DNA from: Calvatia gigantea
Taxonomy: Eukaryota; Basidiomycota; Agaricomycetes; Agaricales; Lycoperdaceae
Length of the DNA: 64,000 nt
Reading direction: 5' to 3'
Assembly (NCBI GenBank): GCA_025093985.1
Contig: JACAAK010000005.1
Coordinates: 2,790,001 to 2,854,000 of the forward strand
Shown here: positions 1 through 64,000 of the stretch, piece by piece
Numbering within the stretch: position 1 is the first letter of the stretch
Layout: each line of letters begins with the position of its first letter
Position numbers and translations under genes: made by a program
The notes under the pieces: generated by a model
What the model was told of the DNA's origin: nothing
The model's input: only the letters and a program-made list of their open reading frames with translations
Databases searched by the model: none

Positions 1-1984
1 TCCAATCCTTTAGGTTCTTCTCGACGACGGTTCGTGGAGATAAAGACTGGAACTATAGATTGGGAGACTTTGCCGAACAAGCACTTCCCATACTGGACTC
101 CGTTGACCTGACGATTCAACGTGTGGGCTCTGACGTTGAGGAGACAATCACTGTGAGTACACATCAGAAAGAACTACTTGCGCACTAAGTTTCTCCTTGA
201 GGTTCAATATCGTTCCAAATTCAACGGGGGAACTAGGTTCAAGCTCATAAACAGATTTGCTTATCAAAAGATGTTCTGCGACGCAACAAAGGAAACGAAC
301 GGGCGCGACTGGTACAACATGCTCGCAAAGGGCTCTCAACCATTTCCGGAACCTGCTTGCCAGACGGTGGATGTCAAACCGACAGAGGCTTGTCTTGCCA
401 GAGTCTCTAACGCCCAGTCTCTCGCCGTTGGAGGAAAGTTACCGAAGTACGCAATTCTATGCCCTCGAGGATAAGACCGGCGTTCTGGTAATGGGGAATT
501 TCGGGGATCTTAACGAGTTTACAATGAAATGCAAGCTCTTTAAAGGGTTGCAGAAGCTGCGCCAAATGGGGGCTGAGAAACTGATAATAGATCTTGTGAG
601 TGCTACCTGTCCTACCGTCATGGAAGCGGTGTCTGACTTTGGGATCTCAGACTGGCAATCCCGGAGGTGGGTTTGCAATTATTGTCACGTCGCATCATTG
701 AATGATATATACCCCAGGTTTTGTTTGCGTCGCACATGTAAGTCCACTTATACTTGACTTGGTACATCTTGCTGATACATTTCAACCCAGTTTTTGCATC
801 GCCTTGTAAGCCAATCCATACTGTCATGTTAGGAAATTTCTGAAACGGTTCCAGCTCTTTGGCGAAACCGAGAAGACAAGCCCACAACCTGGTTTGGACA
901 CAACAATTCGTATGACTGACATCGCACAAAGAATCGTCAAGGGCGTTCCCCGAGTTCACGATCCAAATGCGGCGATCCTTTATAATCGAGAATGGCGTAA
1001 TGCAACCCATCTGGTTATTGAAGATAGAGAGTGGTTCAATCCGGCCACGAAGATTACCATTAACAAACACCAAGACATTTTTAGCCAGAGGTACCGTCCG
1101 GTCTTCCCCGTCAGATTATACAGAACCAAAATTCGGATTTAGACTCGGGAGGGAATGTGATATCTCGTCGACAATCTGTGGCAATACAGAAAGCTTGGGC
1201 AAGGATCCGTTATTCAAGGCTGAGAATATTATCCTCCTTTCAGATGGCCGGTATGTATGTTGAAACGATCTTTTTGAACTTATGACTGAGTTCTCGAATA
1301 GGTGTGGCAGCTCATGTGCATTATTCTCGGTAAGCGATACTGCATTTCAACCGTCAGTGTGGTATTCACAGCTATACAGATTCTGCTCGCGAAAAAGCAC
1401 AGCGTCCAGACAGTCGTCGTCGGTGGGAAATCTGACGTTCCGCAACAATATTGCGGATTTGTCGGTGGTGAAAGTGTAACCTTCCAGGAAATTGACAGAA
1501 GTTTAAAGGTGATTTCGCGCTACCTTTACTTTTGAATGAATACTAACCCGCCACAGACCGTAAAGTTGAAGAAAAAAAGGGGAACGAATTCTCCCGATAT
1601 TCCACCCGATTTGTATGTCCTCTATCCGCGCCTATGCAGCAGGTTTCTTACACTCTCAAATGCAGTATTGTAAATGCAAAGATGACTGTAACTTGGCGCC
1701 TTGCGTATGGTGTCGTTAACCCTAATGAACCTGAAGGTAAATTCGTGTTCTCAGCTCAAATGCCAGGCTTATACTAAACAAATTTTCAAGAGTGGCAAGA
1801 TCACGCTGCCACCACAAACTTCCCGTTGACGGCTAATATGTAAGTTAGTTGTTCCACAACTGTTTCAATGGCTGACCTCGATGAAAGAGCCAACAAACCT
1901 CAAGAAATTTGGGAAGCTGTGTCTCGGAATGTGTTCCCCATCACGCCCAAACCCCAACCTATATTTCAAGTCCAACTTCCGTGA
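1..1984 (+). CDS. S41-family peptidase, copy A (5'-truncated by window edge)
   Basis: Predicted serine peptidase of the tail-specific protease clan, fungal S41 type, probably secreted as judged from the signal peptide of copy B. Only the part after the first exons is in the window. Visible in order: the segment leading to GVLVMGNF and KLIIDLVS (beta strands before the Asn-Gly-Gly turn); a segment after an intron beginning FVCVAH-like; LFGETE/PGLDTTIRMTDIAQ; ILLSDGR joined across an intron to CGSSCALFS at about 1303-1330, which carries the likely nucleophile Ser; and TVVVGGKSDVPQQYCGFVGGES near 1400-1470. The C-terminus ends PIFQVQLP then TGA. Exons are separated by 45-70 nt introns. One base appears inserted near 390 relative to copy C. 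Family assignment rests on motif pattern and on agreement among three copies; the substrate is unknown. Confidence 0.75.
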
Positions 1985-2979
1985 AGAACATAGTGTAGTT
2001 ACAGATTATTGCCCATACTATCGATAGCTTTTCGTTTTCACTTTGTTGAAGTTGGCGGCAAGGTCTATCCAAAACAAATTCTTTACAAAACCACAGGCTG
2101 GTGGCAGCTCGTTGAATAGGGATCCCGGATGTAGGCATGGTTGAACTGAGCACCGAATAGTTGATGAACTGTCGTGTTTTCGAGATCGAAACATGTAATG
2201 CGCTAATAGCTCTGGCCAGATCCTCGCCGTTGGCCTCTATTCCCAGAGAGGAAGAAGAGGATAAGAATGATGATCTTCGGCGGGTCCTCCACACACCGAG
2301 GTACTAGTTAGTGCCGACGCACAGTGCGGTGTACCGGTAGTAAACCCTATCATAATGTTGCTGTAACGGATCGTAGTGCGTTGTGAAGCACCATGAAGTG
2401 TTCGAAAGGCTCGATATTCAATGAACGTTCGGTTGCACTGACTCAAACAAGACGTAACAGTGGCAGAGTTCCTTATACTCAGGCCAGCAGCAGTGATCGT
2501 TGGCTGGCTAAATTGGCCAAATACATAGTGATATATTCAACCAGTCCGCACTCAAAATCAACACCGACCACAACATGTCCCGTCAACCACAGCCAACCCG
2601 GGGCTACCAAATGAAGGAAAGGTCCCCAGACTCTACAACACTTCAGCACTTCAGTCGCTGCCGCGGAGTTTAAAAACTTCTCATTCAACGTAGCCACTGA
2701 GGTCACCGTTCCGGTCAAGATTCTATCCGAAATTCTCATCGGGCGTCTGCAGCTGCTCATTCGTTCGTGGTCGTGCCAAATAATTTCAACTGTCACTTTT
2801 CTCCGATTGTAGAACATATTCGGCTCACGGGGATGTCTTCTTTGCCGCTCAAGAACTTCCTTTCATTCCAACTGTCATTACTTTTCGCTTAAGTGTTGGC
2901 CACCAGTCCCCCGACCTGATTTAAACACTTCAGCTCTCTTCCTTCGTCCTCTTCCTTGTCCACCCGCGAGACGTATTTG
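1985..2979. other. Intergenic stretch before S41 copy B
   Basis: No recognisable gene. A minus-strand open frame of 111 codons (1959-2294) overlaps the end of copy A and matches nothing I know. The last 400 bases resemble the sequence upstream of copy C (about 9300-9638), so the duplication unit includes promoter DNA. Confidence 0.5.
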
Positions 2980-5840
2980 ATGCGAAAAATACCCTTGCCC
3001 TTCTGTCTCCTTGGTGTGCATTTAGCCTCGACGGCTCATGCTGCGAGCATTCTACTGTTTCCACTACCGTCACTACCGCCAGTTGGTCGTTGCTTCAGGC
3101 CTGCATGGAGGGGCTGGGTACTACCCTCAGAGGCTCGGGCTTGTATGTCCGGGTTCCCTTTCAAGGAGGATAAACGGCAACATGTAAGGAATGTGCACGT
3201 TCTCTATCCCTCCTACCATCTGAGATCGCGTCTTATAGGTTCTTGGTGTTATCACCAAGACGCTAGCTTTTCACGCGTCAACGAACTATCAACTTCAGGC
3301 ACCCAATCCATTCGACAAGGACGTCCAATGGGACTTGCTCAAAGACTTGGAAGAGATGAGGACTAAAGTCTACTCAAGTGACTTAGAGTTCCACACGGAC
3401 GTGCAACAGTCTCTCAAGCGGGTCAATGATGGGCATTTGATGTATACCAACGGCTGTTATGACGGTGCGGGAATTTCTGCGTTTGTTTCGTCCCTGATGA
3501 CCGTTCTGCCAATACAGGGGTATATATCACATACAACCCCTTCCCTCTTGTCCTCTTAACCGATCCATCCGATGAGAGTCAAGCCATACACATTTCACCA
3601 AATGCCCATGAAATTGCCTCCAGTCTCTTCGGGAAAGAGGTCAAATTTTGGGAAGATGAACTAAAGAAACCGTTACAAGAAGTCAGTATATCCTACCCCT
3701 GGCCCCGTTAAACAGAGTCGGTGTTGATCATTGAGTGTGATGCAGTTCAGTGGGGCTCGCGTCATTCGCATCGATGGAGCAGACCCTTTCTCCGCTGTAG
3801 ATAGCAACGCGCGGACCACTGGTACTTTCCAAGGTTTATCCAGTCGTCAAAATTCGTGCGTATACCACCCATGGGCTTCTGAGTAATTCTTACTTGCACG
3901 CTTCCTACCCACCTAGGTTCTTCTCGACTGCAATTCGTGGAAGTAATGACTGGAGCTAATTTTGCGGAACAAGATCTTCCCATAGTTGACTCTGTTGAGT
4001 TAATCATTCAACGTGTCGGCACCAATTTCGAGGAGACAATCGTGGTGAGTGTGGCCTTCTGGAAGAGCTACTTGCATCCTGACTCGTTCGTTAAGGTTCC
4101 ATAATCGGGTGTTTTATGAAAGAAACTTTTGCAAACCGACAACCGACACAGTACACGAACGGGCATAACCAAGATAGACTCTTCACCAAGGACTCCCAAG
4201 GATCGTCTGGACCCATACGGCAAAGGTCGGACATGAAGTCAACAGAGGCTGTCTTGCCTGGTACCCTGATACCCCGTCTCACCCCGTTGGAAGAGAGTTC
4301 CGGTAGTACGCAATTCTACATCATCAGTAATACGACTGGTGTTCTGGTAATGGGAAGTTTTGAAGATGATGAGAGGGAAGAGGATGAGATGAAGTGCACG
4401 CTCCTTCGAGGCCTGCAGAAGATGCGTGGGATGGGAATTCAGAAATTGATTATTGATCTCGTGAGTGCGGCCTATTATAACACAAGTGAAGAGACTTCTC
4501 ATTTCGAATTCTCAGACGGACAACTCTGGAGGTAGGTCTGTAGCTGTTGCTATGTTGATTGGTGAACTTCACAAATGTACCAGGTTTTGTCTGCGTCGCG
4601 AATGTAGGTCTCTTTATGCTTGGATTAACAACCTCTGCTGATGCATCCCCCCCTAGTTTTTGCACCGCGTTGTAAGTCGATACGAGTTATACAATCCGAA
4701 TTTGTCCAAACTGGTTCTAGCTCCTTGGCCATAGTGAGAAGACAGACCCACAACCAGGTTTGGACACAGCAATCCGCATGCCTAACATTGCGCAAAAAAT
4801 TGTCAAGGCCGTTTCTGGGACTCGTAATCCAAATGACATCATTTATGGCCGAACATGGCATGATGCAACCCACAAGATTATTGAAGACAAGGAATGGTTC
4901 AATCCAGTCAAAAGTATCACCATTAACGAACGTCAAGATGTTTTTGGTCAGAGGTACCGTCCAGTCTCTTCTATTAAATAATGCAGAGCTAATATCCTGA
5001 GTTCAGATTAGGGATGGAATGCCCTATCTCTACTGTCTGCAAAGGCAAAGAAAGCTTAGGTCAGGACCTATTGTTCAAGGCGGAAAACGTTGTCCTTCTC
5101 TCGGACGGCCGGTATGCATGTCGAAATGACTGACCTTTGTGACGTCGTGACCGAGCTCCCCAACAGGTGCGGTATTCTCGGTGCGTGATATCGTAAACCA
5201 CCTTTGCAACAGTATTCATAGCTATACAGGTTCTGCTCGCGAAAAAGCCTGGTGTTTGTACAGTCGTCGTTGGTGGGAAGTCTGATGTTCCGCAACAATA
5301 CTGTGGATTCATTGGCAGTGAAAGCGTAGCCTTCCGGGACATTGACAATGCTTTGAAAGTAAGCAAGTGACCACCTTTACCCCGCTTCCGAGTGAGCGCT
5401 AATGCACAGTAGACCACAAAATTGAAGAGACCGGGAAACAATTCTCCAGATATCTCCCCCCCCCCGATCTGTACGCCACTCCTCAGCCTGCGCGATGACA
5501 TTCTTACCTCCCAGGTGTAGGATTGTAAATGCTTTGCTCACAATAACTTGGCGCCTCGCATACGGTGTTGATAACCCGAATGAACCCGAAGGTCAACACA
5601 GAATTCTTGGTTTAAACGCAAGTTCCCACTAAACTCGTTTTCAAGAATGGCAAGATCATACTGCTACCATCAATCTCCCGTTGGCAGGCTGACATGTAGG
5701 CCGAATGTCCTTGCGAGCGCATCAGGGGCTAAACTCAATCTAGGGCCCACAAACCTCAAAAAATCTGGGAAGCCGTGGCCAGGGAGGTCTTCCCCGTCAC
5801 ATCACAACCTCTACCTATACTTCAGGTTCAGCTTCCATGA
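2980..5840 (+). pseudogene. S41-family peptidase, copy B (degraded)
   Basis: Paralog of copies A and C. The start is chosen at ATG 2980, which begins a textbook signal peptide (MRKIPLPFCLL then an AHA-A cleavage site). The propeptide-like segment WVLPSEARACMSGFPF follows, then the same exon order as the other copies, ending PILQVQLP then TGA. It is damaged by more than single-base shifts. About 11 bases are missing near 3956 (the YRLGD segment present in A and C). The exon at about 4100-4150 has lost a block that encodes the RSKFN region. The CGSSCA motif is collapsed at about 5167-5180 (tgcggtattctcg instead of tgtggcagctcatgtgc...), which removes the presumed nucleophile Ser. It is unlikely to make active enzyme. 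Confidence 0.7.
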
Positions 5841-6469
5841 TGAAGAGGGTAGATGGATGACGAGATTTATCACCCAGACTATCAGTGGCTTTTGCCGTTA
5901 CTTGCGATTTACCCCGTCACCGCATTTGATAAACACTTTCCAGAATGAACTTCTCTACGTAGTTACCGGGCGCGAGGTGGTGGGTGGAGAGGTTGAATAA
6001 TGTTGTGCGAACTTACAGTGATCGCTAACCGATTTTACAAATTTGGACCATATATGCCCAAATCGGGAGGAGAGAAATGGATGTGGATTGTTCCCTCTCC
6101 AAGTGAGGCCGACACGAAACACACCAACAGCATTCTTTCAAAAATGCCAGCATGAGCAATGCGCTCTAGAATCTTCTAGATAGAAGTCTTCAATTTGAGA
6201 GACGCACCTGTAAACCTTCAAACCGCATCTCAAAGCTTTCCCTCATTCGCGCCCTGCCCTTACCCCTACATTGGGTTGTTGAGAGTTGTGTTTAATCCTC
6301 CCCCCCAAGACTCTCCACGGTGCTACTTATGGTTGTTGACTATTTTTGTATCTCTAACGCTGTCAAAATTCACAACCCCAGGACTCAGGGAGGCGAGGCG
6401 GGTTCCTGGTGCATCGGTGTTCACACTTTGAGATACATCTCACGGGGTGATGGAAGAATGGAAGTATCC
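5841..6469. other. Intergenic, downstream flank of S41 copy B
   Basis: No gene recognised. The sequence parallels the flank after copy C (12565-13270), for example the 'ggacc/gacc...ctcatttgg' style pyrimidine stretches and the run of AGGCGG-type words, consistent with both belonging to one duplicated unit. Confidence 0.4.
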
Positions 6470-6990
6470 ACCCTCTGATCGCTGTCCATTATTCGAAACG
6501 CTGTGCGGCCATCCGTGGGTGATGTGCAGAAACTCACATAGTTGCTTCATCACTGGGCTGTAAAGTAGCATGTCGAGCGAACGGCCACAAAACAAATTAA
6601 ACGGGTAAGTAATATGGTCCAGTGTCAACTGATTGGAAACTTGGGTGCTTGAGGTAAATTTAAGGGAGTGGAGCAGTAGTCACACTGCGGTGAAAGAACG
6701 AAAGACAGCGAAAATCATAAAAAAAACAGGCCCAAGCTAGCCGCTGGAGCTACCTCTAGACGGCCTGCACTACCCTTGGCCGTAGCAGTGGGTAGTGGAT
6801 ATCGCGCCGGGGAGATCAACAGGCAGAGCATTCCCCCCCATAGTCGCATTTAAACAATTCAACAAACCCATTTTTAATGGTGTTCGGAACAGGCGCGCTC
6901 TCGTTTCCACTGAACACGGCGGTGTTGTCAAACCCACCGAGTGTCAATGCAACATTAGTGGCTCAGTGGTGCTGCACTGCCTATCCTGAA
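6470..6990 (-). pseudogene. Decayed 3' fragment of the Gly-rich membrane-protein gene
   Basis: Two blocks (about 6480-6640 and 6799-6975) align base by base, with substitutions and gaps, to 13270-13420 and 13570-13760 inside the intact-looking minus-strand gene at 13275-14587. The second block encodes, on the minus strand, remnants of the stretch with DNTD/NNTD, LNCLNTTIGG and TLGG/LDGYNN. The Gly-rich 5' part of the gene is absent. It lies in the same position relative to S41 copy B as the full gene does relative to copy C, so it is a relic of a duplicated block. Confidence 0.7.
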
Positions 6991-7074
6991 ACAGGTGGAC
7001 CTGTAACCGGGTAGGGCGAGGTTGTAGGCAATTGCATTATGTGGGTCATTTGGATAGCCTACTTACAAATACAA

Positions 7075-8442
7075 TCATTCTGATTCCTTAGACACGAATC
7101 CGATACTATCATTGAGAAGTACCACCGTCTTTTGGTCTTTGAGCGATTGTTGCACCGCATCACTAAACACAATCTTCGTCTGTGGACGAAAAATTAGGCA
7201 GTATGTTGAGCCTCCATAATGGAACATCCCGAGCTGGTCACCCTTCCGCACCCGCTGGCCCACTGCGACAGTCGCCTCACAAGACGAGATCTCAATCATC
7301 CCAACAGCTATGAAGCACATCAAACCGATGTTAGCGTTATCCGCTTGAACAAAAATGAGGGTTCGTGTTGCCAAACTCGTCATGAATGCTTGGGAATAGG
7401 CTGGAGCAGCGCGGTTGGGATTCCCGCTCTCGAACCCGGTTGACGGTGAGATCGCGCAGTACGTGCCAGGCACATGAACGATCTTCGTTACGGTCCCATT
7501 GATTGGGCTGTGCCAGCGATGGTAGCTGAAAGCATTGAGGTAAGCTTGGTATACCGTTCCGCCAACGAATTGAGGGGAGAGAGGGTCATTGTTGAGCATG
7601 TGGTAGAGGGAATAGGGCTCGCCTTTGAGCCAGAATGGACTCAAGGGCTGGACGTTGTGGCTAATCTTGTATGTAACAGACTCGCATCCGCTGGTGATGA
7701 CAGCATCATCCTCGGGGTGGTTGATAGGACGAACACCAGGACGGAACGTCCTTGTAAAGAAGTCGTCCCAGGAGGTGAACCCCCAGTACTCCTTAGTTGG
7801 GTCACATTCGAAGGTCTCTTCCAAACCCGATAGTCTTTCCCTGGCTGCAGCGCTAAACCATCCGTTTGGCTTGTCGGTGAGGACGTAACAAGATGCAGGA
7901 GAGGAGAGGAAATCGCCCCACGCGTTTAGAATTTTCCTAAGCTGAGTATTGACTATGGGGTTCGTGAAGACCCGAAGGCCCGCGGGTGTGCACATAGGCC
8001 AGGTAAGCATTATCACGAAGGGTAGTGGTACCACGTGTCCTGTCTCTCCGTCGTGGAACTCAGGCGCCCACTTGAGAAGCACGTTAAACCTTTTGAGCAT
8101 GCCGAGGTAATCTCTAATCTACCATCGCCTTAAGTTAGCGTCTATCGTCGGGGAAGACAGACAGCTCACCTGTGGTTTGCCTAATGGGTCGACATGATAC
8201 TGGGAATCATTAGGGATTTGTTCGAACATTTGATGGAAGCCCATATAAAGATCTGCGTCCCCTTCAATCATCTGTCGTAGTTCTTGTAAAATAGGATGGA
8301 GTGGCTCCATGAGCGGTCCTTTCTGCTCATCGTAAGACGATGTTGTGGCTAGGTGGGCGCTCCGAGGAGCTCGTGGCCAGTTGGCCAGACGTCCCCCAAC
8401 TGCGAAGATGAGTGAGGACAGGGAAGAGAAAAGCCCAGGCAT
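7075..8442 (-). CDS. PSD-family pyruvoyl decarboxylase, PsiD-like
   Basis: Predicted pyruvoyl-dependent decarboxylase of the phosphatidylserine decarboxylase superfamily, of the soluble fungal subgroup that includes the L-tryptophan decarboxylase PsiD. Two exons (8442-8170 and 8118-7075, one phase-0 intron) give 438 aa, essentially the PsiD length. The N-terminal part (about residues 1-120) has the PHPILQELRQMIEGD-type helical domain typical of this subgroup and has no membrane anchor. The catalytic half contains WGFTSWDDFFTR, ESVTYKISHNVQ, GEPYSLYHMLNND, SYHRWHSPINGTV (active-site His near 291-294) and FVQADN. The self-cleavage motif GGST near residues 393-396 is where Gly-Ser cleavage would create the pyruvoyl group. 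The reading frame is intact. It lies alone between S41 copies B and C. The substrate (aromatic amino acid or phospholipid) is inference. Confidence 0.88.
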
Positions 8443-9638
8443 GGTCAGAGGCTCAAGCGCAGACGCCAATATATACACGCACACCTCAAGGCAGAAGCGA
8501 ATACTCAGAAACATGATACATGTCATTAATTCATCTCCAACCCAAAGGGTGGTGGACATGCTTCCTTACATATGAGCGGCATCGGCTATTTAGGGACTTG
8601 GCCGGTGGACACCTAAATCCCAGTGGAAAACGCGCGGAATCTAGACGGGCTCAGACGGCCCCAGTGGAAGTTAGGGCGGGTGATGTCGCTGATTATACAG
8701 ATCCCTTGGGTTTCGCACAAGTCTGTGGAGGTGTTTATGGGGTGCTTACATACCTTGTTTATTGATCTCGATACGGTGTTCCTCAGCTAGCGCGATTGAG
8801 CATGACTTCCATTCTGTCTATCACTCTCGTTAATCGCTTGAGGTTTCGTAAATAACGCACGCATTATGGTTAGAAGGTGTTTAACGAATACCATGTCAAT
8901 TTTAAGGATGGCCGGACAAGAGGGAAGCAAGGTACAGGTGTACGTCCGAACTTAGGGCGCGTTCGAACTCCGCGTCGCGTGTAGTAGTGAAGTCAATTGT
9001 TATATCACTGACGCGCCTCATAATGATCAGTTGTGAATCGCCGTGAAGCGAGGCGCTCAGAAGGCTTAATGGGTGTTTGGGGGCACTGGACCAAACTCGG
9101 CAATAATGATGGGGTTCCTTGGAAGTCCGTAGTCTTCGTTAAGTTGGGGGTGGCATTGATGGCTGATTTGACCAGGGACCAGACTAGCCATACTCAGCCA
9201 CACGCTCTCAATGTCGGCACTGACTGGAGCCTGTCCTGTACGGCAGTCAATTCAGACCTCGAAACTTCAAAGCACTTCACCGGCCGCCTTGATCGGTTGT
9301 GAAGTGTAGCAGAGTTGGCGGATTTCACACGTGAGGTCGCTGTGCTGCAGGATTAGCACTAGGTCACCCTTCTATTCGAATTTCTTGTTGAGCGTCTGCA
9401 GCTGTGCCGAGGTTTTATTTGCCACTTTCTTTTTATTATATGGCTATTCCACCCTGTCTGGACCGTTGTGGAGCCTATTCCGTTCACGAGGGTGTCTTCT
9501 TTGACGTTCAGGTATCTTCTCTCCATTCCAACTGTCATTACTATTCGGTTAAGTATTGGTCACCAGTCCCTGGGCTTGACTTGGGCACCTCAACCCTCTC
9601 TTCCCTCCTCCTCCTCGTGTACTCGCAAGACATCTTAG
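8443..9638. other. Intergenic between the divergent decarboxylase and S41 copy C
   Basis: This 1.2 kb separates two divergently transcribed genes and should contain both promoters. No coding sequence is recognised. The part from about 9300 resembles the upstream flank of copy B. Confidence 0.5.
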
Positions 9639-12564
9639 ATGCGAAAGATACCCTTACTCTTTTGTCTCTTCAGCGTACATAGTAGCCTCGAAGGCTCATG
9701 CTGCGAGCATTCCACCGTTTCCACTACCGTCACTCGGTCGTTGCTTCAAAATCTCGTGGAAGACATGGGTATTACCCTCGGAGGCTCGAGCATGTATGTC
9801 CGGGTTCCCTTTCAAGGAGGATAAACGGCAAAATGTAAGGAATGTGCACGTTCTCTATCCCTCCTCCCATCTAACATCGCGTCTCATAGGTTCTCGACGT
9901 CATCACCAAGACACTGCCTTTTCACGCGTCAACGAACTATCAACTCCATGCGCCTCATCCGTTCGACAAGGACGTCCAATGGGACTTGCTCAGGGACTTG
10001 GAAAAGATGAGGACTAAAGTCTACTCAAGTGACTTAGAGTTCCATCTCGACGTACAGCAATCTCTCAGGCAGGTCAATGACGGGCACTTGATGTATGCCA
10101 ACGGCTGTTATGACGGTATGGGGGCATCGATGTTTATTTCATCCTTGATGGTGACGGTTCTGCTATTATAGGCGTATATATCACATACAACCCCTTCCCT
10201 CTTGTTCTCTTGACCGATCCATCTGATGGAAGTCAAGCTATACACATTTCACCAAGCGCTCACGAAATAGCGTCTGCCACTTTCGAAAAAGAGGTCAAAT
10301 TCTGGGAGGATGATTTGAAGAGACCGTTACAAGAAGTCGGTATAACTAGTTGAGACAGGATTAACTGCCTCGGTACTGACCACTGGATCTAACACAGTTC
10401 AGCGGTGCTCGCATCGTTCGAATCAATGGCGAGGACCCTTTCTTCGCTGTAAACAACAATGCACGGATTACCGGATCTTTCCAAGGCTTATCCAGTCGTC
10501 AAAATTCGTAAGTACATTACTCGTGGGTTTCCGAGTGATTCTCATTTGCACGCTTCCTACCTGCTTAGTTTCTTCTCGACTGCCATTCGTGGAGACAATG
10601 ACTGGAGCTACAGATTGGGAGATTTTGCAGAACAAGATCTTCCCTTACTCGACTCCGTTGAGTTAACCATTCAACGAGTGGGTGCTGACGTTGAAGAGAC
10701 GATCACAGTGGGTATGACCTTCAGAAAGAGCTACTTGCATACTGACTTGCTTCTTGAGGTTCCATATCGCTCAAAGTTCAACAAGAGCACGGGATGGAGG
10801 TTTTTAAACCGGTTGCATTATGAACGGAATTTCTGCAGGGCAACAAAGGGAACGAACGGTCGTAACTGGTATAGACTTTTCGCAAAGGACTCACAAGAAT
10901 CGCCAGGACCCATCCGGCGTCGGCCAACCATTAGATCAACAGAGATTCCCTTACCTGAGGCCTTGAAGCCCAGCCTCACAGCGTTGGAAGAGAGCGCCGG
11001 AAGTACGCAATTCTATATCCTTAATGATGCGACTGGCGTTCTGGTAATGGGAAAATTCGATAACAATATTGATGATGAGGAAGAGATGAAGTGTACACTT
11101 CTTCGAGGCCTGCAGAAGATGCATGGGATGGGAGTTCAGAAATTGGTTATTGATCTCGTGGGTACTACCTGTTGTAATGTTCATGGAGAATTTTCTCACT
11201 TTCAAATTCCAGACCGACAACCTCGGAGGTAGGTCTGCACTTGCTGTTGTGTCGATCGTTTGAACATAACAAATATATCAGGTTTCGTTTGCGTCGCGCA
11301 TGTAGGTCCGCTTGGGTTTGAATTAATCACCTCCACTGATGCACATTTAACAGTTTTTGCATCGCCTTGTGAGTCGACACAATTCGTACAATTCCTAATG
11401 TGTTTAAACTGGTCCTAGATTTTTGGTGAGACTGAGCAGACATACCCGCAACCAGGTTTAGATACAACGATCCGTGTGTCCAACATCGCACAAGAAATTA
11501 TCAAAGTCATTCCCAGGACCTATGATCCAAAGGGTGGCATTCTTTACAACAGAAAATGGCGTAACGCAACCCATCAAATTATTGAAGACGAAGAATGGTT
11601 CAATCCGGTCAAAAACATTACCATTAATGGACGTCAGGATGTTTTTGGCCAAAGGTGCCGTTCAACCTTTTCTATCAAGCTATGCAGGGCTGATATCAGA
11701 GTTCAGATTAGGGATGGAATGCCCTATCTCTACCGTCTGCATGGGCAAAGAAAGCTTAGGTCTAGACCCACTATTCAAGGCTAGAGAACATTGTTCTCCT
11801 CTCGGATGGCCGGTACTGCCGAGTAAGGTGACTGATTTTTCTGAGTTCATGAATCAAGTTCCCCAACAGGTGTGGCAGCTCATGTGCAGTGTTCTCGGTA
11901 CGTGACATTGTAAATCTCCTTTCGCTGCTGTAATTCATAGGTATACAGGTCCTGCTCGCAAAAAAACACGGTGTTCGCACAGTCGTCGTTGGTGGGAAAT
12001 CGGATGTTCCTCAACAATACTGCGGATTTGTTGGTGGTGAGAGCGTAAACTTCCGGGACATTGACGATACTTTAAAAGTGATTAAATGTTTACCTTGCTT
12101 TTCTCTGGGTGATTTGGGTAATTGCTAACGCACAGTAGACCGCAAAATTGAAGGGAACGGGAGCTGACTCTCCAGACATTCCTCCCGATATGTACGCCTT
12201 CCATCTTCTACCCGTGCGATGGCATTCTTACACTCCAGGCGCAGGATTGTTAACGGTTGGCTCACCAGTCACTTGGCGCCTTGCATATGGTGTTAATAAA
12301 CCTGATGAACCCGAAGGTACACACAATGCCCCCAGTTCAAAATGCAAGCTCACACTAAATCTATTTTTAAGAATGGCAAGATCATACCGCTACGGACAGT
12401 TTCCCGTTGACGGCTGACATGTAGGCTGATCCTTCCACAACCGCATCAAGAGCTAACCCCAATCTAGAGCCCACAAACCCCAGAAAATTTGGGAAGCCGT
12501 GGCCCGGAAGGTATTCCCTGTCACAGCCGAACCTCAGCCTATACTCCAGGTTCAGCTTCCGTGA
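9639..12564 (+). CDS. S41-family peptidase, copy C
   Basis: Most complete of the three copies. The start ATG 9639 gives MRKIPLLFCL, a signal-peptide core; one extra base near 9680 shifts the frame out of the AHAAS cleavage region that is intact in copy B. It continues WVLPSEARACMSGFPF, NYQLHAPHPFDKDVQWDLL, HLMYANGCYD, FFSTAIRGDNDWSYRLGD, GVLVMGKF and KLVIDLVG. A split motif follows, FVCVAH after an intron, then YPQPGLDTTIRV, DGR joined to CGSSCA (about 11870-11890, likely nucleophile Ser), VVVGGKSDVPQQYCGF, and the end PILQVQLP. The total is about 700 aa over more than ten exons. A second single-base insertion lies near 11783 (aaggctagagaac against aaggctgagaat in A). All key motifs survive, so I treat it as a functional gene with base-call problems, at moderate certainty. 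Confidence 0.75.
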
Positions 12565-13274
12565 AGAGGCTGGATGAAAGATAAAGTTTATCATCACCCT
12601 ATCGACGTTTGCTGTCGCTTGTACGCTTTTTTTTTTAACCTTGTCACCGAATTGGCAAGGACTTTTTTTAAAATAAATTTCTCTACGTAGTTATCAAACG
12701 TAGGATGGTAAGGTAAAGAGGTCGAATATGTTGTGCGAACTCGAGTTTTTTGTGTTTTTTTTTTCCTCATTTTCCTGAATTTCCAGCTGTCATGTGAGCA
12801 AGACTGATCGACTTGAGCTGGTTTCAACCCTTGGTTTTGTAAAAAAAAAAATACTAGCGGAATTGATGGGCTAACACTGATTGCGAGCTGACTATAAATC
12901 TAGTCCACATACGCTCAAATCGCGAAGGTGGGGAATCGCGAAGGTGGGGAATAGGTGTCGATTTGCGAAACCTGTTGTTGGATCAATCTGTTTCCACGCC
13001 CTCTACCCCTACTCTGGGCTGAGCGCCGTACTTTTCAAAAATTCTGTCCGGTCCGGATTTTCTTCTGGACCCTCATGAGTTCTCGGTACGGTTGTTGATT
13101 GTTTCTGTGTATCTCTGGCGCTGTCATAATTCACATTCCCAGGCCCAGGAAGGTGTGGTTGGTCGGTCGTTTGGTCGATTGGTTGGTTGGTGGTGCACCA
13201 GTATTTACCCCTTGCGGTAGCACCCCACAAGAGGAAGGCAGAATGGAAGTATTCCACCCTTTCTGATCGCTGCC
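12565..13274. other. Intergenic between converging genes
   Basis: No gene recognised. It contains several poly-T and poly-A runs (12628-12680, 12745-12770, 12840-12852) and a short exact direct repeat (cgcgaaggtgggga, about 12919-12950). Confidence 0.5.
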
Positions 13275-14587
13275 CTAGCATTTGGAACGCTGGGCGGCCA
13301 TCCATGAAACTCGCATGGTTGCTCGATTCGCCGAGCTGTAGAGTAGCATGTCGGGCAAGCAGTTAAACGGATAAGTAATACAATATGGTATCAATTGATC
13401 GGAAACTCTACACAGTGCCGAGATGAGGTTGAGAGAATGAAGGGGTATCACATTACAACAAAAGAGCGAAATACTGGCGAAAACGACCAAAAACAAGCTC
13501 AAGTTAGCCGAAGCAACTTCAAGATGGCCTGCACCGCTCCCAATCGCGAAGGTAGTAGTGGGGAATGTCGCGCTAGATGTTGGCATGCCGGCAACAGCAT
13601 CAACGAGCGGAACATTCCCTCCAATAGTCGTATTCAAACAATTCAACAAACCCATATCTGTGTTGTTCGGAAGGGGCGCGTCGGGTGCGCTTTCGTTCCC
13701 ACTGAACACGGCGGTGTTGTTATACCCATCGAGTGTCAACGCGACACTGCTAGCACGATAATATTGCACAGCCTGTTCTGGAACAGGTGGGCCTGTAGGC
13801 AGGTAGGGCGAGGGTGCTGTTGAATTGGCCTGGGAGAGCGAAGAGTTGCAGGAAGAGTTGATATCACTAATTAGGGATGTGACCGTCGTTCTATCAGCGA
13901 GTAATCGGAAGGTCGAATTGGTGGTGGAGTTAATGGAGGTGAACGCGGCTGTGTATAAGGGACCACCCGGTCGTGTGGTATTGTCTGGGAAGGCCGTACT
14001 TTGCGGGATGTTAGAATAGAAAAGCGAAGCGAATGCGGTGCGAAATAGTACGTACTTCGTGGGTATCGAGGTAGTGCACTGTTCCGACACCAGCTACACC
14101 GCCCCATGCTACTGGCCAGAAGTAGAAGGGGAAACCGCGACCATCGACGCCACGTCCTGGGATTCCAGGATAGCCACTTCCATATTGCCTGGACAATAAA
14201 GATATCGATAGTCAGCATTCGAACAAACATGGACGAAGTCGAAATTTTTTACTTGGTGCCATATACTTGATCTCTGGTTCCACCACCTTGTGTTCTGCCA
14301 GAGAATGGCTGGCCGGACGAAATAGTAGTGACGGAACCACCACCTTTGCCGTTAGTCGAGGCAGGCCTTGTAGTCCCACCAACACTGATTGGGCTACCTC
14401 TTCCAGAGGCACCGCTGGCTCCTCCACCCCCACCAGATGACCCTCCACCGCCAGAACTTCCTGCACCACGACCACCACGACCACCGCGACCGCCCCCACT
14501 ACTACCACCACCCCCACCACGGCCGCCTCCACCGCCTCCGCCCCCACCACCTCCCTTTCGTCTTTGAAAATTATTTTCGAGGGCCAT
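13275..14587 (-). CDS. Gly-rich N-terminus, N-glycosylation-rich membrane protein
   Basis: Unrecognised family. Exon 1 from ATG 14587 encodes MALENNFQRRKG followed by about 60 residues of Gly/Ser/Arg repeats. An intron at about 14250-14190 joins to QYGSGYPGIPGRG, GFPFYFWPVAWGG and VHYLDTHE. After a second intron comes a Ser/Thr/Asn-rich ectodomain with many N-x-S/T sequons (SINSTTNSTF, DINSSCNSSL, GYNNTAVF, GNESAPD, LNTTIGG). Near the C-terminus a hydrophobic segment, LSLFLVVFASISLFCC, could be a membrane anchor or GPI signal. One extra base is seen at the start of the third exon. The true stop may be upstream of 13275. A truncated relative is at 6470-6990. Confidence 0.6.
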
Positions 14588-14950
14588 GTAAAAAGAATAT
14601 GAAAAGCTTAAAAAGAAGTTTTACCTGATTACTTATATACCTTCGCTGCTGTCAATTTGATCGAGGAGAAGCAGTGTCATAGTGACAGGCGGGTTTCTAC
14701 TAGTCACTTCGGGTTTCGCGTTTGCGGGCTGTGCGAACTAATCAAAAGGCGGCCGGCAGGGAACTTGGAAGTGGGGGATTGAAACTTGTGAAAAAATGGA
14801 AGGCTGGGTAAGAAGTGGTGTATTCGTCTTGGCGTGTGCCGTACGTGGTGAGTCCTGGGCAGTGTTTTTCCGGATGGAAATTTTACAGCATTTTGCGTGA
14901 ATTCCTGTTCACCTTCCCCGAATGAGAAAAAAATCGTTTTAGCTTTGAGA
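14588..14950. other. Promoter interval of the Gly-rich gene
   Basis: No coding sequence seen. It separates the divergently read Gly-rich protein and the tRNA's downstream side. Confidence 0.4.
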
Positions 14951-15024
14951 TGGCCAACGTGGGGATCGAACCCAAGACCTTCGCGTTATTAGCACGACGC
15001 TCTAACCAACTGAGCTAGTCGGCC
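14951..15024 (-). tRNA. tRNA-Ile (anticodon AAT)
   Basis: The reverse complement folds as a complete 74 nt cloverleaf: acceptor GGCCGAC/GTTGGCC with one G-U pair, D arm GCTC...GAGC, anticodon stem TCGTG/CGCGA around loop CTAATAA (anticodon AAT), and T arm with TTCGATC. The discriminator is A. There is no intron, and CCA is not encoded. It is identical to the gene at 43550-43623. Confidence 0.96.
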
Positions 15025-15319
15025 GACATGCATGCGTGTGTTGGTCCTGTTTGTATAGTCGCACACCTTCACACATCGGGTTATGGCAATTGATGTTTGT
15101 CATTTTTCTGCAATTCACTTCTCTATCTTCTGCGAGCCTGTGGCGTCTCCTGTGCAGAGCGTCATTGTGCCAACATTTCTTCGCGTTTCCTGCTGCAATA
15201 ATCCTATAGTGGACACTGTTGTGGACCACCCACGGACAAACCTTGACTTGGACTTGATTTATCAGTAAAAAAAGCGATCAAAAACGAAGCGCAGAACGAC
15301 AGCTCATTCTCCTTCAACC

Positions 15320-17587
15320 ATGGCCAACAAGAAGGCCAAGCGCGCAGCCTCGAAAACGGCCTCCAAATCCACGCAGAATGGTACGGCCACCACTGCTGCT
15401 GCTGCTACTCCGACACCTACTCCAGAGGTGGTTGCAAACGGCGTCGAAGCGTGAGTTACAGTTACCTCGTCGTGACACGCGGCTGGCCTCATGTTTCCAG
15501 TGACTAACTCTTGAGTTCGTTTCTTCAGACAGGATTCAGACAAGAGCTCGCCTACGACCTTCTGAAGCTCCCTCCTCCGCCAATGGCTCTGCAGCACCCG
15601 ATGTTTCTGAGAGTCCAACAACACCGCCTGAGGCTGTTAAGCCAGAAACACCCGAGGGGCTTTCGATACGTGCAGAAAATGCTTAAAGAGAGTGGGAACG
15701 TAGCTTTCAAAGCTGGTAGATACGGAGAGGCTATTGATCGTTACACCGAGGCGATTCGTAAGTACATGATCCGGGGGAAATCTCCTAATCATCACAAAAG
15801 TTTAATGACACAATCTCATCATTGATATAGAACTTAAGCCTTCCGAGCCGGCTTATCTGACGAACAGGGCAGCGGCTTATATGGGTATCAAACGGTTCAG
15901 ACCGGCACTTGAGGATTGTCAACATGCAGGCAACGCTTCAGAAAGCCTCACCTTCAGCTAAGACCCTCCTCCGGCTCGCGCGATGTCAGCTAGCGCTCGG
16001 TTCAACAACGGCCGCAACGTCCACCGTCAAGGACGCCCTTTCTCTTGAGCCTACGAACGCTCAAGCATTACAACTACGAGGGAAGATTAAAACGTTGGAG
16101 GGCCACGTACAGAACTTTGAACAGGCAAGGGAGAAGAAGGAGTGGGGGCTTGCAAGGCTAGCGCTGGACAAGTGCCTACAGGCAATCGAAGGCGAGGGCG
16201 GTGAAATTCCAGCAGATTGGAGAGTGTGGAGAGTGGAACTTGAGCTGGCACGAGGGAATTGGGAAGCCGCTAATATGGCTGCCAAGTACGTTGTCTACGC
16301 TGACGCATCCTCATTCGTTTTGTTGATTTTCATGTTCAGTGATGCCCTTCGCACAAACTCGAATTCACCAGATATTCTCGCTCTGCGGGGTCTCGTGCTT
16401 TTCCTTAGTGGAAGACTGGAACAAGCAAAGGCGCATGCCCAAAATGCACTCCGGTTAGATCCTTCATGTGAACCTGCACAGAAGCTGCGGAAGCGCGTTA
16501 GAGATGTCGAGCGATTGAAGGAAGAGGGTAATACCGCTTTTAAGGGGGGTAAACTCCAAGAGGCAGTAGACAAGTACTCAGAGGCGCTAGAGGTTCGTAG
16601 TGGGTTATCATTCAACTTGTCCTCTATTTTTCAACGCAGTATCGCATTTATAGCGTATAGGAGAAGCTCCTGATGAAGGCAGAGGTGGTCAGATCCGCGC
16701 CACAGCTTCTCTCGAACCGAGCCACAACACTCCTCAAGGTCAGTCCCCCCTCTCGCCTTTCTCCCAACAGCAATCTAAATTTGACACACACACCCTTATA
16801 TTTTTATAATATAGCTCAAGCAAACACGAAGAAGCCCTCAAAGACACAGGACACCTCCCTCGAGCTTTCCCCAAACTCCTTCAAAGCCCTCCGCACACGC
16901 GCCCGCATCCACCTTCACCTCGAAAACTTCGACAACTCCATCGCCGATTTCAAATCCGCCATCCAACAAGCCCAGACTGAAGGTGGTGCGACTGAGAACG
17001 ATATCCGTGGGTTACGTGCGGAGCTGAAAAAAGCTGAGGCGGCGTTGAAGAGGAGTAAGACGAAAGATTATTATAAGATTCTTGGTGTGGCCAGAGATTG
17101 TGGGGATGCGGAGATTAAGAAGGCGTATAGGAGGGAGAGTTTGAAGCATCATCCTGATAAGGTACGAGTACGCCTACGTGTGTTGTACCTGCCCGTTTTG
17201 TTCGGGTTCGTTGGTTTCCCGGTGTGCACTATTTTGCTGACTCGTTCTTTTGCTTCTCTGTGTTTTACTTAGGGTGGTGATGAAGAGAAGTTTAAACTTG
17301 TAGCTGAAGCTCATGCTGTTCTCTCTGACCCACAACGACGCCAGCGGTACGATCTGGGCGAAGACGAAGACGGGATGAACGACGGTGGGGGGATGGGTGG
17401 CGGATTTAACCAAATGGACCTCTCAGAAATCTTCGCACAGTTCCAAGGAGGCGGTATGGGTGGCGGTGGTGGTGGATTTGGTGGCGGATTTAGTGGCGGA
17501 TTCCCTGGTGGTGGTGCTCGGTTCACTTCACATGGAGGTGCTGGTGGTCGAAGAGGATTCCATTCGGCGCAAGGTTTCCCGTTCTGA
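15320..17587 (+). CDS. TPR and J-domain co-chaperone (DNAJC7-like)
   Basis: Predicted Hsp70/Hsp90 co-chaperone. The start ATG 15320 gives a Lys/Ala-rich N-terminus ([17 protein letters not shown]). Several TPR units follow, for example [79 protein letters not shown] and [19 protein letters not shown]. The C-terminal J domain begins [22 protein letters not shown] and has the HPD motif at about 17150. After a last intron, [20 protein letters not shown] and a Gly-rich tail end at TGA 17587. At least five apparent single-base insertions (for example near 15680, 15928, 16705, 16820 and 16850) break the frame between well-conserved segments; the coding signal resumes each time. The 3' end is duplicated in decayed form at 27762-28220. 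Confidence 0.8.
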
Positions 17588-17907
17588 TCGGATGGGTTTT
17601 GCTGTCTGTTTGGCTGGGATAGTCGACGTTTAATCCGCGGGGGTTATAGTCTCTGATATGTTCTGTCCTCTCGTGGATGATGTTCGATATTTGGATTTGT
17701 CATATCTCGCATTTCTTTCGTATTTACGCATTTCAGAAATTTTGTTTGGAATATAATCCATCAGATACGCGACATACATCCATATTGCATGTGCAGCAGT
17801 GAAGATACCGAACTCGTGCTGGGTACGAGTACAAGTTAGTCCATTGGTCCATTGAAGTAATCTAATGTTTAGAAAATCCTGCCCGGTACGGGACAAAGAG
17901 AGGAGAA
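17588..17907. other. 3' flank of the J-protein gene
   Basis: No gene seen. It is the shared 3' intergenic segment of the duplication, matching 28215-28541, and separates two convergent genes. Confidence 0.5.
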
Positions 17908-19370
17908 TCAGACATCAGATGCAACTCTTGTCGGATGCTCAAACCAAATATCAGTCCAAAATGCTCGCTTCGGAAGCAACGATAAGTACCTTGTCCCCAA
18001 TCCTACGGGTGTCTTGCCCAACGTCGTGCGTGACACGACTCGTTCGGGAACACCTGGTCTCGCGTCCGCCAGCGTCGTCAGCGTCATATTAGGGTGGCTC
18101 CACAGTCTGTCAGGGAGCGGAGCCCATCCGAAGCGTACAGTGCTACTAACATTTATCTTCTTGAGCGACTCAAATCGGGACATGAGCATATCCGAGAGCT
18201 CCCACCCCTTGTCATGTAAATGGTGAACATCCAACGACTTCAAGTTGGGTAACAGGGGCTTAGCATGAGGAGATAGCGTCAGCAGCTTGAAGAAATCATT
18301 GACTGCCCAGACGACCTTGAGTTCGACGAGGATTTGAAGTTGGGCAAGTGAAAAGAAGCGGGCTATAGAGTCTTTTGGCATGCCCACGAGAACTAGCCCT
18401 TTGAGAGTTCGTAGATGACACCCGGAGCGGTCGATGAATGTGTATAGTCCCTCAACGAATCTTTGATCGATGCCTTCGTCAGGGGCTACTTCAAGATATT
18501 GAAGGTGGGGGCACGTAAAGCGTTGGAGGATTGGTAGAACCGAGGCACGGGTACCAGGAGTCCTGAGTATGGAGATGTTGCGCAGCTTGTCCAGGGTGAG
18601 ATGAATGTCGGGAAGAGAGTAATGTAATTCTTGCTCGCCGTCTTTAATGTTGACCTGGACCATTTCCAGGTTCGGCCAATGAGCCAGCAACCTGATTAAG
18701 TCATCCAGTAGTTGTGGTTCATGACAGATGAATTCTGTTATACCCTTATGCATAGGTCCGACTGGCATGCTTCGTACTTCCAGCTTGCTCACATGGGGGT
18801 CGTAGACGACCCGAGGCCAAAGCCAAGCCGACAGCTGCGGATCCCATGGCTCACGATCGATAGGTCACAAGGGGGTACAGCTCAGGAGGATGTTCAAGAT
18901 CGACGTCGGCGCGAATATCGTGCATTCCTAAGCCTCCATCCCCTGGGATGTCGGCGAATTCGAAATCGATGTGTTCCCACAGAAACAACCACCTTCAGCA
19001 CACTCTGTTGATTAAGTCGTTGCTTGTTGCCGTGGTCTCCTTGTCCGATCTTCCGAATGACTTTTCGACAAATTCAAGGATGAGTGGAAAATAGTCAGCT
19101 CTTTCGAGCCAGAGTTTGGAGAGAAGACCGAGTGACGGTTCTAGGACGAAGACGAAGGTCCAGAGGTTTGCAAAGGTCCATGCGATGTTGCGCCAGAGCC
19201 ACAGACATGAATGAGGGGTATCGGAGTCGAGAATGTATCCGTAGAGTAGCGGACTGGACCAGTTTTGGGGACTCTGGAGTTTAATGTAATGTATAGAGAT
19301 TTCATAAAGAATTTCCGCTGGTAGATCATTAATGCCAGCTGCGTTGAGTTTGCCATTTCGAGAGCGACGT
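17908..19370 (-). pseudogene. F-box/LRR-type protein, duplicate 1 (broken 5' part)
   Basis: The 294-codon frame 17908-18792 matches the C-terminal two thirds of the protein at 28542-30177, including KLEVRSMPVGPMHKG, DLIRLLAHWPNLEMVQ, LTLDKLRNISIL, CPHLQYLEVAPDEG and LVLVGMPKDSIARFF. These are leucine-rich segments typical of basidiomycete F-box substrate adaptors. Upstream, remnants of the F-box and linker survive in three frames to about 19370 (LPAEILYE, LYITLNS, EFVEKSFGRSDKETTATS), with an in-frame stop in the segment corresponding to RLIDRDPW and several small indels. Single-base insertions alone could explain part of this, so its status as a dead copy is probable, not certain. Confidence 0.65.
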
Positions 19371-20047
19371 TGGGGGAGCCTGAAGTAGAAACAATTGGCC
19401 TGTGTCTCCTAGATAAAAGGATTTACTTCGGTTGTCACGAGTTTGTCGGCGGTGTCGCAATTGAGCGACCCTAGGGAAGATACAGTTCCTGCACTCCCAT
19501 CTCCTCCTTCGATTTTCACCCAAAATGGGATCAACCCGACTTTCAATGATGCTCAATTCGTGTATTGCGTCCATGACCACCTCTCCCTTTCCGTTGACCG
19601 GTGAATTCCTGTTGGATGGGACTGGTAATCCCTTTGCTCGGAGCACTAGGGGTTAACGGCGATGCTGCGGCGCTGCACCTTATTTCGCGGATCTGTTAAT
19701 CCAGCGCCCACCTTGCTTTCTCTTTGCGCGCGGGCTGTTAATCAACAATTGTAGGAGTTACTTGTACGGTATACGGCTTCCACCGCTGCTGCACACATAT
19801 CCAGTGGCGTAAGGCGATTGCGTCGCTGCGCCTGCTTCTGGGTTGTCAATATGAGGCAAGTTCATTTTCAAGCAACGGGTTGTGATGGCGAGGAAACAGA
19901 ATTTATCAACAGCAAGACGTCGCCAAATAAGTAGGTCTGGTCTCAGGGAGCGTGGTTCACCAATCGGATAACACATAGACATTTAGACATTATTTTAGTT
20001 ACTCAACGATGACTACCAACTGGTCATGAGACAAGTCATGGCCGTGG
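19371..20047. other. Spacer of duplication unit 1
   Basis: No gene recognised. It corresponds to the spacer at about 30180-31190 in copy 2 (shared words around ctttgctttctctttgcgcgcg and the ttaatcaa segment). Confidence 0.5.
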
Positions 20048-20265
20048 TCAACCGCACTGACAGTGACGGCCGCATGGGCAGCTGTAGTAGATATCCGTCA
20101 GTGTTTGGGGTAGGAAGAAATTGGATACACCCTCACACCCGACCGCAAGAGCACATGGGATTATAGCATCCTTTGTCTGTGAGAGAAGTCGTAGCGGTGT
20201 GCTGATGCATATATGGATTAGGTATCCCTGAGAGCAGAACGGGGGGAGTTGGTTGTGCTAACCAT
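20048..20265 (-). CDS. Metallothionein-like 7-Cys protein, gene 1
   Basis: Found by manual splicing. Exon 1 is only the ATG (20265-20263). Intron 1 (20262-20202, gttagc...cag) precedes exon 2 (20201-20137). Intron 2 (20136-20082, gtgagg...cag) precedes exon 3 (20081-20048, TGA). The product has 33 aa, begins MHTATTSLTDKG, and its cysteines are spaced C-x4-C-x-C-x3-C-x-C-x3-C-x-C. It has no aromatic residue except one Tyr. Seven Cys in C-x-C units, small size and no other domain match fungal copper metallothioneins, which bind Cu(I) in the cytosol. Residues between cysteines differ from genes 2 and 3 (GRV, GRH) while the Cys frame is kept, which argues for selection on the spliced protein. Metal specificity is inference. 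Confidence 0.82.
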
Positions 20266-20325
20266 GATATCAATGAAAGTTGGTCAAGTTGGAGGATAGG
20301 ATCAACCGACGTTGCCTTTTAAGTT

Positions 20326-20332
20326 TTTTATA
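20326..20332 (-). promoter_or_regulatory. TATA box of metallothionein-like gene 1
   Basis: TATAAAA on the minus strand, 61 bp upstream of the ATG. The same box occurs at a similar distance in all four paralogs. Confidence 0.65.
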
Positions 20333-20599
20333 CTATCCTTCACCTCAGTTGGCGCGTCACATCAGCGTCACGCCAGCCAAACCACCTCAATGAGCGTGAC
20401 AAGCACAGCAACTTCCAGACCGCGTTGCAGTCCACGGAGAAATATTGAAAAAATTGGACAATGTTTTAAAATTCAAATAATCTATGATGCAAATTTTCAC
20501 AGATTGGAGGAAGGGAAGGTGGCGAACGCCAACTGGGGGGGAGCGCCAACCGAGGGTGAAGGATACTAACCAGGGCAGCTGCAGGCAGGTCAAGATAGG

Positions 20600-22598
20600 G
20601 GAGATAAGGTCGTTGTCCTTATCAGGCAAGTTGCAAGTTGTACCTGAATAGAATAATTTCTTGTCAAGTCACAATTCTCAATGTAATCAGCCTCGCCTGA
20701 AGGACAGAACTACGACAAGAACAACTAGTGTTTCTTATCAACGCTGTCCGGTGCATCGCCTTGTGCTTTTTGTCTCATCAATTTCTTTCAGAAAATAACT
20801 GCTCGGTTAAGCTGAAGGATTTGCTTACTGTTCGCCACCATCGAGGTGGGGTCGTTGACCCTTAAGGTTTCCGCCCAGACGCGACATTCGGCAGTATCGA
20901 GACCAACCCGACCTGTTGCTCAACCTCATCTCATATGTCCTGCCTACCCTTATCTTTCCCTTTGCAAGTTACCTGCTGAGTGCCATCCTACCAAAAATTT
21001 GTTCTCTACATATTTACATCTCAAGGATATTCGGTGCCTCGCTAACGGCTTCAAAAGCATCTGATTAAATCTGCCAAACACAGGTAAATGCATGTTCTAT
21101 GGGCTCCCTTGGCCAGGCTACCAAAGTGGTGCGGTGACTGGAACTGGCCGCACGTAGGCTGGACGAGCGCTGAAGTGCAGATACTGGATACAGGCTAACT
21201 TATAACAGCGGATAGAGGGGCGGGTAGGAAATTGGTGCATCTTGACTTGATTGCCGCTCTGCGTGATAACTAGGTATGAACCTCCAAGATAATGGTCTAT
21301 ACATGAGCACAGTAGGCAGAGAGTAGATTGGTTAATATTTGATCTTCTGAAGTCTAGTGGGCGTATCCCTAAAACATCCGAAGTGATATTAGAGAGAAGA
21401 CGGTGCAGAGCGTGGGTTTCTATGGTTGAGTCAAACCTCAGTTCACTTGGCCCGTCGGATGATGGATTAGGACTTGCACGACCTTTCTCGGAGGGGTACT
21501 TCAGACGGGTGGGTCGTAGACCTTCATTGGATGAGACTGGGGATCCGTTCGTTCACAGCACGCCCAAAGAGAATCAAGTGGCGTTGTGACTTGTCCGGAA
21601 ACCGCTGGTTTGGTACGCCCTTTCCTTCCTGGGGAAGGAAAGAGCTAGACCAGTGGCTTGCCGTCGTTGATCACTTGTTTGAAAATGATCACCTGTTTGG
21701 GAACTGTGATTTATAGACAATCCCATTTTCTGAAATTGTCATAAAATCTTGAAAAAACAAGAAACCAATTCTCACCATATGCAACAAGCCCCATGCAAAA
21801 TCACGAGTGGATAGCTGCAGAGAGGGCTGAGAAAATCGCCTGCGACTCAAAATTTGCAAGGGGACCATCAACGAAAGTAGCTCTTTATATCTCAGGTATA
21901 TCGGAATGTAGTACTTGGACAGATCTGACCTTCAAAGAACATTTCTGGAACGGTCCGCTGGTGCGCTCCGGTTAGATTAAACATGTAAATTGGCAACTTT
22001 TGTGCGGAAATTTCGAACCTCGTCTTCTAACGTCTGTCACAACTGTCAATAATATGATCGTAGATGAGGGAGGGGGTAGGAGTTGAAAGCAGACAATACA
22101 AAGAGATTGTAATTGACATGCCGAACATCGGCTGATACGTCAGAGCTTCTCTACAACAATTGATTGAGCAAAATTTAAGGACCCAATTATCTGCAAAAGT
22201 ATAGAAAAATGCAAGAAAATAATATTATGGTGCTTCCGGAGGCATACTTGGTGAAATTTTGAGGGATAGGGGCAGTGACCCAGCCATCTCCGGATCACTA
22301 CCCCAATCCTTCAGGATTTGACCAAGTTCCCCTGTGAATCCATCGGAAATTACTTTTCCGCATTTTTCTGTATGCCTAGAGAAGACTTGTTATTTAAGAT
22401 GTATTCGGAAAAATTGCTGTAAAGCGGCCTTTCCAGCATATGTCGTTGATTTAAGAGGCCACGTGACTCAAAAAAACGTCAACTGTGAAAGTGTGAAAAT
22501 GAACCGCGGACTTCCCGTATGCCCTAGGCGGGGTTAGGGCGTGTAATTTCATCACGGCCATTGCCGCTAATTGGCATTCAGGGCAACACAGCTCACTG
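20600..22598. other. Intergenic, partly duplicated spacer
   Basis: No gene recognised. About 20640-21000 matches 31610-31850 and 34020-34260. The 21560-21640 segment (aagtggcgttgtg...tttggta) recurs near 31870, 34490 and 37150, marking repeated spacer units. A block with 'tagctctttatatctcaggtatat' at 21880-21905 partly recurs at 52360-52445; I could not define an element. Confidence 0.5.
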
Positions 22599-24716
22599 TT
22601 GATGTTGAGGCAATATCGCCATTTCCCCTCCATGATATTCAAATTCCTCAATTGTTTGAAAAGTCAACATCCCGGCCCGGAAGGGCGGGTGCGTGGTCGG
22701 TCTGACCATTCCCCCCCTCCAAAATTCGACCAAGGGCGTGGCGGCCGAACTGCCGACACCGCCAGAGTTGCCGCCCAAAAATCCAGATGCAACGACGACC
22801 ACACCAACCCCGCTCGCACAGTGGACGCCGCCCATCCAGAATTTAGTGGACTCAATCACGACTACTTTATTCACCCTCCTGCCAACTATTCCGACCACGT
22901 CCCTGCAACGAACCCTCCGGATCCGAGCATTAGCCGCGGGAAGCCTAGCAGCACACCACTACTTCATGTCCCAGGATCCGGTACCAGTCACCTCGACTCC
23001 CGTCACAACTCTGAAGTGCCTCCCCACCAACCTGCAGCAGGATTTGGTGGGTGGAATGTCTTCATGAAATCGTTTTTTTGGCTCATTAGATATTTTCCAT
23101 AGATGCCGCCAATGCACAGAACAGTAATGATGGCGTCAACTTCTTTCAAGAAGCCCGTAATATCAGTGTTAGTGGCTCAAATATAGCTGGTATCAATGGG
23201 TCAGTCAGCATCGTCAACAAGTACCTCGACTCTGGGAAAGCCGGTATTTACTCCCGAGTTATAGCCTAGAGATTGGCTTGTTAAATACATTACAACAGGC
23301 TTGAAAGCTCTTCTTCCCTACGTATGCTCGGGAGCGGCAGTGGATTCGGGTGAGCGGGATCCACCCCCACTGTGTCATCCGGGAACTCGTAAAGAAATTC
23401 AGGATAGACTGTTGATCTGGTTTGACAATATCGAACGCCAGCGACAGATGATATGGGTCACCGGGCCTGCTGGCACTGGTAAATCGGCTGTGGCTCAGTC
23501 CTTCTCCGAGCTCTGCGTCAAGAAAGGCCGCTTCGGAGCGGCCTTCTTCTTCTCCCGGTCAAACAAGCGGGACAAACCCAACACGGTCATTCCAACCCTC
23601 GCATATCAAATGGCCACGCGCTTCCCCGACTACAAGGTGCTTCTCATGAAACGTATCACCAGCGACCCTACCATCCTCGAGAAAACCCGTCGCATTCAAT
23701 TCACGGAGCTCATTATTGAGCCCATCTCAATTTTACAGGCGCGAGGACACCCAACCACTCGAGACCCACTTCTTATCCTCCTTGACAGCTTGGATGAATG
23801 TGAGGGAACGGCCGCCCAGTGCGAGTTTGTGGAGATGATTGGTGAGGTCGCACGGCCGAAGAAGAACCTTCCCCTCCTTTGGTTGATCTGCAGCCGCCCA
23901 GAACCACACCTTAAGCGTATCTTCCTACGGCCCGACTTTGTCGTTAATTGTGACAAGGAGGAGCTTTTAATTGATGCAAGGACCCGAAGTGATGTTGACC
24001 TCCTTTTACGCGACGGCTTTTCAAAACTTCGGGCAGAGTTCCCGGACGTTACAGACTCATCTTGGCCATCGAGAAACCAATTTAATACGGTGTCAAAGAT
24101 CACCTCCGGCCTTTTCGTCCTTGCATCGACCATTATGAAGTACCTCGGCGACCCCAAGTATGCAGATCCAATGGGGCGCCTTGTCACTCTGCTAGAATTC
24201 ATGCAGGACGCCCGTAGAATTGGCATAAAAAACCCTCTCGAGGCCCTCGATCTACTTTACTCCATGATCCTTGCCGACATACCAGGCGATATCCTCCCAG
24301 CGACAAAGAGGATATTAGCATACCATATAGCATTACAATCCTTCCCATTTGGGAAATTTACCCTCCAGACCCTCTGCAATTTCTTGAATATTGAGCGGAG
24401 TGCCTTGTATGTCGCTATGCAGAGACTCCACTCAGTGGTCGATGTGCCTTCACCCGAGGACGCCCACGAGCTACATCTACAATTTCATCATGCATCATTC
24501 GAGGAATATCTTACCAACCCCATCAGAAGTGGGAGGTTCGCGATTGCAATCGACGCGAGCAGAGCTCGTGTTGAGATCCCCAAACTCTGTCCTTTTACGT
24601 ACAAGACTAATAGGATGGACACTGGCACGTCTTTTACGATTTGTCATGATAACGAATGCTTACGGGAAGTACAGATCCCCTGTGGGATTCGATTCAAACT
24701 TCTGAAAAAGGCATGA
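22599..24716 (+). CDS. NACHT-domain STAND NTPase (fungal NLR-like)
   Basis: Predicted signal-transduction NTPase like fungal NLR proteins that act in self/non-self recognition. Exon 1 (22599 or internal ATG, to 23046) is Pro-rich and low complexity. Exon 2 (from 23103) encodes NISVSGSNIAGINGSVSIVN, the short beta-like motif common before fungal NACHT domains. Exon 3 starts about 23300 with GLKALLPYVCSGAAVDSGE. The NACHT domain follows: Walker A GPAGTGKS (about 23464-23487), AAFFFSRSNKRD, Walker B LLILLDSLDECEG (about 23771-23809), and LPLLWLICSRPEPHL. The winged-helix-like region ends HLQFHHASFEEYL. The frame ends at 24716 without WD, ankyrin or TPR repeats. A kinase module starts immediately downstream on the same strand, and an unseen intron near 24600-24700 could join the two into one protein. 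Confidence 0.88.
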
Positions 24717-26090
24717 TTGATCTTCTGCAAACACGGATTCTCCGTTCCAAAGAGTGCTATCAGGCACTCTTCGAGGCAAAAGGTGCCAACGCTCAACAGA
24801 TTCTCAATATTCTTCAAAAGGTTCTCCGACCACATCTGTAGACATGTATAGTATGAACTGACTATCGTTCGCAGTTCCTGAGTGCTTATCTAGTTGACGA
24901 TGCGGCTAGACAATCAGTGCTGACGGCATTTTTGCGGTTATCTGTCTCATCAGGGATCTTTCCTCGACAGGTGGGACTCGATGGGATTGAACAGCCGCCT
25001 GACGCTATTGAAAGGGGTGCATCCACAAACATATACAAGAGCAGGTATCGAGGTCACCAGGTTTGCCTGAAGGCGGTGAAGTTACCTAGAGCATCAAATG
25101 CCGATTCTGTATACAGAGTACGTCGTGGAGCCTCTTGATGTTCAAAATTGATCAATTTCTTGAGAAACTCTAGACCTTCTTTCGTGAAGCTGTGATATGG
25201 AGTCAACTTGCGCATCCGAACATCTTGCCGTTGTATGGGATATATCATCTACCTGATTCTCAGCATGGGGTAGGGCTCGTATCTCCTTGGATAGCAAATG
25301 GTAACCTGTGTGCATATGTGAAAGCACATCCCCGTACGCCGCGACTGCCGATTGTGGGTATCCTTCATGCGCAACCCTGGGCCACTCACAATTGTCGATA
25401 GGTCCATGACATCTTGGCTGGGTTACGATACCTGCACCGGCACCAGATTGTCCATGGCAGTGTTTTGGGGGTAAGGATAGGAATCAGTCATCGTCACCGG
25501 GATGAGAATCTGACAGGTTCACAGGCAAACATCCTCATCAAAGGCGACGGCTCTGCCTGCCTCATAGATTTCGGATTATCAAGGTTTGATCCTGATGTAC
25601 CCGAACTGAATCCATTTGGGGGTGGTATAGTCCAATGGTGCGCCCCGGAGGCATTTGGCACGGGTCAGGGCTTTCCGAGTGATGTTTATTCAATGGCGTC
25701 TACCATGTTGGAGGTAATTTCATTCAGACGTCTTGACTGTGTTCATTGGTGATTGGGACTTTGGTGTAGATGTTTACCGGAAAAGCCCCCTTCCGCGATA
25801 TTAATAGGGAAATAGTCAAGGTGATGAAGGCGCAAGGAATCTTGCCAGAAAGACCTAGCCACGAGGAGGCACCACAGCTGACGGATGACATCTGGGCAAT
25901 TATGATGGACTGTTGGAGTTTAACTCCCAGTGAGCGACCTACCGTGAGTGAGGTCATAAAGCGGCTCCCTTCGTCACCACAGATCCGGCGTGTGCAAGAG
26001 GACTTTTGGAGGCCCAAAACTACCTGGACAGCAACGGAGATGAGTGCGGACAGGACGTTCTTGAGGGATTTCGTGGGTATAACTTTTTAG
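24656..26090 (+). CDS. Protein kinase-like domain lacking the catalytic Asp
   Basis: TKL-type kinase fold as found in many basidiomycete expansions. The helical N-terminal extension (ILRSKECYQALFEAKG, FLSAYLVDDAARQSVLTAFL) precedes the kinase domain. Visible motifs over about seven exons: a weak Gly loop (ERGASTNIYKSRYRG), beta-3 Lys in VCLKAVKL, helix C Glu in FFREAVIWSQLAHPNIL, hinge LVSPWIANGNL, and a catalytic loop reading VHGSVLG joined across an intron to ANILI. DFGLSRF is at about 25567, followed by WCAPEAF, SDVYSMASTMLE, FTGKAPFRDI and CWSLTPSERPTVSEV. In the catalytic loop the usual HGD/HRD Asp is Ser (codon 25459-25461), so a pseudokinase is likely. The start is uncertain because the module may be the C-terminal part of the NACHT gene. 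Confidence 0.82.
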
Positions 26091-27761
26091 GATGTCTTAT
26101 TACGAGATAACCTCACAACCCACAGTTTAACCTTGATTGATAGTGAACTACGCCGGTGTCTTTGCATTACCGGAGCTTGCAAAGAGAGGAGACGTGCGAA
26201 CTTGCATAGAAATGAGGAATTTAAATAACAGTGGAAATTGGAATATTTGATTGGGTATATGTCATGATATCGGGGGAGAAAGGTTCTTGGTATTGAGAGG
26301 GCGAAGCTGGGCAGACCAGTGAGAGAGTACAACAAACCAACTATATCAACTAATTTTTTCTACGGTTAACGACGTTGCTTTTATACCCCAAACGACACAT
26401 ACTATCTATGTTCAAGGCTCATTGTACTGTAAACAAAGGGGAGGAGTAAGAGGAAAGGGTGCAAGATCAGAGTTGAGTGGAGGTAATAGTACTGGAACGT
26501 CGCCTAATGCTGACGAAAATTCTCGGGATATGTTTGCTACGTGACGGAAGAAGAGACTGGAAGTTGAAAGCAAAGCGCAAGCGTGGCAGCCTAGCCGGTG
26601 GTCCTGAGATGCACACCTGCATAATTTTTAGAGAGGGCCCAGGACTCCAACAGACGAGCAGAGCAGATTATGGCGTTCGACGGAAGTGGCAGGTTTGGCA
26701 GTTAGGCACTCCAGACTGAACAAGCAACCAAGTCCATAATAGGAGACCGAAGGACTCTATGCTCGGTGGAACACGTCGAGGCGTATGTGTGTTAGCCCTC
26801 CCGAGTAGCATTGCGATAGGGAGTGGGATGGGTCCGGTATGTACTTGGGGGATTGTCTTCCATATCAGGGAGGTTCCACGGAGGAGCATGGAATCGCAGT
26901 CATTGTGTCTGAGGGTAAAGCACATTGGGCTCGTCGAAGAGGAAGTGATAATACTGATTGTTTCCTGCGCCGGCTCACAGCATGGTTGGGTCGTTGTGAA
27001 CCGTGCCGGGGATCAGCTCTTACCCCACGCAGCAGGTTTGGAGAGGGGCCAGAGTAAAGGCATTTGAACTGCAAGCACGTTGGGATAATGATGTGTCTGG
27101 AGCCGTTGAGCAGAAAATCGCGAGGAATCACAAAGGCGGGTACAGAGCGTAAGCCACTTCGGGAGGGGGAGAACCTCAGCGTTAATTGTGTGAGAAGAGC
27201 CAGAATACTAGCTCTATGGGCGTCAGTTATGAGAGGGGGGATGAGGTTGAGGTGGCTCAACCAACGTTTGGGGTCTGGACGAATGACACTCACCGCGTGG
27301 ACTGGGTAGCCCCCATGTTGAACGTGGTTTCTTTGTCCGGCTCCCCTTCCTGAGCATTGTAGCCGATTGTCGATGAGTTTCATCTGTTCTGCACTGCCAA
27401 CCGGGGTGTTAGCATGGCTTGCGTGGAGAAAGAAAGAAAGAAACCTTATCTAACGCTCCAATGCCTGGCAAGAGCACATTCGGTTTGTCCTCGGCCCCCA
27501 TCCGGCATTATGGACATCCTAGTGCCCATAGGGAACTGCATTTTCCCTGAGGTGGCTAGGGAGAGGTAAAAACTCCGATTATGCGTTATGGGTTATACAC
27601 GGCTTGTGCTTCCTCATTGAAATATTGGCATTGCGGTTGTGGTTCAAATACTCAGCAGAAGCCACCCCACGGGGTTCTCGTCGTGATCGATTGATCCGTG
27701 ACATTGATGGTACAAACGTTCAAGCTCCTGCAACGAGCGAGTGCACCCATCACTGGTTGGT
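26091..27761. other. Intergenic, no recognisable gene
   Basis: Contains overlapping open frames on both strands (longest on minus, 172 codons, 26865-27383) without recognisable motifs. A short (gaaa)n microsatellite lies at 27428-27443. The base composition is unremarkable. It ends where the second duplication copy begins. Confidence 0.5.
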
Positions 27762-28220
27762 ATGTGAAGCATCACCTTGATAAGGCCATAAGGTATGAGT
27801 GCTATGTGAGTACGCCCACGTGTGTTATGTTAGCCCGCTTTGTTTTGGTTTCGTTCATTCTCTGTGTGCACCATCCTGCCGGGTCGTTCTTTTGCTTCAT
27901 TTTCCTTAGGATGGTGATGAAGAGAAATTCAAATTTGTAGCTGAAGCTCGTGCAGTGCTCTCTGACCCACAATGACGCTAGCGGTACGATTTTGGCGAAG
28001 GATGAAGGCGGGATGAACGACGGTGGTGGTATGGGTGGTGGATTCAAGCATATGGACCTCTCAGAAATCGTTGCACAGTTCCAGGGAGGCGGTATAGGGC
28101 GGTGGTGGATTTAGCGGGTTCAGTGATGGATTCCCTGGTGGTGCCCGGTTCACTTGACAAGGAGGTGTCTGTGGACGGAAGAGGATTCCATTCCGGCGCA
28201 AGGGTTCCCTGTTCTGACTG
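27762..28220 (+). pseudogene. Decayed 3' end of the DNAJC7-like gene
   Basis: Matches 17150-17600: a remnant of the HPD-containing exon (KHHLDK), the last intron, then GDEEKFKFVAEARAVLSDPQ followed by a stop in place of RRQRYD, and the Gly-rich tail with deletions and a premature stop. No upstream exons are present, so it is a truncated copy carried by the segmental duplication. Confidence 0.85.
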
Positions 28221-28541
28221 GGATGGGTTCTGCTGCCTGTTGGTTTGGGATAGTCGACGCAATATCTGGAGGAGGGTCATAGTCTCTGATATGTTCGGTT
28301 CCTTTCTTGGATGATATTCGATATTTGAATCTGGCACATCTCGCACTTCTTTTGTATTTACGCACTGCAGAAATTTCGTTTGAAATATAATCCATCAGAT
28401 ACGCGACATACTTCTGTGTTACATAGGTAGCAGTGAAAATACCGGACGCGCGTTGGGTACAAGTACAAGTTTGTCCATTGGTCCATTGAAGTGATCTAAT
28501 GTTCGGAGAATCTTGGGCAGTGCAGGACGAGGGGAGAAGAA

Positions 28542-30177
28542 TCAGACATCAAACCCCGTCCCTGTCGGATGCTCAAACCAAATATCAGTCCAAAATGCTC
28601 GCTTCGGAAGCAACGACGAATACCTTGTACCCGATCCTACAGGTTTCTCGCCCAACTTAGTGCGCGACACGACTCGTTCGGGAACACCTGGTCTCGCGTC
28701 CGCCAGCGTCGTCAGCGTCATATTAGGGTGGCTCCACAGTCTGTCAGGGAGCGGTGCCCATCCGAAGCGTACAGTGCTACTAACGTTTATCTCCTCGAGC
28801 GACTCAAACCGGGACATGAGCATATCCGAGAGCTCCCACCCCTTGTCATGCAAATGGTGGACGTCCAACGACTTCAAGTTGGGTAACAGGCGCTTAGCAT
28901 GAGGGGATAGCGTCAGCAGCTTGAAGAAAGTCATTGACTGCCCAGACGACCTTGAGTTCGACGAGGCTTTGAAGTTGGGCAAGTGAAAAGAGGCGGGCTA
29001 TAGAGTCTTTTGGCATGCCCACGAGAACTAGCCCTTTGAGAGTTCGTAGATGACACCCGGAGCGGTCGATGAATGTGTATAGTCCCTCAACGAATCTTTG
29101 ATCGATGCCTTCGTCAGGGGCTACTTCAAGATATTGAAGGTGGGGACACGTAAAGCGTTGGAGGATTGGTAGAACCGAGGCACGGGTACCAGGAGTCCTG
29201 AGTATGGAGATGTGGCGCAGCTTGTCCAGGGTGAGGTGAATGTCGGGAAGAGAGTAATGTAATTCTTGCTCGCCGTGTTTAATGCTGACCTGGACCATAT
29301 CCAGGTTCGGCCAATGAGCCAGCAACCTGATTAAGTCATCTAGTAGTTGTGGTTCATGACAGATGAATTCTGTTATACCCTTATGCATAGGTCCAACTGG
29401 TATGCTCCGTACCTCCAGCTTGCTCACATGCGGGTTGTAGACGACCCGAGACCAAAGCCAAGCCGATAGCTGTGGATCCCATGGGTCACGATCAATAAGT
29501 CGCACGGAATACAGCTCAGGAGGATGTTCAAGATCGACGTCGGTGCGGATATCATGCATTCCTGACCCGCCGTCTCCTCTTATGTCGGCAAATTCGAAAT
29601 TGATGTGTTCCCACAGGAACAACCACCTCCAGAACACTCTGTTGATTAAGTCGCTGCTTGTTGCCGTGGTCTCCTTGTCCGATCTTCCGAATGACTTTTC
29701 GACGAATTCGAGGTTGAGTGGGAAGCAGTCAGCTCTCTCGAGCCATAGCTCGACCAAGGGGATAATATTGCGTGAAGGTCCTAGGACGAAAATGGAAGTC
29801 CAGAGATTGGCGAAGGTACATGTGATGTTGCGCCAATGACCACAGACGTGAGTGAGGGGCATCGGAGTCGAGAATGTCTCCATAGAATGGCGGACGGTAG
29901 GCTTGGACCAGTTTTGAGGACTCGGGAGATTAATATAGTGCATAAAGATTTCGTAAAAAATCTCCACTGGCAAATCATTGATACCAATTGCTTCAGGCCT
30001 ACCATGACGAGAACGAGGGAATGGCATCCTAACAATATTTGAGGAAGAACTCAAATCAGCAGTATGTGAATAACTTGAAGAATCTAAACTCACCGGGTTA
30101 ATGAAGGCGGAAATCAGGATAGTAACGGAGTGATAACTCCCGTAATTTATGCCTGCAATCTTATTGTCAAAATCCAT
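28542..30177 (-). CDS. F-box/LRR-type protein, duplicate 2
   Basis: Probable substrate adaptor of an SCF ubiquitin ligase. A 427-codon frame (30177-28894, or starting at the internal ATG 30027) has the F-box INDLPVEIFYEIFMHYINL, then CGHWRNITCTFANLW, a linker and leucine-rich segments (KLEVRSIPVGPMHKG, LLAHWPNLDMVQ, LTLDKLRHISIL, FVEGLYTFIDRSG). The last 130 residues continue in another frame (28982-28542) ending GFDV. The break is one extra g at 28930 compared with duplicate 1 (gaagaaagtcattg against gaagaaatcattg), so the full protein would be about 550 aa. Otherwise well preserved. Confidence 0.8.
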
Positions 30178-31192
30178 GCTTACCCCTTAGGCCTTGACCT
30201 TCTGCTTTTCAACAGCTCCCAGGAGAACATGGCTTGACATCAAGTGAATCTATGGTGGAAACAATTGACATGCGTCTCCCGGACAAACAGAGCTTCGTCG
30301 GTTGCCGCGAGTTTGATTACAATACACTAAGGTTGGCAGTGTTGCAGCTGTGTGAATACGGGGAAGTGACAGCCGAACATTTATGCAAGTAGCCCATAAC
30401 AAAAAGCCGCGCCGCCTAAGCGCCGTTCTTGCTAAAGTTTATTGTGTTTGGTTGTTGATCAGTTGTGTTTGGTTGTTGATCAGCATCGTCCAGTGCCTCA
30501 CCTTCAAGCGTTACCTCGTCTAATTCGTTGGCAATGCCACTGCCTAGTAACGATCCAGGACTGTTACCATCGCTAGCGCCTTGTTATTGTCTGAATATCA
30601 AAAAGACTTATAGTTTATGTTGAAGTTATTTTCGCTGCGCGTTCCCACCTCCTTGAATGTTGTTGACCTCGACCTTTCTCCCGGTCACGACCTTCACTCG
30701 AAGTGAAGCCACCTGACTTACAGTGGTACCTGTTCTGTGTATCCCACGTGTGGTTACCTTTACCTTTCCATTGCCCGGTGAACGTTTACATCAATGAGAC
30801 TAGAAATTCCTTCGTTCGGAACGTTGCTGAAAAGATGACGCTGTGGCATGACACCTGTCGCACCTGTTAGTCTGGTGCCTCCTTTGCTTTCTCTGTGTAC
30901 GCGAGCTATTAATCAAAAGTCACCGGAGTCATTGAAACAGTGTACAACCTTCCACCACTGCTATAACAGTGCAGGGCGACTTGCATTACGACACCTGTTA
31001 TCTAGGTTGCTGATATCACACGAATTTGAAGAGTCATAGCTAGAATTCTTCAACGAGAGCAGCAAGAAGTCGTCAATAAGTCTGATCTCATCGTGCGAGG
31101 TCCGCCAATTGAATGATACATAGGTATTTGTACATTATTTCGGTTACTCAATGATGACTACCAACTGGTCATGAGACAAGTCATGGCCATGG
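30178..31192. other. Spacer of duplication unit 2
   Basis: No gene recognised. It contains a perfect short tandem duplication (gtgtttggttgttgatca, about 30448-30485). Confidence 0.5.
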
Positions 31193-31413
31193 TCAGTTGC
31201 AAGTGCACCTCTTGCATGGGCAGCTGTAGTAGACGTACGTTATTATTGGGGATAAGAAGAAATAGGATACACCCTCACTCCCGGCACTCGCAGAGAGGAT
31301 TGTAGCAGGCTTGATCTGTAAGAGACGGCGTAGCAGTGTGCTGCAAAGAGAGAAGCATAGATGGGTCAGGTATCTCTGAGGGCGGAGCGGGGGACCTGAA
31401 TTATGCTGACCAT
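31193..31413 (-). CDS. Metallothionein-like 7-Cys protein, gene 2
   Basis: Same architecture as gene 1: ATG-only exon 1 (31413-31411), intron 1 (31410-31341, gtcagc...cag), exon 2 (31340-31279), intron 2 (31278-31224, gtgagg...cag), exon 3 (31223-31193, TGA). The product has 31 aa beginning MHTATPSLTDQA with cysteines C-x4-C-x-C-x2-C-x-C-x2-C-x-C, ending CTCN. It is the duplication partner of gene 1, and it shares a recent duplication with gene 3. Confidence 0.85.
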
Positions 31414-31462
31414 GATGGATAAAAGTAGGCCAAGCTGGGGAAATGACTGGTTACATGTGGCC

Positions 31463-31469
31463 TTTTATA
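31463..31469 (-). promoter_or_regulatory. TATA box of metallothionein-like gene 2
   Basis: TATAAAA on the minus strand about 50 bp upstream of the ATG, inside a block (acatgtggccttttataag) shared with gene 3 and partly with gene 4. Confidence 0.65.
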
Positions 31470-31934
31470 AGTTTTCACCCACAGTTCTGTAACGCCAACC
31501 GGGATAGGATAGGAGGAGACAATCCGGGACCCAAAGCAGTTAGATCGGGTCGCCACCTTAATCACCTGGAATTTTGCCAAGTCTGGTTTCAACTTTTCCC
31601 CACGTAATGGGTTTTTCCGCAAGGAACAGAACTGTGACAAGAACCTCGACTTGATCATGAAATCAACGCTGTCCAGTGCATCACCTTGCTATTGTCAGGC
31701 TCGTCAACAATTTTCTGTCGTTACTATTTCGTTGAGCCGTCAAGCTTTCTTCCCGGGAGCAGTTTGACGATATCGAGGTTAACCCGACTTGCTGCTCGAC
31801 CTAATCTCGTATCTCCTGTCCATGTTTGACTTTCCCTTTACTCACAGCGCTCCTTCAAAAATGACAAAGTGGCGTTGTGCGAACCGTTGATTTGGTACAT
31901 CCTTTCTTCTTCTGCTTGTTCAAGCCATTGACTA

Positions 31935-32129
31935 TGGTGCAGGGTGCTTAGTCATTGAACTTGCCCAGAGGCAGAAAAAAACCACACATGAGGTGCTTTT
32001 GGTGCAAAGAATATACTCAAGCGGCTGCAGGCAATAATTAAAGATTTACACCACAATTGGACACTTAGGGTCCTTCTATATTTGGTGGAGGCTTGTTCAA
32101 AAGTTCTGGCCTCTAGGCGCCCTGCACCA
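31935..32129. mobile_element. TA-flanked MITE with terminal inverted repeats
   Basis: A 195 bp insertion whose ends are inverted repeats: TGGTGCAGGGTGCTTAG at the left and the complement of TGGTGCAGGGCGCCTAG at the right. It is flanked by TA on both sides (31933-31934, 32130-32131). The tandem partner unit at about 34560 has the uninterrupted site gacTAgactaaatg. TA duplication and short inverted ends are typical of non-autonomous Tc1/mariner-type elements. No coding sequence. Confidence 0.85.
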
Positions 32130-32399
32130 TAGATTAAATGATTCTAAGAAACCCGTTGTAACACCGTTAACATTTCTCATATTACGAAGTTGCGCCAACT
32201 GACCTATCTTATCATTAACGTTATTTCACTACTTTTAGCTTCAATGTCGGAGTATTTAAATGATATGGGCAGTGCGCATACATGCGCTCGGACAATTCTG
32301 GACTCTGTGACGAATGGCGACCATAGGACTCGTCCAATTTGGACTGCTGGTAGCAGGACCTTGATTTTGTTCGACAACTGAATATTCCTGCGCCCTAGT

Positions 32400-33010
32400 T
32401 AGTAGACTTGTGCGGATCTCCGTTATCTCTTCATCAACAAATCCAATTGTACGTACTTCTTGGGCTGCTAGACCGCAATTCAAAGTCGTTCCGGTCGAGA
32501 CCTGCATGAACCCTTTCAGCTTCCTGAACAGCCCGACTCCAAGCACCCCGAACCCAACCTGGGCCCCCTCACAGGACTTCCAGGAAAACTCGGCCCATCT
32601 AGGCGGCCGTAGTTTGGAATGGAAGAGCAGGAAAGGCTCACGAACTGACCGTAAGTTATTGCCCAGATCGCGCTGGCTCAGGCCCTTTCTGGATGGGCCT
32701 TCAACCGGTCATAATAGGCTCTTCCGTCACAGGCCTGAACTGTTACGCCCGGACCAGACCACGGCTTATCTGGGAGTGGTAGCTCGTCAAGCTCAGGCCC
32801 TCCAATAACCGCAACCCTTTGTTATGAGCCGAGTCTCGAAACTAAAGCGTCGGACAAAACGGAACCTCCTGCCCCAATGCAATCAATCTCCAAATATTTA
32901 AGCAGAGACAAGTTGGATATCTGAGTCAACCAATTGAGGAATGCGGCATTGGCCATAACGACTGCTAGGTGAGAGAGGTGGAGTAGTTGCGGAATGCGAA
33001 GAACCCAACA
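32400..33010 (-). pseudogene. F-box/LRR-type protein relic, unit U2
   Basis: On the minus strand, broken frames read LLHLSHLAVVMANAAFLNWL, LSLLKYLEIDCIGAGGSVLS and GPELDELPLPDKPWSGPG. These are leucine-rich segments like the C-terminal half of basidiomycete F-box proteins. Stops and frame changes interrupt it, and no F-box is present. Its partner in unit U3 (34900-35780) extends further upstream. Confidence 0.6.
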
Positions 33011-33177
33011 ACATCTTCACCGGTCATTTAAATTTCTCAGTACGAGCAGCGAGGGGTCGTCAAATAGGTCTGATTTCATCGTACGACGCCATAACACTAT
33101 TGAACTTTGTACATTATTTCAGTTACTCAATATCAATGATGACTACCAGCCGGTCATAAGTCAAGTCATGGCCATGG

Positions 33178-33404
33178 TCAGTTGCAAGTACACCGAATCT
33201 TGCATGGGCAGCTGTAGTAGACATGCGTTAGTATTGGGGTAGGAAGAGATTGGATACACCCTCACTCCCGACACTCGCAGAGAGGATTTATGCAGTAATG
33301 ATCTGTAAGAGAGGACGTAGCAGTGTGCTGCAAAGAGAGAAGCATGCATAGATGGGTTAGGTATCTCTGAGGGCGGAGCGGGGGACCTGAATTATGCTGA
33401 CCAT
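33178..33404 (-). CDS. Metallothionein-like 7-Cys protein, gene 3
   Basis: ATG-only exon 1 (33404-33402), intron 1 (33401-33328), exon 2 (33327-33266), intron 2 (33265-33212), exon 3 (33211-33178, TGA). The product has 32 aa beginning MHTATSSLTDHY with cysteines C-x4-C-x-C-x2-C-x-C-x3-C-x-C. Compared with gene 2 it has one in-frame extra codon (KIR against KR) and several substitutions, yet all seven Cys and all splice sites are kept. Confidence 0.85.
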
Positions 33405-33453
33405 GATGGATAAAAGTAGGCCAAGCTGAGGAAATGACTGGTTACATGTGGCC

Positions 33454-33460
33454 TTTTATA
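33454..33460 (-). promoter_or_regulatory. TATA box of metallothionein-like gene 3
   Basis: TATAAAA on the minus strand, 50 bp upstream of the ATG, same context as in gene 2. Confidence 0.65.
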
Positions 33461-33600
33461 AGTTTTCACCACCACAGTTCTGTAACGCCAATCGGGATAG
33501 GAGAGGAGAGATAACACAGGCCCAAAGCAGCTAGATCGGGTCGCCGCCCTGATCGAATTGCACCTGTCTTGTAATATTGACACCTAGAATACTTGCCAAG

Positions 33601-34007
33601 TGCAGCACCTGGCGATGAGAAGATCCAGGCGCGACTCCCTGCGCCCAGTGTGATACGTCACAGGCATTAGCATACGGACTCGGACATCCAAACTCCCTTT
33701 ACACTTTCCCATCCCCCCCTATCTCGACATTAGACTACTCCTGACTCTATTTTCTATTTGCCCACCCACCACTACCCTTACACAAATTTAACATAGTCCA
33801 ACGAACAATATGCAGTGACCGGAAGGCACAGGGTTAGGGTGACCCGTCTGCGTCCCCCTTCGGACCACACACCTGGTTGTCGGGAACCTTTCCAAGGTCC
33901 CGATCCTCCACTCCCAGCACTCACGCGCCACGTTCTGTTTGCTTATGATACACAACACGATATTCATTTCGCAACTACCTTAGCCTACTCGTCACTACTC
34001 AGTGCAA
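33601..34007. other. About 0.4 kb insertion in unit U3, origin unknown
   Basis: Unit U2 reads gccaagtctggtttc continuously (about 31576-31590). In U3 the same words are split by about 400 bases that begin tgcagcacctggcg and end cactcagtgcaag. The flanks share only 'caag' and possible TGCA ends, so the mechanism is unclear. No coding potential recognised. Confidence 0.6.
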
Positions 34008-34271
34008 GAGTCTGGTTTTAAGTTCCCCACGTAATGGGTCTTTCCGTAAAGAACAGAACTGTGACAAGAACATTGACTTGATCATGAATTCGAAGCTGTC
34101 CAATGCATCACCTTGCTATTGCCTAGCTTATCAACTATTTGCTGTTCGTTACTATCTCGTTGGGCCGTCAAGCTTTCTTCCCAGGAGCAGTTTTCAACGA
34201 TATCGAGATTAACTCGACCTGCTGTTCAACCTAGTCTCGTATATCCAGTCTACGTCTGTTTTTTCCTTTAC

Positions 34272-34460
34272 AAATGACTTTTTGGGTATGTAGTTTTATG
34301 CCAAAAAGTCCTTGACTTAGCTATGTCATGTTGGTGGCTAGCGTCCAGTTGGGCCTGCCGGAGTGACGAAAAAACGTTTAAACGATTGGGCTTGAGGGGT
34401 ACCCCGGATCGGTCTACCACAGGTAGGCAGTGACTAGAATGACGGTCGTTGAACCGATGA
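34272..34460. mobile_element. 189 bp insertion with 9 bp target-site duplication
   Basis: Flanked by perfect ttcctttac on both sides (34263-34271 and 34461-34469). Unit U2 has a single copy of the target (tccctttac, near 31835). I see no clear terminal inverted repeats and no coding sequence, so it could be a MULE/hAT-type MITE with eroded ends or a SINE-like retroposon. Confidence 0.65.
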
Positions 34461-34899
34461 TTCCTTTACTAACAGCGCTCCTCTAAAAATGACAATGTGG
34501 TGTTGTGCGAACCATTGGTTCGGTACATCCTTTCCTTCCTCCGCTTGTTCAAGCCATGGACTAGACTAAATGGCTCTAAGGAGCCCATTGTAACTCCGTC
34601 AACATTTCTCATATTAAGACGTTGCTCGAACCGACCCATCTTATCATTAGCGTTACTTCATTATTTTAGCTTCAATGTCAGAGTACGTTATCTAAATGAC
34701 TTGGGCAGTGCGCATACAGGCGCTCGGACAGTACTGGACCCTGTGACGAACGGCGACCATAGGACTCGTCCAATTTGGACTGTTGGTAGCAGGACCTTGA
34801 TTTTGCTCGACAACGAATATTCCTACGCCCTAATTAGTAGACTTATGCGAATCTCTGTTATCTCTTCATCAACGAATCCGATCGTACGTACTTCCTGGG

Positions 34900-35780
34900 C
34901 TGTTAGACCGCATGCAAAGTCGTTCCGGTTGAGACCCACACAAACCCTTTCAGTTCTCTGTACGGCCGACTCCAAGCACCCCGACCCCAACCTGGCCCCT
35001 CTCATAGGACTTCTGGAAAGCTCGGCCCATCTAGATGGCCGTAGTTTGGAATGGAAGAGCAGGAAAGGTTCATGAACTGACCATAAGTTATTTTGTAGGT
35101 CGTGCTGGTTCTGGGTGGGCCTTCAACAGGTCGTGATAAGCTCTTCTGTCACAAACCTTAAGTGTTATGCCCCGACCAGACCAGGCTTATCCGGGAGTGG
35201 CATCTCATCAAGCTCGAGCCCTCCTATAACCGCAACCTTTTATAATGAACCGAGCCTCGAAACTAAAGCGTCGGACAAAACGGAATCTCCTGCCCCAATA
35301 CAATCAATCTCCAAATATCTGAGCAGAGGCAAGTTAGATGTCGGGTCAACCACTCGAGGAATGCGGCATTGGCCATAACGACTGCCCAGTGAGAGAGGTG
35401 GAGTAGTTGCGGAGTTGCGAAGAACCCAACAATACCTTCACCAGTCATTTGGGAGATAGGAGTCATGCGGAGAGAGATTCTGAGACCTCAGAATATATGG
35501 GCATATCACACAGCACTCCAAGGGAGCTTTTGTTGCTGTCGTAAGTGTCGAGTTCAACTAACTCGGATGGGGTAGGGATCTTCAAGAAGAGCTAGCAGAA
35601 CAAGACTAAGTTTGCCGCAGCAAAGCCTAAAGTGCTGCAAATTCGGATGCACCAATGGGATGTTTTCGGGAATGAGTTCTGGAATGAGTGCGGGGTCAGA
35701 GGCTTCAAGGGTAATATCAAGCATTTTGAGGTTTGTACATCCTCTGAGGATCGAGAGGGTCCTGCAATGTGATATGGGTT
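34900..35780 (-). pseudogene. F-box/LRR-type protein relic, unit U3
   Basis: Minus-strand segments LSILRGCTNLKMLDITLE, ALIPELIPENIPLVHPNL, QHFRLCCGKLSLVLLALL, then in another frame ELVELDTYDSNKSSLGVL, QLLHLSHWAVVMANAAFL and LLRYLEIDCIGAGDSVLS. The pattern is that of LRR-containing F-box proteins. There is no F-box; upstream it abuts a different gene family at about 35780. Confidence 0.65.
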
Positions 35781-35784
35781 GGTC

Positions 35785-37095
35785 CCCCCGCTCCGTCACA
35801 TATATCACAACCTTTCCAGGAAAGTGGTCAAAGTCAGTAAAATAGACCTTCTCCGTTGGATGAACTCCCAGTAGTGAGCACATTGGAGTCAAGGTGAAGC
35901 ACCCTCGGTGTTCTGATGTCAGAACCCGCTTGGGGTCCGGAAAATCAAACCGGAGAGCAAAGTACAGTCGCGGACAGGCAAAATCAACCAACTTTTCCGA
36001 AGTTATAGTTTTTTTTAAAAATAACCCTGGAAACGATTCTTCTCATCGAAGGCTGTCAGGAAAACTCAAAATCATAATATTCTCTCGAGCCGTTCCTCTG
36101 CAAAATGCTAAATAAGGAAATAGGACCAAAAAATTGGCAGAGGACCGAAATTTCTATAGAAATTTATGAAAATATGTGCAATCAATTCCTTTTGCTAAAG
36201 CACGAACAACCCCAGGTTTTCAAACAATTTTAACGAGCCAATGTCACGTTATTAATTGAATATTGATAATCATTATTAAACCATTTTATATCACCACCAG
36301 AACTATTCCACCAGAAAAAAGGGCAAAGCGCAGTATAGGAGGGTTTATATGATAATGGTGTGCTCGCCTATGCTTGCTTCAGCATTGGCCTCATTCCTTG
36401 TGCAAATCAAGCCATAGGCCACTGGGGATGGGGCTGATCGGCCAAGCACCGCCACTTGATACATGTCGAAACTTGAATAAAAATGATGGGATCACGCTAT
36501 CAGCCGGTGGCAACACCCACCGTCCCTCTGACTTCGAAAAATCTGGCCGGAGGTTGTATCTGATGTGACCACCCGAAAGGGGGGGACCTCGGGGGGACCC
36601 ATCCGAACACCGAGCAGCTGATGGTATCCTTGGGTTTCGACCATATATGTTGCGAAAAATTTGTGAAAAATTTTGGCAGTGACCCAAAACTCATGAGAAA
36701 AATCCGAAAGTTGTGTATTTCGACGTATTCCATGAATCCAACTCTATAGCCAAGATTTCGTGCAATTTTATCAAGCCGATCGTGAGATATTAAATTTGTT
36801 GATTTTGTTTGTCCGCGACTGTACCTCTCATATCCTTCCCTAGAATTCTCACCAACAAGGTCCTGCACAACTGTCGAACACCCAAAATTCCCAGTGCGTA
36901 CTGCGCTGTTGGGAGGGGACTGGGCAAAATAACAACCTCCAGCTTTCCAGGAATTTTCGATGGAGCAAAGTTCTTCACTTGAAGCCGCCTTTCCTGAAAG
37001 GTCAAAGGAGAATGCGTGAATTTTGGGGAGCTTGCGAATGTTCCCGAATTGGCTAGGTCCTTTGATCTGTCACCAAACCCCAAATCTCCAGACAT
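35785..37095 (-). pseudogene. F-box-family protein ('DHFSGKVV' family) interrupted by a MITE
   Basis: A minus-strand fragment homologous to the C-terminal half of the gene at 46206-48050 and to 40381-41193: QVKNFAPSKIPGKLEVVILP, PTAQYALGILGVRQ, then after an 857 bp insertion FDFPDPKRVLTSEHRGCFTL, MCSLLGVHPTEKVYF and FDHFPGKVVIYVTERGDQ. The N-terminal half is missing, the 3' end fuses to an LRR relic, and a transposable element lies inside the coding sequence. Confidence 0.8.
35965..36821. mobile_element. TA-flanked DNA element, 857 bp, non-autonomous
   Basis: The ends are CAGTCGCGGACAGGCAAAAT at the left and the complement of CAGTCGCGGACAAACAAAAT at the right, with inverted similarity extending through AATCAAC. 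TA flanks both sides (35963-35964, 36822-36823). The paralog at 40381-41193 has the empty site (aaagtacctctc near 40612-40622). TA target and CAGTCGCGGAC-type ends are typical of fungal Tc1/mariner/pogo elements. Internal frames show no transposase motif. Confidence 0.9.
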
Positions 37096-37448
37096 GATAC
37101 AATGATGTATAAGTCACGAGACTGGGGACACAGTCCGCCCTCAGGGAAATTAAGTGGCGTTGTGCCTTGTCTAAAACCATTGGTTTGGTCTGCCCTCTCC
37201 TTCCTCGGGGGAAGTATGCACACAAGCTGCAGGTCTATAATTACCTCATTGATTTACATGTGACCTTCAGTCGTCATCATGCTGAGGATGTCAGAATTTC
37301 TCAGAAATGGGAAGCAGCTCAAAGGGGGTCGTCTCATTATTAAGGTCACTCCACCATTTACGAGGTTCAGCGACTGAATGACAGTCACAAGTGTTTGTGT
37401 GCTCAGTTCTCAGTAATCACTATTACCAATTGGTTGTGATAGTACACG

Positions 37449-37688
37449 TCAGGAGTCTCCACCACCGCACTGGCATGGTCCTCCGCTTTGGCAGCCACAT
37501 AAGCAACTGTTGCATGCATGAGGGTTAATGCAAAAACAGAAAGGAGCTGGATAGACCCTTACCCCGGGCCACAGGTACAACCAGAGTCTCTGTCTGCGAA
37601 AGATATAGGAGTGGCGCGCTGTGGAAAGAGGAGCATGAGTGGGTTGGATATTGGGGAGGGAGCGGGGTAACGAAGTTGTACTGACCAT
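37449..37688 (-). CDS. Metallothionein-like 7-Cys protein, gene 4 (divergent)
   Basis: Same gene layout as genes 1-3: ATG-only exon 1 (37688-37686), intron 1 (37685-37619, gtcagt...cag), exon 2 (37618-37563), intron 2 (37562-37507, gtaagg...cag), exon 3 (37506-37449, TGA). The product has 38 aa beginning MRATPISFADRD. The seven cysteines are rearranged: C-x-C-x3-C-x-C-x-C-x5-C-x-C with Gly-rich linkers, closer in style to Neurospora-type copper metallothionein. The upstream TATA region (acgtggccttttatata) is shared with genes 2 and 3. Identical exon phases show common ancestry despite different sequence. Confidence 0.83.
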   Translation of the reverse strand: MVSTTSLPRSLPNIQPTHAPLSTARHSYIFRRQRLWLYLWPGVRVYPAPFCFCINPHACNSCLCGCQSGGPCQCGGGDS

Positions 37689-37745
37689 TATGCTGGTAAA
37701 ACTTGAAGTAGGTCAAGTGATGGACTGACCGACTGCTACGTGGCC

Positions 37746-37752
37746 TTTTATA
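37746..37752 (-). promoter_or_regulatory. TATA box of metallothionein-like gene 4
   Basis: TATAAAA (in tatataaaagg) on the minus strand, 58 bp upstream of the ATG. Confidence 0.65.
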
Positions 37753-38389
37753 TATGCGCCATATCTACACTGTGGCGCGGATCAAGAAAAAAGATATGAC
37801 ATAGCGCCTTGAAGCAGTTATAGCATTGTCCTTGTCAGATTTTTGCAGGGTCGGGTGATTGATATGGATCGGTTGAGTTGGAGTTCTTGACGTAATAAAT
37901 CTTGCCTGGAAGACCAGAGAGCCTAGAACTAGGAACATTGCTTGAGAACGACTCGAATTTCTTCAGTGGATGGGCTCTCCAGTAAGTGTTGAAGTTGAGT
38001 GTTGAACAATTTGTCAGATGCACCAGCTTTGCCTTACACACAGGCGTGGTGGGTACTCTGAAAGATGTTGAACTGGCTCCTGGGACCAGGGGCTTGGATC
38101 TCAGACAGCGTCAGGAACCACGACAGGGTTATGCAGTTAATAGCAACCACAAGGCACATGCGATTTGGACTACTGGTTCCAGGACGAATTCTTTAAGCCA
38201 GTTGCTCTTCAACGTATGTACGTACTTATTACAATTTGGAAGTTTCCACGAATTCTCTGAGCGTATCGGTCACACCTCCATTATACCCTACTGGTAGGAT
38301 GATTTCATTGACCCTTTTGGCATGAGCGCCCCATACATGAGTACCACATTCCAGGATTGCATGAGGCAGGTTCATCTCCATCAAATTGT

Positions 38390-39377
38390 CCCATTATCGT
38401 CGAATGAGTAATCGAGTACAATGTTGGCCCACCGCTTCCTCCGTTCTGTAGCGCCCCAGGTCACGGATACCCAACCTTTCTGGAAAAATGGTCAAAGTAG
38501 GTGAAGTAAGCTCTCTCCTCTGTTTGATTAACGGTCAGTATTGAGCACATTGGAGTCAAGGTGAAGCGGGCTCGGCATTCCAGCGTGAGGCCTGCTCTGG
38601 GTCCGGAAAATCGAACTGAAGGGTGAAATACCTTTGATGTCCTTCCCCAGAACCCCCATCATCAACGGGATCCTGTACACCTCACCTAACACCCAAAATT
38701 CCCAGTGCGTACTGGGCTGTTGAAGGGGGACCGGACAATACTACACTTTCCAACTCTCCGGGGATGTCGATGGAACAAATTTCTTTACTTGAAGCCACCG
38801 CTCCCGAGAGGTTAAGGGAGAGGGCATGAATTTTGGTTTTCGTGAAACCAATGATCACAAAGGTAGTAGCTGACCTTGGCAAGATATATGACCCAAGAAC
38901 GAAAACATAAGGGAGCTTGCCCTTTATTATTCGGCCAAGATGGGTAACTTCGTGCGGAAGGGACGGTGGTTGGGCAAGTTGGTCTCTCATAGGGCGCTTA
39001 GCAATGGCAAAGACCGAATCACCAAGGATTTCGATTAGGTAGGCCTCGGTGATGAAGTTATTTGTTGGGGCATATTTTGCACTGACATCTGGGGCATAGA
39101 TTGAAGAAACAGGAGGAAGCTGCTCGGAATTGTGGTCAGTGGACTGTTTCTAAGTGGTGACGAAGGTGCCAACATTGAACCGGGAGATCGTCCTCCTCCC
39201 CAGATCTACAACATCAACTTCGAAGTCGTTTCCAAAGTTGTAATATCCCACCCAAACAAGGCCGTTCTTTGGACTCAAATATGAAACACTGCCCTCCCTA
39301 ACTATATATTTGGTTTTAGTGAAGAATATGATCCACAGGTGTTGTTCCCGCGATAGGCGATTCATTTTGTGGCACAC
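38390..39377 (-). pseudogene. F-box-family protein relic ('DHFSGKVV' family)
   Basis: Minus strand, from MCHKMNRLSREQHLWIIFFT (compare CHKLDQTSREQHLWIRFF in the intact relative) through VDLGRRTISRFNVGTFV, a frame change, RPMRDQLAQPPSLPHEV, HLGRIIKGKLPYVF, TTFVIIGFTKTKIHALSL and PSTAQYALGILGVR then a stop, with further debris to 38390. The F-box exon is not found. Parts between the N-terminal and middle segments are deleted. Confidence 0.75.
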
Positions 39378-40380
39378 CTACCGGGATACTGAGCATCGAC
39401 CAAGAAAAGTTCAAGGGAAGCTCACTTGTCTGCAGTGCAAAGCAACGGAAAACGGAGGAAGATGACTTTCCGCATCGTAAAACTCATAGGGGTTCGAACA
39501 AGTGTTCCATCATGATCAAATTCCATGGCGATTGGAAGGGAATTCTGACCACAGCACGACAAGCCTATCGAGACGAAATCTCGATCCACATCAGCCGTCC
39601 TGCATCCCCGCCCAACTTATTTCCTCCTCTATCAGGACCCAACTTATCAACGTTGTATATCGAGCAGAGAACACCATGGCTCCCTAAGAGCAAACAGAGA
39701 GAAAGTCTCTTAGGGAAAAACTTGGCCCCCAGACGGTTGGAATGGGGTGAGGGGAGCTGCCGGTTGACATTGGATCTGAATAGGGGACTTCTTGCAGGAG
39801 GAGCGTGGCAAGAGCGCTCCGGCATTGGGCTTCTCGGCCACCACACGACGCTTGTGACCCCGAACGTGATAGGTCACCTGTGAGTGCTCATGACACGGTG
39901 GTTGTTCTGCCAAATATATCATCACTGGCACAATGTCTCCTACCAGTTGTTCGTCACGGTGGTTCGGCGTTGCAATCGTCAGAGGATTCGTTGCGGCTCA
40001 TGCATGAACGTTTGAACTTGTGCCCTGAAGATTTCTGCAAGAGTGCGATCAAGGGGATTAGAAACTTGCACACACGTTAAGATGCCGGAGTATACACAAG
40101 TCTTGCCCGGAAAACAGACGGGTTCGGCAGCTAGCACGGCAAGTCCCATAACGATCAAAGTTCCCATCGCCTGCTGGGAGCAAGAGCTCAGACAGTGCTA
40201 GGAACGGCAGTGCAGGTATCCAGCTTACAATTATGAATTCTCTGACATGTATCGGTCACACCTTCATTATGTATATCCCTGATAAAAAGATGGTTTCACT
40301 ATTCCTTTCCATGTAGGCATCCTGTGCATAGGTATTACAACCCGGGATTGTACAGGTATGGGAGATACATCACACTGTCT
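39378..40380. other. Intergenic, no gene recognised
   Basis: Overlapping open frames on both strands near 39510-39930 have no recognisable motif. The stretch 40215-40290 (ttctctgacatgtatcggtcacacc) resembles 38250-38285, so repeated spacer is present here too. Confidence 0.4.
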
Positions 40381-41193
40381 CTATAAAACTGTCACATTGT
40401 CATCAAATGAGAAATCGAGTATCATGTTCACCTGTTGGTCCCCCCGCTCCGTCGCATATATCACAACCTTTCCAGAAAAGTGGTCAAAGTCAGTAAAATA
40501 GACCTCCGTTGGACTAACTCCCGGTAGTGGGCACATTGGAGTCAAGGTGAAGCACCCTCGGTGTTCCGATGTCAGAACCCGCTTGGGGTCCGGAAAATCG
40601 AACTGGAGAGCAAAGTACCTCTCATATCCCTCCCCAGAATTCTCACCAACAAGGTCAGGCTGCACAACTTGTCGAACACCCAAAATTCCCAGCGCGTACT
40701 GCGCTGTTGGAGGGGGACTGGGCAGAATAACAGTCTCCAGCTTTCCAGGGATTTCGATGAAGTAAAGTTCTTCACTTAAAGCTGCCTTTCCTGAAAGGTC
40801 GAAGGAGAATGCGTGGATTTTGGTTTTCGCGAAGCCAATAACCACAAATGTGGTAGGCCACCTGGGCAAGATATCTGTCCCATGAATGAAAAAATAAGGG
40901 AACTTGCCCTTCAGTATTGGATGGAGGTCGGTAATCTCATCCGGAGGGGGCGGTAGTCGGGCGTGCTGGTCCTCGATAGGTCGCTCAAAAATGGCGAACC
41001 CCGAACCACCGAATATTCGGAATAGGTGCGTCTCGGTGATACAATTATTCGTTATTAAACGACTTGGAGTGCCTTCTGGAGCACGAAGGCGAGTCCAGAA
41101 AAGGTAACTGCTCAGAATAGTGATTTCGTGGGTTGTCTTCGAGCATGAGAAGGTACCAACGTTGAATCGGGAGATCGCTCGGTACAGTGTCAA
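40381..41193 (-). CDS. F-box-family protein, C-terminal half ('DHFSGKVV' family)
   Basis: An uninterrupted 270-codon frame homologous to the last two thirds of the gene at 46206-48050: ISRFNVGTFSCSK, EITDLHPILKGKFPYFF, PRWPTTFVVIGFAKTKIHAF, PPPTAQYALGILGVRQ, FPDPKRVLTSEHRGCFTL, FTDFDHFSGKVVIYATE. The F-box and SREQHLW segment are not seen upstream, so it is either a 5'-truncated copy or the last exon of a gene whose first exons were lost. It provides the empty site for the element at 35965-36821. Confidence 0.6.
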   Translation of the reverse strand: MTLYRAISRFNVGTFSCSKTTHEITILSSYLFWTRLRAPEGTPSRLITNNCITETHLFRIFGGSGFAIFERPIEDQHARLPPPPDEITDLHPILKGKFPYFFIHGTDILPRWPTTFVVIGFAKTKIHAFSFDLSGKAALSEELYFIEIPGKLETVILPSPPPTAQYALGILGVRQVVQPDLVGENSGEGYERYFALQFDFPDPKRVLTSEHRGCFTLTPMCPLPGVSPTEVYFTDFDHFSGKVVIYATERGDQQVNMILDFSFDDNVTVL

Positions 41194-41652
41194 CTCTCAC
41201 TACAGACTACTGGGTGAAAAGCTGCTATATGACTAGAGTCTTGGCGGTTTCTCAACAAATAAGAATGGCACACATCCGGAGTAGGCATCGGTCCGACACC
41301 GTAAAACAGACAGGTTAGGTGGCTAGAACGGCAACCCACGCAGCACTGCCCAGCGCTATCTTGCAATGCTGGGATTCGGATGCTATAATGACGCGTCGGA
41401 GTCCAGAGCAGAATGTAAGTATACTTGATGGCCACCGGCCAATTTTGGCAACAGTAAGCATTTGAAATATTGTACCCCAAATCCAGCTATGAAGTCATCG
41501 TCTCACAATGACATCATACGCTTCTGGAACGGTCTCCCCAACGCACTTCTCTTATCCCCCCCACTCCTCCCACAACGAACACTCGCCCCTGCCACACCCA
41601 ACGTTTTATCCCCTAGTATCCAACCAACCCTACAACGCAAACAACGATAATA

Positions 41653-42512
41653 ATGTCTTCACTCGAAAGCAGACCATACTACACCGAAACCTACACCATC
41701 TTCCTCGAACCAATCCAAAACCCATCCCCCTTGGCGCGTACATTCGACATGAACAGATCTAACCGCCCACCCTCCAAATCTGTACTTTCTGCATTTGGGT
41801 ATGGGTTAGGTGCTGGATTGGTCGGTATCACCGCGTGAGTAGTCCAAAAAAAAAAAAGGTTTTTTTTTTTTTCAATGCGTTCTCTAACATTCAACGCAAT
41901 ATTTGCCAAAACAGGATGAGCATCACGCAGACCGTCGAGCAGCACATCACGGGTCGATCAACCACTCGCGTTCCAGGCGAAACCGTTCTCAAATTCTTTA
42001 AAGCCACTTTCCGACACGCACAGGCAACGTGTTCGCGTAAAGGTAAAGAAAAAGAAATGTCACCAGAAAGCGAGGCGGAGGAAGTTGAAAACCTCGCGAG
42101 ACCCCCGAGGGGAGGGTATCCGTCGGACGAGCCTGACTACAGTGCGGTAGCGAATTGGGCTGCGTATCTTGGTCAGGGTGCGGCTTTGGGTGGGTTGAGA
42201 GGCGTGTTGAGTTATTATGGTGTTCGTGGGGTTGTGACGGATTTGGTGTTTATGGGGTTTACTTCGTCTGTGGATTGTTCTCAGGTCTGGTCTGAGCATA
42301 TGGGTGATGAGAACGGTGCCCTGTGAGTCGCGTTTAATATCTTGGGTTAATTTGTTCGAAGCCGGATATTGACTGGAGATGCAAAAAGGGACGCGGCCGA
42401 TTATGAACTCGCTACCCGAATTGATGCATCAAGCTGTCTATGCATTCGTAACAGGATTCTTCTGCGATCATTGGGTAAATTGAAGTGTAAATGTACACAC
42501 ACAATACCATAG
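41653..42512 (+). CDS. Small membrane protein, unknown family
   Basis: Three exons: ATG 41653 to the donor at 41835, then GATGAGCATC... to 42323, then a short last exon to TAG 42512. The product starts MSSLESRPYYTETYTIFLEP, with hydrophobic glycine-rich segments VLSAFGYGLGAGLVGIT and AAYLGQGAALGGLRGVLSYYG separated by a charged stretch (KGKEKEMSPESEAEEVE). This suggests a two- or three-span membrane protein. No family recognised. The stop lies 10 bp from the stop of the convergent J-protein gene. Confidence 0.6.
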
Positions 42513-42521
42513 ATAAATAAA

Positions 42522-43391
42522 TTAGGTCCCAGCTTCGTCTTCAGATCTCTGCCGCTCCTGTTCCCTAGCAGCTTTAATATCCTTAACCCTCCTTCTAACC
42601 TCCTCCCGTCTTAATTGTCCAATCTCCTGCGCATCGCTCCTCGCCTGTGTAAGATTAACCACCGCATCCTGATGTGCTTGTTCCCTCCGAAATGGGAAAA
42701 GAATAAAACTAGGATACAATCCTCCGATGACCGCAACGACCCCAAAAGCCATCATTAATCCTCTCCCGTAATCCTCCAGCAGTTTTACTCCATTCTTCTC
42801 GCTCACGGGCTCGCGCCTCGTCTTCCCTCTCCTGTTTCCGTCGTCTCATCCATTCTGCGTGCTCTGATGTCCGTCTCCGTCTATTAAGCTCGTTCATGAA
42901 CGGATCGAAACCGGGTCCATGGCCGTAGTAACCCCACCCTGCACTTGCCCATACCTCGACTCGTCGAGGTCGGATATCGTAGGGAATGATACGCAGAGAG
43001 AATGGATTGAAAGCGAGTATGCCGTTCATCAGGGGATGGAGTATGTGTCCGTGCGTATGGAGAGTCTGGGTGGTGGTGTCTCACGAGATCATAGTCTGTA
43101 AAAAAAAAATTGTTATTTTTTTTTTTTGTGAATTAATTTTTGTGGATGGAAAAAAATGTGATAAGGGGATGTTTGGGACTGACAGCGGGATTTGATTTCT
43201 GAGGCTGAGGCACTACGGGGGAGGTGGAAGATCTCGTGAGGAGTTGGACGAGGGTGTGTGGGGAATGGGTATGGGTGTTTTGAGTCTTTACGGCCGGGGT
43301 GATTTGTGTCAGTTGCCAGAGAGTGTTGTTGCCCGTCGGATAGAGGAGTAAGACAATTGAGACCGGGGATGGCAGCAGAGCATAAAATCAT
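42522..43391 (-). CDS. J-domain protein with C-terminal membrane segment
   Basis: ATG 43391; exon 1 ends EIKSR and an intron (43180-43100, with poly-A/T runs) joins to YYDLVRHHHPDSPYA, giving an HPD motif in a J domain (HEIFHLPRSASASEIK ... FQSILSAYHSLR). A region GWGYYGHGPGFDPFMNEL and a basic coiled stretch (RRRKQEREDEARARERE) follow, then one transmembrane helix, GLMMAFGVVAVIGGLYPSFI, and a charged C-terminal helix. This layout fits fungal membrane-bound, possibly mitochondrial, J-proteins that recruit Hsp70. Two single-base shifts (near 42960 and 42800) break the frame in the sequence as given. Confidence 0.7.
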
Positions 43392-43549
43392 TGAGGGCTG
43401 TGAGCCAGATCATAGTATGTGACCGAGCAAGTCTGCCATCTGTAAAATGTAAGTGTAAGGCGTGAGTTCAATGTTCGCATGGAAGTGGAGAAATGTGTTG
43501 ATTCCGGTCCGGTCCGAGGATGGAAAAAATACCTCCGAAACGACATCGA

Positions 43550-43623
43550 TGGCCAACGTGGGGATCGAACCCAAGACCTTCGCGTTATTAGCACGACGCT
43601 CTAACCAACTGAGCTAGTCGGCC
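43550..43623 (-). tRNA. tRNA-Ile (anticodon AAT), second copy
   Basis: Same 74 nt sequence as 14951-15024, with full cloverleaf and anticodon loop CTAATAA. No intron. Confidence 0.96.
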
Positions 43624-44521
43624 GCTATCTCTCCACGCGTTTGGTATCCAATCCTCGCCGGTTACCCCGCGGACGAACAGCAGGAAGCGAATAACGGTTT
43701 CCGGTGATTCTTTAAATCAAACGCCACAATGATGGCGGGGTTTGCTTCGCCTTCCTTGGTTTTCCCCCCCTACTTGATTTCGCACCAGGTTTTTCGAGAC
43801 CCTGCCGGGTTGACATCCCACAGGAGCGCAGGTTGCCTCTTCTGTGGGCCCAAGCACGTATCAGAGCAGACCTGAGTCCAAACATCAAGGCTGATTTTCA
43901 GGGCATTTCTTTCCAACGACATCACACCATCAACGATAATCCACCTTGACGACGTCAACGAGCTTGGTGGAGCTGGCTGTCCTTCCCCAATCATGTTCCA
44001 AGCAACGCCGACAATTTCGTGGCAATAATTCTGCTGGATGCAGGGACTACGCGAACACCCACCCAAACCGCGTCTTATTTAGCTGCATATAATCCCCAAG
44101 GTCCGATCCTTGTGTGCACTGTACCATGCGAGCACTTGACTTACCCTTCAAAGTTGGAAGTTACCGACTCAGGGTTATATCCGAAATATACGGTCTTTCT
44201 GAGAAGTCTCCGATCCTGCAGGACCTCCGAAAAAATCAACCATTTCTTCTGTCAACCTTTTTCTTGTTGTTGGGATTGAATGGAAGGATTTGTCATCAGT
44301 TCTGATTCCGCTGCAGGGTGTCCAGAGACTGCCCTAAGTAAAAGCCCTGAAAAAAACCAAAGGCAGGTTCAGGTCACTTAAATCTCCGAAATAACGATGA
44401 CGGTCCTGTTGCGCGTCTCCCTTCCTCTCTATTGCGCGTCCTTCCCCCCTAATAAGGCTGTCATTGCGCTGCCACCCACACGTTCCTTTTCCTTCCGTTT
44501 CTTTCCTTCCCTCTATCCGAA
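43624..44521. other. Intergenic with one possible small gene
   Basis: A 98-codon minus-strand frame (44066-43770, MGGCSRSPCIQQNYC...) has no recognised motif; it could be an exon but I cannot support it. The last 120 bases before 44522 are pyrimidine-rich, as is usual for a promoter or 5' UTR of a fungal gene. Confidence 0.4.
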
Positions 44522-45937
44522 ATGCATTTCAGTCATCCGTGTCTGAAGCTTTTCGCTGTTCGTTATTTTTTCTTGGGCGTGTTTCTTCCGGCTGTTGTCT
44601 CTGCCAAACGCGGAGAATCTTCCTCCGATATCCCATCCTTATCCGCGCCTTCCAGTAATGGGAGTGGCGGCGGTAATGGAGGAGGTGGGAGTGGGTTCAG
44701 TCTCGCACCAATCGACGCTGCAATCTTCGCGCTATGTATCATCTTCACCCTAGTAACCATCTTCCAACTCCTCTCGGCGGCCTTTAACATTCCCAAACAC
44801 CTGGATCTCAATTTCAGTCGACGCTCTACACCAAGATTACCACACACGCTCCCAATCCCTCCCCTTTCTCCGAGCTTCAATAACATACGCCGTCGGTCCG
44901 ATCTTCCCAATCGCCCTAGTTTATGACCGCGCTGTGTTTACTCGTGACATACTATCCTTCGCTGCCGTGTTCTGGGGAGTCTTCTACAACGAGAACAGTA
45001 CTCGACAAACGTCCATCCACCTCAACCCAGAAGATTACATCACACCATGGGCTGTATTTTCCTATCTTACAGACACGTTCCTCGTCATGTCCGTGTTCTC
45101 CTTTTGCTGCTTCCGCATCAGGCGACTATGTTACTGTACATGCCGCACAAAATTCCATCTTTTCAAGCGGATATTCGACAGGATTCTCGTATGCGTGTTG
45201 CTTATACTCGGGACGGCGTATATCGGTCTTCCGCGCTAGCTTCGATGCGCGCTGCGAAGCTCCAAGTGCAAGAAACGTTGGAGTTGGGGATGGGGGATAC
45301 CGAAGTTGGGGCTTGGTTTACCTATATCCAGGAGGGTCGGTTGCAGGAGTTGACGAACCTGAAGAGGGCTTACTGATGGATTGTTGCTGTTTGCTGCGTT
45401 GGATGTGGGCGTTTCGTCCGTTGCTCTGTATCAGCATGCTGGGAAGTATCAATCAGTACCCGATCGTAAGGTTCGTACCCCAAAAAAGGCCTAATGATTC
45501 TGTCATCACACATACACACATACCGCGTTTCTATGTTTCGTTTTTGACTATTTTCTTCGTAAACTGATTACTTACTTCCATTTTTGTAGGTTGCTATGCA
45601 TCTTGGATTTGTGATCTTCCCTCTTATCCTTCTCTACACCCTCAGTCCCACTCATCAGCCACGAAGTACTCCTCGCGGAAGCAGGATATACCTGGATTCC
45701 CTCTCGGTCATATAACTCTACTCATAGACGCGGGGGTTGGTGCGGTGGACGGGATGAAGAACTGGGAGTTGGCCAGGGTAGTCGTTATATGCGTTACCAT
45801 GACCAGCCATGGTTGCTGTCCTTTTGATATTCGGTGGAGCGTCCTTGTTGGATGTGGTAAGAAGGAAGGAATCTACTCAGGACCAGTTTTGTCGTGCGCC
45901 TATGGGGTATACACAGGGATTTGGGTATAAAGTCTGA
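44522..45937 (+). CDS. Multi-span membrane protein, unknown family
   Basis: ATG 44522 gives a signal or first membrane segment (FAVRYFFLGVFLPAVVSA), a Ser/Gly-rich luminal stretch, then helices APIDAAIFALCIIFTLVTIF, DILSFAAVFWGVFY, WAVFSYLTDTFLVMSVFSF, FDRILVCVLLILGTAY, a loop with SMRAAKLQVQETLELG, and after an intron (to about 45590) VAMHLGFVIFPLILLYTL. The last exon reads MKNWELARVVVICVTM then MVAVLLIFGGASLLDVV and ends GFGYKV then TGA 45937. Two to three single-base shifts are present (near 44890 and 45802). Seven or so helices suggest a transporter- or receptor-like protein, but no family is recognised. Its 3' end is duplicated at 48065-48312. Confidence 0.6.
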
Positions 45938-46205
45938 CTCGTCCCTTGCTCACTCGATGTTTATCGTTGTTTGATTGTTTTATATGTAGTTGAGCTTGAT
46001 ACATATATTGTAGTTTGTTTTCGAGTTTTCAGTCTACCGTAGATACTACATATTGTTATTAAAATAGCAAGTTAGCAACTAAAAAACCGAGTCAAATTAG
46101 GGAGCGCCCTTTTTTCAGGTACGAACGTGAGATGAAATTGGAGAAAATATGAAAATATCGACAAGCTCACGTTCGCACCAACCCACACAGGACTGCCTTG
46201 AAAGG

Positions 46206-48050
46206 ATGGCGACAAATGCTGTCTCTCTGAAATTGCTCGATCTCCCCGATGATATACTCCTAGAAATACTCGCGCGTCTTCCCGCGTTTCCGGTCGTCCT
46301 GCGTTGCAGACGAGCAGGTCTTCTTCGTCTATCCCCTCAGTTCGACATCTAATGTTCGCAGGATCTGTCACAAATTGGACCAGACATCCCGGGAGCAGCA
46401 CTTATGGATCAGATTCTTCAGCCAAACGGGATGGATGCTGCGTCAACCGATTGAATTGGAGCAGTTAGGGTCGCCAGAGTTTGAAAAGATCATTTGCCGA
46501 GCAGAAATGCTGGAGAGAATATGGACCGACGAGGATGCTCTGGGGATCGCCCCACGTTTCTGGCGTGAGTCACCTCACAGTGGAATCACAGCCCATGGTG
46601 AGCCTATGGCTATACACTGCACCGACAAGTTGATGTGACACTCATCATATTATTAGCATACTAAAGCCAAAAAGTGTACTCTTCAATATGACAGGGTTTA
46701 CACTTTTTGAAATCAATATGATTTCGATTTGACCTGTGTTGCATCAACTCCTTGGCGCAGTGTATAGTGGGGGACTATATTATATTCTGCTGCGCTGGCG
46801 GTAAGCACCGCTACACCTGGGTTTCCTATACACGACCAAAATGGCCCCATCGTTTTCGAATTTGACGCCTTTGTACGGTATTCCGTCAGCATAAAATGGT
46901 ACATGGACCTTGATACGGGGATTTTCTATATCATCTTTCCTTCTGACTTCAGTTTGTAAGGCTTTCTTATACCAAAAATTATATGTTGTGTGCTGACTAT
47001 TATCAAGCGAGGTAGCAGGTATTCAGACAGATGGTCAGGTCGGTCAGCCCCACGTAGTGGTCCAGTATTCATTACCAATCAAACTGCGGAGGTGGCACCT
47101 CCACGCAAACAAGAAATGGTTTCACTTGCGTCGATAACCACCTTTCTAGCTTTTCTATGAAGGTCAAGGTTGATGTCGCAGATCTCGAGAGGGGTATTCT
47201 ATCCCCGTATTTTGTAGGTGTGCTGTATTTCCGCAGTGACACAATTCACTGACTCTTGATTTCCAAACGGCTTCCTCCTGTAGCAAACATCTTTCCACCG
47301 GATACCCAGGATACTAGCCAGAGGGATTGGTTCATTGCTGCCACGGACACCCACCTAATCTGTGCAACAGGCATGAAAGAACTCGCCGTATTAATGCGCC
47401 CTGCCAATGATCAAGATATCCGACGGTCAAGCACTGATACTGCACTACCTGCGCGAGAGATTACCCATCTAGTTCCAATCATGAAGGAAAGGTTTCCTTT
47501 TCTCTTTGCAGGGTTGTGGGTTATGCCTCGTTCAGCCACCTCTTTTGTGATGATCAGCATCTGCGAGATCTACTCACCTGATTCGCACGAACCTACCGAC
47601 GTTACAATCCATGCGTTCCTCTTTAACCTTCCAGAAGGAGAGCCTTCATTCGAAGAGGCTTGTTCTGTAAGCGTTCCAGGGGCAGTCACTGGACTTGTCC
47701 TATGGACTCCTCCTTCAACTGCTCAATATGCACTGGGAGTTTTGGCTGCCGACCAGGCTCCCCAAGACGGTGTTGACGAGGGGGTTCCGAAGGAAGGGGG
47801 GCGGAAGTATCTCGCGCTCCGGGCGGACCTCCCAGACCCAAAACGGAGCCTGGGGTCGGAAAATCAATGTCGAACAACCTTAACCAGAATGCAATTGGCA
47901 CCAGCCGTCGATGAACAGAGGGAAGTGGCAGAATTCTGCTGTTTCGACCATTTTTCTGGGAGGGTTGTCCTGGCTATTTTGTCGAGTGCTGCATCAGGGG
48001 AGGCTGAGGTCGTACTGGATTACTTATCTGGAAACTGTGTAGCGTTCTAA
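46206..48050 (+). CDS. F-box protein ('DHFSGKVV' family), most complete copy
   Basis: ATG 46206 begins MATNAVSLKLLDLPDDILLE and EILARLPAFPVVLRCRR, an F-box (ligand of Skp1 in SCF ubiquitin ligases). After an intron: ICHKLDQTSREQHLWIRFF, EFEKIICRAEMLERIW and APRFWRESPHSG. Middle segments (VGDYIIFCCAGGKHRYTWVS, VKVDVADLERGILS) are broken by small shifts at 46620-47230. The last 264 codons (47256-48050) are open: DIRRSSTDTALP, EITHLVPIMKERFPFLFAG, TSFVMISICEIYS, STAQYALGVLA, LRADLPDPKRSLGSEN, CFDHFSGRVVLA, EVVLDYLSG. The C-terminal half may form a beta-propeller-like sensor domain, which is inference. Confidence 0.7.
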
Positions 48051-48064
48051 GCCACAAGGTCTCC

Positions 48065-48312
48065 TCCTCACAAAGCAGGATATACCTGGACTCCCGCACG
48101 GTCACATAAGAGTCGGCGCAATGGGCAGTTTGAAGAACCGGGAATTGGCCAGGGTTGCCGTTCTGTGCCTTACCATGTCCTCCATGATTGCTGTCCTTTT
48201 GATCTTCGGTGGAACGTCATTGGTGGATGTGGTAAGAGGGAAGAATTCTAGTCAGGACTAGTTCTGTCGTGTAGCAATGGGGTATGCGCGGGGATTTGGG
48301 TGTGAAGTCTGA
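48065..48312 (+). pseudogene. Duplicated 3' exon of the multi-span membrane-protein gene
   Basis: Matches 45685-45937 closely: GSLKNRELARVAVLCLTM, SSMIAVLLIFGGTSLVDVV, then a stop in place of a Gln codon, and GFGCEV then TGA. The 3' flank also matches (45945-46060 against 48330-48440). No other exons are present. Here the frame across TMSSMIAVLL is intact, whereas the parent has an extra base at that spot. Confidence 0.85.
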
Positions 48313-48459
48313 TTGGCCTCCTCAAGCTCGAATGTTGTTGTTAGTAGCCGATCTTCTTATATGTATTTGAGTTTGGTACATAGTTTATATTTGAGTTCGA
48401 GTGCCTAGCGTAGATATTGTTATTTAATTATGCAACCGAAAGAGGTACAAAAACGAAGC

Positions 48460-49780
48460 GAAGTTGCAAAAAAATATTCGACCAAATGACGGTTGTCGAT
48501 GCTTGACAAGCTTCATATGTCACGTCAGTTGTGACAATGACAACCCATGCTCACACAAATCCACATAGCACTATTTTTGCCTGGTTTGTCCTGGGCCACT
48601 CTGGACAGTAAGGAAAGGGTGGCTAGGTTTGTAATTCGTAACAGGGCGCAAATACAAATGTATTGTAGCGACGTTGTGCGACTACTTATGGGCGAAAGCC
48701 CGTGAGGGCTTCCCTGCCTGGCAGGGACAGAACCGAGGGAAGAGACTTGGCTGCGATACCCAGGTTACTAGTTCTGACGCGACGAGCCAAGGATCGGTAC
48801 CGGATAGTAGTAGGAGGATCTAGTAAGGCTGTTTGGTGCTATGAGGCCCTGTGCTCTTCGGCTGGGTTTCGACAGAGCGGGGAGCCAACCGGCATGGTGT
48901 GGTGGTCATGATGCAGGATGTTCCACTTGGTCACAGCCGGTGAGGCATCATGACGCGTAGTGAAGTGGAATAGCACTGAGAGCATGACTGTACCAGGCAC
49001 CGTCGATGTCGTAGACCCAGTTATAGCCGAGTGGGGGAGAGCTGAGCAAGCAGTGGTGGGCGGGCCTCGAGGACAGGGCCAGGTGCAGGAGGGACCCTGC
49101 CATGTAGCACCGAGAGGTGGCAGGAGCGGAGCTGGGGCGTAGCAGGGCAGAGCACCCTGTTGTGGCAGGAGCGGGGCAGGGTGTAACAGGGGCAGAGCAC
49201 CTGTTGTAGCAGCAGGCAGAGCGGAGTGTGGCAGGGAGCCGCAGGACGCAGCGGGTGGGGCAGGGGGGATGTGAGGTAGTCACCAGCGGTCACCTCTGCC
49301 AGAGGTCGTTCGGAGCTGGTGTAGCTCACCACTAAACCGCCCCGGAATCATGGACCCCCAGAGCATGTAATTGGAGGAGCCCGGGGTTATCTTCTAGCTA
49401 CCGGGCTCTGTCAGAGTAGTTGCCGTCGTCCCTCCTAAGCATTTTGAGGGAGGTCTGGGGGGTTGTCAGATGAGTTCTGCCTCCGATGGGGCAGAGTTAT
49501 TTTTCGGCTCCTTGGCTAAGTCGAAGAAAAGGTTCGGTTGCGGTGTCGGGACTGAGAGCCTCGCCCATCATGGTCCAACGTGAGGGAGTGTTGAAAATCG
49601 GGACGAGCTAGGAGGCTGGGGCAGGCCCGACACATCGATGAGGCGAGAGGCAAGGAGCTGGTCCGATGTGACTGTGACTGCACCTACAAAGACCACACTC
49701 TGCTGCCGTCACTCGTTCCTCGCTGGTGGCAGATTACAATATGCACCAGGAGCACAGAGAGGGTCTTCTCCGCTGGCTCG
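48460..49780. other. GC-rich intergenic block with retroelement-like debris
   Basis: Composition is clearly more G-rich than the surroundings. It includes a small hairpin (gggcgaaagccc, 48689-48700) and a motif gtgagggagtgttgaaaatc (about 49582-49601) that looks like the polypurine tract and 5' end of a copia-type 3' LTR. No gag or pol frame was recognised, so the retroelement reading is tentative. Confidence 0.4.
49119..49250. repeat. Imperfect minisatellite, about 45 bp unit
   Basis: Two clear units starting gtggcaggagcgg (about 49119 and 49165), each ending cagagcaccctgtt or cagagcacctgtt, followed by a degenerate third beginning gtagcagcaggcagagcgg. Confidence 0.65.
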
Positions 49781-50705
49781 ATGGGATGGCGACAAACGCT
49801 GTCTCTGCAGCTGCTCGACGTCCGTGACGATATACTCCTGGAAATCTTCGTACATCTTCCCACGCTCTTGGTCGTCCTGCGTTGCAGACAAGTAAGTCTC
49901 CTTTGCCGGTGTTCCTTGTTCGATATCCAACCCCCAATATTCCTAGGTATGTCACAAGTTGGACCAATCATCCCGGGAACAGCACTTGTGGACCAGATTA
50001 TTCAAACAAATTAGGTGTATGTTGTGTCAAACAATCACATTAGAATGGTTGGGGACGCCAGAGTTCGAAAAAATCATCCGCCGAGCAGAGATGCTGGAGA
50101 GAATATGGAGCAGCACGGATGCCCTTGAAACTGCCCCGCGCTTCTGGCGTGAGACACCTCGTGGTGGAGCCACAACCCATGGCGTACCTGTAGCGATAAT
50201 AGGGGATTATATTATATCTTACTGCATCTGCGCCACCGGTGAACAACGTTACACCTGGGTTTCCATATGTGACCAGAATGGCCCCATCATTTTCAAGTTT
50301 GGCCTCGTGGCAGAGTTTGCTGGCAACGTAGAGTGTTACGTGGGCCTTGGTACTGGAGTTTTCTATATTGTTTTCCCTTCTCTCCTCGGTTTGTAAGACC
50401 CTCCTATGCCGGAAAATGTGGGTTGTGTGCTGACTGTTATTAAGAGAGGTAGCAGGTATTCTAACAGATGTTCTCGGGTTCGACCAGCCTCGCGTGGTGA
50501 TCCGGTACTCGAGGCCAATCAAACGCGAAAATGGCATTCGCACGCAAACAAGGAACGGCTTCACTTGCATCTATAATCCCCGCTTTTCTAGCCTTTCCAA
50601 CTATAATATGGAGGTCGGGGTTGACGTTATGGATCTCGAAAAAGGCACCCTACTCCGGTATTCTGTAGGTGGACTGCATTCCCCAGTGACACAATTGACT
50701 AACTC
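49781..50705 (+). pseudogene. F-box-family protein, 3'-truncated copy
   Basis: Paralog of 46206-48050. It retains the F-box (SLQLLDVRDDILLEIFVHLP, VVLRCRQ), a clean intron (gtaagt at about 49890, acceptor before GTATGTCAC), VCHKLDQSSREQHLWTRLF, EFEKIIRRAEMLERIW, GDYIISYCICATGEQRYTWV, NGPIIFKFG and GVFYIVFPSLLGL, then VDVMDLEKGTLLRYSVGG. Similarity stops near 50760, and the C-terminal sensor-like half is absent. The start is ambiguous (49781 or 49786) because of a one-base shift after MATNAVS. Confidence 0.7.
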
Positions 50706-50760
50706 TTAGTTTCCAAACAGCTTCCTCCTTTAAAATTCAATGTTTTCGACAAATATCCGG

Positions 50761-51258
50761 AATATTGCCAACAGGGAATGGTACACTTACCGCTATGGAC
50801 GCCCACCTATTCTATGCAATTGGTATGCAAGATTTCGTTGTATACGTCATTGTGCCCGATATATGTACGCAGCCTTAAGATTTGAATTTTGGGGGTACAG
50901 ATTAAAGAACCTTGAAAACCAGTTTAAGATCATTTGCAAGCCTGGTTTCCGGAGCAGAATTAGAAGCCGTATATCCCAAGAGCTTAAGCGTTTTGTTCTA
51001 CATTTTCTTCCACCGCTTTTTAGTCACGCAAAATGCGCAAGCGGAACGTCTACTCCTTGGCACGTATTATGAAACTATAGTGTATCTGTCTCTATGTTGT
51101 GACCAACGGCGGAATAACCCGAACGCGAGTAGAGTAGGGTAAAATAAAATATTAGCTATAGATGCGATAACAATCCGACAGCAAAAATTGACAGCAAGAA
51201 GAAAACCACAGAACAATGCGAAGATAGCAGGTTGGTGACAGCTGAGCGAAAGCAAGAT
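50761..51258. other. Intergenic, no gene recognised
   Basis: Short frames only. It lies between the truncated F-box copy and the 3' end of a convergent small-protein gene. Confidence 0.4.
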
Positions 51259-51983
51259 TCAAGAAGACAAGGACGAAAACGGGGTATCCACAGCAATATC
51301 GGCTTGCCATATATCGTCATAAATGTTGTATAAGCCAAGGAGAATTATTTGTTCAAATTTGATTCCGTCGTAGCCTAGTTTCCACTCTTGGAAAGATGTG
51401 CGAGTATCTCGAACGTCCTAAATCGTCCAGTGTAAATTGTAGGTGATCCAGTGGGGATAGTTTAAAGCAAGGCACACATACCTCGATGAAGTTCCAAATT
51501 TGCATTGCGACCGTCGTTCCAAGTTGTGCACGAGATATGGCAGCACTAACGGGGATGCTGTGAGACCAGGCAAGGCCCTCATACCCTTGCCACTGCATAT
51601 CTGCTGTCAACGCTCGGTCCTGGACCAAGAAAGATCCAAATCTTACCAGGATCCGGAGTGTCAACTGGCGAATGTTAAGACCAGCGAGGATTTGGTCATG
51701 TGCTCCAGTGACTTCTCGCGCGAGGGCACTTGTACTCAGAGCGATGAAATCATGGACAGGGACACCTTGGCCTCGAGCCCCAAAATGATCAAAAAGAATA
51801 GGTGGACAAAGGGCGCCACAGCTTCTTGAAGGAACCTTGCTCTTAGTATTGGGGGACACGCCGTCGTCTCGGGTTGGTAAATTGCCGGGTAGTACTGGCG
51901 CTTAACGCCCCTGTGAGGGAAGAGTAGGAAGATATCTGAGAGGGAAAGACGGGAGGATGCAGGGAACTTCTATAGGGATGCAT
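51259..51983 (-). CDS. Conserved small protein, family X, copy 1
   Basis: Family not recognised, but three copies in this window define it. The start was found by homology at ATG 51983 (MHPYRSSLHPPVFPSQISSY, like MSRYHNSIHAPVFPSQISSY in copy 3). It runs through NPRRRRVPQ, a one-base shift near 51848, then FDHFGARGQGVPVHDF, NIRQLTLRIL, an intron, WQGYEGLAWSHSIPVSAAIS, LGTTVAMQIWNFIE, an intron, and FEQIILLGLYNIYDDIWQAD, ending FSSLSS then TGA 51259. There are three exons with the same intron positions as copies 2 and 3. The length is about 190 aa, with no signal peptide and no membrane helix. Confidence 0.75.
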
Positions 51984-54006
51984 TACCAAGAACAGAAGGG
52001 AGGAGAGTATATGAGAAGCGTGAAAAGACAGCGAATATTAGCTGTTTCCCGACACAACCAGAATCTTATACCGCCTCCGGGATCCAAGCCCCTCGCCTCA
52101 ATCCCCCATTAAATTTTCGTATTTCATAATTATTTTCGGCCGCTCTTTCGGGTGGTTGCCCACGGCGAGCACTGCAAGCGAGCACCACCTCTAGGCCTGG
52201 TTCAGGGAAAATACAAGGAGAGACCATCGACTTCCCTTGCAATTGATTGCCCTATGTATCATCTGCTGCGAATTAGATCTGCTGTTTTGGGTCCACGACG
52301 AGCTCATGAGTGCAAATAATTGTCAACTGAATATGAACTCCATGCTCTTTGGGGATAACTAAGGTAGCTCTTAGCCTGCCCGTTGACAGGATCGCCTCGG
52401 AAAAATCGAGCGAAATAAGAACCAACTGTATATCTCAGGTATATGACGGATTTCCGGCGCCGATGTGCTTTACCGTCCTTGTGTCTAAACGCAGGGGTAC
52501 GACCACAATCGGCTGGCGGCTGAGGGAATTCATGAGCAACTCTTGAAGTTGAAACTTAATACCTGAGTAATTTCGCATATCCGCCTTTGTTCGTTGTCCG
52601 CTTGGTTAAATGGTGCTGGGCTCGAAGACTAGCTAGACATACCGTTGTCCACTCTCGAATGGTGGTTCAGTATCTTGTGCGGACTCAGTACCATCATTCC
52701 TGCGCGCCTGAACATAACTATTTACGCGATTTTTTTTCGAGATCCAAAAAAGGGGTGCATTGATAGGTGCGACAGGGGTGGACAGAGGGCGTATTTGCTC
52801 GAACACCCCCCCGAACGCCAAATCTCTGATCTCCGGCAGACTACGCTTGGGCTCCAGACACGAGCAGAAACCTGAGAAACGAAACTCATTTCGGTAAGGC
52901 GATACCGAATACATGCCGGGTTCATTGGTTAGTGAAAGGGCGAGGGCGGTGTAACACCTCCCGGTGCGCGTGTCCTCCGCATGGTGCCTGAAGGTAAGTG
53001 ATGGATCATGATTAAGTTCGAATTAGGAACCATAAATTTTACTTCGGTTTACGTCACTTGTCTGGTGATTTAAATTCACACATCGCATTGTGGGTCCCTG
53101 TTGGCGGCAACTAAGACGCTCAAAATGGTTCCATAATTCAACCTCAGGCCCAGCTACAAGGCGCCGAACGCCGAGCGTTGGCTGCCGTTATCGAGAGCAC
53201 CACCTTCGGCGAACGTCGAGTGACTAACAACATTCAACATTCTGTCCACGCAAGCGCCTATGTTGACAATCAATGTTTCCAGAAAAGAGAGTGGAAGGTT
53301 CTCTTCATGGGCCGAGTTGACGTCAGCAAGCATGATGCATGGAAACTGCCAGGTTTTATCCTGCTCGTCCTACTTTCCGGGATTCATGCCTCTGAATTCT
53401 TTTTATACATGCTATTCGCCGGCTGTCAACGACGATATAGATCCCGCGTGTCCCAAGGCTAAACCCATCTTGGCTATTCAAAAGAACACGAGACATATCT
53501 GGGTTCGAACTTGTGGGATGCGAGCCTGGCCTTCGGGATTTATTAGCTGATGTCGAAACCCCACTTGACTCATGGCTTGTTGAAGCAAGGAGAAGGGGGC
53601 AAATGGGAACACCTGTGTCGGGTTGGTGAATCAAAAATGGGCTAGGCCAGGAGCCTGCTAATTGGCGTTAGTGACCTCGGTCATGACATTTTCCAGGCCT
53701 GGATATAGGGAAGAGACAGCAAATCCTAACAGAATGGATTGCGCTTTGCAGCAGATACTGGGAAGTTTCAAGGGTACTTTACGTCAAAATTGCGATTCAT
53801 TCAATCCTGAGACTCGTGCGATCCAGGCGGAGGGTGCTTTCCGGACGAAAGGGGTTCAAGAAGGGCACTCAGTTGTCAGTCGCAGGCACGAGGTCGTGAC
53901 TGCAAGCTATCAATACGACTTTGTAGAAGCGACTCGATACAAGGTAAAATGAACAACTTGGCTTCACTTCTATTTTTCCGCCCACGGTTGGAAAAAAACG
54001 TCGTGG
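51984..54006. other. Two kilobases without a recognised gene
   Basis: Several open frames of 65-96 codons (for example plus 53178-53462 and 53662-53952) show no family motif or paired splice structure that I could support. A word shared with 21880-21905 (tatatctcaggtatat at 52431-52446) hints at a dispersed repeat. Confidence 0.4.
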
Positions 54007-55488
54007 TCACTCCTTGCCTTCCACAAACGCACGATAGACCACAAGTTTGTTTTGTCTACCCCGAACGCTGATTTCAGTCCCGGCACCAATAAAAATGACA
54101 TCTCCAGTTCCAACTGCCAGATTCGTGTCCCTCACCATCGTTCCATTGGATTAATCCATCTCCTTCGGTTAATATTCACGATACTCGGTCCCTCCAGTCC
54201 TGGGTGGGACTCTGCCTCCCCGGTTGGAATATCGACTTTAATGACCGCAAACTCAGGAATCGGCGGATTGAACAACGTGCTAAATCGTGTCTCTGCGCCA
54301 AAGCGCTGGGGATTAACCAAGTGTTTCGATGGCTTGGATGAGTCGTACGTTAATGTTGCGACTAGGTTGGGAACGTCAGCGTAGTTTAGGTGTGAGCCCC
54401 TGCTCGAATGACGTTGTCGGAATTCGCCATACACTCCATACAATCTGCAACATGATACATCCCCAAAACGCACCTAATTAGCATGGTCAATCTAATAGAT
54501 AAAGCAAGTTAATTACCTCCAGAGATATACGCATGTGGTTCTCCTGCACCCAAGAAAATGGCTTGCCCTGGCTGCAATATAACGTAGTTCAATAAGAATG
54601 GACAGAAGATGCCGATGTCCCCCGGGAACTGCGAATTCAATCGCAACACGAGGTCAACAAGTTCCTGCGTTTCTCCTTCGGCAATCTTAGCTCCGCCTCC
54701 CTTGTACCTCGACACCAACAGCCTGATCTGATATTGGAACTCAAGCTCCGGTGCAGTCATCACTGCCGCAAAAACGTTTTTGAGAGCCGCTTTTTCGGTT
54801 GGTCCTCCGGCATTCCTGGATGTGGCGGCAGATAAGAAAGTTTGGAGGACAGTTGCGGGTATGAGAGAAGCCAATTCAGGTACGAGGCGAAGGAAACTGG
54901 CGATTTCAGGAAGTGGGCGGAAGCCACAGAGGGCGCGAAAAGGTGTAATCGCTAGTGCCATCTCCGGCTTGTGGTTAGCATCTAGGTGTGTTGCCGGTGT
55001 TATTAATGATGCTGCTCGTCACCACTAGAGAATACAAGGCAGACCTCGATAGATATCGGGTTGTTTTGTGTGTAATTCTTCGGCGGTTCGTTTATCGGGA
55101 TGCGACTGAATGCTCAAGGCTTTCTCGATAGAGAGAACTTTGAATAGGAAAGGAAGGTTGCCGTTGGACGCGTCAAATTGGTGTATGATGCGGTCACCGA
55201 TAAGCTCTGGATGAGCCTGCAGGTGGTCAGCGAGCAGGCCTTTGCCTTCAACGAGTTGTGACGGCGAGCTGGAATGAGTTCCCATCCATAGCTACGGTGG
55301 TGTGCGTGGCGTGTGAGTAGGGTTCAAGGACACTCTCCAAATGAACCATATACCTCAGCATACGGTGTTTTTTCACCCAACGTGAAGTCAGGCGAGCTCG
55401 CAGCAGCAAGTGATGCCACTTTCGAGTTCTTCCCCACTTTTCCCCAATCGTACTGCTGTGTGGTGGGTAATATTTTGAAAACAGACAT
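54007..55488 (-). CDS. PMI40: Mannose-6-phosphate isomerase, type I
   Basis: Zinc enzyme that interconverts fructose-6-phosphate and mannose-6-phosphate and feeds GDP-mannose for glycosylation and cell wall. Exon 1 (55488-55354) reads MSVFKILPTTQQYDWGKVG to KTPYAE. Exon 2 (from 55291) has LWMGTHSSSPSQ and IQSHPDK (Zn ligands Gln and His). The next exon has the family signature DANHKPEMALAITPFRALCGF (Zn ligand Glu) and FLGAGEPHAYISGG (Zn ligand His). After an intron: SDNVIRAG, LTPKLR and DVPNLVATLTYDSSKPS, then the C-terminal cupin part with GTGDVIFIGAGTEISVRG and VVYRAFVEGKE then TGA 54007. At least three single-base insertions (near 54382, 54397 and 54160) break an otherwise conserved gene, which points to sequence error. 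Confidence 0.92.
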
Positions 55489-55853
55489 CTTGTAGTTGGA
55501 GGTGATGTCGGTGGAGTTGGTGCGAAGAAGGCGACATAACTCTCACTTATGTGAGATGACGAAAGTGGTCCAGTCCTCCTCCAAATTCAAGGTTTCTGGA
55601 AGCTTCCCGGCTGCGTTCCTGAGGTATTCATTCCTTCTGAAAAACAATATTGTGTCATATTACCTAAGCATGGTATGTTTTCAAAGAAAAGGCGACTAAA
55701 CAGTGTACAATGGTATGACACAGATAACCCTTGAGTGGACAAAAACAAACCAACAGTGGCAAAACGACAAATCAACGAGAGAAGGAATCCAGAGTCCCTT
55801 GGAACAAAAACATCCAATGTAGTATACACCATGACTTGGGGGTTAGTTGACAA

Positions 55854-58084
55854 TCATGAATTCTTGGGCTTCATGCTCCAGATCTCCACGACGGTCTTCC
55901 CGGCCCTTCGGCACATAACAGCACATGTACCTTTCAGATACGCAACTTTCCAGACGGTGTCGCTCGGATCACTTAGGTCACGAATGTAGTTCCCGGTAGA
56001 GGTCTCGTACAACCTCACACGCCCATCGTTTCCACCAGTGACCAAGAAGTTCTTGTCAAACTGAAGAGAGGTCACGGAAGAATCATGTGCCGCTATTCGG
56101 TGGAGGACTGTGTATTTGGATAGGTCAAATGTGATTACCCGGCCATCCGAGCCACCCGTCGCGAGGATGGTCGGCGAGAGCTGGAGCTGGCAGACGAGCG
56201 CAGTGTGGCCTTGAAGCAAAGCCACGCAATCACTGCGTGAAACGGTTGAGCAACGAAGTGAAACGCGACAAAATTTGATATTTACCCTGTTTGAGCATCC
56301 CAAACGCGGACCGTTGTGTCCAATCCACCTGACGCGATACGGACACCATCGAATGCGACGGAATAAATTTCGTGGTAGTGCCCTCTGAGAATATGCAAAC
56401 ATTGTCCGGTGTCCACATCCCATAGCTATAGCAAACAAATCAGTCAGGCACACCACAATTTGTGGAGGGACATACACGACACGTCGTATCGTAGCTACCG
56501 CTGACGATCCTGTTTCCACAAACGTCCAAACAACGGACACTATGTTGGTGTCCGCCGAGAACACGTAAACCTTCGGCCACGTTGGATATCCCATACACGC
56601 ACAGTACCATCCCGCGAACCCGAAACCGCGATCGGTCGGTTGTGTAGGACACGAATACACCGAATCGTAGACCTATGTCCAGCCAAAATATATATACAGT
56701 ATCTGCCGAGCGAAAATCAGGTCACCAGCCGAACTATTCGTGAAGATAGACCCACCCAGTCTTGATATCCCAGACCCTCAGCAATTTGTCACACCCTCCA
56801 CTAACAACCAAGGGCATTCGGTTGTCCCCATCCTTCAGATGCATAAGAGTTATTACTCGTCTTCCCCGGGAACGCGTCTTCATCTGCCTGGAGATGGTCC
56901 TCCCCGACTCCGTCCGAAGACGCAGTCGAGCTTGCGCCTTCACCATCGACAGAATCAAGCCCAAGCGCAATCCTCAACGACGGCGAGATATACTGCTCTT
57001 GCTTCGACGTAAGGGCGACTCTGTCGACGCCTAGTCGTATGGATTCCATCTCGTCCCTCCGATACCTCTTCATGAGAGGATTCCTCGGATCGTTCTCAAT
57101 ATCATCTTGGGATGACGTTGACCTGGCCCCTCGCCCACTCCCGAGAGTCCCCCGTGCCGCGAGCGGCGTGGTCATATATCCACCTTTAGACACCAAACAC
57201 ACCGCCCACACGCCCATCTCGTGCCCGACAAGTGTTCGCGCAAGGACACCAGTCTCAGCACTGAAGATGTGGATTTTCGAATTTGCCAGTCCCACGACGA
57301 TCCATTCACGATCTAACGCCAAAGATGTGACGACCCCATTATCTGGACTGACAACGGGGATCCGGTGAGATTGCAACAACGTGCCACCGTTCCGCCAATT
57401 CGTCATGGTGATGTGGGATGCCTTGTAATGTTGACGATACGAAAAGTCCTCTCCGGGGAAGTCTTCGAATCCGTGTACCTGAGACATACGCCTCCATACA
57501 CATTCGTCTGTGACGAGTTTGTGCCAGTGTTTGCTAACCTGGGACGCTCGCATGAGCGATTTCGGATCGTCAATGTAGCTTAGAATATGAAGGGATAGCT
57601 CGGCAGGTAGCCAATATAAGAAATCTCGCTTAAGCAGGGGAGCGATGGTGGTCGAGATGAACAGCAGTTCCGAGGGGGTACATGATGCAAGAATAGAAGT
57701 GATGATCTGTCGTCTCAGTAAAGGGTCGTGAGTATTGAGGAGGTGGACACCCGCTAGGCTTAAGGGGTATGTGGGAGGGCGGGTAGGACTGGGTCCAGGA
57801 GAGGGGGCGGGCGTAGGTGGAGATTCAATGGGCACGTAGAGCGTCGGTGTGTGAAGGTTACCAGTATGACTGGTTTGGGGATGGGCTAGATGGGCTAGTT
57901 CAGGAAGAGGCATGGTCGCCCCGCGTGTTGCCGTGCGTTCAGGTGCGGAGCAATAATGGATAGAATTATTTTCAAGGTCAAGGGGAGAAAAATGTTGATC
58001 CGAATGTGAGGGAGCCATAAGGTGAAGATGTAGTAATGATAAGTTATCTGAATTAAATGGTAAGCTCCGGAACCACGACATCAT
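55854..58084 (-). CDS. F-box/WD40 protein, Cdc4-like SCF subunit
   Basis: Substrate-recognition subunit of an SCF ubiquitin ligase. ATG 58084; the N-terminus is Pro/Ser-rich ([14 protein letters not shown]). The helical dimerisation-like segment is [20 protein letters not shown], followed by the F-box ([19 protein letters not shown] ... [18 protein letters not shown]). The WD40 blades follow: [122 protein letters not shown]. It ends KPKNS then TGA 55854. Introns are near 56700, 56420 and 56230. Single-base shifts occur near 56880 and 56580. The F-box plus seven-blade layout matches Cdc4/Pop1/FBXW7. Confidence 0.88.
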
Positions 58085-59064
58085 AAGGAAACATACCTCC
58101 GTGAGGAATTCCTGACTGTGACTACGACAAGTGAGCGATTAACCAGGGGAGGCGAGGTAGTACAGAATCGTTTATCGAGCGGTCCAACCAAAGACCTTTC
58201 CGCACAGATATCGAGTTGGATGACGTTCACGGACCTAGCCCTTGAAATCGGGTAGGTTCATGTACTGACTGCTGGCAAGGATGTAAAGCCAGTAACCCGT
58301 TAGACAGGCAACCTGTCGTGAAAACGGGCTGGTCGTCTTGGGGATCGTCGTGGCTGTCGCCAAAGAATGAGTTCTGTGCCAGGACCAATCTGTGATGTTG
58401 CAGCCAAACAAGTGCACAGCCACATCCGACAATTAGGATTACCCCGGCCCGGTATCTTGTGGAGACGACAAATTGGGAAGACATTAATTATAATGAAGGT
58501 GGAAATAAGTTAGGGAACGGCAACATAATCGTCCCTTTATACTTGGTCGACGATCCGCTCTTATTGGTGGGTGTACAACGCTCGGATACCTATTATCCTC
58601 AAAATTCAGAGTCAGAGGAAAATCATACAGACAGCATATGCCGTATGTTTGAGGCATCAGGACAGAGCCGGACACGATAATGGGTTTCGTTAGGCTTTCC
58701 AACACGCCACTAAACCTTTGGAAACGTAAAGGTGGAGATTCAGTGAAGGAGTCGTACACGAGGCGTGATATCAGTGACTCCTCCCCTCCTCAGGGTCAAC
58801 CTGCCTCGAGCTCAAAATACCACGAGGCAATTTTGTTATCACGACTGTCTTTCCCATTGAACCCTGGTAATGTTTCATGAGTTGTATTTTTTGGGGTAAA
58901 GTACATTGACTGTTACAAGTGCATGCAGATAACATAGCGATGATAATGGTGGCTCGTAGCAATGTGATGAAAACAATGCAAGACGACAAGTTGAATGGAA
59001 TAAGTTAGGGTGGTGAAGCTTTTGTAGGGTATGGTGACACGAAGAGGGTAGGATCCAAGGTGGA
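58085..59064. other. Intergenic, no gene supported
   Basis: An 85-codon minus-strand frame (58484-58227) with a hydrophobic start (VVSTRYRAGVILIVGCGCAL) could be a membrane anchor exon, but no partner exon was found. Confidence 0.4.
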
Positions 59065-59745
59065 CTAAAAGTCAACTGCGATATCTGCTTGCCAGACATC
59101 GGTACCAATGCTGTAGAGGGCGACGAGAATGATCTTGTCAAATTCAATCCCCCCATTGCCGACCTTCCACTGAGGGCAAGATGTCGAAGAAGACATTGCT
59201 TTCTGTATATTTAGTCAGCAATCCCGGTCTCTCCTCATGCTGGAAAAATGAGCTAACCTCGACGAACCGCCAGAAGTGCATTGCAATGCTCGCACCGAGC
59301 TGAATGCGAGTCATTGAGGAACTTGCTGGTGTACTGAAGGACCAGTTCAGGTGCTCATAACCGGGCCACTGATCGGGTAAATGAGTATATGTGTCTGAAC
59401 TTGGGTACAATATCTACTCACCATAATTTTGAGGTTGACTTGTTGAATCCCGGCGCCGGCCAAAACGAGGTCACTGCCCCCGGCAACCATCTGGACCAAT
59501 GCGTTCGCGCTACGAGCGCTGAAATCGACAATAGACACTCCCTGTTGGGAGTACCCAATATAATCGAATGAGATAGGGTGCGTCACTGGGTTGCCGGTGG
59601 CTTTGGCGGCGGGCTGAGGGACCCTGCGGCGTCGGGAGTTGGCGAATTGGGAAGGTGGCGGCGAGAGAGCGCCGGACAAGGATGAGTAACCGGACACCTG
59701 AGAAGGGAAGACTGGAGTGTGGATGGGGTTGTGGTAGTGGGACAT
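59065..59745 (-). CDS. Conserved small protein, family X, copy 2
   Basis: Intact frame over three exons. Exon 1 (59745-59422) reads MSHYHNPIHTPVFPSQVSGY, SRRRRVPQPAAKATG, ISFDYIGYSQQGVSIVDFSA, LVLAGAGIQQVNLKIM. Exon 2 reads WPGYEHLNWSFSTPASSSMT, IQLGASIAMHFWRFVE. Exon 3 reads KAMSSSTSCPQWKV, IEFDKIILVALYSIGTDVWQ and ADIAVDF then TAG 59065. The length is about 185 aa. There is no signal peptide. The basic RRRR patch after the Pro/Ser-rich head and the terminal DVWQADIAVDF are the most conserved features. It is head-to-head with copy 3. Confidence 0.85.
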
Positions 59746-61075
59746 CTCGATAGTGATAAGCGTTTAGAGTTTTAAACTTTGAACAGGAAGAAGTGGTGTT
59801 CTGTGGGTGTGCTCGGGGGACTCGAGAGGTCGTTGAGTTGTTGACCCTCCTCCTCCATCTCGCCCTTCATTAAATATCCAACGTCGCCCACAGTTGCTTT
59901 TCCTTTGCCTTCAACACAACTTCACATATCGTAGGGAGCCCTCGGTCGTTGTCCTGACCATCCTCGACGAGCATCACTCAACCGTCGGGTGATTTGGAAA
60001 AGGCAACGGTTCGGTCATATCACATACTTGATTAGGAAAGCTTTACGATTTGGACCCTGAAATCGAGCCGGTGAATGGACCGTTGTGAAGAGCTCGGATG
60101 TGTGATATCACAAAAACGAACCTGGTTTAGGGTCGATTCCTTCATCCGAGAAGTTGTGTTGTTGTGAGTCGCAAATCACCCTCTAAAATTCTATCAACTC
60201 CTTCCCTCGGTGATTGACGCTTCTCATCAGCACATTTTCTATTCTTATCACGTCATTAATGACCCTTCTGGGATTTGCCAACATACAACCGTCGCCCTTG
60301 TGGGTGCTGGTATGTCTTGATCAACAACAAATTTTGACAAGGCGCCACAATGTAGTTTTGGAAGTAGAGAAGTATCGCAGGGATCACTGCGGGTGTGCAT
60401 ACCCCCATACCTAAGATATGACATTTTGGGTGGCATAAAATCAAATTTTTGATGAATTAAAGGTCACTATTCAATATCAGTATTCAACCCCAGACCGCAT
60501 TGACCATGGTATATTTTCAATAGCTGTGGGGTGTTCATGCACCTAGGTATATCTTCGAACACGTCATTGATTATGGTTGTCGAGATACAGTATAAGGTTG
60601 CATGGTTTATCATATTCTGAGCGCTTGGGCCTCGAGGCGCACCCTGAAGTGATACTCACACTAGATCATATCACAACGTCGATCTCCGTCCCTAGTCCGG
60701 CAATTCAAGTTCGTGTCCGAACGTTCCAAGCTGCATGGCTTTCCCTCAATTAGGAAAGAGCCGGCTCGATTTGCAAGTGTGATGTGATTGAGTACTAACG
60801 CCCTTGGTCAACATCACAGTGTGGCAAATCACACCCGACCCTTGGTGTTGCGCCCTCCCCCGCCATTCCTCACAGTACGCGTACAAGTGAAGAAGTGCAA
60901 CTACAGTACAAGCACACACCATGTCGACGAGGAACTCTGGGATGTCTATAAATCATGGGCAAACTACGCTCGAATCATCAACACCTTCGAGTCCTCTTGA
61001 GTCTTCAGCTTCAGCAAGCAGATCATCACAACAATCCGCAAAGTCTAATACTCTATACTCCAACTGCGATCAACC
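59746..61075. other. Shared upstream region of divergent family X genes
   Basis: A 1.3 kb interval between copies 2 and 3. No gene is supported; a plus-strand frame (60921-61376) overlaps the start of copy 3 out of frame and is judged spurious. Both promoters must lie here. Confidence 0.5.
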
Positions 61076-61766
61076 ATGTCTCGCTACCACAACTCCATTC
61101 ACGCCCCTGTCTTCCCTTCCCAGATCTCATCCTACTCCTCTCTATCTGGCGCCCTTGCACCGCCACCCTCCCAATTCAATTCTCCCCGCCGCCGCCGTGT
61201 CCCCCAAAACGTCTGCAAGGCCTCGAGCGGACCAGTTTGTGGTCCGATCGGGTTTGACTATATCGGACAGGCAGGCCAGGGAGTATCACTCGCCGACTTC
61301 AGTGCGAGATCCCAGAATGCCATTGGACAGATGGTTGCCGGTGCGAACGACCAAGTGTTGGTGGGCACCGGAGTGACGAAGATGCACCTGCGGATCATGG
61401 TATGTTCTATTTTTATATCCCGCTTCCGATCGTGAACTGACTGTGATTTAATATTTGATAGTGGACTGGATATGAACACTTAAACTTTGTGCAGAGTATG
61501 CCTGTGAGCTCTGCGATGTCCCGGGGTCAGCTCGGGGCGAGCATTGCGATGCAGTTTTGGTCGTTTGTTGCAGTAAGTCTTCGCACCAGAGTGGTTGGTA
61601 GTTTTGGTCCTGACAACTCCTCTTCTAGCTAGCCGAAAAGTCGTCGTCGACGAACCCTCAATGGCAAATTGACCAAAAGATCATCCCATTCGAGAAAATA
61701 TTCCTCGCCGCTTTGTACAGCATTGGTGATGGCGTCTGGCAAGCAGACGTTGCTGTCGACTTCTGA
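61076..61766 (+). CDS. Conserved small protein, family X, copy 3
   Basis: Intact three-exon gene. Exon 1 (61076-61399) reads MSRYHNSIHAPVFPSQISSY, SPRRRRVPQNVC, IGFDYIGQAGQGVSLADFSA, VLVGTGVTKMHLRIM. Exon 2 starts WTGYEHLNFVQSMPVSSAMS and continues GQLGASIAMQFWSFV. Exon 3 has LAEKSSSTNPQWQI, IPFEKIFLAALYSIGDGVWQ and ADVAVDF then TGA 61766. Intron positions equal those in copies 1 and 2. Function unknown; a cytosolic protein is the plain reading. Confidence 0.87.
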
Positions 61767-62516
61767 ACCGCCTCCGACCAGCTTCTCCCGCTTTATTAAT
61801 CCGTTCATTATTTCACTTTCTGTCTTGCACTAGACAACTTCATCTCCATACACGCCATCTATGTCCGTCGCCTCTAGGTCTATGTACATTCCCAAAGGAC
61901 CTATGCCTGTACCTTTCATATACCCTCAACAAATATACCCCTTCTTCTTCCGATTTCACATCGCGGCTATCTCGTTCGCTATCACATCTCCGTATTTTAC
62001 TGTCTGACTTCTACACCCCCCCTGTTCCCGAAGCCTATACTGGTCTTCTTAACTTACCCAAGATATGAGGTAAGTCATTGATAGTCTTGTGGCGCAACCG
62101 ATCGTTACGCGTTGATATCCCCTCCCCAACATTCGTCCCATCAAGGCCCTAAAGGTGGATGTTGCAACCGATTATTAGTATCCCCAAAAGCTTGGGATGA
62201 GCCCGGCCTCCATCCCTTATCCTCTTACAGTATTTCCGAATCTGCTTCCTCCCCCCCGTTTAAGGAAACCCGCTGTCACTTTTCAGTGTCTGATGCCGTC
62301 CGACCTCCACACTTCCTCAGAGTTCGAGCTCAGTTGGCACACTATTCGCAGCTCTGCCGCCGCCAATTTTTACACGGAACGGCCTTCATAAATGAGCGTA
62401 CTATTTCTGCATTTCCTCTATGGCGTTTTCATCATTCCCCAACCGCTCACGCTCATCCACTTTCCCCTATTTTCCTGTTCTCCCCTTCGCTGTTGCTTCT
62501 TGAGCTCTAGTCAACG
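61767..62516. other. Intergenic, pyrimidine-rich
   Basis: No gene supported. The last 120 bases are C/T-rich and precede the ATG at 62517, as expected for a fungal promoter. Confidence 0.4.
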
Positions 62517-63288
62517 ATGGCTATATACGATCTGGACAACGCGTACGTTCCATCACATTCCTAACTCCATTTAGGTCTGAGATGGTAATAGGATGGGGGC
62601 CGCGTTCGTTGGCGTGGTGGTAGCAGGAGTGTACGTCTTTTCGCAATTACGGTTGGTGGTAACCTCATCATTTTCGTCCTCAAATTCTACGGAGGTAGTA
62701 CCTCACACCTCGGCAATATCGCCTGCTTCTCAAAAATCTATAGTACTTGGTCTATCAAGCTCTTGGTATGTCCTTGAGCTACAAGTCCGTCTTCATACGT
62801 ATCTGAGTGCCTCCAAATAATGGAGGACTTGTCGCGCCATCCACCACCTCATCACGCACTTTGGCTGTTTCTCGCATTAGATTAGACAAGTGTCGTTTCA
62901 TGTTATCACGAGCTACGGACAAGCGGAGATACTCGAACAATTGATCTCTGGCATGTTTCTCCTTCCTTTATCGTGGTATAATACTTATATGAAAATAAGG
63001 AGCCTTTTAGTACTGCGTCCCTCCCGTGTTTATTTATTTTCTGACCTGTGGAAAAGGTGGAGGTTCTATTCAACGTGAGCCGGGTGATCTGGTGATGCCG
63101 GTGTGAGTTTGGCGTTTTTGCAGGGGCTCGCTGTCCTCCTAGTTCAAAGGTAATTTGCCTCTGTCTGCGGCGGGGTTCGATGTTGAACTTCTCTTAGTTT
63201 TCTGACAACACGGGTCTGGGGATGTGATTATGCTCTTGTCGGAGGATTCGGTTCGTTCACATTTATACTCCCTGTCCATCCTATCTAG
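62517..63288 (+). CDS. DUF6534-type membrane protein with microexons (possibly truncated)
   Basis: Basidiomycete multi-span membrane family of unknown function. Exon 1 (62517-62542) encodes MAIYDLDN and joins in phase to MGAAFVGVVVAGVYVFSQL, the typical first helix. The middle has FHVITSYGQAEILEQL (about 62895-62943). Then VEVLFN is joined across an intron to the microexon GLAVLLVQS and across another to FLTTRVWG (about 63050-63215), the family's conserved 'VEVLFNGL...VQSFxTxRVW' stretch. The frame then reads YALVGGFGSFTFILPV and stops at 63288, well short of the usual 300-350 aa, so it may be truncated or have further exons beyond what I could follow. Confidence 0.65.
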
Positions 63289-64000
63289 TATCCGTACCCA
63301 CTAAATGTCCTCAAATATACTGTGTCACCCAGTACATTCATCACACTCACGCATTACTGTCACGATCATGATGTTTCATCTGACATCGTTTACTGCCCTC
63401 TCGCGAGTCCTGTTGTTTGAATATGTTGAAGAGTTGAGGCGGCGCTTCAATGTAAAGTAGAGTGTGACTGTGTCCGTCAGTCACGAGGCTTCGAACCGAG
63501 ATCCTGGAGGGAGGGACAAGGTTTGGAACCAACGACGGTCGAGGGGCGAGAGTGACAATGTCGTTAATGTCATCGGGGGAGAGGAGAGTAGAGCAAAGAG
63601 AGACCTAAGTAAGGCTAAAAACAGCGAGGGAACCGGGGAACGAGAGATGGAGCATGCGATGTAGAGAAACCGAGAGAGAGACTGAAACTCGATATCGATT
63701 AGGTGTCGAGCCCGCACGGGAACTTAGACTGTAGATAGGTCCGGTATTTTACGGTTATCTACCAATGGAAAAGTTGTACTACATTGTGCTAACTTGGTGA
63801 GTTACGGAGGCTCCCACCCAATCCCGCGTGTCCGAGTATGGCTCACAGGCCGGAAAACCTGTTCCATGGCCTCGAGGTAAGTATTTACGAGTACCTTGTT
63901 GAAGTCATTAGTCATAACCTATTGATTTCCTCTTGTTAGTTTCAACGCACTCGCCCAAACAAGCCGTAGCTCAAGGGCGTCTGACACTTGGCACTTTCCA
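63289..64000. other. Right edge, no gene supported
   Basis: Short frames only. The purine-rich stretch 63480-63690 gives open frames on both strands that look like composition effects. Confidence 0.4.

Follow-up and report, generated by a model that had tools for sequence, protein, structure and literature searches.

Predicted heptaCys-type metallothionein genes with an ATG-only first coding exon in an agaric

Four loci on the minus strand of the window (the whole 64,000-nt stretch of DNA analysed), here MT1 to MT4, and a fifth copy on another contig, MT5, are best explained as intact-looking small genes for heptaCys-type metallothioneins. Local duplication of MT1-MT3 and a role in metal buffering are included in this reading, to which a probability of about 0.88 was assigned. 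The genes are ordinary in kind and mildly unusual in form.

At each of the four window loci, two GT-AG introns link a coding exon of ATG only to two short exons. The spliced frames are open, and start, stop and GT-AG sites are kept at all four loci. The predicted proteins of MT1, MT2, MT3 and MT4 are 33, 31, 32 and 38 aa long, with seven cysteines each. The coordinates, minus strand, protein lengths and cysteine counts given by the original prediction were all reproduced, and the largest coding exon in MT1-MT4 is 65 nt, as it had proposed in limiting every exon to that size. The features are as follows.

20263..20265, minus strand: MT1 coding exon 1 (ATG only)
20202-20262, minus strand: MT1 intron 1, 61 nt, donor GTTAGC
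20137..20201, minus strand: MT1 exon 2, 65 nt
20082-20136, minus strand: MT1 intron 2, 55 nt, donor GTGAGG
20048..20081, minus strand: MT1 exon 3 with stop; predicted protein 33 aa, Cys spacing 4-1-3-1-3-1
31463..31469, minus strand: MT2 TATA-like box, 56 nt before the ATG
31411..31413, minus strand: MT2 coding exon 1 (ATG only)
31341-31410, minus strand: MT2 intron 1, 70 nt, donor GTCAGC
31279..31340, minus strand: MT2 exon 2, 62 nt
31224-31278, minus strand: MT2 intron 2, 55 nt, donor GTGAGG
31193..31223, minus strand: MT2 exon 3 with stop; predicted protein 31 aa, Cys spacing 4-1-2-1-2-1
33402..33404, minus strand: MT3 coding exon 1 (ATG only)
33328-33401, minus strand: MT3 intron 1, 74 nt, donor GTCAGC
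33266..33327, minus strand: MT3 exon 2, 62 nt
33212-33265, minus strand: MT3 intron 2, 54 nt, donor GTGAGG
33178..33211, minus strand: MT3 exon 3 with stop; predicted protein 32 aa, Cys spacing 4-1-2-1-3-1
37686..37688, minus strand: MT4 coding exon 1 (ATG only)
37619-37685, minus strand: MT4 intron 1, 67 nt, donor GTCAGT
37563..37618, minus strand: MT4 exon 2, 56 nt
37507-37562, minus strand: MT4 intron 2, 56 nt, donor GTAAGG
37449..37506, minus strand: MT4 exon 3 with stop; predicted protein 38 aa, Cys spacing 1-3-1-1-5-1

All eight acceptors of MT1-MT4 end in CAG, and a branch-point-like word was found in nine of the ten introns of MT1-MT5. Intron 2 is in phase 2 in all five copies; it follows the third cysteine, in front of the fourth, in four of them and precedes the third in MT4. 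Enumeration returned 16, 22, 7 and 99 open two-intron models for MT1, MT2, MT3 and MT4, respectively, and some alternative intron-1 sites also keep seven cysteines. The GTNAG donor directly after the ATG was favoured because it occupies the homologous position in all four loci and in MT5. Judged from sequence, MT1-MT5 are presumably spliced in this way and expressed.

MT5, on contig C23, emerged when the MT1 protein was searched against the whole assembly of this one genome (E 2.6e-5; reverse search with MT5 as query, E 1.1e-4). It splices at corresponding sites to a predicted 33-aa protein, C-x4-C-x-C-x3-C-x-C-x4-C-x-C. Intron 2 of MT5 has the donor GTGACC, and intron 1 holds no match to the branch-point pattern used. 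Across the five predicted copies, introns measure 53-74 nt. Protein searches of the assembly with MT1, MT4 and MT5 added MT5 only, and DNA searches with MT1, MT3, MT4 and MT5 recovered only MT1-MT3 among themselves and the queries. A sequence profile built from MT1-MT4 and run over 264 kb returned those four only, as expected by construction.

PMC12508003 describes a C-terminal heptaCys motif, C-x4-C-x-C-x2,3-C-x-C-x4-C-x-C, in metallothioneins of Agaricales and Boletales, with Agaricus crocodilinus AcMT2, AsMT2, PiMT1, PaMT1, ShMT1/2, LbMT1 and CcMT1/2 as members. In the same source AcMT2 has three exons and introns of about 50 bp, and AcMT1 is counted in the family despite a C-x5-C departure. 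MT5 matches this motif exactly (4-1-3-1-4-1), for which reason MT1-MT5 were taken as paralogues of the known family. MT1, MT2 and MT3 depart from the strict motif in the last spacer alone (by 1, 2 and 1), and were filed as family variants rather than strict members because they are homologous to MT5 and the departure of AcMT1 is admitted there. MT4 does not fit the motif; its functional likeness rests on seven cysteines in C-x-C pairs and on the common gene architecture. The short form of up to 35 aa is seen in MT1, MT2, MT3 and MT5 (33, 31, 32 and 33 aa), MT4 having 38 aa, and the three-exon layout of AcMT2 recurs in all five predicted models. The small two-intron, metallothionein-like genes of the original prediction are borne out, although it had not assigned them to this published family. 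The label of copper metallothionein is narrower than the family, since members in Table 1 of that paper are listed as giving yeast protection against Cd in addition to Cu.

Cysteines are constant in four of the five copies. Among MT1-MT3, none of the seven cysteine columns is variable, compared with 13 of the 26 remaining columns (Fisher p 0.018); with MT5 included the counts are 0/7 and 19/27 (p 0.0012), and three cysteine columns carry silent changes only. The earlier claim that substitutions spare the cysteines therefore stands for MT1-MT3 and falls for MT4, whose cysteines are rearranged (1-3-1-1-5-1) at positions unlike those of the other copies. Among MT1, MT2 and MT3, indels in exons are of 3 nt, and introns also show indels of 1 and 4 nt. 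Identity of MT1 and MT2 is 0.74 in exon 2, 0.61 in exon 3, 0.74 in intron 1 and 0.82 in intron 2, and the comparison of MT5 with other copies is mixed. Conservation is not regularly higher in exons than in introns, so at the nucleotide level it is by itself no proof of coding. Between MT2 and MT3, 128 of 130 aligned bases agree when intron 1 and the 60 nt upstream are taken together (one gap of 4 nt uncounted), compared with 53 of 62 for exon 2 (p 0.0008). The contrast is not taken as positive selection on exon 2: identity in the remaining pieces of the duplication is 84-88%, and a conversion tract or a constrained 5' part would account for it equally well.

Chance assembly was assessed by scanning 264 kb (the window plus 200 kb flanks) alongside 10 simulated 264-kb sequences (order-3 Markov). 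At a threshold of at least six cysteines, nine models were obtained, every one at the four loci; one start site each appeared in two of the 10 simulations. With looser donors, two introns and at least seven cysteines, six start sites were found in the real sequence and none in any simulation. These six comprise the four MT genes and two overlapping sites approximately 85.5 kb left of the window, quite unlike the MT genes. With an ATG-only first exon, the counts were four real and no simulated start sites. The scan for at least seven cysteines did not recover MT5 in its 10-kb stretch because intron 1 of MT5 matches no branch-point pattern used, so its sensitivity is incomplete. Together with the cysteine constancy of MT1-MT3, the scans with random controls argue against chance.

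TATA-like boxes precede all five genes. Besides that of MT2, they lie at -56 (MT3), -66 (MT4) and -59 (MT5), and MT1 has TATAAAA at -67 and CTTAAAAGG at -58. Seven-letter words common to the upstream regions are TATA-box words and AAAACTT; no word of at least eight letters is common to the five. Alignment of the 60 nt ahead of MT5 with MT1 and MT4 does not exceed that of shuffled DNA. The five-letter ACE1 core occurs one to three times upstream of all five genes, not above shuffled DNA (means 1.8-2.2), and was rejected. Other metal-response motifs, counted with no shuffled control, were MRE in two of five regions, STRE-like in three and a longer ACE1-like site in one; a Cuf1-like site was present upstream of none of MT1-MT5.

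Duplicated DNA surrounds MT1-MT3 as follows.

17166..19337, minus strand: F-box-like gene on the downstream side of MT1, half of a duplication of 2.2 kb (87%)
27808..29986, minus strand: partner F-box-like gene downstream of MT2, the other half
31127..33029, no strand assigned: duplicated segment with MT2 and upstream DNA, copied into 33106-35450, where MT3 lies

The copy of the last segment consists of four pieces with gaps, 84-89% identical. Beyond the stop, MT1 and MT2 remain similar (48/50 over 20049-20000, two exon bases included). MT1-MT3 were multiplied by local segmental duplication, with cysteines kept, in agreement with the cluster of copies proposed earlier. The ORF at 17908-18864 in the MT1-side F-box-like gene matched no Pfam family, and its partner gave a weak F-box-like match under Pfam's cut-off. 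A conserved 3' hairpin was also considered; folding of the four 3' regions gave z-scores of 0.16, -0.74, 0.45 and 0.62 relative to shuffled sequences, and no 3' structure is claimed.

Pfam and NCBIfam contained no family matched by the MT proteins, and PDB no relative, MT5 giving only matches at E 0.38-0.47 to an unrelated protein. A protein database searched at E up to 10 returned neither the MT copies nor relatives, with two candidates sharing words each time; this negative is weak evidence because the method requires 5-residue words in common. For one neighbouring protein, matches at 60-62% were obtained in Macrolepiota, Leucocoprinus, Leucoagaricus and Agaricus bisporus, an indication of Agaricaceae. 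In the window, Rfam at gathering thresholds gave two tRNAs only.

On the preferred reading, each of MT1-MT4 would have a TATA-like box 56-67 nt upstream, an ATG as the entire first coding exon, an intron of 61-74 nt, an exon of 56-65 nt, a second intron of 54-56 nt in phase 2 and a short final exon. Each would encode a seven-cysteine metallothionein of 31-38 aa akin to AcMT2, PiMT1 and LbMT1. Such a protein would most likely enclose a small number of soft metal ions, namely Cu(I), Cd(II) and perhaps Zn(II), in a cytosolic thiolate cluster and so buffer and detoxify them; location, metal binding and buffering are suggested by the cysteine pattern and homology. The ancestor of the copies was probably a canonical gene resembling MT5, and the order in which they were duplicated is likewise a reconstruction. 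Duplication of MT1-MT3 may have carried the F-box-like genes along, extra copies raising dosage and leaving spacers free to drift. A doubtful extension is that the last spacers form a natural series, from 4 (MT5) to 3 to 2, beside the rearranged MT4, tuned to different metals, and that the ATG-only exon, with the in-frame intron-1 ATG of the four cluster copies, allows a second, intron-retained isoform that might be metal-responsive.

That the true start is instead this internal ATG appears unlikely. The proteins would then have longer N-termini and the genes one coding intron, with a short upstream frame beginning at the first ATG; output could be controlled by retaining intron 1. Intron 1 of all four window copies does contain an ATG that shares the frame of exon 2 and precedes the acceptor by 9 or 18 nt; differences between MT1 and MT2/MT3 are all silent over the codons read as PRSALRDT and stop, and the 3' end of MT1 intron 1 is weak, with no pyrimidine-rich stretch. 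A scanning ribosome would, however, meet the upstream ATG first, and CTCTCTTTGCAG in MT2 and MT3 resembles an ordinary 3' splice site. In MT5, intron 1 contains no ATG and the upstream frame closes after five codons, so only the model with the donor directly after the first ATG works there. A conserved upstream frame inside intron 1 was rejected because MT5 has none.

Decayed or non-coding duplicates are distinctly improbable. One or more of the window loci, MT4 above all, would then be relics riding with F-box gene duplications and making no working protein, as might be expected from the missing first motif cysteine and differing length of MT4 and from exon divergence often as high as that of introns. 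Against this, start, stop, GT-AG sites and all seven cysteines are intact in every copy, coding indels are of 3 nt, and cysteine columns are invariant in MT1-MT3 and MT5. Chance stringing of short introns and exons into cysteine-rich peptides can be dismissed: the several open models per locus, the simulated hits at six cysteines and the one unrelated overlapping pair in the real flanks are outweighed by homologous loci of one architecture, the empty simulations at seven cysteines and an exactly motif-matching fifth copy, which already contradicts it.

If the models are right, these are agaric metallothionein genes with a bare-ATG coding exon 1 and no MT1-MT4 exon above 65 nt, hard to see because their pieces are so short. 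Automatic annotation could overlook genes of this kind, and mushroom metallothionein counts may be underestimates. MT1-MT5 would also form a small natural set for how cysteine spacing sets metal preference in mushrooms.

The Neurospora crassa type of copper thionein has about 25 aa and seven cysteines, C-x-C-x5-C-x-C-x3-C-x-C-x2-C. The present copies resemble it in size class, seven cysteines and C-x-C pairs; unlike it, they have a cysteine-free N-terminus, and none of MT1-MT5 shows its spacing. With the CUP1 tandem arrays of Saccharomyces cerevisiae (PMC4232551) they share an increase in metallothionein copies by local duplication, whereas the copies here are few, diverged, dispersed and contain introns. 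Among the literature matches listed (titles and abstract starts, few subscription journals), no metallothionein gene cluster in an agaric appeared beyond the duplicates of PMC12508003. Closest is that heptaCys family: its short forms have 32-35 aa and seven cysteines, AcMT2 is close in exon number, intron size and length, and the fungus studied here probably belongs to the family of fungi that includes Agaricus crocodilinus. The copies here differ from it in the last spacer of MT1, MT2 and MT3 (3, 2 and 3) and in the cysteine order of MT4; and where one to three paralogues per species and internal duplications are described there, four copies lie here within 18 kb, with one elsewhere.

The minus strand was read at the four places in the window for which short metallothionein-like genes with two introns had been predicted, and open two-intron GT-AG models were enumerated. 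Models of the predicted lengths, each encoding seven Cys, were present at 4/4 places, and the observation behind the original prediction was right. A fifth copy (MT5) was located on another contig (C23).

Metallothionein-like gene models.
20265-20048, minus strand: MT1, 33 aa, seven Cys, open two-intron GT-AG model
31413-31193, minus strand: MT2, 31 aa, seven Cys, open two-intron GT-AG model
33404-33178, minus strand: MT3, 32 aa, seven Cys, open two-intron GT-AG model
37688-37449, minus strand: MT4, 38 aa, seven Cys, open two-intron GT-AG model
C23 3774605-3774826: MT5, predicted gene, found by protein search with MT1

Coding exon 1 of the predicted MT1-MT4 models comprised the ATG alone. Intron 1 donors were GTTAGC (MT1), GTCAGC (MT2 and MT3) and GTCAGT (MT4); intron 2 donors were GTGAGG in three genes and GTAAGG in the other. 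All acceptors (8/8) ended in CAG. Intron 2 was in phase 2 throughout, positioned behind the third Cys in MT1-3 and behind the second in MT4. Other intron-1 sites retaining seven Cys were also returned by the enumeration, which makes the N-terminal assignment less secure than that of the Cys part.

At the DNA level, searches of the 46-Mb assembly matched MT1-3 to one another only and MT4 only to itself. A protein search of the assembly with MT1 identified a new place (C23 3774675-3774755; 59% identity, E 2.6e-5 for one genome). The predicted spliced product of MT5 is 33 aa (MHTTTTSITDNGCDKPSCSCGASCQCKPGECKC), with 4-1-3-1-4-1 residues between consecutive Cys. Its predicted splice sites comprised an ATG followed directly by GTTAGA, with acceptor CCCAG, and a second intron GTGACC...GTAG; a TATA-like box was present at -59. 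Intron 1 contained no ATG, and ATG followed by GT is therefore the sole workable reading at this gene. No sixth copy was found in searches with MT5 protein and MT5 DNA.

Chance occurrence was assessed by two scans. The first (one or two introns, at least six Cys, three C-x-C) covered 264 kb, comprising the window plus 100 kb on each side, and returned nine models, every one within the four MT loci; simulated sequences of equal length gave one start site each in 2/10 cases. The second (looser donors, two introns, seven Cys) yielded six start sites for the actual sequence and none in 10/10 simulations. These six were the four MT genes plus two overlapping sites approximately 85.5 kb left of the window, unlike anything at the MT loci. 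Over 10 kb around MT5, the second scan did not detect this gene because its intron 1 lacks a match to the branch-point pattern used; absence from the scan is therefore no proof that further copies are lacking.

Self-comparison identified two duplications. One of 2.2 kb (17166-19337 and 27808-29986, 87%) is situated downstream of MT1 and of MT2 and is marked as F-box-like by a single weak match; the other (31127-33029 copied within 33106-35450) carries MT2 and MT3. MT1-3 thus increased by local segmental duplication. MT4 matched no other MT gene in the self-comparison and was tied to MT1-3 through architecture and alignment. Across intron 1 together with 60 nt of upstream sequence, MT2 and MT3 shared 128/130 aligned bases (31341-31473, 33328-33464). 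This exceeds the other pieces of that duplication (84-88%), with a conversion tract and constraint as alternative explanations.

Amino-acid variation among MT1-3 affected 0/7 Cys columns and 13/26 others (p 0.018); with MT5 included the counts were 0/7 and 19/27 (p 0.0012), the test assuming independent columns while the rows are related sequences. Three Cys columns carried silent TGC/TGT changes (MT1-3 plus MT5). As its Cys fall out of alignment, MT4 entered neither count; the claim that substitutions spare the Cys held for MT1-3 but not for MT4. Counting against constraint, exon conservation is not consistently above intron conservation. Identities were 0.74 (exon 2), 0.61 (exon 3) and 0.74 and 0.82 (introns) for MT1/MT2, and 0.85 (exon 2) versus 0.99 (intron 1) for MT2/MT3. 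MT1/MT4 exon 3 (0.74) was an exception, and MT5 comparisons were mixed. The 60 nt upstream of MT5 aligned to MT1 and MT4 at the level of shuffled DNA, and better to MT2 and MT3.

No metal-related genes were found among ten neighbouring ORFs (selected from 96) submitted to Pfam. Two minus-strand tRNA-Ile (AAT) genes (14951-15024, 43550-43623) are embedded in 77 bp of sequence shared at 100% identity. Within 10-13813, a gene block is repeated in several diverged copies (70-83% in pieces). A further diverged segment pair occupies 45669-50832 (73-85% in pieces), within which ORF 47253-48050 matched no Pfam family. In ORF 23265-25752, matches to NPHP3/NACHT ATPase precede a protein-kinase fragment; the ORF resembles fungal NLR-type proteins.

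Kinship to Agaricaceae was judged from one protein, the F-box/WD ORF 56801-58138. Its overall top match (76%) was a protein without a name. The top named matches (60-62%) were from Leucoagaricus sp. (a genus of Agaricaceae), Macrolepiota fuliginosa and Leucocoprinus leucothites (both Agaricaceae by look-up), and Agaricus bisporus. Other named fungi reached approximately 45% or less at a minimum of 65% query coverage (best 120 of 245 hits). Agaricus is placed in Agaricaceae by the statement of PMC12508003 on A. crocodilinus.

Searching the protein database with the alignments yielded no match at E up to 10, Pfam and NCBIfam gave no family match for the MT proteins, and PDB gave only two matches, at chance level, for MT5. 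The likeliest reading is that the proteins would act as a cytosolic metal-thiolate buffer of known agaricomycete type; expression and splicing of the genes, location of the proteins and their metal binding and preference are all inferred. The original interpretation, a metal-buffering gene cluster, was mostly right, except that the family is already published (PMC12508003). Members in Table 1 of that paper are recorded as guarding yeast against Cd and Cu. AcMT2 of A. crocodilinus is a 32-aa protein with seven Cys, its gene comprising three exons and introns of approximately 50 bp (PMC12508003). According to the same paper, the duplicated fragment of AcMT1 ends at the first base of exon 3, matching the expectation for a phase-2 intron, which is only suggestive. 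Three points are unusual here: MT4 is rearranged, the last spacer shrinks and the predicted coding exon 1 is a bare ATG. Against the C-terminal heptaCys motif that PMC12508003 reports for agaricomycete metallothioneins, C-x4-C-x-C-x2,3-C-x-C-x4-C-x-C, MT4 (1-3-1-1-5-1) does not fit. MT1, MT2 and MT3 strictly fail, departing in the last spacer alone (3, 2 and 3); AcMT1 is counted in the family despite a change in another spacer. MT5 fits the motif exactly.
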